Shown here piece after piece: positions 1 to 64,000 of a stretch of DNA of 64,000 nt; position 1 is the stretch's first letter; every line of letters begins with the position of its first letter. This DNA comes from Lachnospiraceae bacterium. Lineage in GTDB: Bacteria > Bacillota > Clostridia > Lachnospirales > Lachnospiraceae. Position numbers and translations under genes: made by a program. Below the pieces are notes generated by a model. The model was not told the origin of the DNA, did no database searches, and saw only the letters and a list, made by a program, of their open reading frames with translations. Location: positions 68,450 to 132,449 of the forward strand of contig JAAUZK010000004.1 in assembly GCA_014804655.1 (NCBI GenBank), given 5' to 3'.

Positions 1-99
1 CAGGAAGAAGACTCCTTCCAAAACCCTCTTCCTCTTTGCCGCTATCCCCTTGCCATTTCCGGTATCTACCGGCATGTTTTCCTGATGATTTGCGTCCAT
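1..99 (-). CDS. Unidentified protein, N-terminus only (cut by left edge)
   Basis: Only the first 33 codons lie in the window; the frame is open to base 1. The ATG at 99 is preceded by GGAGTGAAGATATA, a good ribosome binding site. The peptide begins with a polar stretch, then a basic patch (AAKRKRVLEG) running into VFFL at the edge, which suggests a cytoplasmic N-terminus followed by a membrane segment. It follows the 208-792 gene on the same strand about 108 bases downstream, so it is probably the next gene of the same glycan operon. Function cannot be called from this fragment. Confidence 0.55.
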   Translation of the reverse strand, partial: MDANHQENMPVDTGNGKGIAAKRKRVLEGVFFL

Positions 100-207
100 T
101 ATATCTTCACTCCATCGCTGCCTGTTCATGATGTCTTCTTTCTGTTGATTTTCTGTTGGTGCATTCTTTATCAGTCTCCCGATTGTCCAGTTCCCCACTG
201 ACATCGG

Positions 208-792
208 TTACAGCCACGCCGCTGTAGCGGTACCCTTTTGTACACAAACCTGCTCTGTCTGTTCCGCCCGTGCCGTAAGTTCTGCCAGACTTCCTTCGAA
301 CACGATCCGCTGATCTGGATAAAGACAGAAATCCTTGGGAGTCACAAGGGAAAAATGTTTATCAAACGCACAGATTCCGTTTTCCGCAAGCACTTTGGCA
401 ATATAAGAGGAACAGGTATAGTACCTCTTCTGATAAAAAGGAATTCCCAGCACGATAAAGAAAAGTCCCAGCACCGCATAATGATAGTGCCACCGCCGAT
501 CATAATCCCTCTCAAGCCGCTGTCTTATTGCCGCCTTCTGTGCCGCGCTGCAGGTCAGCTCGCTTACCCTGTAATCCGCCGTCGGGAATGCCCGCAGGAT
601 CTTCTCCTTATCTTCCTTCTCGAAGCCTGCTGACAGCGGAATCCGCGGATTTCTCCTCCCGAAGCTGTACGCCTCCGTAAGCTGTTCGTCCATAGCAAGC
701 ACCACATGTATGTATTTCTGTTTCAAAAAGCGACGAATCAAATACGCAAGTATTCCCGGCGTATCCACCATCGCAATATAAATATGCGCCAT
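208..792 (-). CDS. Permuted NlpC/P60-like (papain-fold) hydrolase family protein
   Basis: 194 residues without a signal peptide. An early His lies in KYIHVVLAMD (about residue 28) and a Cys in YYTCSSYIAKVL (about residue 126), preceded by a hydrophobic stretch. The order His then Cys is that of circularly permuted NlpC/P60 proteins of the YiiX/YycO type, which act as cysteine hydrolases or acyltransferases on peptides or lipids. The substrate here is unknown. The start has GAAGGGAAG upstream, and the gene begins 21 bases after the preceding glycosyltransferase stop, so the two are co-transcribed. Assignment rests on the His/Cys arrangement only. Confidence 0.6.
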   Translation of the reverse strand: MAHIYIAMVDTPGILAYLIRRFLKQKYIHVVLAMDEQLTEAYSFGRRNPRIPLSAGFEKEDKEKILRAFPTADYRVSELTCSAAQKAAIRQRLERDYDRRWHYHYAVLGLFFIVLGIPFYQKRYYTCSSYIAKVLAENGICAFDKHFSLVTPKDFCLYPDQRIVFEGSLAELTARAEQTEQVCVQKGTATAAWL

Positions 793-813
793 ATTGATAT
801 ACTTCCCTTCTAC

Positions 814-1884
814 TCACTGAAACTGATAGATCTTTCTTGCCGCGCGGTATCCGCCCTTTGTCAGCATACCGCCCAGCCTGCCGGGCAGATAAGTCAGCCC
901 GCTCAACGTCGTATACTTTAGGCGATAGTACAGTCTGACATTTTCTTCTTTAATATGGTCCCAGAGCTGTTTCCGCTTCCCGTAGGCCTCCTGCGAATTG
1001 ATCAGCAGCAGATGTATAGAAGAGATCGCCATCATAATAGATATATTGCGACACATGTACTCTGCCAGCTTCGGGTACACCTCTTTCACCTCATTTAAGT
1101 CCACGCACTTAGAGACGATCTTGGTCACCTTGATCTGCTGGTCAATACGGCTCATCAACACCTTTTCATTAACAGACTGATCCTCCCTGCCGATGTAGTA
1201 ATGATACAGATCGATATCCATATAATAGATATGCCTCACATAAGGCAGCGGTTTATAGGCAAAGATATTATCCACATAGAACGTATGCTCCGGCAGCACC
1301 ACCTCAGCCCTGCGCAGCAGTTCAGTCCGAAAGATCAGTGCGTGCATGATCAGATACTGGGATGCATGAAATCTTCCGATATCGTTCCAGTCACAGGTTT
1401 CCTCTACCGGAAATACATTTCTGTAATGCATAACGCGATAAGTGCCCTCATCCAGATGATCATAGATATAATTGCAGACGAACAGATCCGGAATGCTGCC
1501 CACAAGCCCATCCTCACTTAAAGTACAGAATCTTTTGATCCGATACAGCAACTCGTCGTAGGCCCTCGCATCCAGCCAATCATCCGAATCCACTACCTTG
1601 AAAAACATGCCGCGTGCCAGCTCCAACCCTTTATTGACTCCCGAACCGTGTCCGCCGTTCTCTTTATGCACCGCTCTGACGATTCCCGGATACAGCCTCT
1701 CATAATAATCCGCGATCTCCCCTGTGCCATCCGTAGAGCCATCGTTTACAATGATGATCTCGACATCCTCCCCACCCACAAGCAGAGAATCGATACACCG
1801 CTTCATATAATCCTGCGAATTGTAGCACGGCACCGTAAATGTTATGTACTTTGTCTCGCTATTTTCATTTTTCATATTCTGCAT
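814..1884 (-). CDS. Family 2 glycosyltransferase
   Basis: 356 residues with a GT-A fold N-terminus: FTVPCYNSQDYMKRCIDSL, then IIIVNDGSTDGTGEIADYY and the metal-binding DSDDW at about residue 100. This is the EpsJ/WcaA-like group that transfers a sugar from a nucleotide sugar to a lipid-linked or polysaccharide acceptor at the inner face of the membrane. Donor and acceptor cannot be read from the sequence. The ATG at 1884 follows GGAGG at good spacing. It lies directly upstream of the permuted hydrolase gene. A 310-base gap on its upstream side carries two hairpins and the terminator of the next gene. Confidence 0.9.
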   Translation of the reverse strand: MQNMKNENSETKYITFTVPCYNSQDYMKRCIDSLLVGGEDVEIIIVNDGSTDGTGEIADYYERLYPGIVRAVHKENGGHGSGVNKGLELARGMFFKVVDSDDWLDARAYDELLYRIKRFCTLSEDGLVGSIPDLFVCNYIYDHLDEGTYRVMHYRNVFPVEETCDWNDIGRFHASQYLIMHALIFRTELLRRAEVVLPEHTFYVDNIFAYKPLPYVRHIYYMDIDLYHYYIGREDQSVNEKVLMSRIDQQIKVTKIVSKCVDLNEVKEVYPKLAEYMCRNISIMMAISSIHLLLINSQEAYGKRKQLWDHIKEENVRLYYRLKYTTLSGLTYLPGRLGGMLTKGGYRAARKIYQFQ

Positions 1885-1943
1885 GTCCTAACCTCCATAA
1901 TTTTATATTCACAGCTTTCTACACTACTTGTAACCAATACCTA

Positions 1944-1982
1944 GCGCAGATTCATCTGCGCGGACGGGTTAGATTGTCCGTG
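1944..1982. other. Two adjacent hairpins in the leader of the GT2 gene
   Basis: In the 310-base gap upstream of the GT2 gene there is a perfect 7-bp stem with a 4-base loop (GCGCAGA/TCTGCGC, 1944-1961). It abuts a second inverted repeat (CGGAC/GTCCG with flanking wobble pairs, about 1959-1982). No U-run follows on either strand, so a simple terminator is unlikely. They lie about 60-100 bases before the start codon, inside the probable 5' leader. A regulatory or mRNA-stabilising role is a guess. No clear promoter was found in the gap. Confidence 0.4.
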
Positions 1983-2114
1983 AAAACCAACTTTCTACCT
2001 ATCATAACGAATGAATCTATGCATTTTCTTCAACAAAATATTAAGTATTTCTTAAAATAAAGGACTTATTCCAAAATAACCCGATCCTTTTGGAAATTTC
2101 GAACAACGCAGGGC

Positions 2115-2160
2115 AAAAAACAAGGAAGAGTGTGATCAAGAAACCTATCAGACTCTCCCT
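2115..2160 (-). terminator. Rho-independent terminator after the 649-aa membrane protein gene
   Basis: On the minus strand AGGGAGAGT pairs with ACTCTTCCT through nine base pairs (one G-U). An inner TGAT/ATCA pair extends the stem, and a run of six T follows shortly after. It sits about 35 bases past the stop at 2195 and should separate the upstream operon from the GT2 gene. Confidence 0.8.
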
Positions 2161-2194
2161 CTTTATATCAATACATATCTACCCAGATCTTTGT

Positions 2195-4144
2195 CTATTG
2201 CCGTACAATTATTTCATATCTCCCATCCGCTCTCTGTTGCGCCTCTAAAACAGCCACATCACCGGACAAAATCCTATTTGAAGAAATTTTCAACGGATTT
2301 TGATAGTAGTTAATATCATTGTCCGGAACAAACGTAATTCCTGCACAAGTCAATTTTACTTTCACATATTGCAGATAATACTGATAGTCCGAAATTATAC
2401 TCAAATCATGAATATTAACGCTGTCCACGCCTTCCAGTGTCCGCATATCCAACTCAAACACAGCCATTAATTTTAGCCCCGGTATCATGTCGGAAGGGTA
2501 ATTGCCCCGATAACCGATACAAGCCCAGTTTACTTTCACATCATAAGCCCGTTCCGCCACTATTTTTACATTGGAGCAAAGAAGTATCATTGCCACGCAT
2601 ACTGCCAATTTCCCGCCAATCCCATGACATTCATCCAATTGCAACACAGGAAAGCATAAAAAAGTGTACCAGTATGGTGATATATAATACAACAATTTAC
2701 CGCCGCTCCATGGTTTCCCGCATATACAAAACAACAACACCGCTACAATTCCAGTTAAAGTCATAACCCATAAAATCCATGCCGCTCCATTCCATTTCGT
2801 GATAAATGGACGCACAATACAAAAAAGAATCATCCCAGCAATCAATACCAGAATCCCCGTCAGAATTAATGCCGTCACACCATAGTACCTATCATAATTA
2901 ACCGTCATATTATACATTCCCGAAAGAGATAATATTTGATTTATCACCTTACTGATCGGTCCCGTAATTCTTCCTCCGTCAATGCCATGTTTTCCAAGCC
3001 ACCATGCATTGAAATAATTTGCCCATGTCTGACGCGTCTCACTGACAGATGAAGTGATTTGTAACCGAAAAAAATTTATGACCCGATAATTAATCAAAAC
3101 AAATATCGCAATCGAAAATACAGGAATTCCTGCCAACCGCGCTATACATTTACCGTCAATTTTCTTTCTTCTATGTATCAGCAAAAATATACCGATTATC
3201 AGATACAAAGCTCCGTGTACCAGCGCGCTTTCCAGATAAAGCGCAAGTGCCGCAGCCGCCAGCAAAATCATAAGCGGATATTGCCCTCTGTCCTCCGGTT
3301 TCTTTGTTTCTCCATCCGTAATGCCGACGGCATACTGAAAAAAAACCGCCGTCAAAGCTGTTAAGACAGCTATGGAAGATGTTTGAGATACCGCATCAAT
3401 GTCATACTGAATTTGTCCCCAAAAACCGATGCAGTAAAGAACTGACGCCAGCATCCAAATTATTTTCTGCTTTATGGAGATCGTCTTTCCCCTTTCCGTC
3501 ACAACGCAGAACAGATAGAGCAGTGAAGTCATGATCATTGCCTGCACAAACATCCTGTACAGATAAACTACCCAATAAATTTCTCCTTTAGGATTTCCCC
3601 GAAGCACCGCAATCATCAATCCGGCAGACGGTCTGTCACTGATCGCCCAATGATATCCACGCAACAGGACATCGCTGACCAAACCGATTTCTTCTGCACT
3701 CCGGCTCTCATACCATCCTATCGGATGCATGGATAACGCTACCGTTTCCTCCACATAAGTCTGCGAGTCGGTCGCATTTCCGCGATACACATAATACTGA
3801 TCTTTTCCAATCAATCCGGGCACTAACATAAATAGCCACAGGAGCAACACAGAACATAAAGCCGCCAGACTATATTTAGTGATACTGTGCCGCCGGATCA
3901 CATCCACCGCCGCGGAAATGCCTAATATAAGCCATATAGCTCTTATTGCCTCCACGGGCATTTTGCACATAAAGTAGAAAAAAGTTGACAGAATTGTCAT
4001 TTCAGAAAAACCTATTATAAAAGAAAGAAGCGCAATGTCTCTATTATGATTATGCCCCCTCAAAAATAATTTGCTTCCCGTCCATTGACCCACTACATAA
4101 ATAATGCCAATATATAAACCTGCAATAATAAAATCTAACGCCAT
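2195..4144 (-). CDS. Polytopic membrane protein, GT-C-like, unknown function
   Basis: 649 residues from the ATG at 4144. An in-frame TTG at 4180 exists, but the ATG lies 13 bases after the upstream stop with GGCGGG before it. There are roughly a dozen hydrophobic segments through residue 500, then a soluble tail of about 100 residues with no motif I recognise. A long polar loop after the third or fourth segment (around DQYYVYRGNATDSQTYVEE) precedes further membrane spans, a layout common in integral-membrane GT-C glycosyltransferases and glycan-associated membrane proteins. It follows the SGNH lipoprotein gene. Base composition is more AT-rich than its neighbours. Function unassigned. Confidence 0.75.
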   Translation of the reverse strand: MALDFIIAGLYIGIIYVVGQWTGSKLFLRGHNHNRDIALLSFIIGFSEMTILSTFFYFMCKMPVEAIRAIWLILGISAAVDVIRRHSITKYSLAALCSVLLLWLFMLVPGLIGKDQYYVYRGNATDSQTYVEETVALSMHPIGWYESRSAEEIGLVSDVLLRGYHWAISDRPSAGLMIAVLRGNPKGEIYWVVYLYRMFVQAMIMTSLLYLFCVVTERGKTISIKQKIIWMLASVLYCIGFWGQIQYDIDAVSQTSSIAVLTALTAVFFQYAVGITDGETKKPEDRGQYPLMILLAAAALALYLESALVHGALYLIIGIFLLIHRRKKIDGKCIARLAGIPVFSIAIFVLINYRVINFFRLQITSSVSETRQTWANYFNAWWLGKHGIDGGRITGPISKVINQILSLSGMYNMTVNYDRYYGVTALILTGILVLIAGMILFCIVRPFITKWNGAAWILWVMTLTGIVAVLLFCICGKPWSGGKLLYYISPYWYTFLCFPVLQLDECHGIGGKLAVCVAMILLCSNVKIVAERAYDVKVNWACIGYRGNYPSDMIPGLKLMAVFELDMRTLEGVDSVNIHDLSIISDYQYYLQYVKVKLTCAGITFVPDNDINYYQNPLKISSNRILSGDVAVLEAQQRADGRYEIIVRQ

Positions 4145-4157
4145 TCGTTTTCCCGCC

Positions 4158-5141
4158 TTATAGAGTATCCTGCAAAGCAACCAATACTTTCTCTTTCACA
4201 CGTTCCATACCGACAAGTGTCAAATGAACTCCATCCGTTGTCATTTCTGCCAGATTATCAATCGTAATGCCACAGTGATACAGATCTATTACCGCTGCGC
4301 CCTTGCTGTCCGCAATCACACGAATCTGATCCGAGTACTCCTCCGCCGTTAACCCCAAATGATTCTCAAATATGACAAACGGTTGATCTGTTCCCCAGTC
4401 ACCCACAGGTGCAAGCGTGCAGCAGAAGATCTGTGCTGTCGGATAATAGCTTGCCAGCTTGTCCAACATCAGACAATAGGCATCGCTGAAATTCTCCACA
4501 TCTCCTTCCTCCACCAGCTTCGTCCCATCATTATCTCCGATCGGCACGCCTTTCAGCAGATCATTCGTTCCCATATAGATCACGATGACATCCGGAAGCC
4601 TTCCCTGACTTCCCGCCAGAAAGGAAAGCCGTCCGTCGCTGCAGCCGAACATCGGATCGTCGATACTTAATGAGTCTCCGCTGCAGGTACTTCCGGAACT
4701 GGAATTATTGGCACACAGTTCCATCCCCGTATCATCAACCAGACTTTTCCACCATGTTTGTGACACATCTGTCAGCTCTCCGTCAAAAGGATAAAAAACG
4801 TTAAATCCCTCCGGAATCCAGCCGTCATAGGTAGAGATACTGTCTCCCAGAATCGATATGCCCAGTCCTTCCAGTGACACAGGCTCATCGACCGTAGTTT
4901 CCGCAGATACATCCGCCCGCTCTGCCTCGCTCTTTCCGTCCGGATCGCTGCTCGCTTCGGACAGATTATCCTCGCCCGTCTGTACTCCATCCGTCTCTTC
5001 CGAGGTCTCCTCTGTCGCTTCATCCCGATCCTGATTCACTTCGTCATCCGTTTCTGCGCTGCCGCATCCGCTTAAACCGCCGCACATAAGCACAGCGCAC
5101 ACACCCGCACATACCAGCATGTTCAATCTTTTTTTCCCCAT
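4158..5141 (-). CDS. SGNH/GDSL hydrolase lipoprotein
   Basis: 327 residues. A signal peptide ends in a lipobox (GGLSGC, Cys at about residue 26), so the protein should be lipid-anchored outside the membrane. An acidic Ser/Thr/Glu linker of about 60 residues follows. The catalytic domain starts at about residue 93 with ISILGDSIST (block I Ser), continues with YMGTNDLL (block III Asn) and ends with DGVHLTLVG (block V Asp and His). Members remove or move acyl groups on carbohydrates; here a surface glycan is the likely substrate. The start has GTAAGG upstream. It is one of three SGNH proteins in the window. Confidence 0.88.
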   Translation of the reverse strand: MGKKRLNMLVCAGVCAVLMCGGLSGCGSAETDDEVNQDRDEATEETSEETDGVQTGEDNLSEASSDPDGKSEAERADVSAETTVDEPVSLEGLGISILGDSISTYDGWIPEGFNVFYPFDGELTDVSQTWWKSLVDDTGMELCANNSSSGSTCSGDSLSIDDPMFGCSDGRLSFLAGSQGRLPDVIVIYMGTNDLLKGVPIGDNDGTKLVEEGDVENFSDAYCLMLDKLASYYPTAQIFCCTLAPVGDWGTDQPFVIFENHLGLTAEEYSDQIRVIADSKGAAVIDLYHCGITIDNLAEMTTDGVHLTLVGMERVKEKVLVALQDTL

Positions 5142-5215
5142 AGTACCTTACTCCGTCCGACTTCCGATCACCAGCCGGTCCCCTTAAGAATCTTTTTCCC
5201 CACTGCCACCTTCTA

Positions 5216-6199
5216 TTACTTCTTAAACACAGACTGTCTGGCCCCGTGCAGCCGGTCATGATGTTTTAACACATCATTCACAGCGTCCATACGCAGTCCT
5301 GCATCAATGAAATCGCAGCTTTTACAAAACGGATAATTCTGTCTGCCGTCCCGGATCGCCTCACGAAGCTTCTTGTATGGCTCGCTGCTCCAACCGTCCT
5401 TCAGCGACACTTTATGCAGGTCCGCCAAATCGGTCACCTCGAAATTATCGCAGCAGCAGATTCCCAGTTTGCCGTTCGGCATGATCCACATGTCTGTATA
5501 CGGCATAAGGCATGTCTCTTTAACAACCTTATTTTTTTTCGCCTGTTTATTCGGTGCGCTGCCCGCGCGATTGGTCAACACTTCTTTCAGATATCGCATC
5601 TGAATCAGGATATCCACATCCTTAAACTCCTCCGGATGAGCCTTGACATAGTCATAGATCACCTGAACATTGTCATGCATTTTCATATTGAGACAATAGT
5701 TATTGATTATAAGCTGATCTACATAGGGCACGATCGTTTTCACCTTGTCCACATCCAAAAGAAGTCCGTTAGTAGACATGAAAATAAACGCATCCGGAAG
5801 TTTTTCCCTTGCATACTTATGAAACTCGACGATCCTTTTATCCAGCCACGGTTCATTATTGCCGTAGAGCGTCAGATGTCCCTTATAATTCCAGTCGTGA
5901 AGCTGATCGATGATAGAATAGTACATCTCATCCTCCAGCTTCATATAAGGACGCTTCTCCGCATGAATATTGGCGGTGCAGAACTCGCATGTACTATTAC
6001 ACCGATTCACCGTCTCCAAATTCACCACCATCGGATGGGGTGTCTCCTTCTGAGAACAGAAATATTCGATATACTTCTTCTGTTGCCGTCTTCTGACAAT
6101 AAACTGGAGCTTCAGATAACTCATACTGGATAGCCTGGGTAGATATTTTCTGGCATTCCATCCGATTATTCCCCCAAAATTGTGTACTCTGATCGACAT
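5216..6199 (-). CDS. Radical SAM/SPASM domain protein
   Basis: 327 residues. The radical SAM cluster motif CNSTCEFC (CxxxCxxC) lies at about residue 67, followed by the GNNEPWLD and STNGLLLD strands of the TIM barrel. The C-terminal SPASM-type cysteines are CLMP, GICCCDN and YPFCKSC (about residues 232-300), which bind auxiliary Fe-S clusters. Such proteins modify peptides or sugars by radical chemistry. In a glycan operon a sugar-modifying role is possible, but no precursor peptide gene was found next to it. A 74-base gap separates it from the SGNH lipoprotein gene. Substrate unknown. Confidence 0.85.
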   Translation of the reverse strand: MSIRVHNFGGIIGWNARKYLPRLSSMSYLKLQFIVRRRQQKKYIEYFCSQKETPHPMVVNLETVNRCNSTCEFCTANIHAEKRPYMKLEDEMYYSIIDQLHDWNYKGHLTLYGNNEPWLDKRIVEFHKYAREKLPDAFIFMSTNGLLLDVDKVKTIVPYVDQLIINNYCLNMKMHDNVQVIYDYVKAHPEEFKDVDILIQMRYLKEVLTNRAGSAPNKQAKKNKVVKETCLMPYTDMWIMPNGKLGICCCDNFEVTDLADLHKVSLKDGWSSEPYKKLREAIRDGRQNYPFCKSCDFIDAGLRMDAVNDVLKHHDRLHGARQSVFKK

Positions 6200-6236
6200 A
6201 TTCGTTACCGTGCCTTTCTCTCAATATATATTTTCT

Positions 6237-8003
6237 TCATGCTGCCTCATATACATAAACCGTACAGCTTCCGTCCCGCGCCGTGTAACTGTCCATAAGC
6301 CGCAGTCCCACTTCCTCTGCATTGGCAAGCTCCAATCTGGAGAAAATATACCTTCCTCCCAACGCGCAAAACGCCTGTACATCAATATAAATATCATAAT
6401 CTGTAGCATACACGATCTTGGTCGCATTTACAATACTTAAATCCGTTCCTGAGTACAAGTACGCCCGTGCACCCCAATCATCATAATAGATTCTGGTTGC
6501 CTCCACCCGTTCCAAGGCCGGCGCAATGATCTTGCGAAACTCCTCTTTATACTGCTGGGAATAGAAGCCTAAATATCCGTCCAGTGTGGCGATTCCGTTA
6601 TACTCAAGCACCGCGGGATGAAACCCGTATGCCGCCGACCATTCTCCCTGATAGCCGATCTTTTCCTTAACCTCATCAAAAAGTTCCTGCGCATAGAACT
6701 GCTCATAATCCAGTTCATCCACTTCTGCGCCGTGGAAATGCTCATAGGCTCTGTTACGGCATGTATGATACAGGTCATTATACCGGTTCGGTGTCAAAAT
6801 AACCGCCAGCACGGCCACGCAGACGATGACATTGGCAAGCCACATCTGCCATACTCCCGCATCATACAGCCGGATCAGCACCAGCAGAAGCGCCCCGTAC
6901 CAGAGAAACGGATTAAAGAAAATGGTTCTGTTAAACTGCCATCCCTCCAGCGGGGGAATCAGCCGCTCCACCAACGACCTGAGGGGCTCGAAATCATAGA
7001 GACCATATACCACGCTGTTAAACAGAATGAAAAGCATGAGGAAGTTAAAGGGATCTCTCAGAATCTTCTTTGCCTGCTTCCTGTACAGATATATTCCGTT
7101 GTTTACCACAAAATAAAGTGTGCAGGCCGGCAGTACTACCTTGCCGTGTATATCATCCGCGTGAAATATTCCTTCCTTCCAGACCGTACCGATCTCCCGC
7201 AATATCTCCGGTATTGACAGGCTGGCATTCACCATTGAAGAACGTATCGTCACCTCGTCGCTGAATAACATCTGCCCGAACAGCCGGTACTCACACACCA
7301 CATACCCCAGCGCCAGAACCGGAAGCGCTGCCGCAAGCCCCCACGAAGGCTTCCTGTCCCGTATGGATAGCCATATGACCGCTATCACAAGATATCCCAA
7401 AATAAAAAGTCCATGGTAGGAAAAGTAAGATACCAGCGGATAAACAAACAATGCTGCATACCACCACATTCCCTGCCGCCTGTAGATCTTGACAAGCAGA
7501 TACACACACAGCGGAATAGAGGCAAACGCAAATCCGAATGCCGGAAAAAACCAGATAATGCCATATGCAAATCCCGTCATGTAGATTACCGGACGGTAGT
7601 GCATGTATCGATCCGGAAACAGCTCCGCCGCCAACAGCCTGAAAGAGATCATCCCCAACAGAATCTTGCCGAGAATACCGATCACATACGCCGTGTAAGT
7701 GGGAAAAATCATATACAGCAGACTGTAAGCAGACAGTTCCGACGGAAGATTATCCCGGCTGACCCCTCCCAGAAAGGGCACATCAACACCGTGTTTCCAA
7801 AAAGTTCCCGTATTTTTTAACATCTGAAACTGGGCAAGAAAGAGATCCATATTGTCATGTACTCCGATATAACTGCGTTCTCCGTAACCGAAGAAAACGC
7901 CCGCCGTCAGCAGCAGATATCCTGCGATCGGGAACAGAAACCAGTATTTTGTTATCCATATAAACCACTTCTGCCTCGCCAATTTCTCCATCTGTGTCTT
8001 CAT
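6237..8003 (-). CDS. DUF6044/YkoS-like polytopic membrane protein
   Basis: 588 residues with about eleven membrane segments between residues 15 and 400 and a soluble C-terminus of about 170 residues. The early extracytoplasmic motif IGVHDNMDLFLAQFQ resembles the acidic first loop of YkoS-like DUF6044 proteins, which sit beside GtrA and GtrB-like genes and may be GT-C-type glycosyltransferases. The family assignment is from memory of this motif and is moderate. The start overlaps the end of the GtrA gene by four bases (ATGA), so the two are translationally coupled. Confidence 0.7.
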   Translation of the reverse strand: MKTQMEKLARQKWFIWITKYWFLFPIAGYLLLTAGVFFGYGERSYIGVHDNMDLFLAQFQMLKNTGTFWKHGVDVPFLGGVSRDNLPSELSAYSLLYMIFPTYTAYVIGILGKILLGMISFRLLAAELFPDRYMHYRPVIYMTGFAYGIIWFFPAFGFAFASIPLCVYLLVKIYRRQGMWWYAALFVYPLVSYFSYHGLFILGYLVIAVIWLSIRDRKPSWGLAAALPVLALGYVVCEYRLFGQMLFSDEVTIRSSMVNASLSIPEILREIGTVWKEGIFHADDIHGKVVLPACTLYFVVNNGIYLYRKQAKKILRDPFNFLMLFILFNSVVYGLYDFEPLRSLVERLIPPLEGWQFNRTIFFNPFLWYGALLLVLIRLYDAGVWQMWLANVIVCVAVLAVILTPNRYNDLYHTCRNRAYEHFHGAEVDELDYEQFYAQELFDEVKEKIGYQGEWSAAYGFHPAVLEYNGIATLDGYLGFYSQQYKEEFRKIIAPALERVEATRIYYDDWGARAYLYSGTDLSIVNATKIVYATDYDIYIDVQAFCALGGRYIFSRLELANAEEVGLRLMDSYTARDGSCTVYVYEAA

Positions 8004-8581
8004 TCATCACTCTCTCTGTCCGTTCCTGACTGTTTATCCGCTCGTTCGGACTCATCTCTGCTGGTCGCCGGCCCCTGCCCTTCCTTCTTCCCCTTCACCT
8101 TCCGAAATACGAACAATTTCTGTCCGAAGAAATTCATCACGATAAAGAAACACATGCCAAAGAGCATGGCAACATTGTCGATCAGTGACTGGGAATACGT
8201 TCTCTGCCCCATAGACAGCAGGTATGTCACCAACGGCTGCGCTACGCTGAAAGCAATCAGATAGCACACGACGATATTGACCGCAAACCGCCACGGCAGC
8301 CATTTATCTTTATCTTCCACCTTGAAGGTCAGCTTCCCGTTGGCGTGATAGGAGAATACACTTCCGATAAAATAGGATATCCCGCTGGACAACCAGTAAT
8401 TCAAATGAACCAGATTATAGAGCACCGCCATGATGATCCAGCCCATCAGCGTGTTGATCACGCCCACCATACCAAAATGTATGACTTCCATGATGAAGTC
8501 TTTATACCTCGTATATAATCCCTTTAACCCACTCATCCAGATTCCTGTGCCCTTCTTGCCGTCTCTCATTCCTATATCCAC
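8000..8581 (-). CDS. GtrA-like membrane protein (putative lipid-linked sugar flippase)
   Basis: 193 residues if the GTG at 8581 is used, which lies directly after the upstream stop. The ATG before MSGLKGLYTRYK (about residue 16) has AGGA upstream and is an equally good start. The GtrA fold is clear: four membrane helices, GMVGVINTLMGW in the first, SYHANGKLTF between second and third, and a basic Ser/Glu-rich cytoplasmic tail. GtrA proteins are thought to flip polyprenyl-phosphate sugars made by GtrB-type GT2 enzymes; two such GT2 genes lie at 16.4 and 22.8 kb. It is coupled to the DUF6044-like gene. Confidence 0.87.
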   Translation of the reverse strand: MDIGMRDGKKGTGIWMSGLKGLYTRYKDFIMEVIHFGMVGVINTLMGWIIMAVLYNLVHLNYWLSSGISYFIGSVFSYHANGKLTFKVEDKDKWLPWRFAVNIVVCYLIAFSVAQPLVTYLLSMGQRTYSQSLIDNVAMLFGMCFFIVMNFFGQKLFVFRKVKGKKEGQGPATSRDESERADKQSGTDRESDE

Positions 8582-10087
8582 TCAATTATCATATTGATCT
8601 CCGTACAGTTCTATCCATTTCGGACGCTCAATCGCAATTACGCTGCGCTTTCCATAAAAGCTGCCTGTCACTTGATTAGTATAGGCATCTTTATGATCAG
8701 TGACAGGCATATGCATCAACGGTCCCTGTACATCATTGATTCCGGGAACCACTACATCCGTTCCGTCGCCTTCCATAATCCTTGTTTGCAGATCCATCTG
8801 CCGCTTATAATCTGCTGCCTGTCCACTGGTAATATAGGTCAGTGCGACATAAGACGTACAGCTTTTGATATTGCTTCGGTTCCACAGTGTCATCACTGCA
8901 CACAACAAAAGTCCGGCCACGATTAAACATCCAAATGCTCTTAATGCCGTCTGCCCTTCCCACTTCTTTTTCATCCTGCAGACTGCCTTGTCGGCCACTA
9001 ACAGCAATATTCCTGAAGCGGTAAGCAGAAACACCTGATAATTCGTGTTCGGCACTCCACCCGAAACCGGCACTCCGGCATAGATCGCCGGAGCCTGCAT
9101 CGCGCTGTACATGCAGAAAAGCATAAGAACGATCCAGCCCTGATGCCGAATGTGCAGAGCCTCCCTTTGCAGATAAAGCACCACGATAAAGATCAGAAAT
9201 AGAAACAACAGTCCCACCAGCGCTAACGGCCTTTCCTTTCCATAGACACCTATATCTCTGATCGCATAATAAAATGAATATACAACGGTCCTGATACACT
9301 TCATAACAGAGAAACCGAATTCTTCACCCGCACGCACGCTATTGCCCGGCGACATCATGCTCACCGCGAGACCAATAAGTTCTGTCGCTATGGGAATGCA
9401 CAATCGGAAAATCCGCTTGTCCTTCATTAAAAACCACACTGAAACACACGCATAGAAAGCCAAGATTAACGCAAGAAGCGCCGACTGATAATTGGAACCG
9501 CCTAACAGCGTCATAAAAATAAAAATTCCCGCGAATGTGCTCTTCTTATATTCTCTGCAATATTGAAGCAGCCATGCCGCCACCATCTGGCACATGGCAA
9601 AAGGAAGCATATAATGTGCACAGCCGTTAAACCAGTAGATCGAAGATCTGGAGCTAGGAATAAACTCTATACTGATGATCAGAAACCACACCGTAATCAA
9701 AATCAGGCTCCACCGGTGCAATCCCATACACCTGCACAGAATCTGTCGAAACAGGTAAAACGTGCTCCCGATCCACAAAAACAGCATCAAAATCGCCACA
9801 ATCACATATGCCCCGTCATGAAACACTTCGGGTTGGAGAGAAAATACGGCAATACTGAACCATGTTCCCTGCCATCCTCCATAGAAACCTTTGACCGTAC
9901 CGCACATCGCCTTAATCACTTCCGCCACAGAATGAGTGCCAATCCATGCCGCTCTGGTATAGATACCATATCCATAATCATCACCGGTTGCCCGATTCAT
10001 GCCTGTAAGGTACAGAATAGGCAGCAACAGAATACAAAAGAAAAGGATACTGATCCATGTAATGTTTCTTAATTTCTTATCATCCAT
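8582..10087 (-). CDS. DUF6056-like polytopic membrane protein
   Basis: 501 residues from the ATG at 10087, chosen because GGAG lies seven bases upstream; an upstream ATG at 10117 lacks a good site. About twelve membrane segments. Early motifs MNRATGDDYGYG, GGWQGTW and IYWFNGCAHYMLP match the pattern of DUF6056-type glycan membrane proteins (acidic loop, then W-x-G-x, then W-x-N-G), which resemble GT-C glycosyltransferases. A second protein of this type is at 39724. It is the first gene of the 10.1-2.2 kb operon, with a consensus-like promoter at 10264-10292. Donor and acceptor are unknown. Confidence 0.72.
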   Translation of the reverse strand: MDDKKLRNITWISILFFCILLLPILYLTGMNRATGDDYGYGIYTRAAWIGTHSVAEVIKAMCGTVKGFYGGWQGTWFSIAVFSLQPEVFHDGAYVIVAILMLFLWIGSTFYLFRQILCRCMGLHRWSLILITVWFLIISIEFIPSSRSSIYWFNGCAHYMLPFAMCQMVAAWLLQYCREYKKSTFAGIFIFMTLLGGSNYQSALLALILAFYACVSVWFLMKDKRIFRLCIPIATELIGLAVSMMSPGNSVRAGEEFGFSVMKCIRTVVYSFYYAIRDIGVYGKERPLALVGLLFLFLIFIVVLYLQREALHIRHQGWIVLMLFCMYSAMQAPAIYAGVPVSGGVPNTNYQVFLLTASGILLLVADKAVCRMKKKWEGQTALRAFGCLIVAGLLLCAVMTLWNRSNIKSCTSYVALTYITSGQAADYKRQMDLQTRIMEGDGTDVVVPGINDVQGPLMHMPVTDHKDAYTNQVTGSFYGKRSVIAIERPKWIELYGDQYDN

Positions 10088-10179
10088 CGATATTCTCCGT
10101 ATCCGAAAGTTTTTCATTACCGTTCAAAGATTATCCGTGCCGGATATTGACTATGTCTGAACAGAAACCCTTCCAACGC

Positions 10180-10208
10180 TTGCCAAAAGCAATCAGTCCC
10201 ATTATAAT
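10180..10208 (+). promoter_or_regulatory. Sigma-A-type promoter for the VOC gene
   Basis: TTGCCA and TATAAT separated by exactly 17 bases, about 100 bases before the VOC start. It lies next to the divergent promoter at 10264-10292. Confidence 0.7.
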
Positions 10209-10263
10209 AAAATTAATTTCCCGCAGAATATACCATAAGTAAATGTAATTCACACTATGTTTC

Positions 10264-10292
10264 AGTATACACAATCTTAACCTATTTATCAA
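10264..10292 (-). promoter_or_regulatory. Sigma-A-type promoter for the 10.1-2.2 kb operon
   Basis: Minus strand TTGATA, 17 bases, TATACT. It lies about 170 bases before the DUF6056-like start codon and overlaps the leader of the divergent VOC gene, so the two transcripts would overlap. Confidence 0.65.
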
Positions 10293-10306
10293 TAAGGAGC
10301 CGTTTC

Positions 10307-10705
10307 ATGTCAAATTTAAAAATACACCACATCGGATATCTTGTTAAAAAAATAGAAGCTGCCACCCGGACCTTCGAGGCCTTAGGGTATCAGCTTGCAC
10401 AAAACATCGTGTATGATGACATCCGTAAAGTAAATATCTGTTTTATGACAAAGGACGACTACTGCATCGAATTAGTTGCTCCGACTGCTGAGGATTCCGT
10501 TGTCTCCGGGCTGATGAAAAAATATAAAAACTGTCCCTATCACATCTGTTACGAAACAAATAATTTTGATCAGGATTATCAGGAACTGCTGGAAAACGGC
10601 TTCATTTCCATCGATGTGCCTACGCCTGCTCCTGCCCTTCAGGGCCGGGATGTCGTATTCTTAACAAATGCTTTGATCGGAATGATCGAATTATTGCGCT
10701 CCTGA
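10307..10705 (+). CDS. VOC family (glyoxalase fold) protein
   Basis: 132 residues forming one vicinal-oxygen-chelate domain: KIHHIGYLVKKIEAA at the start, ICFMTKDDYCIELVAP in the middle, then YHICYETNNFDQDYQELL and the final VVFLTN..GMIELL strand. It is most like methylmalonyl-CoA epimerase-type VOC proteins, with His8, Glu58, His90 and Glu128 (approximate) as candidate metal ligands. A strong AAGGAG precedes the ATG. It is convergent with the acyl carrier protein gene and probably belongs functionally with the ACP/FkbH pair, acting on an acyl-thioester or a sugar acid. Substrate unknown. Confidence 0.85.
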   Translation: MSNLKIHHIGYLVKKIEAATRTFEALGYQLAQNIVYDDIRKVNICFMTKDDYCIELVAPTAEDSVVSGLMKKYKNCPYHICYETNNFDQDYQELLENGFISIDVPTPAPALQGRDVVFLTNALIGMIELLRS

Positions 10706-10751
10706 TTAACCCGCCTCAGATATAAGCTTCACCGTGTCTGCAACTACCGAT

Positions 10752-10994
10752 TCATCCGATCTGACCAAGAATGATATCTGCCATCTCGCCCACATTCTTC
10801 ATGGACACCACCTGTCCCATGTTAAACTTCATACCAAACTCCTGCTCTACGGCGGCTAATAAATTGATGTGCTCTAAGGAATCCCATTCCTCGATATCAT
10901 CCGCCGTGGTTGTCTCCGTCACCGTGATACCCTCATCGTCAAACACATCCCGAAATACTTCATTTAATTTTGTAAAAACTTCTTCTTTACTCAT
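10752..10994 (-). CDS. Acyl carrier protein
   Basis: 80 residues. The ATG at 10994 is chosen because GGAGAGA lies nine bases upstream; a longer reading from 11054 has no site. The fold is an acidic four-helix ACP with the phosphopantetheine attachment serine in EEWDSLEHINLL (about residue 38). It is a dedicated carrier, not near fatty acid synthase genes. It stands 193 bases downstream of the FkbH-like gene and has its own promoter at 11114-11142. FkbH enzymes load glyceryl groups from 1,3-bisphosphoglycerate onto such carriers, so the likely cargo is a C3 acyl group. Delivery to a glycan by an MBOAT is inference. Confidence 0.9.
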   Translation of the reverse strand: MSKEEVFTKLNEVFRDVFDDEGITVTETTTADDIEEWDSLEHINLLAAVEQEFGMKFNMGQVVSMKNVGEMADIILGQIG

Positions 10995-11113
10995 ATAATT
11001 GTCTCTCCATTCTTTCTTAATCCGTCCGTATAAACGCCCATTTACAGCTTCCATCGCCTGACTTCACACTTCACGAATGTATGTGCATTTATCGGCTGGT
11101 CACAATTACTATC

Positions 11114-11142
11114 ACTATAATAGGTTTTACACAATTTGGCAA
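11114..11142 (-). promoter_or_regulatory. Promoter for the acyl carrier protein gene
   Basis: Minus strand TTGCCA, 17 bases, TATAGT, giving a leader of about 110 bases before the ACP start. It lies in the gap after the FkbH stop, so ACP can be expressed separately. Confidence 0.6.
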
Positions 11143-11186
11143 GTCCGACTCCGACATTATACAGCAAGCGCATTGTATGAATACGC

Positions 11187-13037
11187 TCACCCTTCACATT
11201 CAATTACAGTATTCTTCGGCTCATAATCCGCGGGGATATCAAACCGCCATGTACACACGCCATCCTCTGTCTCATGAATCTTCTCAAATCCCATGAGTCC
11301 GTAGAACTCCTTCACCATAGCATTCTTGGCTGTGGGATAATAATACCCCATGATCGTTCCGATGCCACACGCCTGACACGCCGACACCATGCTGTCCATC
11401 ATGGCATACTCCATATCTCGCTTCAGCACGCGACAGCTCATAAGCCATAGTTCTATATGCAGCACGTCACAGGATGTTCTTTCAGAATCGCTGATCCGTT
11501 CCCCGCGCTGATAGATATCTGCATCCTCCATACTTCCCTTCCTGCCGATCACCACAGAAACGACACCATTGTCACCAAATTTATCTTCCAGTTTACCGTA
11601 TCGTGTAATATAAGCTTCTGCCGCCGCAAATTGCTCCACATCACTCTGGGTATATCTTCTTGTGGTCAGATTGAACTGGTTACTCTTGTTGGTAAGCTGG
11701 GCAATCCTCGCCATATAGATCGGTTCGAAGGCTCTGATCGTTCCTTTCATCTCTAACGACAACAGATATTCCTTGTAATCCCCGAAACTTTCCTGCTGAT
11801 GTTTCCTTTCAATATTCGCCTTATACATCTCGTTTCGCTTCCTGTCATCCTCCGACAGGTTTGTTACCTCAAAAAATCCGGAATGATCCAGTACACGAAT
11901 ATATTGCTCCGGTGTGCCGATATCCGGAACTGACACTCCTGTCACCTGTATTCCCACAATCTCCCGCTCCGCCGGATTGTCATCTGCAAACACGAGACTG
12001 TCAGTCAGAATATTCAGTTCTCCGGCAACCTCTGCGATGTTCTTGCTCTTGGGCTCCCAGTTTGCCTTAATCAGGATGAAATCATCCGGTTTTAAGATAC
12101 TGTCCGGATGGTTCAAACCGGCAATGGCATTATCGTAGTCATTTTTGGAATTAACATTGAGCATCACACCGATATCTTTCTGGGCCTTAACATAGCTTTG
12201 AAATTCCGAGTAAACCTGCCCCATCGAGGTCTCCTGTCCGATCTCTAAGTTCTCCACGCCATCGTCTCCCACAACGCCGCCCCAGAGCGTATTGTCCAAA
12301 TCCAGCACCAGAGACTTCTTATTCTTTCCGAAAATCGCTTTCATAATATTCGCCAGATTGTGGGCAAATTCCGGAATCGCCTGCATGCACATAGCGTACT
12401 TGTACATATGCCAGTAGAAGGGATCCGACCACTTGTCCAGACCGTACGAAGCCGCCGCATAATTGATATCATGGATGTAGAAGCTCTCATGTTCTCTGGC
12501 ATACTGATAAAATCTCTCATTTAATCTGTTCAGGAAGCTGATCCGCCCCTGTAGATACACTGCCTCCTGATTTCCTAATATCCGGTAAAAGGGATACTCA
12601 AAATTATTCTGGATCACGGGACAATGATACTGTTTCGCAATCTTGTCCCACATAACGCTGAAATGTTCGTACTGTTCTTCCAGCAGCGCATCGATCTGCT
12701 CCGGTGTATCCTGCACTGCGGGATATGCCGTAATGTTACGGTTAGATGTATGAATATAGATTAAGTCCGGTGCAAAAGCCATAAGCTCTGGGTTATCAAA
12801 CATCACATCCTGCCAATACTGTGCATATTCCGATTCGTAGAACACTGCCTCTATGCCCTGATTCAACAGGAAAAGGTCCAGCGTCCTGATAATATCATGG
12901 GTCGTGCTGCCACCTAACACTGCGATCTTCTTTTGCAGCAAAGCAGTCTGCCCGTTCTGTTCCGATAACTCGCGCTTGATCTTCTTCGATTTTTTCAGAA
13001 TATATTCACTGTCAAAAGGATACTCTAATTCTTTCAT
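11187..13037 (-). CDS. FkbH-like HAD-IIIC phosphatase/acyltransferase
   Basis: 616 residues from the ATG at 13037 (GGAGGC upstream; the promoter at 13084-13112 rules out an earlier start). Residues 1-240 form an SGNH/Rossmann-like domain (VLGGSTTHDI). A HAD domain follows with LVLDLDNTLWGGVVGDDG (catalytic Asp pair, about 252) and FADDNPAERE. The C-terminus is GNAT-like with LTNKSNQFNLTTRRYT and the conserved WLMSCRVLKRDME, whose Cys is likely to carry the acyl group. FkbH proteins dephosphorylate 1,3-bisphosphoglycerate and pass the glyceryl group to an ACP. The ACP next door fits this. No polyketide genes are present; the surrounding genes point to glycan acylation. Confidence 0.88.
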   Translation of the reverse strand: MKELEYPFDSEYILKKSKKIKRELSEQNGQTALLQKKIAVLGGSTTHDIIRTLDLFLLNQGIEAVFYESEYAQYWQDVMFDNPELMAFAPDLIYIHTSNRNITAYPAVQDTPEQIDALLEEQYEHFSVMWDKIAKQYHCPVIQNNFEYPFYRILGNQEAVYLQGRISFLNRLNERFYQYAREHESFYIHDINYAAASYGLDKWSDPFYWHMYKYAMCMQAIPEFAHNLANIMKAIFGKNKKSLVLDLDNTLWGGVVGDDGVENLEIGQETSMGQVYSEFQSYVKAQKDIGVMLNVNSKNDYDNAIAGLNHPDSILKPDDFILIKANWEPKSKNIAEVAGELNILTDSLVFADDNPAEREIVGIQVTGVSVPDIGTPEQYIRVLDHSGFFEVTNLSEDDRKRNEMYKANIERKHQQESFGDYKEYLLSLEMKGTIRAFEPIYMARIAQLTNKSNQFNLTTRRYTQSDVEQFAAAEAYITRYGKLEDKFGDNGVVSVVIGRKGSMEDADIYQRGERISDSERTSCDVLHIELWLMSCRVLKRDMEYAMMDSMVSACQACGIGTIMGYYYPTAKNAMVKEFYGLMGFEKIHETEDGVCTWRFDIPADYEPKNTVIECEG

Positions 13038-13083
13038 GTAACGCCTCCGCTTCTCTTTAGCCGTACTTGTCCGCTGTTTATCC

Positions 13084-13112
13084 ATCATAACATAATAGCC
13101 CACTTACGGCAA
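13084..13112 (-). promoter_or_regulatory. Promoter for the FkbH-like gene
   Basis: Minus strand TTGCCG, 17 bases, TATGAT. The start point would be near 13077, about 40 bases before the chosen ATG. Confidence 0.65.
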
Positions 13113-13113
13113 C

Positions 13114-13141
13114 AAAGGCTTATCGATATCGATAAGCCTTT
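13114..13141 (-). terminator. Terminator hairpin after the SGNH gene
   Basis: A perfect 28-base palindrome (AAAGGCTTATCGAT and its complement) followed on the minus strand by TTTGTTG. It lies about 40 bases past the SGNH stop and directly before the FkbH promoter. It is symmetric and could also act on the plus strand, where TTTTGTTT follows. Confidence 0.6.
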
Positions 13142-13179
13142 TGTTTCACATAATAATACTGTTATAACCGGATCATACG

Positions 13180-14325
13180 TCACTCCTCCGGATAGAAGTC
13201 CGCCTTAATCAGACGACTGGCATATTCCGCATAAGCAACACGTCCTTCCGCCGTCAGGTGCACGCCGTCTTTCAGATACTTATCCGCGGTATATGCGTCA
13301 ATACCGCTCTCCTCCATGGCATTGTAGAAGAATACATGATCCTCCTTACGCTGTTCCGCCACATACCCTGCCGTTCTGGAGAACTCCACCAAAGTACCGT
13401 ACCCGTAATTCAGACTGTACGCGTCACCGATAAACGTCTCTCCGTTATAGAACTGACAGTAATGCGGTGCAATGATTAAAATGCCCGCATCCGGAAATGC
13501 CGCACGAAGCTGATCGACTGCCGCTGACAGCGCCCCCGAGTAAGTGTGCAGACCATCTACCGCCAGTTCTCCGCCGCCTTCCAGATACTTACTCTGGTAG
13601 ATCTGTCCTGTCAGGAAATCATTTACTCCATACTCAATGACAAAATAGTCTGTTTTGCTGAAGTCACACTCTTCCAGAATCTCCCCGGCCCGGTAACCGT
13701 CAAAGATACTCCCGTCGATATTGCCGAGGATCGCATTCACCACGCCCATAAGGCTTCTGGAATCCCATGTCGGGAAATCAGCATCCTCACCCGGCAGCAG
13801 CGCCGCAGTTGTACCGCCCATCGCCATATTGTATACCTTAGCATTGCAGGCCCCGGAAATTAAGGCCGCCACGCCTCCGCTCTCGCGGTCGCTGTCTATG
13901 ATACTGTCGCCTAAGAAAACGATCTGCATGTCATACTGGTGCTCATCCTCTGTCGGTACGGTTGCAGTCTGTAGCAAATTATCGGATGCCGAAGTCTGGT
14001 CCTGTATATTTGCATCTGCATTGGTATTCGTCAACGTCTTCTCCGTTTTTTCCGCTTCTGCAATACCGCTCTGCTCCCCGCCTGCCTCCTCTGCAGACTC
14101 GGTTCCCACGCTCGGAGCACCTTTCAACTGGTTCCACTCCGCTTTCAATTCCTGCACAGTCTGGTTATTTTCTTCTTCAAGCGCCAGCCTCTCCCTCTCC
14201 ATTCTGATCTGAGCCTGTCCGTAGATGATCTCGATGATTGCCAGAATACAGAAGCCGATCAGAACGGTCAGCAGCAAAACACTGCCATTTTGTTTTCCTT
14301 TTCTCATTTTATTCCTATCGTCCAT
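13180..14325 (-). CDS. Membrane-anchored SGNH/GDSL hydrolase
   Basis: 381 residues from the ATG at 14325 (AGGG upstream). A short basic N-terminus and one membrane helix (SVLLLTVLIGFCILAIIEII) are followed by a coiled-coil-like segment (ERLALEEENNQTVQELKAEW) and a Ser/Thr/Glu linker, which place the catalytic domain outside the cell. The domain holds IVFLGDSIIDSDR (Ser), NMAMGGTTA (Gly block), IEYGVNDFLTG (Asn) and KDGVHLTAEG (Asp, His). Probable carbohydrate O-acyl esterase or acyltransferase partner. It lies immediately upstream of the FkbH/ACP genes on the same strand but is separated from them by a terminator. Confidence 0.87.
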   Translation of the reverse strand: MDDRNKMRKGKQNGSVLLLTVLIGFCILAIIEIIYGQAQIRMERERLALEEENNQTVQELKAEWNQLKGAPSVGTESAEEAGGEQSGIAEAEKTEKTLTNTNADANIQDQTSASDNLLQTATVPTEDEHQYDMQIVFLGDSIIDSDRESGGVAALISGACNAKVYNMAMGGTTAALLPGEDADFPTWDSRSLMGVVNAILGNIDGSIFDGYRAGEILEECDFSKTDYFVIEYGVNDFLTGQIYQSKYLEGGGELAVDGLHTYSGALSAAVDQLRAAFPDAGILIIAPHYCQFYNGETFIGDAYSLNYGYGTLVEFSRTAGYVAEQRKEDHVFFYNAMEESGIDAYTADKYLKDGVHLTAEGRVAYAEYASRLIKADFYPEE

Positions 14326-14510
14326 TTCAACCCTGCCTTTCCCCTTACGCTCCGGCGATATGTAATAAACACTACTGCCATAAGTCCGTGTGTCATGGAA
14401 TACGATTTTCCACACAACAAGAATAACACTTTTCAACCTTCTTGGGTACAATTCTCCTTATTTATTAATGAAACTTTTCATAATTCTTAAGAATTGTATT
14501 TCAATTCTGT

Positions 14511-14540
14511 TTGTAACCAGCCCCTATTATAGTATATAAT
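14511..14540 (+). promoter_or_regulatory. Promoter for the 608-aa membrane protein gene
   Basis: TTGTAA, 18 bases, TATAAT in an AT-rich stretch, about 50 bases before the start codon at 14593. Confidence 0.55.
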
Positions 14541-14592
14541 AAAAAATTAGAAATATGCATTTTATGAATATTACGAAAGAAGGACCCCGCCT

Positions 14593-16419
14593 ATGTCGCT
14601 CATTATACAAGGCTCAGAGCCTGCCGCATCCGATCTGCGCACGCCTACGAGATTCACACGTACCTCTTTGACGACGTCCCTGTGGCCACGGCGTTTCTTT
14701 TTTCTTGTGTTCCTGATCCTGTTTTACATCGTTGAATTGTTATGGATCGAACCGGTAGACGGCATCAATGACGACTGGGGAATGTATAGCACCCTCTCCG
14801 GCGCCTATCTTGGCTATCCCGAAGCGCATGTACTCTTTTTCCTATATCCGTTGTCATGGCTACTGTCCAGACTGTATATGCTGTGCAGCTTCGTCCCATG
14901 GTATGGGATCTTCCTGCATGGTGTCCAGATTGCCTGCCTATATGTAATCTATCAGCACGCCCTGCGTATATGGGAACGACACGGCTGTCCCAATTCCTTC
15001 ATAAAGCCTGCCCTCACAGTCCTTTGTATCCTTTTTCTGATTGTTGACCTGAATGTGCTCTCCGAAGCTCAGTATACGACGGTGGCCGGCCTGGCAGCCG
15101 CGACGGCGCTCTTTTGTTTTATCACTACACGCACCGCTGTTTCTACCGGCTCTTTCCTGATCAGTAATATACCCACATTTGCTTTTGCATGGATCTCCTA
15201 CAGCATGCGTCAGAACGTCTTCTATCTAATGCTACCCATGGCAGGCATGCTCTGGCTGGCCAAATGGATTAATGCATACCGAAACGGCTGCGACAGAATC
15301 GCACTCAAGCTGCTTGGGTTTGCGTCTATCCTCGTATTGGGCATGGGACTTCTATATGGTCTTAACGCGGCTGCATATTCCGAACCGCAGTGGGCAGATT
15401 TTCGCCAAATTAACCATTTTCGGGAACGTGTCGGAGATTTCTATACATGGCCGGAATACGAAGAGTGTGCACAGGATCTGCAGGAACTGAGTATCACCGA
15501 AGAAGAATACAGCTACCGTTGCAATGGCGCTCCCTATACCGGTTACGGCATGTCTGTGAACGACTGGAAGGCAATGAATGATATCGCACGGAAATGTTAT
15601 CTGGCCCGCACAGATCTTAAAGGGCGCTTGAAAAATGTCGTGACCGGCATGATCACCGCCTTCTTCTATGAGAACGGTATGCAGCCTGCCAATCTGCTTG
15701 CATTCCTGCTCATAGCCGCCACCTTGTTTCTGACTCTGCTGCGGCGCAATTACAGTGCACTGTTCGTCTATCTTGTCTATCTTGTGGGCCGCACAGTCAG
15801 CTGGGGTTACGTCCTGTACGAGGGACGCTTTCCGAAACGGATCGTCCAGCCTTTAATTACCGTGGACTATATGATCCTTTTCGGCATTCTGCTTTCTTTT
15901 AACCTTCTGAAGCTGGAAAGTTCCAAGCGTTATGCCATTGTTCTGCCTGTCGTATTCCTTTTTTGCGTAGCCTCTCTTATCATGACTAAGAATAATATTG
16001 ACGCTGACTATCATGTGCATAAGGAAACATGGGATGAGTTGAAAGCTTACTGTCACGCTCATCCGGACAATCTCTACATATGGACTTATGATTCCGGTAC
16101 TTTGGAGAATTACTGCGAATCGCCTTTTGACCTGACATTAGACACTTACAATAACTTCATCTATACAAACTGGGGGGTCGTTTTAAACCCCAACACCAAA
16201 ACCAAACTGATACAACATGGCGTCGGGAACTTCGGACAGGATGTGATCGACAGCGACCATACCTATTTCATCCTGCGGGATGCGCCTTACAATGACGAGC
16301 ACCCTGTAATCATGTATTTCCGCCATACCTATAATGCATCCAGTGAAGAAGCCGATACATTCACTGCCGGTGACACCACTTACATAGTGTATCAGCTTCG
16401 ATCAATGGGGTCGCGCTGA
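14593..16419 (+). CDS. GT-C-like polytopic membrane protein
   Basis: 608 residues; AAGGA precedes the ATG. About ten to twelve membrane segments lie between residues 35 and 465, then a soluble C-terminus. The first outer loop carries DGINDDWGMYSTLSG, an acidic N-D-D-W motif like the D-D of GT-C transferases and DUF6056-type proteins. Putative polyprenyl-phosphate-sugar-dependent glycosyltransferase; no family assigned with certainty. Its last 28 bases overlap the 3' end of the convergent GT2 gene, which would supply the polyprenyl-phosphate sugar if the two act together (inference). Confidence 0.72.
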   Translation: MSLIIQGSEPAASDLRTPTRFTRTSLTTSLWPRRFFFLVFLILFYIVELLWIEPVDGINDDWGMYSTLSGAYLGYPEAHVLFFLYPLSWLLSRLYMLCSFVPWYGIFLHGVQIACLYVIYQHALRIWERHGCPNSFIKPALTVLCILFLIVDLNVLSEAQYTTVAGLAAATALFCFITTRTAVSTGSFLISNIPTFAFAWISYSMRQNVFYLMLPMAGMLWLAKWINAYRNGCDRIALKLLGFASILVLGMGLLYGLNAAAYSEPQWADFRQINHFRERVGDFYTWPEYEECAQDLQELSITEEEYSYRCNGAPYTGYGMSVNDWKAMNDIARKCYLARTDLKGRLKNVVTGMITAFFYENGMQPANLLAFLLIAATLFLTLLRRNYSALFVYLVYLVGRTVSWGYVLYEGRFPKRIVQPLITVDYMILFGILLSFNLLKLESSKRYAIVLPVVFLFCVASLIMTKNNIDADYHVHKETWDELKAYCHAHPDNLYIWTYDSGTLENYCESPFDLTLDTYNNFIYTNWGVVLNPNTKTKLIQHGVGNFGQDVIDSDHTYFILRDAPYNDEHPVIMYFRHTYNASSEEADTFTAGDTTYIVYQLRSMGSR

Positions 16420-17333
16420 CGTGTCACCAGCGTCAGACGAAACTCAAAATCACGTCTGTTCTTAAGTGCCATGTTGGACAGTATGAGTCCCGCAAATAAC
16501 GACTGAACCGCCGCCAGCCCGATAAATCCACAGACAAACAGCGTAGGAAACCGGAGCACCAGTCCGGTCTCAACATAAGCGACCAGAATCGGAATAAACA
16601 GAACTACCGCAATCACTGCAAGAATGGCGGAACACAGACCGAAGAACTCCATGGGTTTATAATCCCGGTACAGCTTCATAATCGTATGCAACACCTTGAA
16701 ACCGTCCGAAAACGTGTTGAGTTTCGACTCGCTTCCCTCCGGCCTGTCGCGGTAATCTACGATCACATTCTCGATCTGCATATTGTTGTATACGGCATGG
16801 ATCGTCATTTCCGTTTCAATTTCAAAACCCGTGGACAGTACGGGAAAAGTCTTGACGAATCCATAACTGAACGCACGATATCCGGTCATGATATCCTTAA
16901 TCTCACAGTGAAACAGCTGATTGATGCTGTTACGCACGATGGTGTTGCCGAAATTATGAAAAGGTCTCTTATTCTCCGTAAAGTAAGTAGAGGAAAGCCT
17001 GTCTCCCACCACCATATCTGCATTATTGCTAAGTACCTTATCCGCCATCTCTGCAGCATACTCCATAGGATAGGTATCATCGCCGTCCACCATGATATAG
17101 CACTCCGCCTCAATCTCGCGGAACATACGGCGGATCACATTACCCTTACCCTGCATGTGCTCATATCTGACTACCGCACCGGCTTCTTTGGCAAGTGCTA
17201 CAGTACGGTCTGTGGAATTATTATCATAAACGTAAACTACCGCCTCCGGAAGCGCCTGCTTCGCGTCCCTGACCACCTTGGCAATCGTCTTCTCCTCATT
17301 ATAACACGGAATCAAAACTGCTATTTTATCCAT
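16392..17333 (-). CDS. Polyprenyl-phosphate glycosyltransferase (GT2, DPM1-like)
   Basis: 313 residues from the ATG at 17333; an in-frame TTG at 17345 abuts AGGAAAGG and is less likely. The GT-A domain has VLIPCYNEEKTI, YDNNSTDRT and MVDGDDTYP (metal-binding Asp residues, about 93), then GYRAFS and the acceptor-side STGFEIETEMTIHA. Two C-terminal membrane helices follow (about 230-300), as in GtrB-type enzymes that build undecaprenyl-phosphate sugars at the inner membrane face. Donor not determinable. The 3' end overlaps the convergent membrane protein gene by 28 bases. Confidence 0.88.
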   Translation of the reverse strand: MDKIAVLIPCYNEEKTIAKVVRDAKQALPEAVVYVYDNNSTDRTVALAKEAGAVVRYEHMQGKGNVIRRMFREIEAECYIMVDGDDTYPMEYAAEMADKVLSNNADMVVGDRLSSTYFTENKRPFHNFGNTIVRNSINQLFHCEIKDIMTGYRAFSYGFVKTFPVLSTGFEIETEMTIHAVYNNMQIENVIVDYRDRPEGSESKLNTFSDGFKVLHTIMKLYRDYKPMEFFGLCSAILAVIAVVLFIPILVAYVETGLVLRFPTLFVCGFIGLAAVQSLFAGLILSNMALKNRRDFEFRLTLVTRQRDPIDRS

Positions 17334-17442
17334 TATCTTGCGCAACCTTTCCTTTTTATCCGGATCTCTATGCAGCCTTACGGCGTATGCACCATTCTAC
17401 CATATTATTTCACGCTTTACTATCCGTTTTATTCCCTTTTCT

Positions 17443-18978
17443 CTAAAATCCCTGATAAATAAACTCTCCCGCGCTGTACCCCGGTCCGTAGCAGCCAAGC
17501 AGAATCACACTAAACAGAAGAGCGTACCAGATCAGCCAACGGACAGGCAGTACTCTGCCCGCGATCCTGTCCCGGACAGAACCCTTCTGTTGCAGTAATG
17601 CCACGCCAAGAAGGAGAAACAGCGAGACACCGGCAATTACCATCTCAATCGGCTCCAATCCCAATTCCATAAGCGCACCATTCCAAAGCACCGACGGATT
17701 CCAGACAGAAACCGCACCGCGCAACATAGAGAAAGCGTCGCCCACCGATGCCGCACGGAAGAACAGATCCCCGATACATACAAGGAAGAAAGTTCTGACA
17801 ATGCGTATGATACCGATCATTCTGCCCTTCGGATCAATATGCCTCTTCTCCATAAACCGCGCACAGGGAGACTCAAGCAGCTCCTCCATCACAATATAGA
17901 ACCAATGCAGCAGACCCGAACCGATCACAAACTTCCAGTCACCGCCATGCCAGATTCCCACCGTAAACCACAGGATAAACATTGCCGCGAAGGTGGTGTA
18001 CTGCTTGCCCCTCTTCTTACCGAACTTTTCCCTCCAGACGCGGTTTAAGTCCGTGAAGAATTTCGTCCGCAGCACCGGATAGAACACGTATTCTTTCATC
18101 CACACGCCCAGTGTAATATGCCATCTGCGCCAATATTCCGAAATACTGCCCGCAAAAAAAGGCGTCCGGAAATTCTCCGGCAGCAGAATCCCGAAGCTCT
18201 CCGACATCCCGACTACGATATCCATACAGCCCGAGAAATCCGTATAGAGCTGAAACGCATAACATACCGTTGCAATCCATATAAACACACCCGGATAATC
18301 CGCGTATCCGCCGTACACCGTATCCACCAGCACCCCTAGGCGTTCCGCTATCACCAGCTTCTTAAAGAATCCCCACAGCATACGCTGAAGTCCTCTTGTC
18401 ACACGCCGATAATCAAATACATGCGGTGCAAAAAACTGCTCACCGTGTTCTCTGTATTTTAAGATCGGCCCCGAAATGATCACCGGAAAATACATGCCGT
18501 ACAACATAAGCTTTAGATAATTCTTCTGAGGATCGGCAATCCCGTAATATACATCAACCACATATCCCAATAAGGAAAATGTGTAGAAAGACACGCCAAG
18601 CGGAATCAGAAAATTCACGCTCCTGATCAATTCTTCGGATCTGCCAAACAGACCGGCAATACCGTCTATTGTATAGATGCCGAAATTTACATACTTGAGC
18701 ACAACCAATATTCCGATATTGACTAGTATAGTCACTGTTAGAACCCTTTTTCGCTGTCCGCTTTTCTCCGCAGGCAGTGATGCCAACAGGCGAATCCCCG
18801 CATAGCACGCCGTCACAGACGCTATGGGATAGAGAATCAACAACCCGTTGCCGCTAAGCAGATAATACGTCACGCTGCATACAAGCAGTAGTTCCCACTG
18901 CTTTTTTTTCGGGATCACATAGTACAATATTAAGATAATCGCAAAAAAACATAAAAAATAGAATGACGTAATGCCCAT
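17443..18978 (-). CDS. MBOAT family O-acyltransferase
   Basis: 511 residues from the ATG at 18978, placing MGITSFYFLCFFAII at the N-terminus; its ribosome binding site is weak and a longer TTG start at 19074 cannot be excluded. MBOAT signatures: LIPLGVSFYTF, TDFSGCMDIVVG, EYWRRWHITLGVWMKEYVFYP and the catalytic His in TVGIWHGGDWKFV. About eleven membrane segments. MBOATs of the DltB/AlgI group transfer acyl groups from a cytoplasmic carrier across the membrane to a glycan. It is divergent from the second MBOAT gene and shares a short intergenic region with it. Acyl donor unknown; the ACP at 10752 is a candidate. Confidence 0.9.
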   Translation of the reverse strand: MGITSFYFLCFFAIILILYYVIPKKKQWELLLVCSVTYYLLSGNGLLILYPIASVTACYAGIRLLASLPAEKSGQRKRVLTVTILVNIGILVVLKYVNFGIYTIDGIAGLFGRSEELIRSVNFLIPLGVSFYTFSLLGYVVDVYYGIADPQKNYLKLMLYGMYFPVIISGPILKYREHGEQFFAPHVFDYRRVTRGLQRMLWGFFKKLVIAERLGVLVDTVYGGYADYPGVFIWIATVCYAFQLYTDFSGCMDIVVGMSESFGILLPENFRTPFFAGSISEYWRRWHITLGVWMKEYVFYPVLRTKFFTDLNRVWREKFGKKRGKQYTTFAAMFILWFTVGIWHGGDWKFVIGSGLLHWFYIVMEELLESPCARFMEKRHIDPKGRMIGIIRIVRTFFLVCIGDLFFRAASVGDAFSMLRGAVSVWNPSVLWNGALMELGLEPIEMVIAGVSLFLLLGVALLQQKGSVRDRIAGRVLPVRWLIWYALLFSVILLGCYGPGYSAGEFIYQGF

Positions 18979-19157
18979 ATTTACATCCGTTTCCGCACAC
19001 ACAGACTCGATCACAACGATCGTCCCATGGAATTTCCAACCCGCCATCCATGACAGGATATGTGGATCAATCAAATTTTATCATAAATGCAGTTTGAAAG
19101 AAACTGTTTTTGCGCATAGAGCATATAATTGTCCTGGATTAACGCGAGATTTATAAT

Positions 19158-19186
19158 TTGCATATTTCATGTAAATAAAGTAAAAT
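19158..19186 (+). promoter_or_regulatory. Promoter for the MBOAT/SGNH pair
   Basis: TTGCAT, 17 bases, TAAAAT, about 70 bases before the start at 19256, in the divergent gap between the two MBOAT genes. No equally good promoter was found for the minus-strand MBOAT. Confidence 0.55.
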
Positions 19187-19255
19187 TGCTATAGCCATGC
19201 TGACAAAACAGCAACAAATTGATTCTACGGCGCATAGCGCGCAAGGAGATTCATC

Positions 19256-20701
19256 ATGCTTTTTAATTCTATGTCTTTTGGAATATTTATTGTCATCGTA
19301 TTTATATTATACTATCTGGTACCGCACAAATACCGCTGGTGTTTCCTACTGGTGGCCAGCTATATATTTTATATGAATCTGCATATCGGTTACGGTCTTC
19401 TTCTGTTTGCATCGACAGCGCTGACCTATGCGTTGGCCGGACTGCTGGAACAGGCACCCACGGCGGTGCAAAAAAAGTGTTATCTTCTGGGCGGAATTGT
19501 GCCCCTGGTGCTGATCCTGCTTTTCTATAAAACTGCCAGTCCTGTCATAGACCGGTTAAATACGCTGGTCAATGCCGGACGTCTTACCATACATCCGATC
19601 ACTGTACGGATTCTGCTTCCTGCAGGTATCTCCTTCTATTTCTTCCAGTCCATGGGATATCTGATTGATGTCTATCGTGGCAAAATTCCGGCGGAACGGC
19701 ATTTCGGTTACTATGCGCTCTTCGTTTCTTTCTTCCCACAGCTTCTGGCAGGACCCATCGGCAGAGCCGACAGCCTTCTTCCGCAATATAAAAAAGAACG
19801 TCCATTTGTGTATGAAAACGTAACTTACGGCCTCAAACTGATGGTGTGGGGCTATTTCAAGAAACTGGTGATTGCCGATGTCTTCGCAGGCGTCATCAAT
19901 AAAATATACGATAATGCCGCATCCTACGTAGGGCTTGTCTTTATCGTTGTCACAGTCATGTTTGCCGTGGAAATCTACTGCGATTTCTCGGGATATTCCG
20001 ATATAGCCATAGGCTGCGCAAAGCTGTTTGGCATCGATCTTATGACCAACTTTAAGAGCCCCTATTTTTCCTTTTCCATCAAGGAATTCTGGAGCCGCTG
20101 GCATATCTCACTGTCCACATGGTTTCGTGATTACGTATACATCCCTCTGGGTGGCAACCGAGTGACTAAGTGGCGTCACAGCCTGAATCTGCTTATCACC
20201 TTTCTGGTGAGCGGTTTCTGGCACGGCAGCAGCCTTACTTATGTCCTGTGGGGCGGCATACACGGGCTGTTACAGATCGTAGAGACATGGATCTACCCGA
20301 AAACAAGAAAAGGTGTGATCGTCAGCCGCCGCAAACATTGGTGGCAGCTTCCCATTACTTTCGCACTCTTGTGTTTTACATGGATATTCTTCCGTGCAAA
20401 CAGCATCCAGGATGCCTTCTGGATCATCTCCCGGCTCCTCTGGGATATCGGAAGGCCGCTTCAATACTTACAGACCGGAATCATGTGTCTGGGTGTCTCG
20501 CCGGCGGCTTCCATTGGCATGCTCCTGTCCGTCATAATACTCGCCGCCTACGATCTTGCTTCCTTAAAAGGCGATGTGATCCGATCGCTCTCCGAACAGA
20601 AATTTTTTGTCCGCTGGCCGGTGTATGTACTGTTCCTCGTTGTGATCGCCCTGTTTGCCCCTAAGGGTGTAGCAACCGAATTTATTTATTTTCAATTCTA
20701 A
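19256..20701 (+). CDS. MBOAT family O-acyltransferase (AlgI/DltB-like)
   Basis: 481 residues; AAGGAG eight bases before the ATG. Typical opening MLFNSMSFGIFIVIVFILYY, then LLPAGISFYFFQSMGY, YCDFSGYSDIAIG, FWSRWHISLSTWFRDYVYIP and the catalytic His in SGFWHGSSLTYVLWG. About eleven membrane segments. More AlgI-like than the minus-strand MBOAT. It is followed 95 bases later by an SGNH-like gene, the AlgI/AlgJ or DltB/DltD arrangement, so the two likely form one acylation unit at the outer membrane face. Confidence 0.93.
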   Translation: MLFNSMSFGIFIVIVFILYYLVPHKYRWCFLLVASYIFYMNLHIGYGLLLFASTALTYALAGLLEQAPTAVQKKCYLLGGIVPLVLILLFYKTASPVIDRLNTLVNAGRLTIHPITVRILLPAGISFYFFQSMGYLIDVYRGKIPAERHFGYYALFVSFFPQLLAGPIGRADSLLPQYKKERPFVYENVTYGLKLMVWGYFKKLVIADVFAGVINKIYDNAASYVGLVFIVVTVMFAVEIYCDFSGYSDIAIGCAKLFGIDLMTNFKSPYFSFSIKEFWSRWHISLSTWFRDYVYIPLGGNRVTKWRHSLNLLITFLVSGFWHGSSLTYVLWGGIHGLLQIVETWIYPKTRKGVIVSRRKHWWQLPITFALLCFTWIFFRANSIQDAFWIISRLLWDIGRPLQYLQTGIMCLGVSPAASIGMLLSVIILAAYDLASLKGDVIRSLSEQKFFVRWPVYVLFLVVIALFAPKGVATEFIYFQF

Positions 20702-20796
20702 AAAATGCTTCGCAAATCGACAAAACAAGCAAGCTCGCTTGCGAGATCCACTTCAAGGAATTAAAAAAGCTAAAAAATTCCGGAAAGGAATCGAAA

Positions 20797-21762
20797 ATGA
20801 AAGAACACAACAAGATTGATATAGTGCGCTTTACACTGAAATGCATCCTGATTCCCGCCTCGGCGGTCCTCATAATTTATGCTCTGAACAAACCTTATAA
20901 GAAGATTGACGACCAGAAATATTTAGATCTTATTAAATTTGACACTGTCGGTCGTGAATACTGCGAGATTCATGTCGGCAACCTCGGCAGTTCTCACGGA
21001 GCATACGATTTTGATTACAGTCATATACAAGAGCGCGGCTACGCATGCGTGAACTTTGCCCTCCCAAGCCAGAGTTATAATTATGATCTCGCAATCCTGC
21101 ATGAATTCGGACAGTACATGGAAACGAACAGCGTGCTCTTTATCCCCGTCTCCTACTTCTCCTTCAATAACGAAGTGGTGAACAGTACCGAGGCGGAGGC
21201 AATGAGTGTCCGATACTACCGTTTCCTGTCACCGGAGAACATACCGGATTATGATCCTTATATCGATCTGGTAACCCATCAGGTGCCGATCCTGTCCGCC
21301 GGCCAGGACATCGTACAACTGTTTCCCGATCTGCATACCACCCTCACTGCCCATGCTGCAAACGACGGCATCGACGTGGAGGAATTCGCCCGCGCCGCAA
21401 AGGAACGCTACAGCAGACACTTTGACAACAAGGATGAGTACTTTATGCCTGAGCGGCTCGAGGAACTGCGCAGCATAATTGAGTATTGTAAAGAGCATGA
21501 GATTACACCGGTACTGATCACAACGCCCTTTTCTAAATATTATAATGAATTGGTATCACAGGATTTCCTGCAGGAATTTCAAGATACGGTTACAGAAATT
21601 GTAAATGACACAGGTGTCAACTATTATGACTACTCCCATGATGAACGTTTCAATGATAATCTGATTCTTTTCTCCGATGCCGATCATCTCACGGAGGAAG
21701 GGGCCGGATATTTCACGGATATTCTGTGGGAAGAAGTCGAGGAACTGCGCAGATTCCGATAG
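20797..21762 (+). CDS. DltD/AlgJ-like SGNH-fold accessory protein
   Basis: 321 residues; AAAGGA before the ATG. One N-terminal membrane anchor (FTLKCILIPASAVLIIYAL, about 12-30) holds an extracytoplasmic domain. The nucleophile region is VGNLGSSHGAYDFDY (Ser/His), and the C-terminal catalytic block is FSDADHLTEEGAGYF (Asp and His). It is encoded just after the AlgI-like MBOAT, as acyl-transfer partners of MBOATs usually are. Likely receives the acyl group from the MBOAT and places it on the glycan, or removes it. A G/C-rich hairpin without a U-run follows the stop. Confidence 0.82.
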   Translation: MKEHNKIDIVRFTLKCILIPASAVLIIYALNKPYKKIDDQKYLDLIKFDTVGREYCEIHVGNLGSSHGAYDFDYSHIQERGYACVNFALPSQSYNYDLAILHEFGQYMETNSVLFIPVSYFSFNNEVVNSTEAEAMSVRYYRFLSPENIPDYDPYIDLVTHQVPILSAGQDIVQLFPDLHTTLTAHAANDGIDVEEFARAAKERYSRHFDNKDEYFMPERLEELRSIIEYCKEHEITPVLITTPFSKYYNELVSQDFLQEFQDTVTEIVNDTGVNYYDYSHDERFNDNLILFSDADHLTEEGAGYFTDILWEEVEELRRFR

Positions 21763-21768
21763 TATGCC

Positions 21769-21792
21769 AGTCCGCGTTGCATGGTGCGGACT
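21769..21792 (+). other. Hairpin between convergent genes
   Basis: AGTCCGC and GCGGACT form a 7-bp stem with a 10-base loop seven bases after the SGNH-like stop. No T-run follows, so termination is uncertain. No other structure was seen in the 100-base gap. Confidence 0.35.
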
Positions 21793-21864
21793 ATGTGACT
21801 ACAATTGCCGACATCCGTTCAATCACATCTTCCGGTCCACTAATTGCACTTACCAATATCTGCA

Positions 21865-22815
21865 TCAGGATACACGCTGTGTCAGAAACACTTTCATCCG
21901 ATTCACAGCCTCCATCTCCACATGCCGATCCTGCCGCAGATAGAAACCTTCAGCCGCTTCTTTGCCGATCTCATCGGTCACTTCTCCCGCAAGCGTCAGT
22001 CCGGGATGAAAAAGAATCTCCAGCACACGGCTATCACGTTCCGCTTTCGCCGTAATCTTAGGATATAATCTGACAATTCTGTCATAATTCATGTATCCGC
22101 TCATAATAAGCCCCCACAGATACATCTGATCCATACCATGTGCCTTCGCATAGCGATCCGCCTTATAAGAATAGAGTGACAGAAGCCTGTTCTTGATAAA
22201 GTTTATCGGCCGATACGTCTTCCACAGAGAAATCTCCGACACGAATGCTCCCAGCATTTCCTTGGAATTGCGGATATATTCCACCTCATACTTTTCTTCC
22301 GCAATCACCTCTGTCAACGCTTCCCAGACGACAGGAATCATATGTGCATGCTGATGGGAGTCGATCCGCAGCCGTTTTTGGCCGCACAGGATACCATGCT
22401 CCTCTGCGATAGCTATAGCTTTGGTAACTGCCCCCTGCACTCTCTCAATCTGCGCCTTGATCTCTTTCTTAAGCTGCGTCTTCGCGGCTCCGCGTTTCCA
22501 AGGCAGATAAGACAGTGTAAACAATCCGCCCCATGCCAGCCCCATCAGACTGCTTCCATCTTTCACCAGCAGCGGTACCTCATCCGCGGGCTCAAGACAG
22601 TGTCCCTCCACAAAGTCCAGATGTACCGATATCTTCGGCAGAAACGGCATCTCAGGGATGTCCCGATAAAATAGTTCCATACACTCCTGAAAACAGGACA
22701 TATTCGGCACAATGCTTATGCTGTCAAGTTGTCCTTGTAACATGCAGGAAAGCATATCCTTGGATGTATTGACGGTCAGTGCGTAATCATCCGCATGAAT
22801 ATCTGTTTTTAGCAT
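21865..22815 (-). CDS. ChbG/HpnK (YdjC-like) carbohydrate deacetylase
   Basis: 316 residues. Family signatures: TDIHADDYALT with the metal-binding Asp pair (about residue 9), ISVHLDFVEGH, RIDSHQHAHMIPVVWEAL (metal His residues) and VLEILFHPGLT. ChbG-type enzymes hydrolyse N-acetyl groups from sugars such as chitobiose or hopanoid-linked GlcNAc. In this position a lipid-linked HexNAc or a glycan intermediate is the probable substrate. GAGAGG lies upstream of the ATG. It is the last gene of the minus-strand block starting at 28.2 kb and is convergent with the SGNH-like gene. Confidence 0.9.
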   Translation of the reverse strand: MLKTDIHADDYALTVNTSKDMLSCMLQGQLDSISIVPNMSCFQECMELFYRDIPEMPFLPKISVHLDFVEGHCLEPADEVPLLVKDGSSLMGLAWGGLFTLSYLPWKRGAAKTQLKKEIKAQIERVQGAVTKAIAIAEEHGILCGQKRLRIDSHQHAHMIPVVWEALTEVIAEEKYEVEYIRNSKEMLGAFVSEISLWKTYRPINFIKNRLLSLYSYKADRYAKAHGMDQMYLWGLIMSGYMNYDRIVRLYPKITAKAERDSRVLEILFHPGLTLAGEVTDEIGKEAAEGFYLRQDRHVEMEAVNRMKVFLTQRVS

Positions 22816-22838
22816 TTTATAACCATGCCTCTCTTTTC

Positions 22839-23882
22839 CTATTCGGTTCTTTCCTCTTCGTCATCTGCCTCAATGTCTTCTTTCCAGACAAACGTGTCTA
22901 TGATATAACGCGGTCTGTGTTTTGTCTCCATGTAGATCTTACCCACATATTCCCCAATGATCCCCAATGAGAGCAACGTCACGCCGCCGATCAACAAAGA
23001 GACAATCATCGTTGTGGTATAACCGGGTACATTATTGCCCCTCGCCCAGTCCACAAGGCTGATAATGCTCATAACAAAACTGAAAACAAACACAATAAAC
23101 CCCAATGCACTAATCATCCTGAGAGGTCTGGTGCTCATGGATGTGATCCCGTCTGTCGCCAATGTCACCATCTTACTTAGTGTATACTTAGAATGTCCCG
23201 CTTCTCTTGCCTTGACATTAAAGTAGACCACATCGGAAGGAAATCCCATTGTCGGAATCAGTCCTCGCAGAAATAAGTTAGTCTCTTTGTATTCCGCCAG
23301 CGCATCCAGCGCCTTTTTGGACATCAGCCGATAGTCTGCATGATTGGTAATCACCTTACTGCCTAATAAGTGCAGCAGATTATAATATAATGTGGCTGTA
23401 CCCTTCTTAAAAAAACCGTCGGAACGCCTGTCATTGCGCACACCGTACACGACTTCGCTTCCCGCCATATACCTTTCCAGAAACTGATCCAGCGCCTCGA
23501 TATCCTGCTGTAAATCCGCGTCAATGGTCACTACTGCATCCGCATATCGCCTCGCTGTCATCATACCTGCCAGTATCGCACTCTGGTGCCCGTAATTGCC
23601 CGCTAAACTGATTACCGAGAACAATGTATCCTGTGACGCAATCCGATGCAGAAGGCGCAGCGTATCGTCTTTGCTCCCGTCATTGACAAACATGACCTTG
23701 CTGCCTGCCGCAATCTGTCCTGCCCGTGTCAGACGACGTATCTTATCCCCCAGTACCTGCGCCGATTTCTCAACCACTTCCTCCTCGTTATAGCAGGGAA
23801 CGACAAGATACAAGACCGGTATCCGTCTCTCCTTTATTCCATCCTTTTGCATTTCCTGCATTCCTTCCGTCTCTTTCCCCAT
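22839..23882 (-). CDS. Polyprenyl-phosphate glycosyltransferase (GtrB/YkcC-like GT2)
   Basis: 347 residues. GT-A domain with YLVVPCYNEEEVVEKS, VMFVNDGSKDDT, VVTIDADLQQDIEAL (metal-binding DAD, about residue 116) and YGVRNDRRSDGFFKK. Two membrane helices between about 250 and 320, then LSLGIIGEYVGKIYMETKHRPRYI, the standard GtrB C-terminus. It makes undecaprenyl-phosphate glucose or a related lipid sugar, which GtrA could flip. The first ATG has a weak site; ATG codons seven and ten codons in follow GGAAGGA and could be used instead. Confidence 0.9.
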   Translation of the reverse strand: MGKETEGMQEMQKDGIKERRIPVLYLVVPCYNEEEVVEKSAQVLGDKIRRLTRAGQIAAGSKVMFVNDGSKDDTLRLLHRIASQDTLFSVISLAGNYGHQSAILAGMMTARRYADAVVTIDADLQQDIEALDQFLERYMAGSEVVYGVRNDRRSDGFFKKGTATLYYNLLHLLGSKVITNHADYRLMSKKALDALAEYKETNLFLRGLIPTMGFPSDVVYFNVKAREAGHSKYTLSKMVTLATDGITSMSTRPLRMISALGFIVFVFSFVMSIISLVDWARGNNVPGYTTTMIVSLLIGGVTLLSLGIIGEYVGKIYMETKHRPRYIIDTFVWKEDIEADDEEERTE

Positions 23883-23981
23883 GATACTTCATCTTGCCTC
23901 TCTGTATATCAATCTTTTTTTGTCATCACTCATTGTGACACAGCGGCTTATCCGGTATTCCGAAATGACCTGAATGCCATG

Positions 23982-24977
23982 CTACACGTTATAATACTCC
24001 CGATACCATTCTACAAACTTGCCAAGCCCCTCTTCGATCGAGGTGTCCGGTTTAAAATCATAATCTCTCATCAGATCAGTAACATCGGCATAGGTCTGAT
24101 ATACATCTCCCGGCTGCATAGGGAGATACTCTTTCACGGCCGTTTTTCCGAGGCATTTCTCCAGAGTCTCTATATAGTCCATCAGTTTCTCCGGCTTATT
24201 GTTGCCGATATTATAGAGCTTGTAACATACTCCCTGCTCATTCGGTGACGGCGGATTGCCCATGATATTCTCCACGCCCTTTACAATGTCATCCACATAG
24301 GTAAAATCCCTGTACATATCGCCGTTATTATAGATTTGGATCGGCTCGCCTGCCATGATCTTCTGTGTAAATTTGTAGTAAGCCATATCCGGTCTGCCAT
24401 AAGGCCCATAAACCGTGAAAAACCGAAGTCCCGTCACCGGAATATGATATAATTTGCTGTAGGCATGCGCCATCAGTTCATTGGATTTCTTCGTGGCCGC
24501 ATAGAGGCTCACCGGAGCGTCCACTTTATCTTCCGTGGAAAAGGGAACCTTCTCATTGCCGCCGTAGACGGAACTGGAAGACGCATAGACAAGATGCTCC
24601 ACCGGAAAATACCGACAGCCTTCCAGAATATGGAAAAAACCCATCATGTTGGACTGCATATAGGCATCCGGATTATCTATGCTGTAACGCACGCCGGCCT
24701 GTGCTCCCAGATTGACCACTACATGCGGCGCGTATTCCTGAAACAGGCGAAACACATCCCCCTTATCACTCAAATCTCCCTTGATAAAGGTATAGTTCTC
24801 ATGCTGACGCAGAATCGACAATCTGTCTTTCTTGAGCTGCACGTCATAATAATCATTGAGATTGTCAAATCCAATCACCCTCGCCCCTTTATCCAAAAGA
24901 CTTTTGGATAAATGGAAACCGATAAAGCCGGCTCCGCCGGTCACTAAATACGTTTTGTTGATATCTAAAGAATTCAT
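23982..24977 (-). CDS. UDP-glucuronate 4-epimerase-like SDR
   Basis: 331 residues from the ATG at 24977, preceded by GGAGGAGAG. Extended short-chain dehydrogenase: TYLVTGGAGFIGFHLSKSL (NAD-binding), FDNLNDYYDVQLK, SSSSVYGGN, the YAATKKSNE active site and RFFTVYGPYGRPDMAYYKF. The FDNLNDYYDVxLK and GPWGRPDMA-like motifs are characteristic of UDP-glucuronate 4-epimerases, giving UDP-galacturonate. The gene follows the UDP-glucose dehydrogenase gene by 52 bases, which supplies the substrate. Specificity is inferred from motif and context. Confidence 0.88.
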   Translation of the reverse strand: MNSLDINKTYLVTGGAGFIGFHLSKSLLDKGARVIGFDNLNDYYDVQLKKDRLSILRQHENYTFIKGDLSDKGDVFRLFQEYAPHVVVNLGAQAGVRYSIDNPDAYMQSNMMGFFHILEGCRYFPVEHLVYASSSSVYGGNEKVPFSTEDKVDAPVSLYAATKKSNELMAHAYSKLYHIPVTGLRFFTVYGPYGRPDMAYYKFTQKIMAGEPIQIYNNGDMYRDFTYVDDIVKGVENIMGNPPSPNEQGVCYKLYNIGNNKPEKLMDYIETLEKCLGKTAVKEYLPMQPGDVYQTYADVTDLMRDYDFKPDTSIEEGLGKFVEWYREYYNV

Positions 24978-25029
24978 CTCTCCTCCATTCCCAAATGAAT
25001 ATACAAGTAAACCATACACATAGGCACTG

Positions 25030-26340
25030 TTATCGCCCGATGCTGTAATACTCTACACCTGCATTTTTCATTTTCTCCAGATTATACAAGTTACGTCCGT
25101 CATACACGAGCGGAATCTGCATCAGCTCTTTGAAAGTCTCCGGTGCGATCGTTCTGATCTCTTCCCATTCCGTAAAAATAAAACAGATATTGGCGTCTTT
25201 CAACGCTTCTTCCGGTTTGGATACATATTGAATCGTACCCTTTTCGTTCTCGCCCTCCGGATATCTTGCCCGAAAATGATCGACAGCAACAGGATCGTAG
25301 GCATAGATATTGGCCCCGCCATCCAGCAGAAGCTGCACATTATCCAGCGAAGGTGCTTCACGCAGATCATCAGTTCCCGCCTTAAAAGCCAACCCTAAGA
25401 CCGCTACCTTCAAATTCTGAAATGTAATCATTCTGTTACTCGCCTTGTGGAACAGCTTCGTCTTCTGCTCCGCATTCACATCTACCGCTGCCTCCACGGT
25501 GCGCAGCTTGTACCCGTTCTGTCTGGCAAGATACTTCAATGCTTTCGTATCTTTCGGGAAACAGCTTCCGCCATAGCCTACGCCCGCATTTAAGAATCTG
25601 GAGCCGATTCTGGCATCATAACTCATGCCTCTGGCCACGGCATCGATATCCGCACCTACCAGTTCGCACAGATTGGCAATGTCATTCATATAAGAAATCT
25701 TGAGTGCCAGGAAATCATTGCAGGCATATTTGATCATCTCCGCGGAGCGCCTGTCTACGGATACAATCGGCAGATCGAAAGGCTCATAAATCTTCTTCAG
25801 TATGGCCTCCGCCTCCTTGCTCTCCGTTCCGATTATAATCCTTGCCGCATGCAGTGTATCATGCACTGCGGAACCCTGCGCCAGGAATTCTGGGTTAGAT
25901 GCCACTTCAATCTTTACGTCTCTGGTCAGGAAGTCTCTGATAAACTGCTCCACCTTGTCATTGGTTCCCACCGGAACGGTAGATTTTACAACCACAAGAC
26001 AGTCACGTTCCACCGACTCAGCGATCTGTCTCGACACCGTTGCAATATAGCTTAAGTTAGCGGAACCGTCCGGCTGTTCCGGCGTTCCCACACCGATGAA
26101 AATTGCATCCACATCCCTGTAAGCGCTCCGATAGTCGGTCGTGTAATGCAGCCTGCCGGTGGCATTATTCTTCCGCATCAGCTCTTCTAATCCTTCTTCA
26201 TAGATGGGAGAAACTCCGGACTCCATCATCTGTACTTTCTTCTCATCCACATCCACACAGGTAACATCATGCCCCTTCTCCGCGAAGCATACGCCCGCTA
26301 CTAACCCAACATATCCAGTTCCCGCAACTGCAATTTTCAT
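25030..26340 (-). CDS. ugd: UDP-glucose 6-dehydrogenase
   Basis: 436 residues, the usual length. N-terminal NAD-binding MKIAVAGTGYVGLVAGVCF, KSTVPVGTNDK, ASNPEFLAQGSAV, the catalytic Cys in GVGYGGSCFPKDTKAL (about residue 259), and the C-terminal UDP-binding domain with GLAFKAGTDDLREAPS. Oxidises UDP-glucose to UDP-glucuronate in the cytoplasm, feeding the downstream epimerase. AAGGAG precedes the ATG. Three imperfect direct repeats lie in the leader. Confidence 0.97.
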   Translation of the reverse strand: MKIAVAGTGYVGLVAGVCFAEKGHDVTCVDVDEKKVQMMESGVSPIYEEGLEELMRKNNATGRLHYTTDYRSAYRDVDAIFIGVGTPEQPDGSANLSYIATVSRQIAESVERDCLVVVKSTVPVGTNDKVEQFIRDFLTRDVKIEVASNPEFLAQGSAVHDTLHAARIIIGTESKEAEAILKKIYEPFDLPIVSVDRRSAEMIKYACNDFLALKISYMNDIANLCELVGADIDAVARGMSYDARIGSRFLNAGVGYGGSCFPKDTKALKYLARQNGYKLRTVEAAVDVNAEQKTKLFHKASNRMITFQNLKVAVLGLAFKAGTDDLREAPSLDNVQLLLDGGANIYAYDPVAVDHFRARYPEGENEKGTIQYVSKPEEALKDANICFIFTEWEEIRTIAPETFKELMQIPLVYDGRNLYNLEKMKNAGVEYYSIGR

Positions 26341-26378
26341 AATCCTGTTCTCCTTATCCTACATTTTTTCTTTTATTA

Positions 26379-26446
26379 TATTGCTTCGTTCTTATGATTC
26401 TGCTTTATTCTTGTGATACCATTATGTTTTGCTGCCTTGTTCTTAT
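26379..26446 (-). repeat. Three imperfect direct repeats upstream of ugd
   Basis: On the plus strand the unit TGCyTnnTTCTTrT occurs with its TGC at 26382, 26401 and 26433. Spacing is 19 and 32 bases. It lies 40-110 bases before the ugd start. Possible regulator-binding sites, or chance in a T-rich spacer. Confidence 0.3.
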
Positions 26447-26462
26447 AAGCACTTCCTTTTAC

Positions 26463-27401
26463 TCACAGCTTCTCTCTGCTGAATATTTTTTTCATCTTCC
26501 GCGCGCCTCTTTCAAGGAGCGTCGGACCATGATATTTCTTCGCCTTCTCCTCGTCAAACTGCTTTGCCAGTTCCGGGCGGCTATTGACATAATTCCACCA
26601 CAGATATCCCAAGTTCGTATCATATCGCTTCCATGGTTTGTCTCCGGCATAGTGAATGATTGCCGGATGTTCTATGGCTTCCCTGCATTCCGGCTCTGTC
26701 AATATCCCCTCACTGACAAACCTGCCATACTCTTTCTCTTCCATATAGGCAAAACGATTATATCTGGGTGGCAGATAGCGTATCGCATCCTGACAGGTAA
26801 TATTTAAAATGTCCTGATCCTGATAGTACAGTTTTTGTTGTGCCCATGCCTCCCACTGCTTCTCCAAATTTCTCTTTCGTATCTCGGAAAGATTTAAAAG
26901 CGTCACGCCGGCGTTTATATATTTTCCCCTCATTTTTTCCATATGTTTCCAATAAGGCCGATCGCTGTTCCACTCCCATTTATCGGAAAAATTAACAGCC
27001 CCCTTGACAGCCGCCAGCACATACCCTTCCATAGGCCACTGCCATATTTCATCAGGACTGTCCAGAAAGAGAACATCCACATCCGTATAGAGTATCTTGT
27101 CCACCTCCGGCAAAAGTCTGTGGAGTGCAAGTCTGAGATAAGTTCCCGCAGAGACCTCTCTAACCTCATAAGATCCCTGATAGGGGTTCTCTATCGCTTT
27201 TACCGTCAAAGTAGTACTTCTGTCTGTTGTTTCAATAATTTCTTTCAAGTATTGTTCTATATATGCCGCCTCTTTCGTGCAAACACAGTAGATATGATAA
27301 TGCACATCCGCTGTTTTCGTATGATCCAGCAACGATGCCAATGTTACCTGCACCTGTTTCGCAATATTCTGATCAAAACAAAAAGCAATGTTGATATACA
27401 T
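26463..27401 (-). CDS. Family 8 glycosyltransferase
   Basis: 312 residues. GT8 signatures: INIAFCFDQN at the N-terminus, YTDVDVLFLD (DxD metal site, about residue 105), YINAGVTLLNL, and the C-terminal HYAGDKPWKRYD (HxxGxxKPW type). GT8 enzymes are retaining galactosyl- or glucosyltransferases using UDP-sugars in surface glycan assembly. It ends with a basic tail (RGARKMKKIFSREKL) that may bind the membrane surface. AGGA precedes the ATG and an extended -10 promoter lies 40 bases upstream. Confidence 0.92.
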   Translation of the reverse strand: MYINIAFCFDQNIAKQVQVTLASLLDHTKTADVHYHIYCVCTKEAAYIEQYLKEIIETTDRSTTLTVKAIENPYQGSYEVREVSAGTYLRLALHRLLPEVDKILYTDVDVLFLDSPDEIWQWPMEGYVLAAVKGAVNFSDKWEWNSDRPYWKHMEKMRGKYINAGVTLLNLSEIRKRNLEKQWEAWAQQKLYYQDQDILNITCQDAIRYLPPRYNRFAYMEEKEYGRFVSEGILTEPECREAIEHPAIIHYAGDKPWKRYDTNLGYLWWNYVNSRPELAKQFDEEKAKKYHGPTLLERGARKMKKIFSREKL

Positions 27402-27440
27402 ACAATTTTCCTATTCTTCGCAAATAAACCTATCTGATTT

Positions 27441-27449
27441 ATTATAGCA
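27441..27449 (-). promoter_or_regulatory. Extended -10 promoter for the GT8 gene
   Basis: Minus strand TGCTATAAT, a perfect extended -10; the -35 region is poor. About 40 bases before the GT8 start. Confidence 0.45.
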
Positions 27450-27481
27450 AACTTTCCTCTCCATTGCGATATAAACATATA

Positions 27482-28249
27482 TCAGAACTGCCGAAGCACC
27501 CGTATCGTTCGCTTTACGGTAATCCAAAGCGGGTGACGTACCCCATTTTTCTTAAGCGCCTGATAGCCTTCTTTGAAAGATACCAGATAATTGCGTAGTC
27601 CAGCATTACTCGTCCCGCCATAGTACATGGCAATAAGAACCTCCGGTACATACGCCAGACGGTTATTCTCATCCTTGAGGAAGCGAACCATAAATTCATA
27701 ATCCGCAGCACAGCGATAACTGATATCGTAGCTGCCGTATCGCTCGTAGATTTCCCTTTTCAAAAAGAGCGTGGGGTGCCCCGGCATCCAGCCGTCTCTT
27801 ATTCTGCCGTTCCCCATATGCCATGTTCTGACAACACGTTCACCCTCCACGTAAACCAGATCCGCATGTGCACCTATGCATTTCTCACCACCCTGCTCGA
27901 TTGCCCGGACCAGCTTCGTGACCGCATCCGCCGTGCACAGCCTGTCATTGCACACCGCCACAATATCTCCGGTACACATGGCCCACGCCTTATTCATGGC
28001 ATCATACAAGCCTCTGTCCGGCTCTGAAATCCACTTCACGGTGATAGACGGATCGTCCGGCACATCTCTGCGGTCGGGATGTCGTCCGGCAAATTCGCGG
28101 ATCACATCAAGCGTTCCATCACCGGAACCTCCGTCCACGATTACCACCTCTATCGAACCATAGTCCTGCTTCTCGATACCCGCCAAGGTGACCGCCAGAT
28201 TATCCTTCACATTATATGTTGTTACCAATAAGGATACTTTTATCATCAT
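27482..28249 (-). CDS. Family 2 glycosyltransferase (WcaE/WcaA-like)
   Basis: 255 residues, a compact GT2: VSLLVTTYNVKDNLAVTL, VVIVDGGSGDGTLDVI, SEPDRGLYDAMNKAW (the D-x-G-x-Y-D-A-M-N-K motif of this subgroup) and VCNDRL in place of a usual DxD. GHPTLFLKREIYERYG and CAADYEFMVRFL form the acceptor side. No membrane segment. Two tandem ATG codons start the protein. It is the first gene of the minus-strand block and lies back to back with the XRE regulator gene. Confidence 0.9.
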   Translation of the reverse strand: MMIKVSLLVTTYNVKDNLAVTLAGIEKQDYGSIEVVIVDGGSGDGTLDVIREFAGRHPDRRDVPDDPSITVKWISEPDRGLYDAMNKAWAMCTGDIVAVCNDRLCTADAVTKLVRAIEQGGEKCIGAHADLVYVEGERVVRTWHMGNGRIRDGWMPGHPTLFLKREIYERYGSYDISYRCAADYEFMVRFLKDENNRLAYVPEVLIAMYYGGTSNAGLRNYLVSFKEGYQALKKNGVRHPLWITVKRTIRVLRQF

Positions 28250-28331
28250 GATCAGATTTTACCTTATTTTAGCAGAATATGCAATCAACCCTTTTCCTTT
28301 CGGTTCTGCATATCTGCGCCGCAGAATGACA

Positions 28332-28411
28332 ACAATATATTGTATATTCTGTGTTAATATCACTTTTTATATATTTTCCGTTATACAACTTTTTGTTGTG
28401 CAATAATGCAC
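28332..28411 (+). promoter_or_regulatory. Palindromes upstream of the XRE regulator gene
   Basis: Three inverted repeats in the gap before the regulator: ACAATATATTGT (28332-28343), ACAAC/GTTGT around five T (28385-28399) and GTGCA/TGCAC around ATAA (28398-28411). XRE proteins often bind such operators and control themselves. No clean -35/-10 pair was found for the regulator. Confidence 0.35.
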
Positions 28412-28482
28412 GTAACAATTTGTCTTTGGCAAACTTGTCACAAACCTTAAATTGGATGGTTAAGAGAAGGAAAAGATTTTTT

Positions 28483-28827
28483 ATGAAAGAACTGCGTGAA
28501 ATAATAAGAGATTTGCGTGAAGATCACGATTTAAAACAGAAAACGGTTGCCGCACAACTGGGCATCTCGCAACAGACTTATTCCAATTATGAAAACGGTC
28601 ATCGCGAGATACCGATCTGTGCAGTTGTCGCCTTAGCAAATTTTTATAAGGTCAGCACTGATTATCTTCTGGGTACTGATACCGGTTATCCGGGCAACAC
28701 CAATCTTAAAAACACTTATCTGGATAATGTCACCATGCATGATGTAATCTACGATATCCAGAAGTTAAAACCGGAAGAGCGCCGTGATCTCATGAAATAC
28801 ATCCGGTATCTGAGTCACAATGACTGA
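28483..28827 (+). CDS. XRE family helix-turn-helix regulator
   Basis: 114 residues from the ATG at 28483, where the HTH domain begins (ELREIIRDLREDHDLKQKTV); GAAGG lies 12 bases upstream. HTH core: VAAQLGISQQTYSNYENGHR, then IPICAVVALANFYKVSTDYLLG, the standard Cro/CI fold. The C-terminal 40 residues contain a short helix (YDIQKLKPEERRDLMKYIRYL) likely used for dimerisation. It is the only evident regulator in the window and stands between the glycosyltransferase block and the giant surface protein genes. Palindromes upstream may be its operators. Confidence 0.9.
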   Translation: MKELREIIRDLREDHDLKQKTVAAQLGISQQTYSNYENGHREIPICAVVALANFYKVSTDYLLGTDTGYPGNTNLKNTYLDNVTMHDVIYDIQKLKPEERRDLMKYIRYLSHND

Positions 28828-28874
28828 CCGCAGCAATCCAGATTATAACTACTGCATATATGAACTCATTCCGT

Positions 28875-28906
28875 GTCAAGATCAATAATTACTTATTGAT
28901 CTTGAC
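28875..28906. terminator. Perfect 14-bp hairpin between convergent genes
   Basis: GTCAAGATCAATAA, loop TTAC, TTATTGATCTTGAC. The right arm encodes the last codons and stop region of the giant LRR protein. No T-run follows on either strand. It may act as a bidirectional terminator or protect mRNA ends. Confidence 0.45.
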
Positions 28907-31900
28907 ATTCATTGTAATCGCCGGGCCGACAGTGTTGGTGCCCTGTCCGTCGAACATAGCATACATCGTTATTTTATTGGTCGTCCCCCCTGCAAAGGAA
29001 ACTGTGTTCTTCAGCTTCACATACACATCTATGGAGCCATCCTCCCGCGGTTCTCCGCATCTGATTTCGAAAGAATCCTGCGATTTCGTATCTTTCTCCC
29101 CGAACACGACATCCGCAATATTACCGACACTGCCTTCCTTCGGCGTAACCCTAAAGGTCGCTTCGTACGCTTTATTGGACATGTATAAATTCAGATCATT
29201 TCTGTCGGCCGTCACCTTCGGCAGCACCTGTGCGGTCTTAATGTTCAATATACCCGGCACCCACATACCGTCATATCCGCCGTAATTTGCAAGTCTCACC
29301 CACATCCGGATCGGATATGTCTTCTTATTCTCCAGATCAACGCCGTCCCTAGGTGCCACATACACCTTGCCGTCGAGAACCTCCGCACGGAAATACTCAC
29401 TCTCATCATCTCCGAGTGCCGGCTCTCTGCCACCGGCGTCAAAGATCTGCACCGCTTCCACCGTATCCTTCAAATTTGTAAATGAGGGTGTATATACAAT
29501 GCTGTTCTTTAACGTATACTCTCCACTTCTGTCCACCAGATTCAGCACACCCTTTGGCGACATCTTCACGGAGATAGAACCGTTATAGACCTTCACGCTG
29601 AATTTCACGGCTTTTCCTTGGAAAGTATTAGCTCCGATGTACGTGGGCGTCATGGTAAATGCATACTTCTGCTGACTGACTCTGCTGTTTAAAGAGATCA
29701 AAAGGATATTTTCCTCGATGTCCCAATTGAAACTGTCTTTGACCGCGCTCATTCCTTTAGTCGTACATTCAATCGAATCTATCGTCCCTGCCGAATCGAT
29801 CTCATACCCCTCCGGCAGCTTAACATTCAGAGTCAGTTCCGCGGTCTCCGTATACTCGCCGTCTGATACTGCCGACAGATTCAGTGAAGGGGATCCTTTT
29901 ACCGTCATGCCCGGAAGTGTATTGACGACTTTTACCGTCAATGTAACCGCATTATAGCGCTCTCCATTAATGCCCTCTACAGAGTCGCACTTAAACTTAT
30001 ACGATCCTGCCTTGACATCCGGATCAACCGAGACGGTTCCCACACCACCATTATATTCTACATGCAGATACTCCCTTTGATTCTCATTCTTGGTCGTTGA
30101 CTGGAAGTAAAAATCCTGACTGTCGGCCAATTCCGTATCGCACTGATTGGAGGTCAAATAAAATTTTTCTTCCTGTCCCGTATAGTTACTATTCAAATTA
30201 ACCGTAGCTGTTTTCAGCTTGATCTTCGGATCGGCTCCTGTTGCCTTAACGTTATATGTGTACTTAAATGACTGCCCTTCTGCCCACTCGCTGTTTCTAA
30301 GTAACAGAACCACCTTACCTGAACTAAGGGTACTGTTAGCATCTGTATGCATTTCTATCTGGCCCTGATCATTAATATCGATATCTCTGTTTACAGCATC
30401 TACCCTACTCTCGGAAGACTTCTCAATCGTCCAGTCGCCTTCATCCAGTCTGATCTGCTCTTTGGTCTTGGTATCTATCAACGTCAGTTTGATTGTTCTG
30501 GCGGCCGGTAACGAATTAAATGTGTCTGAGGTTCTGTCTAACTTATAAGACGGTTTTACGGTCTGAGTCGGAATCGTAATCTTATATTTCTTAACCGCAC
30601 TTTCTTTATATCCCTCGAAGTGCAGTACCAGATAGCCAGTAGCAATCAGTTTATTCTTCTCCGTGAGGATCATCTGATCCTCTTTTTGTGTAATGACTCC
30701 GGTGTCCTCATCGATCTGGAAATTCTCAGTGAATAGCCAGTCATCCTTCTCCCGATCCGTAGACAACGGCTCTAACGTATACCGCGACACCTTTTCATTA
30801 CCCAAATTAGTGACAACAGGTTTCACCTCTGTGCCATCATTGGCATAGAACAGATTAATCTTCGGCTGCTTCTTGTCGAATGCAACCTTAGGGTTTGGCA
30901 AGGTGGACTTTACTGTGATCTTGAGTTGGGTAGGAATAACTCTGTCCCCCACCTTAACTTTCACGTTATAGACCTTTTCCTCCAATGTGGTATATCTTGG
31001 ATTAATCGTATAGTAATGTACCGTATCCGTACTGCTTAATTTATCACGTTCGCATTTAAAATCATCTACAGGCAACTGCTCATTTGCCGCATCAACCAAC
31101 TCAATGGTATCCGGATTGATGATTGTCCCGCCATAAGCGCTAATAACCCGTATTACCGCTCCGTCCACTTTATTAGGATTCAAAGTAATCGAAGTCGTGG
31201 ACAGGCGAGGGGTCTGATCTATGACCTGAATAATAAGTTTTCGCGATATTGTCTTCTTATCCGCGTTTGTCGCTGATACTGTAATCGTCGCCTCGCCATT
31301 GGCACCCTTCGGAATAGTCACTGTATTCGTAGTGACAGCATTCGCCGTAGAAGAAGATGCAAGCCTTGCTACGCTACTGTCACTGGTGGTCCACTTCAGT
31401 GCAACTGACATTTCGTCTAAATCCGCGTCATATGCCAGTGCCTTTAACTTAACCGCCCGTTCATTCTGGCTGACGATTTTGCTATCCAAGGAAGCAATCT
31501 GCACCGCCTGCCCGCCAATCTCCTCCTCGGTTATCGTAATGAACCGCTCGTCATTGTCATCCACTGTCAGCAGTAAAGACTCCACGTTGGTCTTGGTAAC
31601 ATGTATAGTTACCTGCTTGGGGATCGGGCCGTTGCCACCGGTCACTTTTATATTAATATGTGCCAGACCTTCCTTCAGTGCAGTAATCATTCCTGTCTTC
31701 TCGTCCACCTTGGCAATCGTGGGCTTATCTGAACTAAAGTCTATCTTCGATGTAGGAATGACATTATGATCTCCATCGAGCAGGAAGATCCTTGTAGTCT
31801 GCCCAACCTTAAGTTCTGCCCTGCTCTCCCCGTCAGATCCATTAGAAAATTCGACCGTCACATCTGTACCATTGATCGCGCTGCTTCCCGATATATTCTC

Positions 31901-33805
31901 AAATTCAGCAGTAACTCTCGCACCGCCCTTAGGCATTATAAATGACCAAATATAATCTTTGCTTTTAATCTCGATACCGTTATATTTTATGGAAATCAGA
32001 TTGCTTTCCTGAGCATTCCATTTCGGAATCACATAAATCGTCGTGCCTGCCTCAACACCTTTTCCACCATTTTCCTTGTTTGGATCCTTGATAACGGGAT
32101 CAGCAGTTCCATTGGGCTTTTCTGTCGTTAATTTTATCTCGCCCTTTCCCGTTCCCAAAAGCGGCTCTTGAACACTGCATTGATAATACAATGTCTTTCC
32201 CTCTTCCGTTTCGTCCTCGATTGAAACGAAGGTTATATAATCATTGTGTTTTACCGCATGTTCTTCCACTTTACCGCCTGCAACCCCTATCAGATACAAA
32301 CGTTTTACTTCCGGAAGAGCGCCCTCTTCAATCAGGCAGTCCGCCTCCGTAATCTGCACACGGATCAATCCGGAACAATCCACAAACGCATATTGCTCGA
32401 TCAGACTCACCAGCCTCAGATTTATACTTCCGAGATTGTAGCAGCCCTTAAACGCATACGCACCAACCGTCTTTGTCTTATTAACGCTCAAAATCTCCAC
32501 TGACACTAAAGAACGGCAATCCGCAAATCCGTACCGCGGAATCGCCGTAAGTGCCTGCGGCAACGTAATCTCCCGCAACTCACTACAGGAAGCAAATGCA
32601 TACGCACCCATCATGCTGATATTTTTAGGGAAAACAATAGACTTCACCGCACGGCAGCCGTTAAACGCATACTCGCCTATACTCGTCAATGACTCCGGAA
32701 ATGTGAAGATCATGTTAGAGCAAAATTCTTCCAGTGCGGAACAGCCGTTAAACGCATTATCACCAATACTGTTTAGCACACTCCTGTCAATGCTCTGCAT
32801 ATACACCATAAATAACCGTGAATCCCCATAGAACGCACTATTACCAATGTTCTCAATCGTTGCAGGCAGCGCAAACTGTGTCAGTGCACTACACCCCTCG
32901 AATGCACTCTCCTCTATGGCAGTCACACCCGTAGGAATCGTCATACCCTTTAAAGAAGTACATCCCTCAAAAGCATTTGCCCCAATAGTCACAACACCCG
33001 CCGGCATCTTAATATATGTAATTCCCTTATTGCCCTGGAAAGCACCAGATGCGATGCGCTTGATCCCTTGCGTCTCATCAAGCACCACATTGCCCGCCAC
33101 CTTACTACCATCTGTTTTCGTAATAGCCGTCAGTGTGCCACTCTCATCCACGGTATAGACATACTGCTCATTCGCGTCATAAGTGATCCGCATACCCACT
33201 TCATCCTGAAATGACATCATTCTGGGAGCAAGACTCTGAACCATCGCCAGATTATCCTCTTTCTCATCCGCTTCTTCTACCGCAGCTTCTCCGCTCAGAT
33301 CGCCGGCTTCCTCTGTATCATCGGAATTCAGTTCTTCTTCATCGCTCGGATTCTCTTCCTCCGATCCGCTCGGATTCTCGGAATCATTCTGATCGTCTCC
33401 CGTCGAATCTTCCGGATTTGCCGGATCGTTCTGATCGTCTCCTGTCGTGTCTCCAGAGTTCTCTTGACCACTCTGGTCATCCTCCGCAGTGTCGCCCGGA
33501 TTCTCTTCTCCATTCTGGTCCGATCCTGCAGATTCTCCCGAATTCTCCTGTCCGCTCTGATTTTCTCCAACAGAGTCGTTCGTCTCATCCTCAGTTGTCT
33601 GACCACCGTTCTCACTACCACTCGGTGCAGTCTCCCCCTCGGAAGTCTGTGCGTCAGTTATTCCCTCCGCAATCGAACTTCCATTATCTTCAACTGCGGC
33701 GGAAATCCCCGAATGATCCGATCCCGCTGCCAGAACTGTCATCCCGTTTGTACTCACCGCAAGACTGAAAGCCAACAGTAACGCCAATACCCTTTGTTTC
33801 CTCAT
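28889..33805 (-). CDS. Giant secreted LRR/Big-domain surface protein
   Basis: 1638 residues from the ATG at 33805 (GGTGGAG upstream). Signal peptide 1-27 (MRKQRVLALLLAFSLAV, cleaved after VLAA). An acidic Gly/Asn/Asp/Glu linker spans about 50-185. About ten BspA-type leucine-rich repeats follow (245-520; pattern IGxxAFxGCxxLxxxxxP). Then come several Ig-like repeats: a Big2-type unit (IDFSSDKPTIAKVDEKTGMI) and others (VALKWTTSDSSVARLASS), with cadherin-like modules to the end. There is no LPXTG, SLH, choline-binding or transmembrane anchor; the C-terminus is VNVKINK. Probably a secreted adhesin or matrix protein. Confidence 0.9.
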   Translation of the reverse strand: MRKQRVLALLLAFSLAVSTNGMTVLAAGSDHSGISAAVEDNGSSIAEGITDAQTSEGETAPSGSENGGQTTEDETNDSVGENQSGQENSGESAGSDQNGEENPGDTAEDDQSGQENSGDTTGDDQNDPANPEDSTGDDQNDSENPSGSEEENPSDEEELNSDDTEEAGDLSGEAAVEEADEKEDNLAMVQSLAPRMMSFQDEVGMRITYDANEQYVYTVDESGTLTAITKTDGSKVAGNVVLDETQGIKRIASGAFQGNKGITYIKMPAGVVTIGANAFEGCTSLKGMTIPTGVTAIEESAFEGCSALTQFALPATIENIGNSAFYGDSRLFMVYMQSIDRSVLNSIGDNAFNGCSALEEFCSNMIFTFPESLTSIGEYAFNGCRAVKSIVFPKNISMMGAYAFASCSELREITLPQALTAIPRYGFADCRSLVSVEILSVNKTKTVGAYAFKGCYNLGSINLRLVSLIEQYAFVDCSGLIRVQITEADCLIEEGALPEVKRLYLIGVAGGKVEEHAVKHNDYITFVSIEDETEEGKTLYYQCSVQEPLLGTGKGEIKLTTEKPNGTADPVIKDPNKENGGKGVEAGTTIYVIPKWNAQESNLISIKYNGIEIKSKDYIWSFIMPKGGARVTAEFENISGSSAINGTDVTVEFSNGSDGESRAELKVGQTTRIFLLDGDHNVIPTSKIDFSSDKPTIAKVDEKTGMITALKEGLAHINIKVTGGNGPIPKQVTIHVTKTNVESLLLTVDDNDERFITITEEEIGGQAVQIASLDSKIVSQNERAVKLKALAYDADLDEMSVALKWTTSDSSVARLASSSTANAVTTNTVTIPKGANGEATITVSATNADKKTISRKLIIQVIDQTPRLSTTSITLNPNKVDGAVIRVISAYGGTIINPDTIELVDAANEQLPVDDFKCERDKLSSTDTVHYYTINPRYTTLEEKVYNVKVKVGDRVIPTQLKITVKSTLPNPKVAFDKKQPKINLFYANDGTEVKPVVTNLGNEKVSRYTLEPLSTDREKDDWLFTENFQIDEDTGVITQKEDQMILTEKNKLIATGYLVLHFEGYKESAVKKYKITIPTQTVKPSYKLDRTSDTFNSLPAARTIKLTLIDTKTKEQIRLDEGDWTIEKSSESRVDAVNRDIDINDQGQIEMHTDANSTLSSGKVVLLLRNSEWAEGQSFKYTYNVKATGADPKIKLKTATVNLNSNYTGQEEKFYLTSNQCDTELADSQDFYFQSTTKNENQREYLHVEYNGGVGTVSVDPDVKAGSYKFKCDSVEGINGERYNAVTLTVKVVNTLPGMTVKGSPSLNLSAVSDGEYTETAELTLNVKLPEGYEIDSAGTIDSIECTTKGMSAVKDSFNWDIEENILLISLNSRVSQQKYAFTMTPTYIGANTFQGKAVKFSVKVYNGSISVKMSPKGVLNLVDRSGEYTLKNSIVYTPSFTNLKDTVEAVQIFDAGGREPALGDDESEYFRAEVLDGKVYVAPRDGVDLENKKTYPIRMWVRLANYGGYDGMWVPGILNIKTAQVLPKVTADRNDLNLYMSNKAYEATFRVTPKEGSVGNIADVVFGEKDTKSQDSFEIRCGEPREDGSIDVYVKLKNTVSFAGGTTNKITMYAMFDGQGTNTVGPAITMNVKINK
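33310..33613 (-). repeat. Low-complexity acidic linker repeats in the LRR protein gene
   Basis: Imperfect repeats of about ten codons (D-D-Q-N/S-G/D-x-E-N-S/P) such as GDDQNDPANPEDSTGDDQND. Such repeats can change copy number by recombination. They encode a flexible spacer after the signal peptide. Confidence 0.7.
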
Positions 33806-33910
33806 TTTTTCTCCACCTTTTCTGTATATCACCTTGAACCACGTTTTCTCTTCCGAAACGCAACTATACTCTTCACCCGCTTCGTTTTCTGTGTTACAAT
33901 TTCTTAATGC

Positions 33911-33951
33911 AAAAAGCGTAAGCCTGTCTCTTTTCCGACAAACTTACGCTT
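33911..33951 (-). terminator. Strong rho-independent terminator
   Basis: AAGCGTAAG/CTTACGCTT stem of 9 bp with an inner TGTC/GACA pair, followed on the minus strand by five T. It lies 100 bases past the 48-residue gene stop and about 105 bases before the giant LRR gene start, isolating the two transcripts. No clear promoter was seen for the LRR gene. Confidence 0.8.
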
Positions 33952-34050
33952 ATTGTATCATTTCTAATTGTATGGTGCAAGAGGTTACACTACAAGATAT
34001 TGTGTTTTAAGGAAAATTTAAGATTATTTTTGATCGATCCTTGGACTGAC

Positions 34051-34197
34051 TTATCCAGCGTTGTCCGGTTCCGGTTTGTACTGCTCTTCTCCTGTCTCGA
34101 TATAAAGAATAAAATCATTGATCTTCTTTTCACTCCATCCTGCCGCTCTTAACCCCAAGACCAATCTTGCGTTTTCCTGCATATTCATAACTTCCAT
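34051..34197 (-). CDS. Small conserved-looking protein, 48 residues
   Basis: ATG at 34197 with AAGGTGA five bases upstream, an excellent site. The peptide contains NARLVLGLRAAGWSEKKIND and FILYIETGEEQYKPEPDN, an amphipathic two-helix protein with an acidic tail. A strong terminator follows about 100 bases downstream and a possible promoter (TATTATAA region near 34240) precedes it, so it looks like an independent gene, not an ORF by chance. It lies between the two giant surface protein genes. Function unknown; the motif G-W-S-x-K-x-I-N-D-F-I resembles short peptides I associate with Lachnospiraceae, but I cannot name a family. Confidence 0.65.
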   Translation of the reverse strand: MEVMNMQENARLVLGLRAAGWSEKKINDFILYIETGEEQYKPEPDNAG

Positions 34198-34313
34198 GTA
34201 CTCACCTTTCTCCATTTTCTCCGCTATTCTCTTTGTTCCTGTTTGGTTATAATACTATGATATCACACATGGCATGCAAAATCATGTCCTTCTTCTAAAG
34301 AAACATTATTTTT

Positions 34314-37300
34314 CTACAACAAGAAATTTTTCCACCACACCAGAGTTTTTGACCCTATCGTATAAGTGATTTTCTTCTCGCCGCCGTAATTACCGATTCC
34401 TCTTATAATCACGGCCGCCTTTCCCTTATTTGTATGATTTGTGTATGTGTCTTCATCAATCACATAATCCACTCCGTATACAAGTTCATCCGTATTGCCG
34501 CTCACGGTGATTTTCAGATCATCCGGTGTCAGTGTAATTGCCCTTCCGTTTCGGTATACCTGCGCCTTTGCACTCACTCTCGCCTTGGCGATATCCGCCT
34601 CTACAATGCGATATATGGCAGAAATCGTGGCATCGGCTTCCGAACCGTCATTTTTCTCACCCGAATAAGCGCCGATCCCTGTTGCCGTGACACGAATCTT
34701 AGTGCCGGCCGCAGGAATATCCTCCGCTTCCACCGGCGCATCGGCTTCCCGGACGATCTCATTCCCGTCAACATCATTCCAGCTCACAGATTCCGCGTAG
34801 GTATAGATCAGATTCCTGTCATAATCCTTGCCCGCCGCCAGTTTGCTGCCGTTGCAGTCTTTCAGCGTCACCGTACTCTTGTATGTGTTCTTTTTGCCCT
34901 TATAGACCATATCTTTAACGGTCATCGTAATTTTCCCGTTTTTCTGATCCATCCGGCCATCCGTAATCGTATAGGTTCCGCTGATCGTGCCTTTAAAATT
35001 ACCCTTTCCGGTTATCGTGATCTTCGGAAGCTTCCTCTCATCGTATTCTGCAGGGTCGATGAGTGTGACTGCATTATTGTTGCTATACTTGACCGTATAA
35101 TCCTTGCCCGCCGTCAACTCATTTCCCTTAAAATACAGGAGCACCGCCGGCTTTGTACCGCCTTTGACATAAGGTGCCGTGATCTCCGAAAGCGTTGCAA
35201 TCTGTTTCAGCCGTTCCGGCTTATCCAGCGTGTAAGGCTCATCCTGTGTATAATATTTCATAGTAATTGCCGGATTCTGCCCACCGTCATCGGAACTGAT
35301 ATTATAAGCCGTTATTTTATACGTCTTCCTAATCTGTCCCGTATACTCATTGATCCCCTTAAAAGTGATGGAAGCCGTGCCGACCTTAGCAGTATTCGCA
35401 TAGACTGTCAAGTAATCACCTGTCAGCCCGTTATCCGTACTCTCAGTCAGAATCTGATCGTTTAATGTCAATGTGTATGCTCCGTAGGGCTGTCTGGCAT
35501 CTTCTTCATCGCCAGTATATTCTCTGTTGGTGATCCCTTCCACTTTTGCCTTTGCAATGGACATACCTGTAATTTTATAATTAATACTCTTGCTGCCCGC
35601 ATAGCCACTGCCCTCGACTGCGGTGATCGTCGCCGTAGCGGTTCCGATCGCAGTATTGTTAGTGTAGCTCACTGTGTAATCCCCTGTCAGACCGCCGTCC
35701 GCACTCTCCACAAGTGTCTGACCTTTGTAAGTCACCTTAAGCTCCGGCTCGATGCCGATTCCCCGCTCCTTATCCACCGACTCATTCCGATAAGTCTGAT
35801 TGGGAATCTTAGCAATGGAAACTTTACTCATCAGCACATCCTGCGTGATGATCTGGCGAATCGTTATCGTTCCTCTGTACCCGCCCTTACCTTTAATCAC
35901 GATGGGATAGGTGCCGGCCGTCTTATATGCGCCTGCATCCGTCAACGGGTAAGTTACCGTATAATCTGTATTTCTGGTCAGCTTCTTTCCGTCGCGATAT
36001 ACCGTCGGTACGCTCTTAATAACTTTGCCGCTGTAGGCAACTGTGATATTATCCGCCGTGATATCCATATCGGTCAGGGCTTTCGGAATAATGTTAAACG
36101 TTACCTGCTGCGTACCGGCATAATTTCCTTTACCTTTGACAGTAATGGTAGGTGCCGCTTTGCCTTCCTGATTGACATTCTTATTATTCTTATAGGACAC
36201 CGTGTAATCTTTATTCAGAACCAGCTCGATCAGATCTCTCTCCCCGTTTTCGTAAATCACACTGTCGTACACCTGAACAGCAGGCTTAATCGCACTGCCG
36301 GTATAGGTCTGATCCCCGATGGGCTGCACATAGAATCCTTTGCCCTGCTCTTCGTAATAGGGATAAAGCACAATGTCCTTGCTGTAGACGGTGGTCGTCT
36401 CGTCAAACCTGCGCCCTGTACCGTTCTCGCCGGTGTACCAGCCGATAAATATACTTTCTACCGGATCATATCCGCCCGCAAGAAGCATCTGCTCTCTCGC
36501 CCGCAGCGTTTCCACAGACAATGTACCGCCGTAGAGCACCCGCTGAGGCTCACCCAGCACGGTCATGCCATTCGTGCCCGGCTTCATAAACGTAACGGTA
36601 CAGTTTTCCACTATGATGGTATGCTCCGCCGTATAACCGCTCTCGCACCCAGACACTCTCGCCATGATCACCGTCGTATTCTTATCCGGATCATTGCCCA
36701 CTGCCGTCACTTTACCGTTCTCTACTGTGGCGACGTCCGGATTAGAGCTGCTCCAGACCACACTTGTATCCGAGGTGGTGTCCTTCGGATAATATTCCGC
36801 GGACAGATTAATACTCTGCCCCGCAAGCAGGGTCGTCCGATCCGCCGGATCTGTCTCCTGTGCGTTTCGATTCGTCAGGGTAATCCCGCAAATCGGTGCG
36901 CTGACATATACTATACAGGAAGCCGTCTGACCTCCAGACCTAGCTGCCTTCGCAACGATCTCTACTTTTCCTGCGCCGACGGCGCTCACGACCGCCTTGG
37001 ATTCATCCGCCGGGTCCGCCTTGACAGTAGCAATCTTCGTGTTTTTGGAAGTCCACGTGATCTTCCGATCCGCCGTCGTGTCCGCCGGATCGAATAATAC
37101 CTGCAACGTTGCCGTCGCCGTATTCTCTGCTATCTCCGCCTGACTTAGCCCTGTAGTATCCTGCACCACCGTATCGGGACGACGCAGGAATATCTCCTCT
37201 TTATCCAGCGTTATTGCCTGCAGGGATATGATTACTTTAACCTTGCAGGACACCTCTACTTCCTGATAAGCTGCCGTGATAACGGCCTCTCCCGCTTTGC

Positions 37301-39341
37301 CAGATTCCTCTCCGCCCGCTATCTTCACCAGACCGTCCTGAACTGTCACAACAGAAGGATCGCTGCTTTTCCACTCCGCTTCGGATGGATTCACTTCAAT
37401 GTCATCCACATACAGCTTTAACTGTCGTCCGCCCTCGCAGTCAGCCGGCTTGCTTCTGTCCAATGTGATACTCGTGCTACTTAGGCGCAGCATCGGGTAA
37501 TACTGATCTTCCGGCATACTTTCAAACACCGGAATCTTGAAAACAAAGGCACTGTTTAACGATCCTGCATTCGCATACATCTTCCTCGTGCTGGAGGACT
37601 CGCTGGAAGGCGCCTGGATATTCTGCATATACTGATGCTCATAGACTCCATACGGGCTGTTCTTATCAACATTAAACTTCTCCAAATATATGGTATCCTG
37701 ATATTTCAGAATATAGTTATTGCCGATCGTAGCCGCACCGCCCTCAAGGGACTTATAGCGTGTATCCCAGCCTTTCTCCTTTGCATACGTCAATCCTTTG
37801 ACAATCTTCTCCGCCGTAGAAGCGCCATTGACGCCCACATTGAAGAAGTTGTAATAACCCTCATATCCCGGGTATGTGCCGGAAATCAGTCCTGAAGTCC
37901 CCTGCCCCTGCTCCTGATATACGCGGGACGCAAGATGGATCGGGCTTAACTTCCTGCCCTTGCCGATCTCATAGAACGCCTGCGCATAAGTACGCCCCTG
38001 CGCATCGTCCGCCAGTTTTCCCTTCATAAACGTCCCGTTTAAAAAAGTCTGCACTGCTTCCTCGGTATGATAGGAGGCGTTAAACGTCAACTGTTCAAAC
38101 TGGAAAATCGAAGTTTCCGTCAGGAAATTACGCGGGTCCATATGATATGCCACTGCCGGCTGCGTCGCATAATACCACCCGCTTTCGCTTGGACACGCTT
38201 CCCCGACCCATCCATTAGAAGAGTTGCTCGTCGTCTTCTGAATCAGGCTCTTAACTCCCATCTCCTTAGAAACCGATGTGTTAAAATCAAGTCCTGTCTT
38301 CATGGGTACGAAAGTCCAGTTCGGATGTTCGCTCTTCAGACTCCTGAGCGCACCTTGATAGGACCCTGGAAACGCATTGATATCCGAAGTGTCCACGGCA
38401 TACGGAAGCATGCCATAGGCTGTCATTCCGTACGCGGTAATGCTATATTCTGGTTTTTCTCCTTCTAAGATCGGACGCAGATATTTCTTTTCCCACGCGA
38501 TCCAATCCTCATCGGAATAGGCCAGATAATAGTTCTGCACATATCCCATGCCCTCTGCACCATTCAGCCAGAACTGCACGAGATACCAGACATCATCCTC
38601 CGTAATCTTTATGCCCTTAATATACAGTGTCTGCCCGATTTCAAGCGTCGCTACGACAGCACTGTCCTTATCCGTGCTACTGCGGGCACCATAGCTGTCC
38701 GTATGATAGAGAAGCGCCATCAGATCTTTCTCTGTAAGCAGCTGATCAAAGGCCACTTCCGCGGATTTGATCAGCACATTCTTTTTTACAGCCGAGTCTT
38801 CTATATCGTTTTCCGAAACGGATGTCAGATCATTCCCGGAGACTGAATCCACGTCGTTCTCCGATACAGAATCGGTGCTATTTCCATCGGTGGATTCATC
38901 CGTACCCTCCCCGTCATCTGCTGTATCCGAGCCATCATTGTAATTCGGATCGTCCTTGTCTGTTTCTCCGCTGTCACCCGAATCGCCGTTGCTGTCATTT
39001 GGATCGGTATCGCCTGCATTCTCACTACCAGCCGTGGCCTCCGCATCACTCCCTTGACCAGAGTCATCCGCGTCCCCGATATCATCCGTCTGACCTGCCT
39101 CGACACTGGCTTCATCATGATCGGCACCCTCGTTATTATCTGTATAACCTTGGCCTGTGCTGCCACTCGATTCGCCCACGCCTTCTTCGGTCAAAGCTGC
39201 CATATCATTCTGTGTCGCTTCTATCCCCACGCCCGTCTCTTTAGCCAACGCATTAAGTGGTGTACTTCCCAAGCACAGTGCGAGGCATAAGATTATGGCA
39301 ATCCATCTGTATATCATCTCGTGAGCTCTGTGAATTCTCAT
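34314..39341 (-). CDS. Giant secreted glucosaminidase (GH73) with Big and MBG repeats
   Basis: 1675 residues from the ATG at 39341 (GGGAGAG upstream). Signal peptide 1-33. Acidic linker 50-185 ending in SVSENDVDSVSGND repeats. SH3-like domain about 225-275 (YIKGIKITEDDVWYLVQFW). GH73-type endo-beta-N-acetylglucosaminidase about 325-610: HPNWTFVPMKTGLDF, MDPRNFLTETSIFQFEQ, and probable catalytic Glu in ASRVYQEQGQG (about 477). Big2 repeats about 615-900, an InlB-type segment (IFIGWYTGENGTGRRF), then MBG/YDG-type repeats (KGKGNYAGT and similar) to the end. No cell-wall anchor. Likely cleaves peptidoglycan glycan strands in surface growth or separation. Confidence 0.92.
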   Translation of the reverse strand: MRIHRAHEMIYRWIAIILCLALCLGSTPLNALAKETGVGIEATQNDMAALTEEGVGESSGSTGQGYTDNNEGADHDEASVEAGQTDDIGDADDSGQGSDAEATAGSENAGDTDPNDSNGDSGDSGETDKDDPNYNDGSDTADDGEGTDESTDGNSTDSVSENDVDSVSGNDLTSVSENDIEDSAVKKNVLIKSAEVAFDQLLTEKDLMALLYHTDSYGARSSTDKDSAVVATLEIGQTLYIKGIKITEDDVWYLVQFWLNGAEGMGYVQNYYLAYSDEDWIAWEKKYLRPILEGEKPEYSITAYGMTAYGMLPYAVDTSDINAFPGSYQGALRSLKSEHPNWTFVPMKTGLDFNTSVSKEMGVKSLIQKTTSNSSNGWVGEACPSESGWYYATQPAVAYHMDPRNFLTETSIFQFEQLTFNASYHTEEAVQTFLNGTFMKGKLADDAQGRTYAQAFYEIGKGRKLSPIHLASRVYQEQGQGTSGLISGTYPGYEGYYNFFNVGVNGASTAEKIVKGLTYAKEKGWDTRYKSLEGGAATIGNNYILKYQDTIYLEKFNVDKNSPYGVYEHQYMQNIQAPSSESSSTRKMYANAGSLNSAFVFKIPVFESMPEDQYYPMLRLSSTSITLDRSKPADCEGGRQLKLYVDDIEVNPSEAEWKSSDPSVVTVQDGLVKIAGGEESGKAGEAVITAAYQEVEVSCKVKVIISLQAITLDKEEIFLRRPDTVVQDTTGLSQAEIAENTATATLQVLFDPADTTADRKITWTSKNTKIATVKADPADESKAVVSAVGAGKVEIVAKAARSGGQTASCIVYVSAPICGITLTNRNAQETDPADRTTLLAGQSINLSAEYYPKDTTSDTSVVWSSSNPDVATVENGKVTAVGNDPDKNTTVIMARVSGCESGYTAEHTIIVENCTVTFMKPGTNGMTVLGEPQRVLYGGTLSVETLRAREQMLLAGGYDPVESIFIGWYTGENGTGRRFDETTTVYSKDIVLYPYYEEQGKGFYVQPIGDQTYTGSAIKPAVQVYDSVIYENGERDLIELVLNKDYTVSYKNNKNVNQEGKAAPTITVKGKGNYAGTQQVTFNIIPKALTDMDITADNITVAYSGKVIKSVPTVYRDGKKLTRNTDYTVTYPLTDAGAYKTAGTYPIVIKGKGGYRGTITIRQIITQDVLMSKVSIAKIPNQTYRNESVDKERGIGIEPELKVTYKGQTLVESADGGLTGDYTVSYTNNTAIGTATATITAVEGSGYAGSKSINYKITGMSIAKAKVEGITNREYTGDEEDARQPYGAYTLTLNDQILTESTDNGLTGDYLTVYANTAKVGTASITFKGINEYTGQIRKTYKITAYNISSDDGGQNPAITMKYYTQDEPYTLDKPERLKQIATLSEITAPYVKGGTKPAVLLYFKGNELTAGKDYTVKYSNNNAVTLIDPAEYDERKLPKITITGKGNFKGTISGTYTITDGRMDQKNGKITMTVKDMVYKGKKNTYKSTVTLKDCNGSKLAAGKDYDRNLIYTYAESVSWNDVDGNEIVREADAPVEAEDIPAAGTKIRVTATGIGAYSGEKNDGSEADATISAIYRIVEADIAKARVSAKAQVYRNGRAITLTPDDLKITVSGNTDELVYGVDYVIDEDTYTNHTNKGKAAVIIRGIGNYGGEKKITYTIGSKTLVWWKNFLL
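38787..39164 (-). repeat. Low-complexity acidic linker repeats in the glucosaminidase gene
   Basis: Codons for Asp, Gly, Ser, Asn and Glu dominate (DSNGDSGDSGETDKDD and similar), followed by three SVSEND/SVSGND/SVSEND units. Encodes a flexible spacer between signal peptide and SH3 domain. A parallel linker is present in the LRR protein. Confidence 0.65.
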
Positions 39342-39408
39342 GATAAATCTCTCCCTTTTATATCCGTGTAAGGTTATAATCGTTATTATGCTATGTCTAC
39401 TGTTTTTT

Positions 39409-39437
39409 ATCATAGCACATTTTTATGAGCTTTCCAA
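39409..39437 (-). promoter_or_regulatory. Promoter for the giant glucosaminidase gene
   Basis: Minus strand TTGGAA, 17 bases, TATGAT, about 70 bases before the ATG at 39341. The rest of the 236-base gap from 39342 to 39577 is AT-rich and holds only this promoter and the terminator at 39521. Confidence 0.65.
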
Positions 39438-39520
39438 TGTCATGTTATGTAAATCTATTTTTTATAAAAACAGAAAATTAACTTCACACGCTCTCGAAAC
39501 ATATTTTTTCACAGAATAGT

Positions 39521-39543
39521 AAAACGCCGGAATTTTCCGACGT
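39521..39543 (-). terminator. Terminator after the 31-residue gene
   Basis: ACGTCGGA/TCCGGCGT stem (8 bp, one G-U) with an AAAT loop, followed on the minus strand by four T. It ends the 39.7-64 kb cluster transcript. Confidence 0.6.
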
Positions 39544-39577
39544 CTTCCTTATACTTTATAATAATCCGAATCAAGCC

Positions 39578-39673
39578 CTATATCCCGAATTCTCCGCCAT
39601 GTAAGATACTGCTTAACTGCGTAAATTGATTCATATCACTCAACTCCCGCAGCAGTTCTTTCATATCTGACAT
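39578..39673 (-). CDS. Small protein, 31 residues
   Basis: ATG at 39673 preceded by TGAGGTTTGA, a plausible ribosome binding site. The peptide reads MSDMKELLRELSDMNQF then TQLSSILHGGEFGI, a short amphipathic helix with a small tail. It lies 50 bases after the DUF6056-like gene and is followed by a terminator 35 bases later, so it is the last translated unit of the large glycan cluster. No family recognised. It may also be a chance reading frame. Confidence 0.45.
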   Translation of the reverse strand: MSDMKELLRELSDMNQFTQLSSILHGGEFGI

Positions 39674-39723
39674 TCAAACCTCAATAATCAACTCAACTTT
39701 CCATACGGATAGTTTCAGCATAT

Positions 39724-41226
39724 TCATTTAAGCACCACATGTGTCCCGTAAGCAACCCGGCACGCCACCTTATCGTATCTGCTTTGATTATTAATGGCAT
39801 CCAGATCATAAAACCGTGGATCCAGACCCTTCGGATAGGCAGGAACTTCAATCTCTTCCATCCCCACTTTCCTTGCAATCCGAATATTTTCGCGCCACTC
39901 ATCCGCAACTTGATGAACTGCCGACATATCTGTATAATTGCTTGCAGCCAAAAGGATTACCATCGCTACGCCTAGTCCTGCCAACACATTCTGTACTCTT
40001 TCAATCTTCCCTTTCCCCATGATAGTACGATCCGCCACAAGCCTCCATAGCTCGAGAAAAAACTTAGTAATACCGATAATTAACATTACATTCGCCGCAA
40101 GCATACCATAACTAACCACCCGTGCAACCAGTCCCCATGTTATTGCAGACATTATAAATCCCATAAACCAATCCAAATTATTTACAAGTATCGCCAGAAT
40201 ATCCTTCACCGATAAAATCTTCTTTCTCAACAGCACTGCAAAGAGAACAATAAGAACCGGCAATACAACAACCGGAACAATCCAAATCTTATAACCCACA
40301 AAAGCATGGATATAGATACTGTTGAGCAGCCTCTTGGCCAACGGCACCGTGCGAAGCGCAGATTCATGACTTTGCTGTGCGCGGTTAAAGTTACCCGGGG
40401 CAAAGAAACAGATACAGAATCCGACAATATAACCGATATACATAAATAAATAGCGGACAGATATCTTGCGATAATTTTTCAGCCAGAATCTGGTTAACTG
40501 CGTCAACAAAACCGCCCCAAAGATTACTCCGTAAGCTTCGTGAGAAAGCCCTGCCAAAAACCCAAGCAAATTAATTCCTATAATAGTCTTGGTTTCTGGC
40601 AGATCAGAGGACTTCATATATACTCGGTGAATTGCTGTATAAAATAATAAATACAAAATCACTGATATCACATATATATTGATAAAAGTATACATTACCA
40701 ATCTCGTCATGTAGGCATACGAATAGCTGGGAATGTAGAAGAGTAATATCCCTGTCAGCAAAATAACTGCCGGTACTTTCATGCTGTCCTTAATACTGCC
40801 ACAAATAATCCTCACCACTAACAATAACATTACAAGCTGTAGCAGCATAATATAAAGGCTGAGCATCGTCCAATTCATTCCATCCGGAAGAGAAAAAATC
40901 ATTCGGATCAGCGGAATAACAAGTTTAGTTATAACCCTTCCGTTCCACGTAAAATACGATTCGACGAGTTTAACCCACGTTGTATGCAGTGAATAATCCA
41001 GATTTAGTTCACATTCTCCCTCTACAATACGGTCGTCCAGATAATCGCTATCCGGATTATTTGATACCAGACCGTTCACATCATCCCCGTAAAGCGGCAT
41101 ATCATAGCGTAGCAAAAAAAGGAACAACGCCAACACCGCAACTATAAACACACTGCACAGATTCCGATATAAACATCCGCCCTTCATTACCTGCACGTTC
41201 TCATGTCTCACTCCATCACCTTGCAT
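39724..41226 (-). CDS. DUF6056-like polytopic membrane protein
   Basis: 500 residues; AAGGAG ten bases before the ATG. About twelve membrane segments. Motifs: PLYGDDVNGLVS in the first outer loop (acidic pair), YFTWNGRVITKL (W-x-G-R), GLSHEAYG and CFFAPGNFNRAQQ, matching DUF6056 proteins, thought to be GT-C-like glycosyltransferases using lipid-linked sugars. It lies 18 bases after rfbG and so belongs to the dideoxysugar cluster; transferring or presenting the dideoxysugar is possible but not shown. Confidence 0.78.
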   Translation of the reverse strand: MQGDGVRHENVQVMKGGCLYRNLCSVFIVAVLALFLFLLRYDMPLYGDDVNGLVSNNPDSDYLDDRIVEGECELNLDYSLHTTWVKLVESYFTWNGRVITKLVIPLIRMIFSLPDGMNWTMLSLYIMLLQLVMLLLVVRIICGSIKDSMKVPAVILLTGILLFYIPSYSYAYMTRLVMYTFINIYVISVILYLLFYTAIHRVYMKSSDLPETKTIIGINLLGFLAGLSHEAYGVIFGAVLLTQLTRFWLKNYRKISVRYLFMYIGYIVGFCICFFAPGNFNRAQQSHESALRTVPLAKRLLNSIYIHAFVGYKIWIVPVVVLPVLIVLFAVLLRKKILSVKDILAILVNNLDWFMGFIMSAITWGLVARVVSYGMLAANVMLIIGITKFFLELWRLVADRTIMGKGKIERVQNVLAGLGVAMVILLAASNYTDMSAVHQVADEWRENIRIARKVGMEEIEVPAYPKGLDPRFYDLDAINNQSRYDKVACRVAYGTHVVLK

Positions 41227-41244
41227 CTGCGCATATCTCCTTCC

Positions 41245-42366
41245 TTAATGCAACGAATTGTTTGTTTCTGACAAGAATTCCTTCACCTGACTTTCCATTA
41301 CTCGTCCGACATCCTCACCCTTGCTATATGCAATCGCCCACGCTACAATCTTCTCCATCGCCTGCTCTACATCCCATACAGGGCTCCAGCCGAATGTCCC
41401 TTTTAACTTAGAACAGTCCAGCTTCAAAAAATTAGCCTCATGGGGCCCGCCATCGTATTCGTTCTTCCAGGTGACCTGTTTACCTGTCGCCTGATTCCAT
41501 TTCTCGCAAAACAACGTAACAAGTTCACCTGTCTCATAGCAGTCAGTTTCATTCGGCCCAACATTATAACATCCACTATAATCAGGATTCTCGTACTGCC
41601 TTGCCGCCAGCATCAGATACACCGCGACCGGTTCCAACACATGCTGATAAGGTCTGGTAGAATAAGGGTTTCTGACAATAATCTGCCTGTTCTCCAAAAC
41701 TGCTCTTACACAGTCCGGAATGATTCTATCGGGTGCAAAGTCACCCCCACCAATCACATTGCCTGCACGTGCGGTAGAAATCGCCGCCGGGCGAGATGTC
41801 GGCTCCTTATCATACTCTTGCGGTTGAAAATAAGAATTCCTATAACTGCTTGTCACCAACTCCGAACAGGATTTTGAATTGGAATATGGATCATAACCGT
41901 TCAATTCTTCATTCTCCCGATATCCCCATTCCCATTCTTTATTAAGGTACACCTTGTCAGTTGTAACATTCACAAAAGAGCGTACATCAGGATGCGTGCG
42001 AACGCACTCCAATACATTGACCGTCCCCATCACATTCACCTCATATGTGTAAACAGGGCTGCGATATGATTCCCGCACAATCGGCTGTGCTGCCATATGA
42101 ATGACCACCTCCGGCCTCACCTTGTCAAACACGCTCTGCAAATGCTCCAGATCCCTCACGTCTCCCATAATGGAATTAATCTTCTGTTCAACACCGCTCA
42201 GACTAAAAACGTTCGGGTTCGTAGGCGGCTCCAATGCATACCCTGTCACTTGTGCTCCTGCATGTACTAATACTATACACATCCATGTCCCTTTAAATCC
42301 TGTATGTCCTGTGATCAGTACTCTTTTTCCTTTAAAAAAATCCAATCCAAAGTCAAACTGTGTCAT
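41245..42366 (-). CDS. rfbG: CDP-glucose 4,6-dehydratase
   Basis: 373 residues, usual length. Extended SDR with RVLITGHTGFKGTWMCIVL (the H-T-G-F-K-G form typical of this enzyme), IHMAAQPIVRESYRSPVYT, NVTTDKVYLNKEW and YDPYSNSKSCSE (active site Tyr and Lys), then RAGNVIGGGDFAPDRIIPD. Converts CDP-glucose to CDP-4-keto-6-deoxyglucose in the cytoplasm. It follows rfbH and rfbF in the order F-H-G, giving the standard first steps of 3,6-dideoxyhexose synthesis. Confidence 0.96.
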   Translation of the reverse strand: MTQFDFGLDFFKGKRVLITGHTGFKGTWMCIVLVHAGAQVTGYALEPPTNPNVFSLSGVEQKINSIMGDVRDLEHLQSVFDKVRPEVVIHMAAQPIVRESYRSPVYTYEVNVMGTVNVLECVRTHPDVRSFVNVTTDKVYLNKEWEWGYRENEELNGYDPYSNSKSCSELVTSSYRNSYFQPQEYDKEPTSRPAAISTARAGNVIGGGDFAPDRIIPDCVRAVLENRQIIVRNPYSTRPYQHVLEPVAVYLMLAARQYENPDYSGCYNVGPNETDCYETGELVTLFCEKWNQATGKQVTWKNEYDGGPHEANFLKLDCSKLKGTFGWSPVWDVEQAMEKIVAWAIAYSKGEDVGRVMESQVKEFLSETNNSLH

Positions 42367-42400
42367 AGTCCTACTCTTTCCACAATCACTGTCCTAGTCT

Positions 42401-43759
42401 TTATAACTGCATGACCGCACTAATCAGCGTCTTCGCCATATAGTCGATCATCTCGTCCGTCATGCCCGGATAAACACCGATCCAGAACGTATCCTCCATA
42501 ATGCGGTCCGTGTTCGTCAGCTCACCCACGATCCGATACCCCTCGCCTTTTGCTCTCATTTCATCGAAACACGGGTGTTTCGTCAGATTACCTGCAAAAA
42601 GCATTCTGGTCTGGATACCGTGAGTCTCCATATACGGTACGACCTTACCACGGCTTACACCTTCTTTGCAAGTAACCATAAATCCGAACCAGCTTGGATT
42701 AGAGTCCTCACAGGCTTCCGGCAGAATCAGCTTATCCGTAATGTGCTCTGTCTCATCCGCCGCCAGAAGCGCCGCCTTTAACCTGTCGAAGTTATACCGT
42801 CTTCTCTCTACGAAAGAAGGGAATTTCTCTAGCTGTGCACAGCCGATCGCCGCCTGCATGTCCGTAGCTTTCAGATTATATCCGAAGTGAGAATACACAT
42901 ATTTATGGTCATAGCCAAGCGGCAGTTCACCATACTGCCTGTCAAAACGGTGTCCACACAGATTGTCCCTTCCAGACGGGCAGACGCAGTCACGCCCCCA
43001 GTCTCTGAAAGAACGAATGCACTTATGAAGCAACGGGTTATCCGTATATACTGCACCGCCCTCACCCATTGTCATATGATGCGGCGGATAGAAGCTGGAA
43101 GTCCCGATATCACCGACCGTACCTGTCAGTTTCGTTGTCCCGTTTATTGTATATTCCGAACCGAGGGCATCACAGTTGTCCTCCACCAGCCAGAGGTTAT
43201 GTTTCTTGCAAAATGTACTGACTGCTTTCAAGTCAAACGGATTCCCAAGCGTATGTGCGATCATAACCGCTTTGGTCTTCTCCGACAACGCCTCATCTAA
43301 CATCGTCACGTCAATATTATACTGCGGGATAGTTACATCCACGAACACCGGCACTGCGCCGTACTGAATCATAGGCGCCACCGTTGTGGGAAATCCTGCC
43401 GCTACGGTGATAATCTCATCCCCACGCTTAATTGCCCGCTCTCCCAGAAACGGCGAAGTCAACGCCATAAATGCAAGAAGGTTTGCCGATGAACCGGAAT
43501 TCACGAGAGAACAGTATTTCACCCCCAGATACTCCGCCATCTTCTTTTCAAATTCATCCGTATACCGCCCTGCCGTCAACCAGAATTCCAGCGCGCTGTC
43601 TACCAGATTGACCATCTCTGCACTGTCGTAGACTCTGGACGCATAGGGAATCCGCTGCCCTTCCTCATATGGTTTCTTCACATTGTGATAAGTGTCACAA
43701 TAGTCCTTCACCAAATTTAATATTTCTTCTTTTGCCTGTTGTTCTGTTTTCTGATTCAT
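42401..43759 (-). CDS. rfbH: CDP-4-keto-6-deoxyglucose 3-dehydratase (E1)
   Basis: 452 residues. PMP-dependent aminotransferase fold, but the usual PLP-binding Lys is a His in SSFYPPHHMTMGEGG (about residue 220), the hallmark of the E1 dehydratase. Cysteines in RDCVCPSGRDNLCGHRFD supply the [2Fe-2S] cluster. SLVNSGSSANLLAF and DNCDALGSEY are also typical. Removes the C3 hydroxyl from CDP-4-keto-6-deoxyglucose with an electron-donating reductase (E3), which is not encoded in this window. AAGGAG before the ATG; ten bases after rfbF. Confidence 0.96.
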   Translation of the reverse strand: MNQKTEQQAKEEILNLVKDYCDTYHNVKKPYEEGQRIPYASRVYDSAEMVNLVDSALEFWLTAGRYTDEFEKKMAEYLGVKYCSLVNSGSSANLLAFMALTSPFLGERAIKRGDEIITVAAGFPTTVAPMIQYGAVPVFVDVTIPQYNIDVTMLDEALSEKTKAVMIAHTLGNPFDLKAVSTFCKKHNLWLVEDNCDALGSEYTINGTTKLTGTVGDIGTSSFYPPHHMTMGEGGAVYTDNPLLHKCIRSFRDWGRDCVCPSGRDNLCGHRFDRQYGELPLGYDHKYVYSHFGYNLKATDMQAAIGCAQLEKFPSFVERRRYNFDRLKAALLAADETEHITDKLILPEACEDSNPSWFGFMVTCKEGVSRGKVVPYMETHGIQTRMLFAGNLTKHPCFDEMRAKGEGYRIVGELTNTDRIMEDTFWIGVYPGMTDEMIDYMAKTLISAVMQL

Positions 43760-43769
43760 GTTTTTCTCC

Positions 43770-44543
43770 TTACCAGATTTTCCAAGGTGCTGCTCCGCCG
43801 CTCCATAAGTCCTCTAAATATGCTCTGTCGTGCACAGTATCCATAGGTGACCAGAATCCGGTGTGTCTGTATGCTGCCATCTGCCCATCCTGCGCCAGTT
43901 GCTCAAATGGCGATGACTCTAACATCTCGGATCCGTCACCGAGATAATCAAAGATTTCCCTATTCAGCACCATAAACCCGGCATTTACCCAAGACTGGTC
44001 TTTTCTGGCCTTCTCTTTAAAGTTTTCGATGATACCGTCGTCACTGATCTTAATCGCTCCGAATCTTCCTGCAGGCTGTGTCGTTGTGATCGTTGCCGTT
44101 TTGCCGTGTTCTCTATGGAAAGCAAGCAACGCCGGAATATCCACATCCGCCACACCATCCCCATAAGTCAACATAAAACTCTCATCTTTTCCGATATAAT
44201 CCCGTATCTGCAAAATACGGCCGGCGGTCAGAGTCTCCAGCCCGGTATTCGCCAATGTCACCCTCCACGGTTCGGCCGTAGAATTATGATATTCCCTTGA
44301 TTTATCCAACAGGCTGAATGTAGCATCCGATTGGTACATGTAATAATGGACAAAATAATCCTTGATCATATGCCCTTTATAGCCACAACAGATAATGAAA
44401 TCATTGTATCCGTAAGTGGAATATATTTTCATGATATGCCAGAGAATCGGTCTGTCCCCGATCTCTACCATCGGTTTCGGTTTTAAGACCGACTCTTCAC
44501 TGATGCGGCTTCCTTTACCGCCGGCTAAGATGACTACTTTCAT
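43770..44543 (-). CDS. rfbF: Glucose-1-phosphate cytidylyltransferase
   Basis: 257 residues, standard length. Signatures: MKVVILAGGKGSRISEESVL with KPKPMVEIGDRPILWHIMK, FIICCGYKGHMIKDYF, LTYGDGVADVDI (metal-binding Asp) and SWVNAGFMVLNREIFDYL. Makes CDP-glucose from CTP and glucose-1-phosphate, the committing step of the dideoxysugar pathway formed with rfbG and rfbH. A paralogue with an altered signature lies 40 bases upstream. Confidence 0.96.
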   Translation of the reverse strand: MKVVILAGGKGSRISEESVLKPKPMVEIGDRPILWHIMKIYSTYGYNDFIICCGYKGHMIKDYFVHYYMYQSDATFSLLDKSREYHNSTAEPWRVTLANTGLETLTAGRILQIRDYIGKDESFMLTYGDGVADVDIPALLAFHREHGKTATITTTQPAGRFGAIKISDDGIIENFKEKARKDQSWVNAGFMVLNREIFDYLGDGSEMLESSPFEQLAQDGQMAAYRHTGFWSPMDTVHDRAYLEDLWSGGAAPWKIW

Positions 44544-44583
44544 GTATAGTTCTTCTTTCTTCTTTATATCTTCAATTAGATTG

Positions 44584-45354
44584 CTACTGAGTCTTAACCC
44601 ACGGTGCTATTCCGGCATTCCAAAGGTTCTCCATATCTACCCGATCCCGATATGTTTCAACGGGCGCCCAGAATCCGCCATGTTTATAAGTAACTAACTG
44701 TGACCGTTCGGTCAAACTATTAACTAACGCCTGTTCCAAACTATAATTTCCACCTATAAAATCAAAAACTTTTTTATGCAATACATACATTCCGGCATTT
44801 GCCCATGCCTGGCTTGTTTTAATATCCTCTTCACTCCGCACCACCTGACCCTCGTTTCCTATCATAACTGCTTTATTTCTGCCTGTCGGCCGGGCTACTA
44901 CCATTGTTGCCAGCTTATGCTGTTTATCATGTTCTTCTATCAACCGGTCAATCCGGATATCAAATAGGCAATCACCGTCTGTAACTATAAAATCATCCTC
45001 TTCAATATAATCCCGTATCTGTGCCACACGCTGTCCTGTAGCCGCATACATTCCGGTATCTACAACCGTTACTTTCCAGTTTTCTGTACGGCTCTTATGA
45101 ACTTGTATCATATTCGTCTGCAGATCAACCGTTATATCGGATTGGTAAATATAATAATCCATAAAGTACTCTTTAATCATATTTACTTTATATCCGCCGC
45201 AAATAATGAATTCATTTAACCCATACGAGGCAAAATATTGCATAATATGCCACAATAGCGGTTTGCCCCCTATCTCCGCCATTGGTTTCGGTATTCCTAT
45301 TTGCTCATTACTTATTGTACTTCTTTGTCCTCCTGCCAGAATAACTACTTTCAT
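44584..45354 (-). CDS. RfbF-like nucleotidyltransferase paralogue with altered signature
   Basis: 256 residues from the ATG at 45354 (AAAGGG upstream), overlapping the flippase gene by four bases. Clearly homologous to rfbF next door (KPMAEIGGKPLLWHIM, FIICGGYKVNMIKEYF, ANAGMYVLHKKVFDF), but the nucleotide-binding loop GGKGSRIS is GGQRSTIS: the conserved Gly becomes Arg and the catalytic Arg becomes Thr. The Asp residues survive in VTDGDCLFDI. It may use another sugar phosphate or nucleotide, or have lost activity. The duplication and coupling to the flippase gene suggest it is maintained. Substrate unknown. Confidence 0.8.
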   Translation of the reverse strand: MKVVILAGGQRSTISNEQIGIPKPMAEIGGKPLLWHIMQYFASYGLNEFIICGGYKVNMIKEYFMDYYIYQSDITVDLQTNMIQVHKSRTENWKVTVVDTGMYAATGQRVAQIRDYIEEDDFIVTDGDCLFDIRIDRLIEEHDKQHKLATMVVARPTGRNKAVMIGNEGQVVRSEEDIKTSQAWANAGMYVLHKKVFDFIGGNYSLEQALVNSLTERSQLVTYKHGGFWAPVETYRDRVDMENLWNAGIAPWVKTQ

Positions 45355-46625
45355 GATTTTATCCCTTTCAAACAACGATGCAAAATTACACTGTATACAA
45401 TACATAAAAGCAACATCAACATCATATAGGACATCACTGCTCCCAATGTTCCATACAATGAAACAATATACTTTACCGTCACAAATGCAATAATCGAAAT
45501 CACTCCATAAGCTGCCATCATTTTTTTCTGGTTTCGCATTATCGTTAATACAACTCCAAGATAACCTGACGCCGCCAATAATCCGCTTGCGACAAGTAAT
45601 AGCATGAGTTCCGCCTTATATTGCTGTAAATCAGTTTTGTAAAGAAGGGACAGTACCGGTATTCCCAAGACATATGCCCCTGTCAGACATCCCCCTGTCA
45701 ATCCTGCTATAATCAGAATCTGTCTTTTAATGCGATGTAATAATTGGTCAACTTTTCCCTCGTTCCATTCAATCGACATATATACTAATGTGGGCTGATA
45801 AATAAATCCATTTAAAAGCCCGATGACAAAAACAGGCATTGCCACAAAACCGTAACACGCCTGTACTTCATCTGTCATAACCGCGTCAATAGCATATTTG
45901 GGCGCATTATTAACATAAAAGGCAAAAAAAGTACTGCAAAAAAGCGGAAATACATTCCATAAGAGATCTTTCATTTGTGAAAAGTGTACCGTCCCAACGG
46001 AATGAAGCACTTTCCGATCCTGCGCCATACAATATCTGTTATAAGTTCTTCCGAGTGTAAAACACAAGACGAGTATAGATACGCCAAGACATATCAATAA
46101 GGTTATCATCAGATTTCTACTAACACAAAGTATAATCACAAAAGAGACCAAGATGCCCGTCCAACGGCTGCAAAACATCTTTGCTCCGACAGCCAGATAT
46201 CCCAGCCGCTGATAGTAGCCCCAAACCACATCTTCTGCTGCTTCGACGGCATATATCATACATATGGCAAAAATAATCCCGATTTTATAATAATTATAGC
46301 CGAGAATCACATAGGCATATCCCAAATACGACATACTTGCTATAATCATAAGCAGAAGCGTAATCAAACGGCTTTTTACATAAACCGCAAAAGAATAGCG
46401 CTGTTCAACATCTGTCACCTGATAATTCCGCACACCGAATTTGCCTATTGTCATCATCAAGTTTCCTATTGCAAATGCTATGGTCAACATGCCTGCATCT
46501 GATAAATTCGTTATTCTGGTAACAATCATCGACATGATTACAGCCTCAGCCGCATTAATCAATCCGGCTGTCGTATTCCAAATATAATCCTGTCTAGATC
46601 GTTTTGTCGCATTTTCCATGTCCAT
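45351..46625 (-). CDS. Wzx-like polysaccharide flippase (MOP superfamily)
   Basis: 424 residues from the ATG at 46625; the region before it lacks a clear binding site, so a TTG at 46640 or the next ATG is possible. Twelve membrane segments in the MATE/Wzx pattern, starting DYIWNTTAGLINAAEAVIMS. It resembles lipopolysaccharide and teichoic acid repeat-unit flippases. Moves lipid-linked oligosaccharides across the membrane. Together with the ABC protein at 58925 the locus holds two possible exporters, which may serve different glycans. Confidence 0.87.
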   Translation of the reverse strand: MDMENATKRSRQDYIWNTTAGLINAAEAVIMSMIVTRITNLSDAGMLTIAFAIGNLMMTIGKFGVRNYQVTDVEQRYSFAVYVKSRLITLLLMIIASMSYLGYAYVILGYNYYKIGIIFAICMIYAVEAAEDVVWGYYQRLGYLAVGAKMFCSRWTGILVSFVIILCVSRNLMITLLICLGVSILVLCFTLGRTYNRYCMAQDRKVLHSVGTVHFSQMKDLLWNVFPLFCSTFFAFYVNNAPKYAIDAVMTDEVQACYGFVAMPVFVIGLLNGFIYQPTLVYMSIEWNEGKVDQLLHRIKRQILIIAGLTGGCLTGAYVLGIPVLSLLYKTDLQQYKAELMLLLVASGLLAASGYLGVVLTIMRNQKKMMAAYGVISIIAFVTVKYIVSLYGTLGAVMSYMMLMLLLCIVYSVILHRCLKGIKS

Positions 46626-46652
46626 ACCATTTTTCAACAAATTTATATTTGA

Positions 46653-47624
46653 TCAATCATTATTATATTCAGCCGACGTGTTAATCTTCTCATCATCAAT
46701 ATTCAATTTCTCACTCAGAATTACATCCGGCTGTTTTGATACTTTACGAAGAATAGCTCCTATATATTCACCCAGCACTCCCATAAAGAGCAATTGAACA
46801 GACCCCAAAAACAGCATTCCTATTAATATAGGGGCTATGCCCATTGGAAATCTATTCCATACAGTAAACTTCATAATTGTATAAACAACTCCCAGCATAA
46901 AACTAATAATCGACATACAAAAACCCGCTATTGTCATTAGTCGTAACGGACCCGTAGAAGTATTCACCAAACTATTTAAAGCAAAAGTCAAATATCGCCA
47001 TATGTTATAACTGGACTTTCCACTACGTCTTTTTTCCTGCTTATACTGTATCAGCTTTACTTCATATCCCATATCCGCTATCGCATTCCTCATTACAATG
47101 TCGTCATCGATTTTCATAATTTCATTTATTATTTCTCTGTCATACAAAGTAATTCCCGACATATGCGCATATTGAGGCACCTCTGAAAACTCATTAATAA
47201 TCTTATAGTACAGATGGCGTAAAAAATATTTTAATTTTCCTTCTTCTGAGCCAATCTTTTGCCCTCCTACTACCTTATACCCCTGTTCCCAATACTTAAT
47301 AAACTCCGGTATTAGTTCTGGTGGTTCTTGAAAATCACAGGCTATGGAAATAACAGCATCTCCTGTACAATATCGAAAATGCGACTTCCGCCCGCGTCCC
47401 CCTGTACCATAGTTTCTATTACGCATAAGAACCTTAATATGAGAATCTGCCTCTGCCAGTTCGCGCAGCCGCTGTTTAGTCGCATCTGTGGAACAATTAT
47501 CTCTAAAAATAATTTCATATTCATAATCTAAGGTCTTCATAATATTACTTACAGCCTCTGCCATTGGCTTTACATTATTTTCCTCATTATAGCAGGGTAT
47601 ATTAATACTAATTTTTTTTCTCAT
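46653..47624 (-). CDS. Polyprenyl-phosphate-type GT2 glycosyltransferase
   Basis: 323 residues; AAGGAA ten bases before the ATG. GT2 domain with SINIPCYNEENNVKPM, IIFRDNCSTDATKQRL and CDFQEPPELIPEFI. Canonical DAD is replaced by ACD, and basic RGRKSHF precedes it. Two C-terminal membrane helices (about 230-300) and LGEYIGAILRKVSKQPDVI match GtrB/DPM1-type proteins. Builds or transfers a lipid-linked sugar in the dideoxysugar/nonulosonate cluster. Donor unknown. Confidence 0.85.
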   Translation of the reverse strand: MRKKISINIPCYNEENNVKPMAEAVSNIMKTLDYEYEIIFRDNCSTDATKQRLRELAEADSHIKVLMRNRNYGTGGRGRKSHFRYCTGDAVISIACDFQEPPELIPEFIKYWEQGYKVVGGQKIGSEEGKLKYFLRHLYYKIINEFSEVPQYAHMSGITLYDREIINEIMKIDDDIVMRNAIADMGYEVKLIQYKQEKRRSGKSSYNIWRYLTFALNSLVNTSTGPLRLMTIAGFCMSIISFMLGVVYTIMKFTVWNRFPMGIAPILIGMLFLGSVQLLFMGVLGEYIGAILRKVSKQPDVILSEKLNIDDEKINTSAEYNND

Positions 47625-47687
47625 GCTCTTCTGTTCCTTTACTTTTATAAAATGGCTTAACTATTCACACACTCTATGACAGTTTGC

Positions 47688-48614
47688 CTATTTAATAGCC
47701 CCCAAATATGTCGCACAAAAAGCTGCATGACCAATATTGATTTTATTATCCTGATTTCTTTCATGCAATCTTCCCATTTCATCTGCTATTACTCTAAGTT
47801 CATCAGCTAGCCATGAATTAAAATTATCATTTCTTTCCAGCATAACCTTCACTTTTTTGGAAAATGTACCTTTTCCATGTAAAACATCTACATTTACCAC
47901 ATTATCACAATCAAAACTTGCCCCTATCTGTTTTTGATAGGCATAAAACAAAAAGGTGCGAAACTGATTCGGACAAAATAATTCATACATTACTTGAAAC
48001 TTCATCACGGGAATTGTCTGATAAAGCAAAAGCCATTTCATACAACTATACCCCAAAAAAGCCATTAAAATATTGCGAGCACCTACAAAATTATTTGACA
48101 AATTATTAGTCAAATGCCCATAAACACGCGAATAATAGTAATCTAAAACCCCCAAAAAGGATAACTGTGATAACAAAGTGTCTATATTCTTTTTCAAATA
48201 TCCGGAATCCCAAATATAATCCGAATATAGAATTTCAAAAATTAACTGGCTCGTATAATCAGCTCTATGTTTGTTTGAAAAAGGAATACTCGCTTGACTA
48301 TCACGCATAAAAATCGAAGGATATTTACATATAGTTTTATAATATTGTTTGTTACTAAAATTAATATGATTTATCTCAATCATATTGACATCAAAATTGG
48401 TCTCACAATCAGAGAATACATACTCCTTCAGATCAGTATTCCCTCGGTCAAAAATCAAATAAAAATCCAAATCACTCATTGGTGTAGCTATTTCATAAAC
48501 CATAGTACTATGCGCACCGCCAAACAAACATTGCACATTTAATTTTTTTTCAACTCTGGCAATAAACTCCTCATCAACGCATATACTATATTTTCTATTA
48601 TCATAAATCAGCAT
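47688..48614 (-). CDS. Pol-beta-type nucleotidyltransferase-like protein
   Basis: 308 residues. The N-terminus shows the nucleotidyltransferase signature FGGAHSTMVY then MSDLDFYLIF (G-[GS]-x-x-S plus D-x-D, about residues 32-54), with a third candidate Asp in NFDVNMIEI. The rest is helical with YDYYYSRVYGH-like Tyr and His residues; no domain recognised. Its start overlaps the preceding gene by 14 bases, so translation is coupled. The region is AT-rich. Could transfer a nucleotidyl or phospho group to a glycan or protein; not a known sugar-nucleotide synthetase. Confidence 0.68.
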   Translation of the reverse strand: MLIYDNRKYSICVDEEFIARVEKKLNVQCLFGGAHSTMVYEIATPMSDLDFYLIFDRGNTDLKEYVFSDCETNFDVNMIEINHINFSNKQYYKTICKYPSIFMRDSQASIPFSNKHRADYTSQLIFEILYSDYIWDSGYLKKNIDTLLSQLSFLGVLDYYYSRVYGHLTNNLSNNFVGARNILMAFLGYSCMKWLLLYQTIPVMKFQVMYELFCPNQFRTFLFYAYQKQIGASFDCDNVVNVDVLHGKGTFSKKVKVMLERNDNFNSWLADELRVIADEMGRLHERNQDNKINIGHAAFCATYLGAIK

Positions 48615-50040
48615 TTTTCATTAGGTATACTCCCACCTGCTCCCCTCTATATATTCCTGAAAACATCCATTCACTGTTATCATGTTTACAACACAGTGAT
48701 GTGACGATAATAGCAAGCTTTACTCTGTGAACAGCTTCCCCCATATCGCGTTGATGTATAATGGCAAAATCAAATACACTATCTTCTTTTTCCGCTTTAC
48801 TCTGTGAATCAAGATTCATCAGCCGATCAATCAATATTGTATTTTCATCGTCCGCATCAACCAGATACGGAATACAACCACAACGTTTAAAATACCTGCA
48901 AAAGAATCCCGAATCATGCAAATCCAAATATACAGTCTTACCATTCAACGTATTTGTATATGCATCCTGATAAATAGACTCAGCTATTTTTTCAATAGAA
49001 ACTTTTAGCAAGCGATAAAGAAACTGTTCATCATTACAGGTTATATCATAAAAGAACGGATTTTCTATCGGCGCATTCAATTCATTGATGCAATTCTGTA
49101 CAATATACTCCTGCAACCGAGCTACGGAATCCATATTGACCCACTTACAATAATCTTCTTTTCCCATTTTAACCGGCAAATAATTCTTTCCCTTTACCGC
49201 TAAAAAAACCGCTCTATGCTTTCCGCTACACAGATTAAAATATCCTTTCTCATTCCATTGTACATATGGCGCTTGCTCTACAAAGAAATCCGGTTTCACA
49301 TCGTATAAATGATTCATCTTAACAAAGACTTCTCTTCTATTGTATATCACATTTTTTCGCCATGCTTCAGTAATACTAAACTGATCAATCTTATTCGCAG
49401 CCGATTCGCAATACCTCACATATAGATCTGTATTGCATTTTTCTATTCCTAAGACACATTTTACAAATTTAATGTGAGGTATCAGAAAAAGAATCGGCAT
49501 ATCTGACTCGATACTTTTATTCATATTTCTTTTACCACAAAATATAAGTGATATCGGTAACAGCACGGTTATATCGTTGTCATTTTCACAAAGTATAGCA
49601 TTATTAGAAACCTTCGCACTACTTTTCCTATAAGATTGTGGAATTTTTATTTCTCCGCACTGATTTTCCATAACTAAATCATATGCACGATTAATTACAC
49701 TCTCTTGCTCATCTCCATCTCCAATGACACAATTGTACGGTCGAAATATCAATTTGCTAAATCCATGATCAATTAATTCATTTGCAATCCTTGTATGCTC
49801 AAATACATTTTTAACAGTCACAATAACAACAGCATCCTGTAATTTCCCGACCGTATCAAGTGTATATACCGGAAGTCCATACAAATTGTCAATTTCGTTA
49901 CCTCTTTTATCTATAAAAGCAATCACATTGTAATTTGCTCTCGATAGTTTTTCATAAATCAAACAGCCTATTGATGCCGCTCCATATAAAATAATCTGGG
50001 TGTGAACATCAATACTAAAAAAATCTTGTTCATTAATCAT
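48601..50040 (-). CDS. Three-domain protein: Rossmann, ParB/Srx-like motif, MTase-like
   Basis: 479 residues; AGGAGA before the ATG. Residues 14-105: Rossmann-like domain (IILYGAASIGCLIYEKL, VIAFIDK). Residues 240-300: DFFVEQAPYV, then SGKHRAVFLAVKGKNYLPVK, a G-x-H-R motif plus x-P-V-K strand typical of the ParB/sulfiredoxin fold (ParB, SerK, Srx bind nucleotides). Residues 365-479: VYLDLHDSGFFCRYFKRC, VDADD, FAIIHQRD, like a degenerate SAM-methyltransferase. Paralogue of the next gene upstream, coupled to the nucleotidyltransferase downstream. No function known for this architecture. Confidence 0.7.
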   Translation of the reverse strand: MINEQDFFSIDVHTQIILYGAASIGCLIYEKLSRANYNVIAFIDKRGNEIDNLYGLPVYTLDTVGKLQDAVVIVTVKNVFEHTRIANELIDHGFSKLIFRPYNCVIGDGDEQESVINRAYDLVMENQCGEIKIPQSYRKSSAKVSNNAILCENDNDITVLLPISLIFCGKRNMNKSIESDMPILFLIPHIKFVKCVLGIEKCNTDLYVRYCESAANKIDQFSITEAWRKNVIYNRREVFVKMNHLYDVKPDFFVEQAPYVQWNEKGYFNLCSGKHRAVFLAVKGKNYLPVKMGKEDYCKWVNMDSVARLQEYIVQNCINELNAPIENPFFYDITCNDEQFLYRLLKVSIEKIAESIYQDAYTNTLNGKTVYLDLHDSGFFCRYFKRCGCIPYLVDADDENTILIDRLMNLDSQSKAEKEDSVFDFAIIHQRDMGEAVHRVKLAIIVTSLCCKHDNSEWMFSGIYRGEQVGVYLMKNADL

Positions 50041-50103
50041 TCATCTTCTCCTGCTTTTTGTAAAAATTGCATTCAAACTTACCATGAGATGCCACGGAAC
50101 TTC

Positions 50104-51591
50104 TCACTTAATAAAAGCAATCACCTTATTTACCGCCTCACCATTACAATACTGCATTATCAGTTCATGAGTCGAAAAATTTAACTTCTGCATCAATAAT
50201 TCGACATCCTCTTCAATACTTTCTGTTTCCCAAAACAAAACCCGCTTCGTTTTTTGATCCAGAAACTGTAAATATCTGTCGCTTTTCTTATACTCCTTGG
50301 ATTTTCCCATTACAAATGTCATGTCAAAAGCTTCATCTTGTAATTCTGCTAAATCCTGCGCATACTGTACTTCAACATCACGTATTCCAAGCAATATATT
50401 CAGCAATTTTGCAAATTGATATTCCTTCCATTCGGTTTCAACAGCTACTATTCTTCCTTTATCATTTTGTAGCTTCATTTTACTTATATAACGTGCAAAA
50501 TAGGAATTGTAATCACTGATATCCAATATACTTAATTGCTCTATTATATTCACCCCTATATAGCTTTGAATCGCTCCCAATACTGAGGGCTCAACGTCCT
50601 CTTTTTCACATGGAAAATCATGAAATGCCGGATGTTCAATCGGTGTCACTGTATGGGTAATTTCGTTTGTCCTCATAAAGTCAATAATATCATTAAGTGC
50701 TGTTGTCTTATATTTTTCAATAAATTCGTCAGTATCCATTTTAACAGGAATAAATGCAAGGTTCTGCAGATACAGAAATATACATCTGTGCAATCCGTCT
50801 GTAATATTTAATCCACCTCTGTCATTCATCACCACTTTAGGGGCAGACGCAATGAAAAAATCCATTCCCCTATTTAATTCCCGCTTGTACATATGCCACA
50901 ATTGATATCTGTCGAGTATTTTTTCCTTTATATACTCACCTTGTTTATCTAAATAATTTTGGGCAGACAAATACTCTCGTAAATTTCTCCCATCGATGCC
51001 CTTCTCATAATATTCAAAAAGCGCTTGATAATGCACCGCCGCCGCCAAACTCCGCCCATAATATTTTATATTTTCAGTAACCACCTGCTGTCTTGCATTG
51101 TTTACAAATATATTCTGCGTTTTCATCCAAAAAGTTGTTTCTGCATTATTTTGGTCAATAATTCCGTTCTCAGCTCGAATAGAATATATCGGTAATAACT
51201 CGTCATAAAATGGGATAGGTTCATCAAATCTATAAGAATTGGCAATCAAAAGATTATAGATCTTCCGCATATTGTTCATCTGGTTTATTTTTCCCCTAAA
51301 ACTTGCAGGCAGGAAAATAACCCTGTTAATCCCAGCGGCAAAAATATGTTCCGCAATATTTTGATGTGCAATCGCATTCTGCAGGGAAATTATAACTGTA
51401 ATATCCATCTGGGCCATATCCCCAATCTGATCTGCAGAATATATTTTTATTTCTGTTTTTCCTTGAACATATTTATCAATAAAAACAATATCATTAAATC
51501 CATTCTGCTCCAAATATTTCTTTATTCTAATTCCATTTGGAGTATATCCATATATTCCTATCGTTTTCCCTTTATCTAATCTATACGGCAT
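50104..51591 (-). CDS. Three-domain protein, paralogue of the 48601-50040 gene
   Basis: 495 residues; AGGGGA before the ATG. Same layout: Rossmann-like N-terminus (TIGIYGYTPNGIRIKKYL, DIVFIDK, about 8-95), then DFFIASAPKV and TDGLHRCIFLYLQNLAFIPV (about 244-283), the ParB/Srx-like G-x-H-R motif in its canonical D-G-x-H-R form, then TPIEHPAFHD, shared with APIENPFFYD of the paralogue. The C-terminal domain LSILDISDYNSYFARYI, VAVETEW, MTFVMGKSK resembles a Rossmann methyltransferase lacking a clear G-x-G. Both copies occur in tandem within a glycan locus; roles unknown. Confidence 0.7.
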   Translation of the reverse strand: MPYRLDKGKTIGIYGYTPNGIRIKKYLEQNGFNDIVFIDKYVQGKTEIKIYSADQIGDMAQMDITVIISLQNAIAHQNIAEHIFAAGINRVIFLPASFRGKINQMNNMRKIYNLLIANSYRFDEPIPFYDELLPIYSIRAENGIIDQNNAETTFWMKTQNIFVNNARQQVVTENIKYYGRSLAAAVHYQALFEYYEKGIDGRNLREYLSAQNYLDKQGEYIKEKILDRYQLWHMYKRELNRGMDFFIASAPKVVMNDRGGLNITDGLHRCIFLYLQNLAFIPVKMDTDEFIEKYKTTALNDIIDFMRTNEITHTVTPIEHPAFHDFPCEKEDVEPSVLGAIQSYIGVNIIEQLSILDISDYNSYFARYISKMKLQNDKGRIVAVETEWKEYQFAKLLNILLGIRDVEVQYAQDLAELQDEAFDMTFVMGKSKEYKKSDRYLQFLDQKTKRVLFWETESIEEDVELLMQKLNFSTHELIMQYCNGEAVNKVIAFIK

Positions 51592-51602
51592 TTTATGTTC
51601 CC

Positions 51603-52646
51603 CTACATATCTTCAAAAGAAATGTCAATTCTTCTGTCCCATGTATGATTTTCTTTTATTACTCTTGCCGGATTTCCTGCGATAATGCAGTTCTTCTCTG
51701 TATGCAATTTCACTAAACTATTAGCTCCGACAATACACCCATCACCAATATCTGCATTATGTAATACTGTTGCACCCTTTCCAATCCACACGTGATTACC
51801 TATTTTTACATACTCTTCATTTAATCGCGCTGTATTGATCTTCTGAACCAAGTCGAAAATGCTATGCCCGCCATAAGCTATTACGGACACATCATTAGAT
51901 AACATACTATCATTTCCAATTTCGACATAAGCATTTTCCCCATTTAAACATAAGAAGCGCTCTCCTACCGTTACGCTGTCGCCAAGCTTTATGGTCGCAC
52001 CCCTTGATGTTATTCTTGAGCCTTTAGCTATTACACTACTCTTTCCTATTTCCAAGACTCCTCCATTAATTGCCTCCAATTGCACCTCTTTACATATTTT
52101 AACATAATCGCCTATCACAACGCTCGCTTCATTCTCTACAATGATATGCGCAGATTTTTTTGCCTCCATCCCTTTTCCGATCCTCACTCTATTGTTATAC
52201 CCAATCATTGTAATACTACAATTAATCTCCGCATCATCAAACTCAATTGTATTGCCGTAAATATCCTTATATGCTCCGCCACATTTAGTAACTGTTATCT
52301 GCGGAATATCCTTGGATATATAAATATAATCAACATTTTCCTGCATCTGAAAACGGTGCAGCCAATCTGTTATCTCTTTTCTGACACCTACCACTGCTAC
52401 TAAGACAAATATTGTATCATTTGCCATCATTTGTGGCTTAACAACCGGAAATCCCTGATAAAATTGCTGTTCCTTATGCGCATCAATATAACATTTTACC
52501 CTAATATTTTCTTTTTCCAGTACTCGCTGTAGCTCTCCCCCACCGGCATAAGCCCCCCAAATAGCGACCTCTCTTCCACTGATAAGCTTCTTAAGCTGCG
52601 TAAAATCTACATTTTTCAACCACTGCCCGATTATTTTATAATCCAC
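51603..52646 (-). CDS. Rossmann plus left-handed beta-helix acyltransferase
   Basis: 347 residues with a GTG start at 52646 (AGAGGA eight bases upstream). Residues 25-115: the same Rossmann-like module as its neighbours (VAIWGAYAGGGELQRVL, CYIDAHK). Residues 135-330: hexapeptide repeats of a left-handed beta-helix (VRIGKGMEAK, VVIGDYVKIC, VKIGNHVWIGKGATVLHNAD, GCIVGANSLV) with a C-terminal AGNPARVI, typical of O- or N-acyltransferases acting on sugars. The putative catalytic His is in YGGHSIFD. Likely acylates a nonulosonate or dideoxysugar. Confidence 0.82.
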   Translation of the reverse strand: MDYKIIGQWLKNVDFTQLKKLISGREVAIWGAYAGGGELQRVLEKENIRVKCYIDAHKEQQFYQGFPVVKPQMMANDTIFVLVAVVGVRKEITDWLHRFQMQENVDYIYISKDIPQITVTKCGGAYKDIYGNTIEFDDAEINCSITMIGYNNRVRIGKGMEAKKSAHIIVENEASVVIGDYVKICKEVQLEAINGGVLEIGKSSVIAKGSRITSRGATIKLGDSVTVGERFLCLNGENAYVEIGNDSMLSNDVSVIAYGGHSIFDLVQKINTARLNEEYVKIGNHVWIGKGATVLHNADIGDGCIVGANSLVKLHTEKNCIIAGNPARVIKENHTWDRRIDISFEDM

Positions 52647-52664
52647 GTTAACATCCTCTTAGAA

Positions 52665-53813
52665 CTAATATGTCATTCTCTTATTAATATCCAATTTCAC
52701 GTCTGCCAGATAATCCGCAATCAGACATCCCGCATTTCCATTTCCGAAAATGGGCTCCGATTCATATTTCCCATGCAGAAGCTGTTTTTCTACTGCCTCA
52801 TGAATAGCCTCCGCCTTGTTTTCTACATACATGGCATTTTTCCCATGCTCTCTGCCTTCCTGCCGATTGCCTACAATTACTGTAGGCGTTCCCAGCCATG
52901 AAGCTTCTCTTATAAACGAACTGGAATTACCTACTGCACATGCAGCATTAGCCAGCAATTTATTATATATCTCCGGCGGAAAGTTCTTATAGTATCGATA
53001 CGGCAAAGCTCGATGCTGCTCACGAAACACTCTCAATCCCTTGGAAACTCTGTCGCTCCCCGCATCGATATTCGGCCACAATACCAGTTTCTGCTCGGGA
53101 AAATACTGTAAAGTCTCCAAAGTTTCCATAACCTGCTCATATCCATCATTCAACTCCGTAGTAACCGGATGCTGAATCATCAGAATGTAAGGTTTGTGTA
53201 TATCGATTTTACTGCCGACTCCCGTTCCGAGATATTTTCTACATTCCTCATCCAAACTTAAATCCTGTTCAGCCAACGTGTCAATCGATGGGCAACCCGA
53301 ATTTAGGATTCTCCATTCTTCTTCCCCCATCTTAATAAGCCGCTGACGACTCAATTCTGTCGATGGGAAATGATAATGCGCAAGTTTTGTAATAGCATGC
53401 CGTACTGTTTCGTCAATGTTTCCTGTAATCTCTCCCCCCTGGATATGTGCCAGCGGTATATTTAAATAACTGGCGGCAATGGCCGTTGCCATTGTCTCAA
53501 AGCGATCCGCCACGGTAATGACAATATCTGGTTGAAGTTCCTCAAATGCTGTTGATAATTCAATAATGCCAAGCGCGGTAGACTTAGCCTGTGTAGCAAG
53601 GCTTTCCCCTTCCAGCATATAGTATATTTTCTTATCAGGTTTAAAGCCATCTGCCTCTACCACTTCTACGGCCTTTCCATAACGATCCAATAACATGGAA
53701 GCGCCTACGATCAGTTGAAGCTGTAGCTTATCATGCTGCTTAATAGCTTTCAAAACCGGTTTTACTCTTCCATAATTCGCCCTACTTGCAACAACTACAC
53801 ATATTTTTCTCAT
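52665..53813 (-). CDS. neuC: UDP-GlcNAc 2-epimerase (hydrolysing)
   Basis: 382 residues from the ATG at 53813, which follows GGAAGGA; the ATG at 53831 has no such site. Motifs: VVASRANYGRVKPVL, TVADRFETMATAIAA, HIQGGEITGNIDETVRHA, LMIQHPVTTE, and VGNSSSFIREASWLGTPTV. Hydrolysing 2-epimerases of the NeuC group release ManNAc (or a diacetamido-trideoxy analogue) for nonulosonate synthesis. It precedes neuB by 58 bases. Whether the product leads to sialic or legionaminic acid cannot be told from the motifs. Confidence 0.92.
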   Translation of the reverse strand: MRKICVVVASRANYGRVKPVLKAIKQHDKLQLQLIVGASMLLDRYGKAVEVVEADGFKPDKKIYYMLEGESLATQAKSTALGIIELSTAFEELQPDIVITVADRFETMATAIAASYLNIPLAHIQGGEITGNIDETVRHAITKLAHYHFPSTELSRQRLIKMGEEEWRILNSGCPSIDTLAEQDLSLDEECRKYLGTGVGSKIDIHKPYILMIQHPVTTELNDGYEQVMETLETLQYFPEQKLVLWPNIDAGSDRVSKGLRVFREQHRALPYRYYKNFPPEIYNKLLANAACAVGNSSSFIREASWLGTPTVIVGNRQEGREHGKNAMYVENKAEAIHEAVEKQLLHGKYESEPIFGNGNAGCLIADYLADVKLDINKRMTY

Positions 53814-53871
53814 TCTTCTATATCCTTCCATGTTATTACACTGTCTCGCATTATATTAGTTTTCATTTTTC

Positions 53872-54912
53872 TTAATTTTCAATATTCTCCCATTTAATCA
53901 CAGTATCCTTGGAAATATCCAATAAATTTTTCCGGCCTAATACTTTGTCATAATCTGCAACAGCTATGCCATCCGGGCAAAATGGTTTTTTTATCCCTAC
54001 GGCGTCATCATTTATGATTTCGCCAGCTCTCAAATCACGTTTTGCATAGATACTTTTTGAAAACATAGCTCTTAGCGCCTTCTTGCTATCAGACAACTCG
54101 TTTTTATCGTTCCGGGCCTCCAACATTTTGCTGATAAATTCAGCACCTTCCACAATTTGCTTCAACTCGTCTATTGTCACCGATGCCTTCACATCCGGTC
54201 CAAACATTTCTCTGCTCATAGTCACGTGCACTTCAATAGCTCTGGCACCAAGTGCAACTGCCGCCAAGGAAGGATATATTGTAGCAGAATGATCCGAAAT
54301 TCCAATCGGACTCTGATAACGTTTTTGATAATAATGAATCCGTTTTATCGGGATTTCTTCCGGCTTTGAGGGATATGCTGTAGTGCATTCCATCAAAAGT
54401 AAAGGATTGCCTGCCGCTTGCACTCTTCTAACCTGCTGATCAATATCATCCAAAGTGCTCAGTCCCGTGGAAAGTATAATGGGTTTCCCCGTATCTAGCG
54501 CCTGCTTTAACAGTACATCGTTGAACACCTCTCCGGAACCGAATTTCCATGCAGGTACGCCAATCTTATCCAACATTTTCAACGCTGCCACGGAAAAGGG
54601 TGAACTCAAAAAATCCAGCCCCATTTCCACCGCATGATCATATAATCCCTGCCATTGCTCAGAGGTGAACTCCATACGCTTCCAATAATCATATCTGGTC
54701 TTGTCACAATAACTGAAATTCACCCGAAAAGGCTCGCCAGGTGTACTCTCTTCTTCCGCAATATGTGTCTGAAACTTAATTGCGTCCGCACCCGATTTTG
54801 CTACCGCATCAATAAAGGCATGAGCCTGTCCCAAACTGCCATCGTGATTTTGAGATATCTCAGCAATTATATAATTCTTCTGTTTATTATCGAAAAAATC
54901 TTCAATTTTCAT
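53872..54912 (-). CDS. neuB: Nonulosonate (sialic acid family) synthase
   Basis: 346 residues, usual length. N-terminal TIM barrel with IIAEISQNHDGSLGQAHAFI, DAIKFQTH, FSSPFSVAA-type SSPFSVAALKMLDKIGV, PAWKFGSGEV, ISDHSATIYPSLAAVALGA. A C-terminal SAF antifreeze-like domain follows (about 285-346: SIYAKRDLRAGEIINDDAVG). Condenses phosphoenolpyruvate with a ManNAc-type sugar to a nine-carbon keto acid. A CMP-nonulosonate synthetase (NeuA) is not present in the window. Ribosome site weak. Confidence 0.95.
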   Translation of the reverse strand: MKIEDFFDNKQKNYIIAEISQNHDGSLGQAHAFIDAVAKSGADAIKFQTHIAEEESTPGEPFRVNFSYCDKTRYDYWKRMEFTSEQWQGLYDHAVEMGLDFLSSPFSVAALKMLDKIGVPAWKFGSGEVFNDVLLKQALDTGKPIILSTGLSTLDDIDQQVRRVQAAGNPLLLMECTTAYPSKPEEIPIKRIHYYQKRYQSPIGISDHSATIYPSLAAVALGARAIEVHVTMSREMFGPDVKASVTIDELKQIVEGAEFISKMLEARNDKNELSDSKKALRAMFSKSIYAKRDLRAGEIINDDAVGIKKPFCPDGIAVADYDKVLGRKNLLDISKDTVIKWENIEN

Positions 54913-54927
54913 ACTCTATCTGTTCAC

Positions 54928-55842
54928 TTACGGGATACAATACAAAATCGTCCCGCTAAAACCTTTCGTATAGTGCCTAAAATAATACTTATAGTTAAGC
55001 TGCCATGAATCAATTAACTCTAAAATCTCAAACAAATCTTCTGACTTATGATAAACACAGATTGCTAATTTAGGTCTGCTTTTCTTAATTAGTTCCGCCG
55101 CACCTTTCAATGCAGATAACTCCGCTCCTTCTATATCCATTTTGATAAAAGTCGGCTGATCTGCTACAATCTCATCCAGCGCGACAATGTCCACACTCTC
55201 TGTTCCATCCTCATCTATATGTCCGAAGTCATCTTGACCGGCTCCTGCAAAACTCAGCACTCCTGCCTTTTCTCCAACGCCAGCCGGTGTAAAAATAACA
55301 TCCCGTACGTCTTTTAAATTTTCTTTTGCCTTGTTATATAAAACCATGCTCGGCTCAAAATAATATATCTTTTTATATATACCGCCTGTAAAATTCAAAA
55401 AAGCCAAAACAGTATCTCCAATATATCCTCCACAGTCAACAAACACCTCTCCATTCTGTGGCTCTACAACTCCCGAGTCAAAATATTCAACACCGTCCCC
55501 GTTCTCGTTCGTTCTGTCATACGCTTTTTGTATCCACGCAGATTTCATTGTAAAGCGATAATTCAATATACAGTCCACCACTTCTTTTGAAGTTTCATCC
55601 GCACATTTCTGAAATATCCTTTTATAATTTTCTCTATAAACATCCAAATTACCTAAGCTATCCAGAAGTGCTTTATCTCCATTCCATTCTTTCAATCCGT
55701 CATCCAGAAACTGCAAAATCTGACAATACAAACACTGATTAGATAATGTTCTTTCTATCTGTTTCTCTATTTCCCTGAAAGACCGTGAACAAACAATAAT
55801 CAAGTCATTCGTGTTAACCATATCGGGATTGATAACCGGCAC
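54928..55842 (-). CDS. FkbM family methyltransferase, C-terminal part of a split gene
   Basis: 304 residues as read, but the frame is the continuation of the 55877-56092 fragment; one G fewer in the nine-G run joins them into one protein of about 388 residues. FkbM signatures: VFVDCGGYIGDTVLAFLNF (SAM site), IYYFEPSMVLYNKAKENL, FTPAGVGEK, VDIVALDEIV and IKMDIEGAELSALKGAAELI. FkbM enzymes O-methylate sugars. No internal start has a convincing ribosome site, so this part is probably not made alone unless the tract slips. Confidence 0.85.
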   Translation of the reverse strand: MPVINPDMVNTNDLIIVCSRSFREIEKQIERTLSNQCLYCQILQFLDDGLKEWNGDKALLDSLGNLDVYRENYKRIFQKCADETSKEVVDCILNYRFTMKSAWIQKAYDRTNENGDGVEYFDSGVVEPQNGEVFVDCGGYIGDTVLAFLNFTGGIYKKIYYFEPSMVLYNKAKENLKDVRDVIFTPAGVGEKAGVLSFAGAGQDDFGHIDEDGTESVDIVALDEIVADQPTFIKMDIEGAELSALKGAAELIKKSRPKLAICVYHKSEDLFEILELIDSWQLNYKYYFRHYTKGFSGTILYCIP

Positions 55843-55876
55843 ATTATCAATTAACGTTCCCGCAAGATTTTTATTG

Positions 55877-56092
55877 TTATCTATAAATGCAATTACCCCC
55901 CCCCTCTCTCAAAATTGCGGAGTGTTTTAATTGTTTATACGTAAATCTTCCAAGTAATCCCGTCCCCCATATATAAACATTTTGACTATGGTCTATATAT
56001 GGCTGATACTCTTTTCTCAGTTCCTGTTTCAGTGTCTCCTTATTAAATTGGCTGCACAGTCGACGCAGACTTTCATACTTAATTTCTGTCAT
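55877..56092 (-). CDS. N-terminal part of the split FkbM methyltransferase gene
   Basis: 71 residues; ATG at 56092 with GGGGAGATTAGAGG upstream. Begins the Rossmann-like module (NVYIWGTGLLGRFTYKQLKH) found in the neighbouring proteins, then enters the G run (LREGGG) and stops after five out-of-frame codons. With eight G it would read on to VIAFIDNNKNLAGTLIDNVP and into the FkbM domain, matching the VIAFID of the 48601 protein. So this is a frameshifted or phase-off gene rather than a genuine small protein. Confidence 0.85.
   Translation of the reverse strand: MTEIKYESLRRLCSQFNKETLKQELRKEYQPYIDHSQNVYIWGTGLLGRFTYKQLKHSAILREGGGNCIYR
55896..55904 (-). repeat. Nine-G homopolymer tract, candidate phase-variation site
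   Basis: Run of nine C on the plus strand (G on the coding strand), flanked by GAGAGA on the coding side. It lies inside the FkbM gene at the exact point where the reading frame breaks. A change of one base (or +2) restores frame. Slipped-strand mispairing at such tracts is a known on/off switch for surface glycan genes. A sequencing error is the main alternative. Confidence 0.75.
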
Positions 56093-56109
56093 CCTCTAAT
56101 CTCCCCATT

Positions 56110-57033
56110 TCATATTGTTATAAAATCAGATTTTACCGTTTTATGGATTCCCTCCGGAAAAGAAACCTTCGGACAAAATCCCGTATCCATTTTCAATCGG
56201 CTTATGTCTCCAACAAGATACATAACCTGTCCGTCTGTATATTCTTTCTTCCCGATTCCATCCAGAAGAAAAGGCGCATTCATAATTTCCGCAATATCAG
56301 AAATATAGTCTGCAAGTTTTCTCCCATATCCCGATGAGATGCTATATTTAACACCCGGAACACCCTGATCGGCAATTCCAAGCAACGCATCCGCCACATC
56401 ACCCACATACACATAATCCCATATCTGTTCACATTTAGTAAACGCAATTTTTTTCTTGTATATTGCTGCGTCAAGGCAGGACATGACCATCGTACGCATC
56501 TTATCTCCCGGACCGTACGCGCTGAGAAGCCGCGGCCAATAAAAATCTATTCCGTATCGCCCACACAACTCCATTCCCTTTTCATAAGCACGACACTTAG
56601 CAATCGCATACGCAGTCTCCGGATGATCCGGTGTTAATTCCGATATCGGATCCAACACCCGTCCGCACTCCGCTTGCGATCCTATACCCAAAATCTTCCT
56701 ACATCCAATCCTTCTCCCCAGGTTGATAACCTTTTCCAAATAATCCACATTTTGCATCTGACCTTCCAGGTTATATCGAGGATTATCATATCTGCTGCTC
56801 CAGCCAATATGATAAATCATTGCCACAGAATCCACCCCATCTATCATATCAATATCTTTGAGATCAGATTCTATTATCTGAATCCTCTCTGATATGGGAA
56901 TACACTCTTTACGCAATGAATCAGACGAAACAATTGCAACTATCTCATACTGCTGCATTTTAAGAATTTTTTCAATCAATGCTCTTCCAATAAAGCTGGT
57001 TGCGCCTGTTATAATTACTTTCTTATTAACCAT
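56110..57033 (-). CDS. NAD(P)-dependent epimerase/reductase (extended SDR)
   Basis: 307 residues from the ATG at 57033 (GGAG seven bases upstream), overlapping the TPP enzyme gene by eight bases. KVIITGATSFIGRALIEKIL (NAD-binding), IYHIGWSSRYDNPRYN, GIGSQAECGR and TAYAIAKCRAYEKGM (active site Tyr and Lys). Together with the TPP enzyme it fits the YerF position of yersiniose-type pathways, where an SDR reduces the side-chain ketone added by the TPP enzyme. That role is inference; it could also be a sugar epimerase. Confidence 0.83.
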   Translation of the reverse strand: MVNKKVIITGATSFIGRALIEKILKMQQYEIVAIVSSDSLRKECIPISERIQIIESDLKDIDMIDGVDSVAMIYHIGWSSRYDNPRYNLEGQMQNVDYLEKVINLGRRIGCRKILGIGSQAECGRVLDPISELTPDHPETAYAIAKCRAYEKGMELCGRYGIDFYWPRLLSAYGPGDKMRTMVMSCLDAAIYKKKIAFTKCEQIWDYVYVGDVADALLGIADQGVPGVKYSISSGYGRKLADYISDIAEIMNAPFLLDGIGKKEYTDGQVMYLVGDISRLKMDTGFCPKVSFPEGIHKTVKSDFITI

Positions 57034-58813
57034 CAATTAACTCCGTATATGTTTTGAAATCTGAATATTTGTGATACAAATCTCTGTCTAGCAACGGAGA
57101 CAAATCTGAGATCGGAGGTGAAACAATGGAACCATCCTCCCGCACAATATTACCAAGTTTTGGCTCAATCGTCTGCTCTTCATCCTCATATATCTCGCAA
57201 ATTGCAAACCCATCCTCTCCTAAAACTGCCTGCATGACTTCAGGAAGGTTTTCTCCTTGATTACAGGAAAAGTAAGGAAATCCATAGGCAAACGCTATTT
57301 TTTTAATATCCGGTAAAATAAGTCCCGTTTCCTTTGTACAACCTGACAGTCTGCCAAAATTCTTTGACTGGGAAAGAATAATAGAACGATATCCCCCATT
57401 ATTGAAAACAAATAATTTTATCGGAAGATTATAGCTGACTATTGTCTGCAATTCCTGTATATTCATCTGGAAACTCCCATCACCGGCACAACAGATAACC
57501 TGCCCCCGGGATGCAATAGCCGCTCCAATAGACGCCGGAATGTCATATCCCATAGTCCCACAGTTCACATTTCCCCACATTCTTTGTGTTTTCTGCTCAA
57601 CACCACACTGCTTTATCGCTACAGACGAACAACTATTACCCATAATGCAGATTGCGTCCTCATCCATATATTTTTTCAGCACATGCGCAAAATAGTATGC
57701 ATTGATGCCTTTCGCTTCCCCATACCTTGCCTGATAAATTGGGAATCTTTCTCTCACTTCCCGGCAATATGCAAGCCATTTACTATCTATATCCGGCTGG
57801 AAATTTCGGTCAAGCAGCCACTGTATAAAGTTCTTCAGATCAGCATTCACCGGATAATGAATCTTAACGGTCTCTTTCTTTAATTCTTCCTCATCAACAT
57901 CTACAACAATCTTGATCGAGTTCGGTGAAAAATCCTTATAATTAAAACCGATCTGCCCAAAGGACAACCTACACCCAAGAACCAGCAAAACATCCGCATT
58001 CTGAACAATAAAGTTACCCGCTCTACCACCATTTATTCCAAAATTACCATAATTCTTCTCATGTCCAAGTGGTAACAGATCTGCAATACTCTTAGCCATC
58101 AACACCGGAATATCAGTCTTATCGCATAACGCCAGGAACTCGTCATATGCCTCTCCTGTCCTGACCGCCGATCCTGCCAAAATAACAGGGCGTCTGCTTG
58201 TCCGCAGCACATTTAAGATTTCCTCCTGATAAAGGAACTCTGTGTCTTCGTCCGGAACAAACTCCTCCATCTGCTCCTCGTCAACCTGCATTCCCTGTAT
58301 ATCTAACGGGATGTCAACCCAGCAGGGTCCTCTCCTGCCGCTGTTCGCATAATAAATTGCCTTCTGCAGTTCATACTTTATCTTATAAGCGTCTGTCACG
58401 GTAACCGCATACTTCGTCATGGGCTTGACCGAATCTACAATATTATACTCCTGCTCTCCAAACTGCCTTAATTTTAATCCTGTGCTTTTTATTGTAGCTG
58501 TTGTCTTTACCTGCCCGGATATTACCAACATAGGAATATTGTCAAGCCATGCGCACAATACACCAGTCAGAGTATTCGTTCCACCCGGTCCGGTAGTCAC
58601 ACACACTACAGGCATTCGGTTATGCACACGCGCATAGGCCTCTGCTGCTATTGCAGCACCCTGTTCATGCAGAAAATATACACATTCCAGATCATCTGCA
58701 CTGCCAAATGCATCATTCAAATGCATTGCCCCGCCGCCTGTAAGAGTAAAGCAATGCGCAATATGACTCTCCACTAAAATATCTTTTACAATATCTGCTA
58801 CTCTTTTCTTCAT
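57026..58813 (-). CDS. TPP-dependent acetolactate synthase-like enzyme (YerE-like)
   Basis: 595 residues. N-terminal TPP pyrimidine domain with the activating Glu in YFLHEQGAAIAAEAYARVH (about residue 50) and VTTGPGGTNTLTGVLCAW; central domain; C-terminal TPP-binding GDGSFQMNIQELQTIV with VFNNGGYRSI. This is the acetolactate synthase family. Next to rfbF, rfbG, rfbH and an SDR it best fits YerE, which adds a two-carbon unit from pyruvate to C4 of a CDP-4-keto-3,6-dideoxyhexose. Its own promoter lies 59 bases upstream. Sugar decarboxylase-type paralogues remain possible. Confidence 0.82.
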   Translation of the reverse strand: MKKRVADIVKDILVESHIAHCFTLTGGGAMHLNDAFGSADDLECVYFLHEQGAAIAAEAYARVHNRMPVVCVTTGPGGTNTLTGVLCAWLDNIPMLVISGQVKTTATIKSTGLKLRQFGEQEYNIVDSVKPMTKYAVTVTDAYKIKYELQKAIYYANSGRRGPCWVDIPLDIQGMQVDEEQMEEFVPDEDTEFLYQEEILNVLRTSRRPVILAGSAVRTGEAYDEFLALCDKTDIPVLMAKSIADLLPLGHEKNYGNFGINGGRAGNFIVQNADVLLVLGCRLSFGQIGFNYKDFSPNSIKIVVDVDEEELKKETVKIHYPVNADLKNFIQWLLDRNFQPDIDSKWLAYCREVRERFPIYQARYGEAKGINAYYFAHVLKKYMDEDAICIMGNSCSSVAIKQCGVEQKTQRMWGNVNCGTMGYDIPASIGAAIASRGQVICCAGDGSFQMNIQELQTIVSYNLPIKLFVFNNGGYRSIILSQSKNFGRLSGCTKETGLILPDIKKIAFAYGFPYFSCNQGENLPEVMQAVLGEDGFAICEIYEDEEQTIEPKLGNIVREDGSIVSPPISDLSPLLDRDLYHKYSDFKTYTELIDG

Positions 58814-58871
58814 ATGTTATCCGATCCTATGCCGATATTTCTTACAATCAGCACATTTTACTTATTTCTAT

Positions 58872-58900
58872 ATTCTATTTCCCATGCCTATAAATGTCAA
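58872..58900 (-). promoter_or_regulatory. Promoter for the TPP enzyme/SDR/FkbM genes
   Basis: Minus strand TTGACA, 17 bases, TAGAAT, the closest to consensus in the window, about 59 bases before the TPP enzyme start. It splits the cluster after the ABC protein gene. Confidence 0.72.
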
Positions 58901-58924
58901 GGAACGTATTGCCGCCTCTCTGTG

Positions 58925-60727
58925 CTAAAATATTTCTTCCTTTTTCCTCTCCACAGCCCGTCCATCTGCAATTTCATAAATCACATCGCAGTTTCTTATC
59001 GTCGTCAGCCTGTGTGCTACAATAATAAGCGTTTTATTCCCCTGCAGGGAATCAATAGCTTCCATAACCGCCGTCTCCGTCTCATTATCAAGTGCCGATG
59101 TTGCTTCATCCAATATCAAAATCTCAGGATTATAATACAGGGCTCTTGCAATAGCTACCCGCTGCCGCTGACCGCCCGAAAATCTGACACCCCTGTCACC
59201 CACAATCGTATCAAGTCTGTCCGGAAGCCCCGTCACAAACTCTTTAAGCTGTGCCTGTTCTAATGCCTGCCATACCATTTCATCATTCGGCTCGTCCACA
59301 CCAAATGCTACATTATTGCGTATCGTATCATCCGTCAGATAGACTGACTGCGGAATATAACCTACACTGTTACTCCACTGTTCAGAGATTGTCCTAATAT
59401 CCACTCCTTTATACTTGATGCAGCCTTCCTGTGGTCTGTAAAGCCCCAGAATAATATCTGCCAGAGTCGTCTTGCCTGCACCGGAATGCCCGATCAGGGC
59501 CACCGAGCTTCCTTTATGAATATGCAGTGTAATGCCGTTTAAAACCTCCTTCTCTGCCGCGGGATACTTCCAACGAACATTGTCAACTTCAAGATAACTG
59601 CCACCCTGTTCCATCTCCGTAACAACCACTCCACTCTCCTGATCCTGCTGTATCAAAAGTCGGATATCCTCCTGCACCGCCTGTTCTGCCGCCCTGACTT
59701 CTTTAAGGTGTTCATAAGTCTTATTCAGAGAGGGAACAAAATAAATAATTTGATTAACGCTGCTGCTGATCCTGCCCAAAGAAGGAAGAATACGAAATGC
59801 CCCTACTGCAAAAGCAGCTAACTGAGGGATGAACGTAGTCGTGTCAGTCCCACTGTAGACACGAAAACTGACTGAAAGGATCAAACCTGCCACACATACG
59901 GCTTCAATAATATATGCCGGACTTTCGGAAGCAACAGTCTGACCGATCAGCGCCTTCTGCTGTCTCTCAAAGGCTCTCTCATAGCGATTGACAAAAAACT
60001 GCTGCCTATGCATTACAATAACTTCTTTAATCCCTTGAAACGCTTGTAAAGAGTGCTTCTGTGCTTCTCCGTTACTAAGCCTGTATTCCACACCAAGTCT
60101 TTGCATCGGCTTTCGAAATCCCAGAACAACACTGACAAAACAAATAACCGCAAGCACAATCACGCTTACCGCCATCATGAAATCTGTTTTCACAATAAAG
60201 ACTATTATCGCAAATGATGTAAGTATCTCCGCAATTACACGAAATGCATGGTGCATCATCTGATAGACCGCACTCACATCACCCATAATTCCCCGAAGTA
60301 ATTCGCTTGTATTTACCTGCACGAAAAAGAGATATCCCCTCTTCATATAAGATTTCATCATTAATACGCTTAATTCCCTCTGCACCTTTGTAGAATATCT
60401 GATTCTATAGTAGGAGAGAATCGTCAAATATAAATTCTTGAAAATATAGACAAGCGCAATGCCGATTCCCAATATCAAGACCATCTGTGTAGAATCCGCA
60501 ACATCAAAAAAGTCCACCAGCGGCTTAAGATACTTATTCTGCAGCAATGCCTCCGGATCCATCATTGCCTGTACGAAAGGTATAATAATAGACACGCCCA
60601 ATGTCTCAACAACGGCACCGACTAAAGTCATAAGCAAAATGACTAATCCATGTCGCTTCTGCTGTCCCGTCAATATAAACTGAAACTTATTCCAGATATC
60701 TCTTACTTTATTTAATTCATGCAACAT
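58925..60727 (-). CDS. ABC transporter, fused permease and ATPase (PglK/MsbA-like)
   Basis: 600 residues from the second ATG (60727), which has AGGAG six bases upstream; the ATG at 60733 directly abuts that site. Six membrane segments in the first 330 residues, then an ATPase domain with GHSGAGKTTLADIILG (Walker A, about 410), RFSGGQRQRVAIARAL (signature) and EILILDEATSALDNETE (Walker B). Resembles PglK and MsbA, half-transporters that flip lipid-linked oligosaccharides. Probably forms a homodimer exporting the glycan made by this cluster. Confidence 0.92.
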   Translation of the reverse strand: MLHELNKVRDIWNKFQFILTGQQKRHGLVILLMTLVGAVVETLGVSIIIPFVQAMMDPEALLQNKYLKPLVDFFDVADSTQMVLILGIGIALVYIFKNLYLTILSYYRIRYSTKVQRELSVLMMKSYMKRGYLFFVQVNTSELLRGIMGDVSAVYQMMHHAFRVIAEILTSFAIIVFIVKTDFMMAVSVIVLAVICFVSVVLGFRKPMQRLGVEYRLSNGEAQKHSLQAFQGIKEVIVMHRQQFFVNRYERAFERQQKALIGQTVASESPAYIIEAVCVAGLILSVSFRVYSGTDTTTFIPQLAAFAVGAFRILPSLGRISSSVNQIIYFVPSLNKTYEHLKEVRAAEQAVQEDIRLLIQQDQESGVVVTEMEQGGSYLEVDNVRWKYPAAEKEVLNGITLHIHKGSSVALIGHSGAGKTTLADIILGLYRPQEGCIKYKGVDIRTISEQWSNSVGYIPQSVYLTDDTIRNNVAFGVDEPNDEMVWQALEQAQLKEFVTGLPDRLDTIVGDRGVRFSGGQRQRVAIARALYYNPEILILDEATSALDNETETAVMEAIDSLQGNKTLIIVAHRLTTIRNCDVIYEIADGRAVERKKEEIF

Positions 60728-60809
60728 AGCCATCTCCTGAACCGGATTCTCATCAAATATGCCTAGCTGTATACTAAACGATATAATTCCGCAAAATACT
60801 ATTCATTAA

Positions 60810-61880
60810 CTAATTTTCCGGAATTGCAACCAAATGTGTGTGTACTCCTGACCGCAAAATATATCTATATTTACAACCCTCTTTCTCTAAAAAGCGGGGA
60901 ATAGTATATATATCTTCAATATGATGATATACACATATGGCCATATACGGTTTGTATTTTTTGATATATTTCATACCACCCTTTAATATATCAAGTTCCA
61001 GCCCTTCCACATCCATCTTGATCACCAGCCGGCCTTCAATATTCAGGTTTTCCTCATCTAATGGTACTATTCTTATTATTGTTCCTGCTTCCCCTTGAGC
61101 ATCCGTCACCCCAAACATACTGGAAGACTTAGCAAAAACCTTATCTTCTCGTCTCGCCCCCAGCGCTTTATTGAATGCAATGACATCCTTTTCATATGAC
61201 TTACTCTTTATATTGTCACACAACATCTTGTAATTGCACTCTTCCGGTTCATACGCATAATATCGACATATCTTATCACCATACAAGTTATACAGTTCGT
61301 CAATCGTATCCCCCACATATGCACCCAGATCAAGAATCGTCATATGATCGTTTCCATTTAACTCATTCAGATAGAAATATCCATCCACACCCTGCATGCC
61401 CTTGTTCTGCATATAGGATTTAAACATAAAATCTTTTTCTTTTCTCGTCTTCACGATAAAATCTAATATTTCCTTTGTAATGACCTCATTTATATCATAT
61501 ATATTATATAACTCCTGTTCATAGTGCAGTATGAACTGATTGCTGTATGCCAATAATTTATCGTCATACTCTACATTTACCAGCATCAACCACAAAAACG
61601 GAGCAACCTTGATATCATATCGTTCTAATTCTTCTCCAAGTGTCTCCTGTAATCTTATATAGATATCATCAAAAAAACACGACGCAATAATAATCGTCCT
61701 GGAATCGTAATCTTTAATCGCATCCGGAGATATTATCGGTATGCCCTCAATACTCTTTCCCCACTTTGCAGGATTAGCATCGGCAACACATACAGGCATT
61801 AATTTATGTGTATGCATTATTCTCAATACTTTTGATGTTCCGCTTCCGGCTCCGTATAAAATTATATTCTCTCTTGCCAT
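60810..61880 (-). CDS. Rossmann plus FkbM family methyltransferase
   Basis: 356 residues from the ATG at 61880 (AGAGGA upstream); an ATG at 61901 is an alternative and overlaps the preceding stop. N-terminal Rossmann-like module about 4-100 (ENIILYGAGSGTSKVLRIM, PVCVADANP), then the FkbM domain: ILDLGAYVGDTIDELYNLYG (SAM site, about 185), YAYEPEECNYKML, VIKMDVEGLELDILKGGMKYI. It is the intact counterpart of the split gene at 54928-56092. O-methyltransferase for a sugar in the surface glycan; target unknown. Confidence 0.9.
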   Translation of the reverse strand: MARENIILYGAGSGTSKVLRIMHTHKLMPVCVADANPAKWGKSIEGIPIISPDAIKDYDSRTIIIASCFFDDIYIRLQETLGEELERYDIKVAPFLWLMLVNVEYDDKLLAYSNQFILHYEQELYNIYDINEVITKEILDFIVKTRKEKDFMFKSYMQNKGMQGVDGYFYLNELNGNDHMTILDLGAYVGDTIDELYNLYGDKICRYYAYEPEECNYKMLCDNIKSKSYEKDVIAFNKALGARREDKVFAKSSSMFGVTDAQGEAGTIIRIVPLDEENLNIEGRLVIKMDVEGLELDILKGGMKYIKKYKPYMAICVYHHIEDIYTIPRFLEKEGCKYRYILRSGVHTHLVAIPEN

Positions 61881-61893
61881 TATTTCCTCTTTC

Positions 61894-62703
61894 TTAATCA
61901 TTATTTGTTTCCTGTCCATCATAAGTACACAGATTCCTGCTTCTGTTATTAAGAATGTCTTCCTTCATCAACTCGTACGCCTTGTCCAGACTGAGAAGCC
62001 GGAAGTTCACTCCGTTGATCTCATATGTTCTCACCGCACTCGCTTCAATAAACTTTTCCTCCATAGGATTGATGGTAACATGCACATTCTTATCTAAATC
62101 CCGCACAAACATGGAATAGGTTCTTATTTCTTCCTTTCCCTGTTCATCAATATATCCCGCTGTAAATTCCTTTATATACCGATATGGAACGTTTCCCTCC
62201 CATTCTTCCGCATAATGCGCAAAAGTAAAGCTGTCCTGATAGCTGACATCTATAAAAAGATTTTTCGCCCGGACTTCCTTTAGATAAGCGAAAGGCGAAT
62301 CCTGCCCGAAGGAATCTTTGTTCTCCATTTTATATAGTCTCTTGGCATCCTTGCCCCACACCGCAAAAGAGTATAGCGGATGCTTTGTCCTGACATAATC
62401 CTTCCTCTTTAATGCCACCTTTCCTAAGCTACCTGTCCTACTGGGGGTCCGGTGATAATCGAAAGTGACACCTTTGCAAAAATCCCAGTTAAAAGTCGGA
62501 AGAAGTATCGTTCCTTCGCTTCCCACTGTCTCCATCAGGCTTTCCAGAAATATATTCAGGTCAGTATCATCTTCATGTTCCAAACATTGGAACAACAATC
62601 CTTTCAAGTCGGAAGAAATCAGTAACGTATCGCCCTTATTAATAGCCAGTTTGTCTACTATATCCCTCAAATGAACATATTCTTTATACCTATCATCACA
62701 CAT
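61894..62703 (-). CDS. AAC(3)-like N-acetyltransferase family protein
   Basis: 269 residues from the ATG at 62703 (GGAG twelve bases upstream). Motifs: GDTLLISSDLKGLLFQCL, VGSEGTILLPTFNWDFCKG, YVRTKHPLYSFAVWGKDA (conserved R-x-x-H-P, acetyl-CoA site) and SFGQDSPFAYLKE. The family was named for aminoglycoside 3-N-acetyltransferases, but members in O-antigen loci acylate amino sugars. In this setting a sugar N-acetyltransferase is more likely than antibiotic resistance. It is 13 bases before the FkbM gene and six after the capsule-type gene. Confidence 0.86.
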   Translation of the reverse strand: MCDDRYKEYVHLRDIVDKLAINKGDTLLISSDLKGLLFQCLEHEDDTDLNIFLESLMETVGSEGTILLPTFNWDFCKGVTFDYHRTPSRTGSLGKVALKRKDYVRTKHPLYSFAVWGKDAKRLYKMENKDSFGQDSPFAYLKEVRAKNLFIDVSYQDSFTFAHYAEEWEGNVPYRYIKEFTAGYIDEQGKEEIRTYSMFVRDLDKNVHVTINPMEEKFIEASAVRTYEINGVNFRLLSLDKAYELMKEDILNNRSRNLCTYDGQETNND

Positions 62704-62709
62704 CAAAAT

Positions 62710-64000
62710 TTATTCTCCGCTATCTTTCACAAGCTTAACGATCAATTCCGGAAATACCCTGTCTCTTTCATCGACATGATAAGACAGATTATGTGCCGCC
62801 ATGGTATACAGTTTCAAATCCTTCAAAGTCGTTGTCTTCTTATGCTCCTGAATATCCTGTATCGCCTGCCTGCATTCCTTCACCGTCCGCACATGATACG
62901 CAAGCGGCGACGCATTCTTATAAGAATAGCCGAACAAAATCGCAGACACTCCGTAGAACTGTGACTCCCAGCATGCAGTTCCCGTCAGGGAGGCAACTGC
63001 AAAAGCATTTTTAATCAACTCATAAGTTGAACACTCCATCTTCATCAGCCTGACCTGCGGCATCCTCAGCATATCCTGATAATAAGATATACCTCCGAAG
63101 AAAGCGAGTTGTGCAGGATGCGCCTTCACATACACATGCATATCTTTCGGAATGCTCCGGCATAATATCTGCAATGGAAAAATCTGATCCGTATAGGCTC
63201 CGCCACCCAAAGGATTAGAAGTTGCTTCCGGTTGATAGTGAAGCGCAAAATAGATATACTTTTCTCCGGGCTTGGGCAACTCGGATACCTTCTCATAGAA
63301 ATCATTGACTTCCTTCGTCTCTTTCCAATACGGTCTCGCATAGATCCACTGCTTATATGTGGCGGGAACAGTGCTCAGCAATTTCGGTATCCTCGCAAGA
63401 GAAGCACCCAAAAATCCGATTCCCATACCATATTTCTCATACTCTTTACCCAGAATGCCCCGCCATACCCGAATCAGGTTCGTTTCACCATATCTGGCAC
63501 GGAATGTCTGTCGCAGTTTATTACCCTTCATATAAGCCGGTTTCATTTTATCAGGATCAAGAGATGTCCACTTTGCGAACTCCTCTTTTGTATTGCCCTC
63601 CAGTTCAATATCCTCTGCTGACTTATCCCTGTACACTTCCTGTAGCCTCTCATACTCCTCTCTGATGGCCTTGTCGGAAGTCATATAATCAGTTAGTGGA
63701 TAATCCCTGTTAGGGATCAAAGAAGCAAACGCCATCATCACGGGAATATTCTTCATCTTACACAAATGATAGATGATCGATCCATATCCTTCATGAGGTA
63801 TCCTTGTAAAAAAGACATGTGTAATCTGCTTCCGCTCCAGCATACTGTTCCAAAAGAGCAAATTACGCATGAATATACGATAATGGCTCTCCCATGCGCT
63901 GCTGACCTGAAAATCATAGCGCTGTTCAAATCTTCTCTGCTGGTTTATAATTTCAACGACATAGGGATTCATATACTCAAAAACCTCATCCTCAAGCGGA
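62710..64000 (-). CDS. Capsule polysaccharide-type glycosyltransferase (5' end cut by right edge)
   Basis: At least 429 residues; the frame is open to the right edge (PLEDEVFEY precedes the Met at 63972), so the start is outside. Motifs resemble capsule synthesis transferases: FTRIPHEGYGSIIYHL, YFALHYQPEATSNPLGGGAY (about 240 from the visible end), VYVKAHPAQLAF and SLTGTACWESQFYGV, with the E-x(n)-HP pattern of nucleotide-sugar enzymes like KpsC/KpsS-type or Wzx-linked capsule enzymes. No signal peptide or membrane helix. Linkage and donor unknown. Confidence 0.82.
   Translation of the reverse strand, partial: PLEDEVFEYMNPYVVEIINQQRRFEQRYDFQVSSAWESHYRIFMRNLLFWNSMLERKQITHVFFTRIPHEGYGSIIYHLCKMKNIPVMMAFASLIPNRDYPLTDYMTSDKAIREEYERLQEVYRDKSAEDIELEGNTKEEFAKWTSLDPDKMKPAYMKGNKLRQTFRARYGETNLIRVWRGILGKEYEKYGMGIGFLGASLARIPKLLSTVPATYKQWIYARPYWKETKEVNDFYEKVSELPKPGEKYIYFALHYQPEATSNPLGGGAYTDQIFPLQILCRSIPKDMHVYVKAHPAQLAFFGGISYYQDMLRMPQVRLMKMECSTYELIKNAFAVASLTGTACWESQFYGVSAILFGYSYKNASPLAYHVRTVKECRQAIQDIQEHKKTTTLKDLKLYTMAAHNLSYHVDERDRVFPELIVKLVKDSGE

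Follow-up and report, generated by a model that had tools for sequence, protein, structure and literature searches.

An old pair of ParB/Srx-fold proteins in surface-glycan loci that may add phosphate to sugars

What do two adjacent genes in a Lachnospiraceae glycan locus encode, when a Pfam and NCBIfam search of both products yields no match above cut-off? In the window (the whole stretch of DNA analyzed, 64,000 nucleotides), the genes for proteins A and B (Table 1) lie on the minus strand at the positions, and with the lengths of 479 and 495 residues, that a sequence-only reading had assigned to them. The two proteins align with 24% identity across 342 columns (E 1e-22) and, judged by this similarity, are paralogues. 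The shared motifs that the reading had singled out are likewise present, as DFFVEQAPYVQ...SGKHR...LPVKM and APIENPFFYD in A and as DFFIASAPKVV...DGLHR...IPVKM and TPIEHPAFHD in B. Conservation across 27 family members is above chance, with four invariant residues (G20, N78, G93 and P289 in A numbering) and another eight, Y19, D44, H82, A86, R235, F253, G273 and R276, that are at least 90% conserved. The three-domain anatomy proposed for the pair, with a Rossmann N-terminus, a ParB/Srx middle and a methyltransferase-fold C-terminus, is well supported, each part being backed by both profiles and predicted structure.

Table 1. Features of the A/B pair and its neighbours, in window positions
Feature	Position	Strand	Basis or remark
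Nucleotidyltransferase (pol beta)-fold protein	47688..48614	-	GG...SDLD motif; 14-base overlap with end of A
Protein A, SGKHR-type member, 479 aa	48601..50040	-	ORF; AF2 model pLDDT 89.1, pTM 0.86
A residues 335-479, class I methyltransferase fold without SAM glycine motif (YLDLHDSGFF)	48604..49038	-	
A residues 149-315, ParB/Srx-fold domain with helical insertion	49096..49596	-	Family profiles vs SbnI; element order as in B
SGKHR of A, counterpart of Srx signature [GS]GCHR	49213..49227	-	
A residues 13-105, PglD/NeuD-like Rossmann domain	49726..50004	-	
Protein B, DGxHR-type member, 495 aa	50104..51591	-	ORF
B residues 325-495, methyltransferase-like C-terminus without SAM glycine motif (ILDISDYNSYF)	50107..50619	-	Fold by alignment with A and Paenibacillus L065
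B residues 144-308, ParB/Srx-fold domain	50668..51162	-	AF2 of segment 138-336 (pLDDT 84.5, pTM 0.78) and fold comparisons
DGLHR of B, counterpart of SbnI DGVHR	50785..50799	-	
B residues 8-100, Rossmann domain	51292..51570	-	Alignment with A
Rossmann domain (same type as A/B) joined to hexapeptide acyltransferase	51603..52646	-	Upstream neighbour; Hexapep match; NeuD-like below cut-off

With respect to the first domain, profile and fold both identify the Rossmann part as of PglD/NeuD type. It is common to A, B and the PglD/NeuD sugar acetyltransferases, although the latter carry a hexapeptide acetyltransferase domain that A and B lack. The family profile also matches the N-terminus of the upstream acyltransferase neighbour (L052:7395-8438) with an E value of 4.7e-7. 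The best PDB profile match, the designed TIM barrel 7mcd (E 7.9e-10), was rejected as spurious, as one short piece is repeated four times and only the Rossmann part is involved.

The middle domain of B, as modelled, directly displays the ParB/Srx (ParB-CTPase) fold. Specifically, rows 1-33 of a fold comparison comprise 31 named ParB/Srx-fold entries and 2 uncharacterised ones, the first unrelated fold appears at row 34, and mostly unrelated folds follow; single matches are weak in a second fold comparison. For A, the fold follows from homology and from a matching order of secondary-structure elements, to which B adds one short, low-confidence helix. The sequence-only reading had confined this fold to residues 230-310, and while the fold itself holds, its extent does not, since its earliest strands sit around A149-168 (B144-163), and between these and the GxHR part both proteins carry a helical insertion. 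The GxHR/GxxR phosphate motif reads SGKHR in A and DGLHR in B; its H/R pair is retained in both, and, with the L059 near-copies set aside, all 14 A-type and all 16 B-type rows keep its Arg. Below E 0.1 the middle domain has a single sequence match in the PDB, the serine kinase SbnI, with profile E values of 5.4e-4, 0.0015 and 0.0079 that describe a moderate sequence relation. The HMM alignments to SbnI begin downstream of the catalytic Glu position, which in SerK is E30, and VIA reports ranges only. The free serine kinases SbnI and SerK have their fold in common with the A/B middle domain, and the DGxHR of B matches the DGVHR of SbnI. In contrast to these kinases, A and B are three-domain proteins that are paired, reside in glycan loci and contain a helical insertion, and A has Ser where the SbnI motif has Asp. 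The sulfiredoxin signature, [GS]GCHR, is described in the available text of PMC4619093.

The C-terminal domain has the class I SAM methyltransferase fold in A and, by alignment, in B, but not the glycine signature of motif I. As both proteins lack this SAM glycine motif, the earlier suggestion of a kinase fused to a working transferase is unlikely for A and B.

In terms of history, a B-type protein (motif [DEG]Gx[HN]R) is present in all 14 loci that contain an A-type protein (motif [ST]G[KR][HN]R). The A-type proteins of different loci form one group in the tree (100/100), apart from the B-type neighbours in their own loci, and the duplication therefore looks ancient; of the label "tandem paralogues", the paralogy stands and recent tandem copying does not. 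A and B form a long-standing partnership, usually alongside a nucleotidyltransferase-fold gene. The proposed glycan setting was recovered in 17 of 17 loci, judged from gene content, and the homologue survey gave no wide spread outside such loci with another function, just as structure prediction returned the ParB/Srx fold in the middle segment. A phylum sample contained 2 positive genomes out of 398, a rarity that applies at that search sensitivity only; the scans of genomes, viruses and plasmids relied on strict patterns or tblastn and may have missed distant kin.

Taken together, these observations lead us to propose, with a probability of roughly 0.4, that A and B belong as subunits to a single nucleotide-dependent enzyme, one that modifies a building block of the surface glycan. 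The most likely form is a nucleotide-dependent glycan-modifying complex whose ParB/Srx-fold kinase derives from a kinase-methyltransferase ancestor. The Rossmann domain would dock a sugar-nucleotide substrate, as its relatives on glycan-locus acyltransferases and methyltransferases may do; B, with a DGxHR like that of the kinase SbnI, would bind NTP and transfer phosphate to a substrate hydroxyl; and A, whose SGKHR is nearer the sulfiredoxin signature, would bind NTP and complete or regulate the active site of a hetero-oligomer. The C-terminal fold would be a former methyltransferase that now acts as a scaffold in A and B, and if it once methylated, the ancestor probably acted in two steps, phosphorylation followed by methylation, like WbdD with its unrelated kinase fold. 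The nucleotidyltransferase-fold protein would have the same intermediate as its target. This chemistry, kinase activity included, is inferred, given that proteins with the ParB/Srx fold also act as CTP switches, nucleases and sulfiredoxin. The fold is increasingly seen as a general NTP-binding module (available text of PMC12704722), and our literature search found no tie between it and glycan assembly. If A and B do phosphorylate a sugar, they would represent a new enzyme class that modifies surface glycans; in any case, the SGKHR/DGxHR split and constant pairing in these loci offer a compact system for how one ParB/Srx copy became another's partner. In its fullest form, which we consider doubtful, the proposal describes an undescribed class of glycan kinase, in which a hetero-oligomeric ParB/Srx phosphotransferase with a dedicated nucleotidyltransferase-fold partner would place phosphate or phosphodiester on Lachnospiraceae surface sugars, having descended from a maker of methyl-phosphate caps, a kinase-methyltransferase that was the ParB/Srx-fold counterpart of WbdD.

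A tenable, if not favoured, alternative is that the pair is an NTP-gated switch or scaffold that binds CTP or ATP, opens and closes like ParB, and regulates glycan assembly or holds its enzymes, with no phosphotransfer. The fold has such roles in ParB, Noc and PadC (PMC12704722, available text), two paired ParB folds recall ParB dimers, and the fused methyltransferase fold without a SAM motif would fit as well. Noc and ParB are also the top VIA rows for the middle domain of B, with Srx, SbnI and SerK within about 1 Z unit. The sequence profiles, however, point to SbnI and not to ParB. PF02195 (ParBc), to which a figure legend in PMC12704722 links the fold, is unlisted for A or B at E values up to 1 and has no match in 13 members (E up to 1) or in 27 middle domains (E up to 0.1). 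Nor was a helix-turn-helix domain recognised in domain searches.

It is unlikely that A and B instead serve the nucleotidyltransferase-fold neighbour, by preparing or presenting an acceptor for it to nucleotidylate or, as LicD-type enzymes do, to join by phosphodiester. In favour is the linkage: such a gene is found in 13 of 16 loci, immediately after A in 7 of 14, with a DxD that is invariant in 13 aligned rows, and strong homologues of one subgroup occur in no A-less genome among 98, albeit by a profile built from positive genomes. Against this, no such gene was seen in L051 or L070, while the L056 sequence ends early; the L070 gene that follows A (11754-12533) had neither Pfam support nor a profile match and was left out of the count. 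The neighbours also fall into three clusters that are joined by motif and Pfam only, since hhalign with an RlaP-type profile gave probabilities of just 5.9 against the window protein and 7.7 against that of L053. The RlaP-type (PF10127) cut-off is passed by neighbours in L046, L047, L048 and, barely, L061. The window protein, for which Pfam scans returned nothing meaningful, is linked to this family solely via L061:11454-12317 (25% identity, E 3e-11), which passes the NTP_transf_2 cut-off.

An improbable third reading makes A and B divergent but active methyltransferases that bind SAM without the usual motif, the ParB/Srx part binding the acceptor or regulating. The class I fold kept in A is consistent with this, as are R382 after motif I, conserved in 13 of 14 A-type rows, and a motif I that appears intact in L065, L049_10002, L050_9520 and L051_15585. 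By eye, however, the SAM-binding glycine motif is kept in 4 and lost in 26 of the 30 members with the domain, which is itself absent from four B-type partners of 313-325 aa. A reciprocal pattern, in which members without GxHR keep the methyltransferase motif, comes from two rows of one clade only and is given no weight here. Fusions of the ParB-CTPase fold to bacterial SAM methyltransferases, for which ATP binding has been reported (PNAS 2025, PMC12704722), resemble A and B in joining these two folds; in the available text, unlike for A and B, neither fusion to a Rossmann domain nor pairing nor a glycan locus is described. E. coli O9a WbdD combines a kinase of eukaryotic fold with an active methyltransferase (PMC3482155, available text), as opposed to the ParB/Srx fold and missing SAM motif of A and B, which accordingly lack the eukaryotic-type kinase and active methyltransferase of a WbdD-type chain terminator.

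A nuclease or plasmid-conflict protein, as matches to PFIN (Osa) could suggest (the commonest Pfam match among middle domains, 15 of 27; Osa reportedly has ATPase and DNase activity, PMC4619093, available text), is highly improbable, given that every locus reads as a glycan locus, that 50,697 phage records hold no match for A or its Paenibacillus homologue WP_152403578, that none of 69 pattern matches in IMG/VR encodes a relative, and that the single plasmid match of A sits among glycosyltransferase genes. A mobile-element role was rejected on the same phage and IMG/VR results. A plasmid search with the Paenibacillus protein matches 116 records; among the matches listed, one covers 80%, and the others take in part of the protein, mostly the methyltransferase half, and never reach the N-terminal 128 residues. 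As for the glycan itself, the six Flagellin_N matches in the genome all lie on other contigs and give no flagellin linkage. The window holds NeuC and a NeuB-type gene, with NeuA not seen, and a role for A and B as a stand-in for NeuA is not needed, as the contig carries CTP_transf_3 genes over cut-off further upstream.

The neighbouring window proteins A and B are two different things, and the division between them looks old. A maximum-likelihood tree with 34 rows places all 15 A-type rows (motif [ST]G[KR][HN]R) on one side of a branch supported at 100/100; the B-type rows ([DEG]Gx[HN]R), 17 in number, are on the opposite side, together with two rows that have lost the motif; the tree is unrooted, placement inside B-type is poorly supported, and the branch of the window's own B is long. 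The sequence-only reading had described A and B as a paralogue pair with Rossmann, ParB/Srx-like and methyltransferase-like domains. The pair is real, as both open reading frames are present and the proteins share 24% identity over 342 aligned columns (E 1e-22), and we judge its fold calls to be right. To this the analysis adds that A and B apparently parted long ago, that they have a nucleotidyltransferase-fold partner and that the methyltransferase domain mostly lacks its motif.

Coordinates and properties of window genes
Gene	Position	Strand	Length	Remark
A	48601-50040	minus	479 aa	ORF
B	50104-51591	minus	495 aa	ORF
NTP_transferase pair, first	43770-44543			neighbouring; 45% identical to second
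NTP_transferase pair, second	44584-45405			neighbouring; 45% identical to first

Across the source assembly, a Lachnospiraceae MAG, only A and B matched A (E up to 10). Neither protein had a Pfam or NCBIfam match above cut-off, or a PHROGs match at E up to 0.1. Relatives were sought in 98 related genomes, by a pattern scan of 84,980 species with one genome each (13 loci, including the window's own), in plasmids (one record) and in a phylum sample of 398 genomes (two with a match, including the window's own). With L052 (identical to A), L058, L060, L062 and L063 removed as repeats of the window or of each other, the pooled searches gave 34 proteins in 17 loci, among which L047 and L059 are near-copies and L049 and L050 come from one genome. 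The pattern-scan loci are labelled Lachnospiraceae, Roseburia, Clostridium sp., Eubacteriales or uncultured bacterium, and one is from a complete genome (AP025576.1). There are two outliers: L070, a pair in a different family of the same phylum, and L065, a lone gene on a Paenibacillus plasmid, surrounded by glycosyltransferase genes. Residues 1-35 of B recur with 100% identity at a contig end of a related genome (G011:C250:2-106, L037), where the rest of the locus may thus fall into an assembly gap.

B is present in each of the 14 loci that have A. It immediately precedes A in 11 (gap -37 to +63) and, by mechanical ORF starts, overlaps it in six of these; the exceptions are L053, where A comes first, and L055 and L064, where the two are apart. 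The motif arginine is present in 14/14 A-type and 16/16 B-type rows once the L059 near-copies are dropped. The SGKHR of A resembles the sulfiredoxin signature [GS]GCHR, whose H and R, according to a passage in PMC4619093, bind nucleotide phosphates, and the DGxHR of B resembles the DGVHR of the serine kinase SbnI. L049 and L051 each hold a B-type gene and, without A, a member (L049:10002-11486, L051:15585-17105) in which GxHR is lost and the methyltransferase motif kept, the reverse of A and B; these members form one clade and perhaps reflect a single event.

A nucleotidyltransferase-fold gene occurs in 13 of 16 loci (L065 left out), and in the window it overlaps the 3′ end of A by 14 bases. 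Neighbours in L046, L047, L048 and L061 match RlaP or NTP_transf_2 above cut-off; those in L049, L050, L054, L057, L059, L064 and the window are assigned by clustering with them, and the L053 and L055 matches are weak, below cut-off. No such gene lies within the stretch examined of L051, none is supported in L070, and the L056 sequence stops 192 bases past A. A profile built from six neighbour proteins matched 11 of the 98 relatives' genomes, four strongly (E < 1e-130), all four with A, and the others at E 4e-9 or worse; as the strong four supplied profile rows, the informative part is the absence elsewhere. The window's genome was not matched by this profile, its copy belonging to another cluster.

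The fold, the phosphate motif and the solved structure closest in sequence all suggest that NTP is used. Most likely B would carry out phosphotransfer, A being its lasting partner; this reading is inference. The main rival would make the pair a regulatory switch. In a survey of the ParB-CTPase fold, SerK, SbnI and Srx are cited as enzymes of the fold, fusions to methyltransferases are described, those to bacterial SAM methyltransferases are reported to bind ATP, and a figure legend links the fold to PF02195 (PMC12704722); PF02195 did not match A or B. The open-licence literature yielded nothing tying ParB to polysaccharide, capsule or glycan, and for ParB with legionaminic one paper, on restriction-modification genes. 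The Paenibacillus form suggests an ancestor joining a ParB/Srx-fold domain to a working methyltransferase. WbdD is described as phosphorylating and then methylating a glycan end (PMC3482155); A and B would apply a similar principle with another fold, methylation having been lost.

Judged from their gene lists, all 17 loci appear to be glycan loci. The window's ThDP enzyme cluster recurs in 10 and the FkbM-type methyltransferase cluster in 11, FkbM proteins being present in the window, and the clusters of its NTP_transferase, DegT aminotransferase and sugar-dehydratase in seven each; we take these window dehydratase, aminotransferase and NTP_transferase genes to be a CDP-glucose route. The window also encodes NeuC above cut-off and, below cut-offs, a NeuB/PseI-type synthase and a PglK-like ABC transporter, and NeuA-type genes occur upstream in this contig. 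Other glycan enzymes (51603-52646, L047:13173-14300, L050:13436-14623) also bear the Rossmann module that A and B have at the N-terminus, and Pfam indicates a comparable domain at the N-terminus of an FkbM methyltransferase (60810-61922); the module may be a shared substrate-docking domain.

The usual NTP_transferase loop is of the GGxGTR type; the first protein of the window's pair carries GGKGSR at its start and the second has GGQRST at the loop position. L061 carries a similar pair at 15701 and 16526. Directly downstream of the window's glycan genes lie two proteins of 1647 and 1699 aa (28889-33832 and 34314-39413) that look secreted by eye. A separate methyltransferase-type gene of 512-531 aa accompanies family members and a nucleotidyltransferase-fold gene at L055:5523-8936 and L053:9285-11647, following, in L055, a B-type protein without its own methyltransferase domain.
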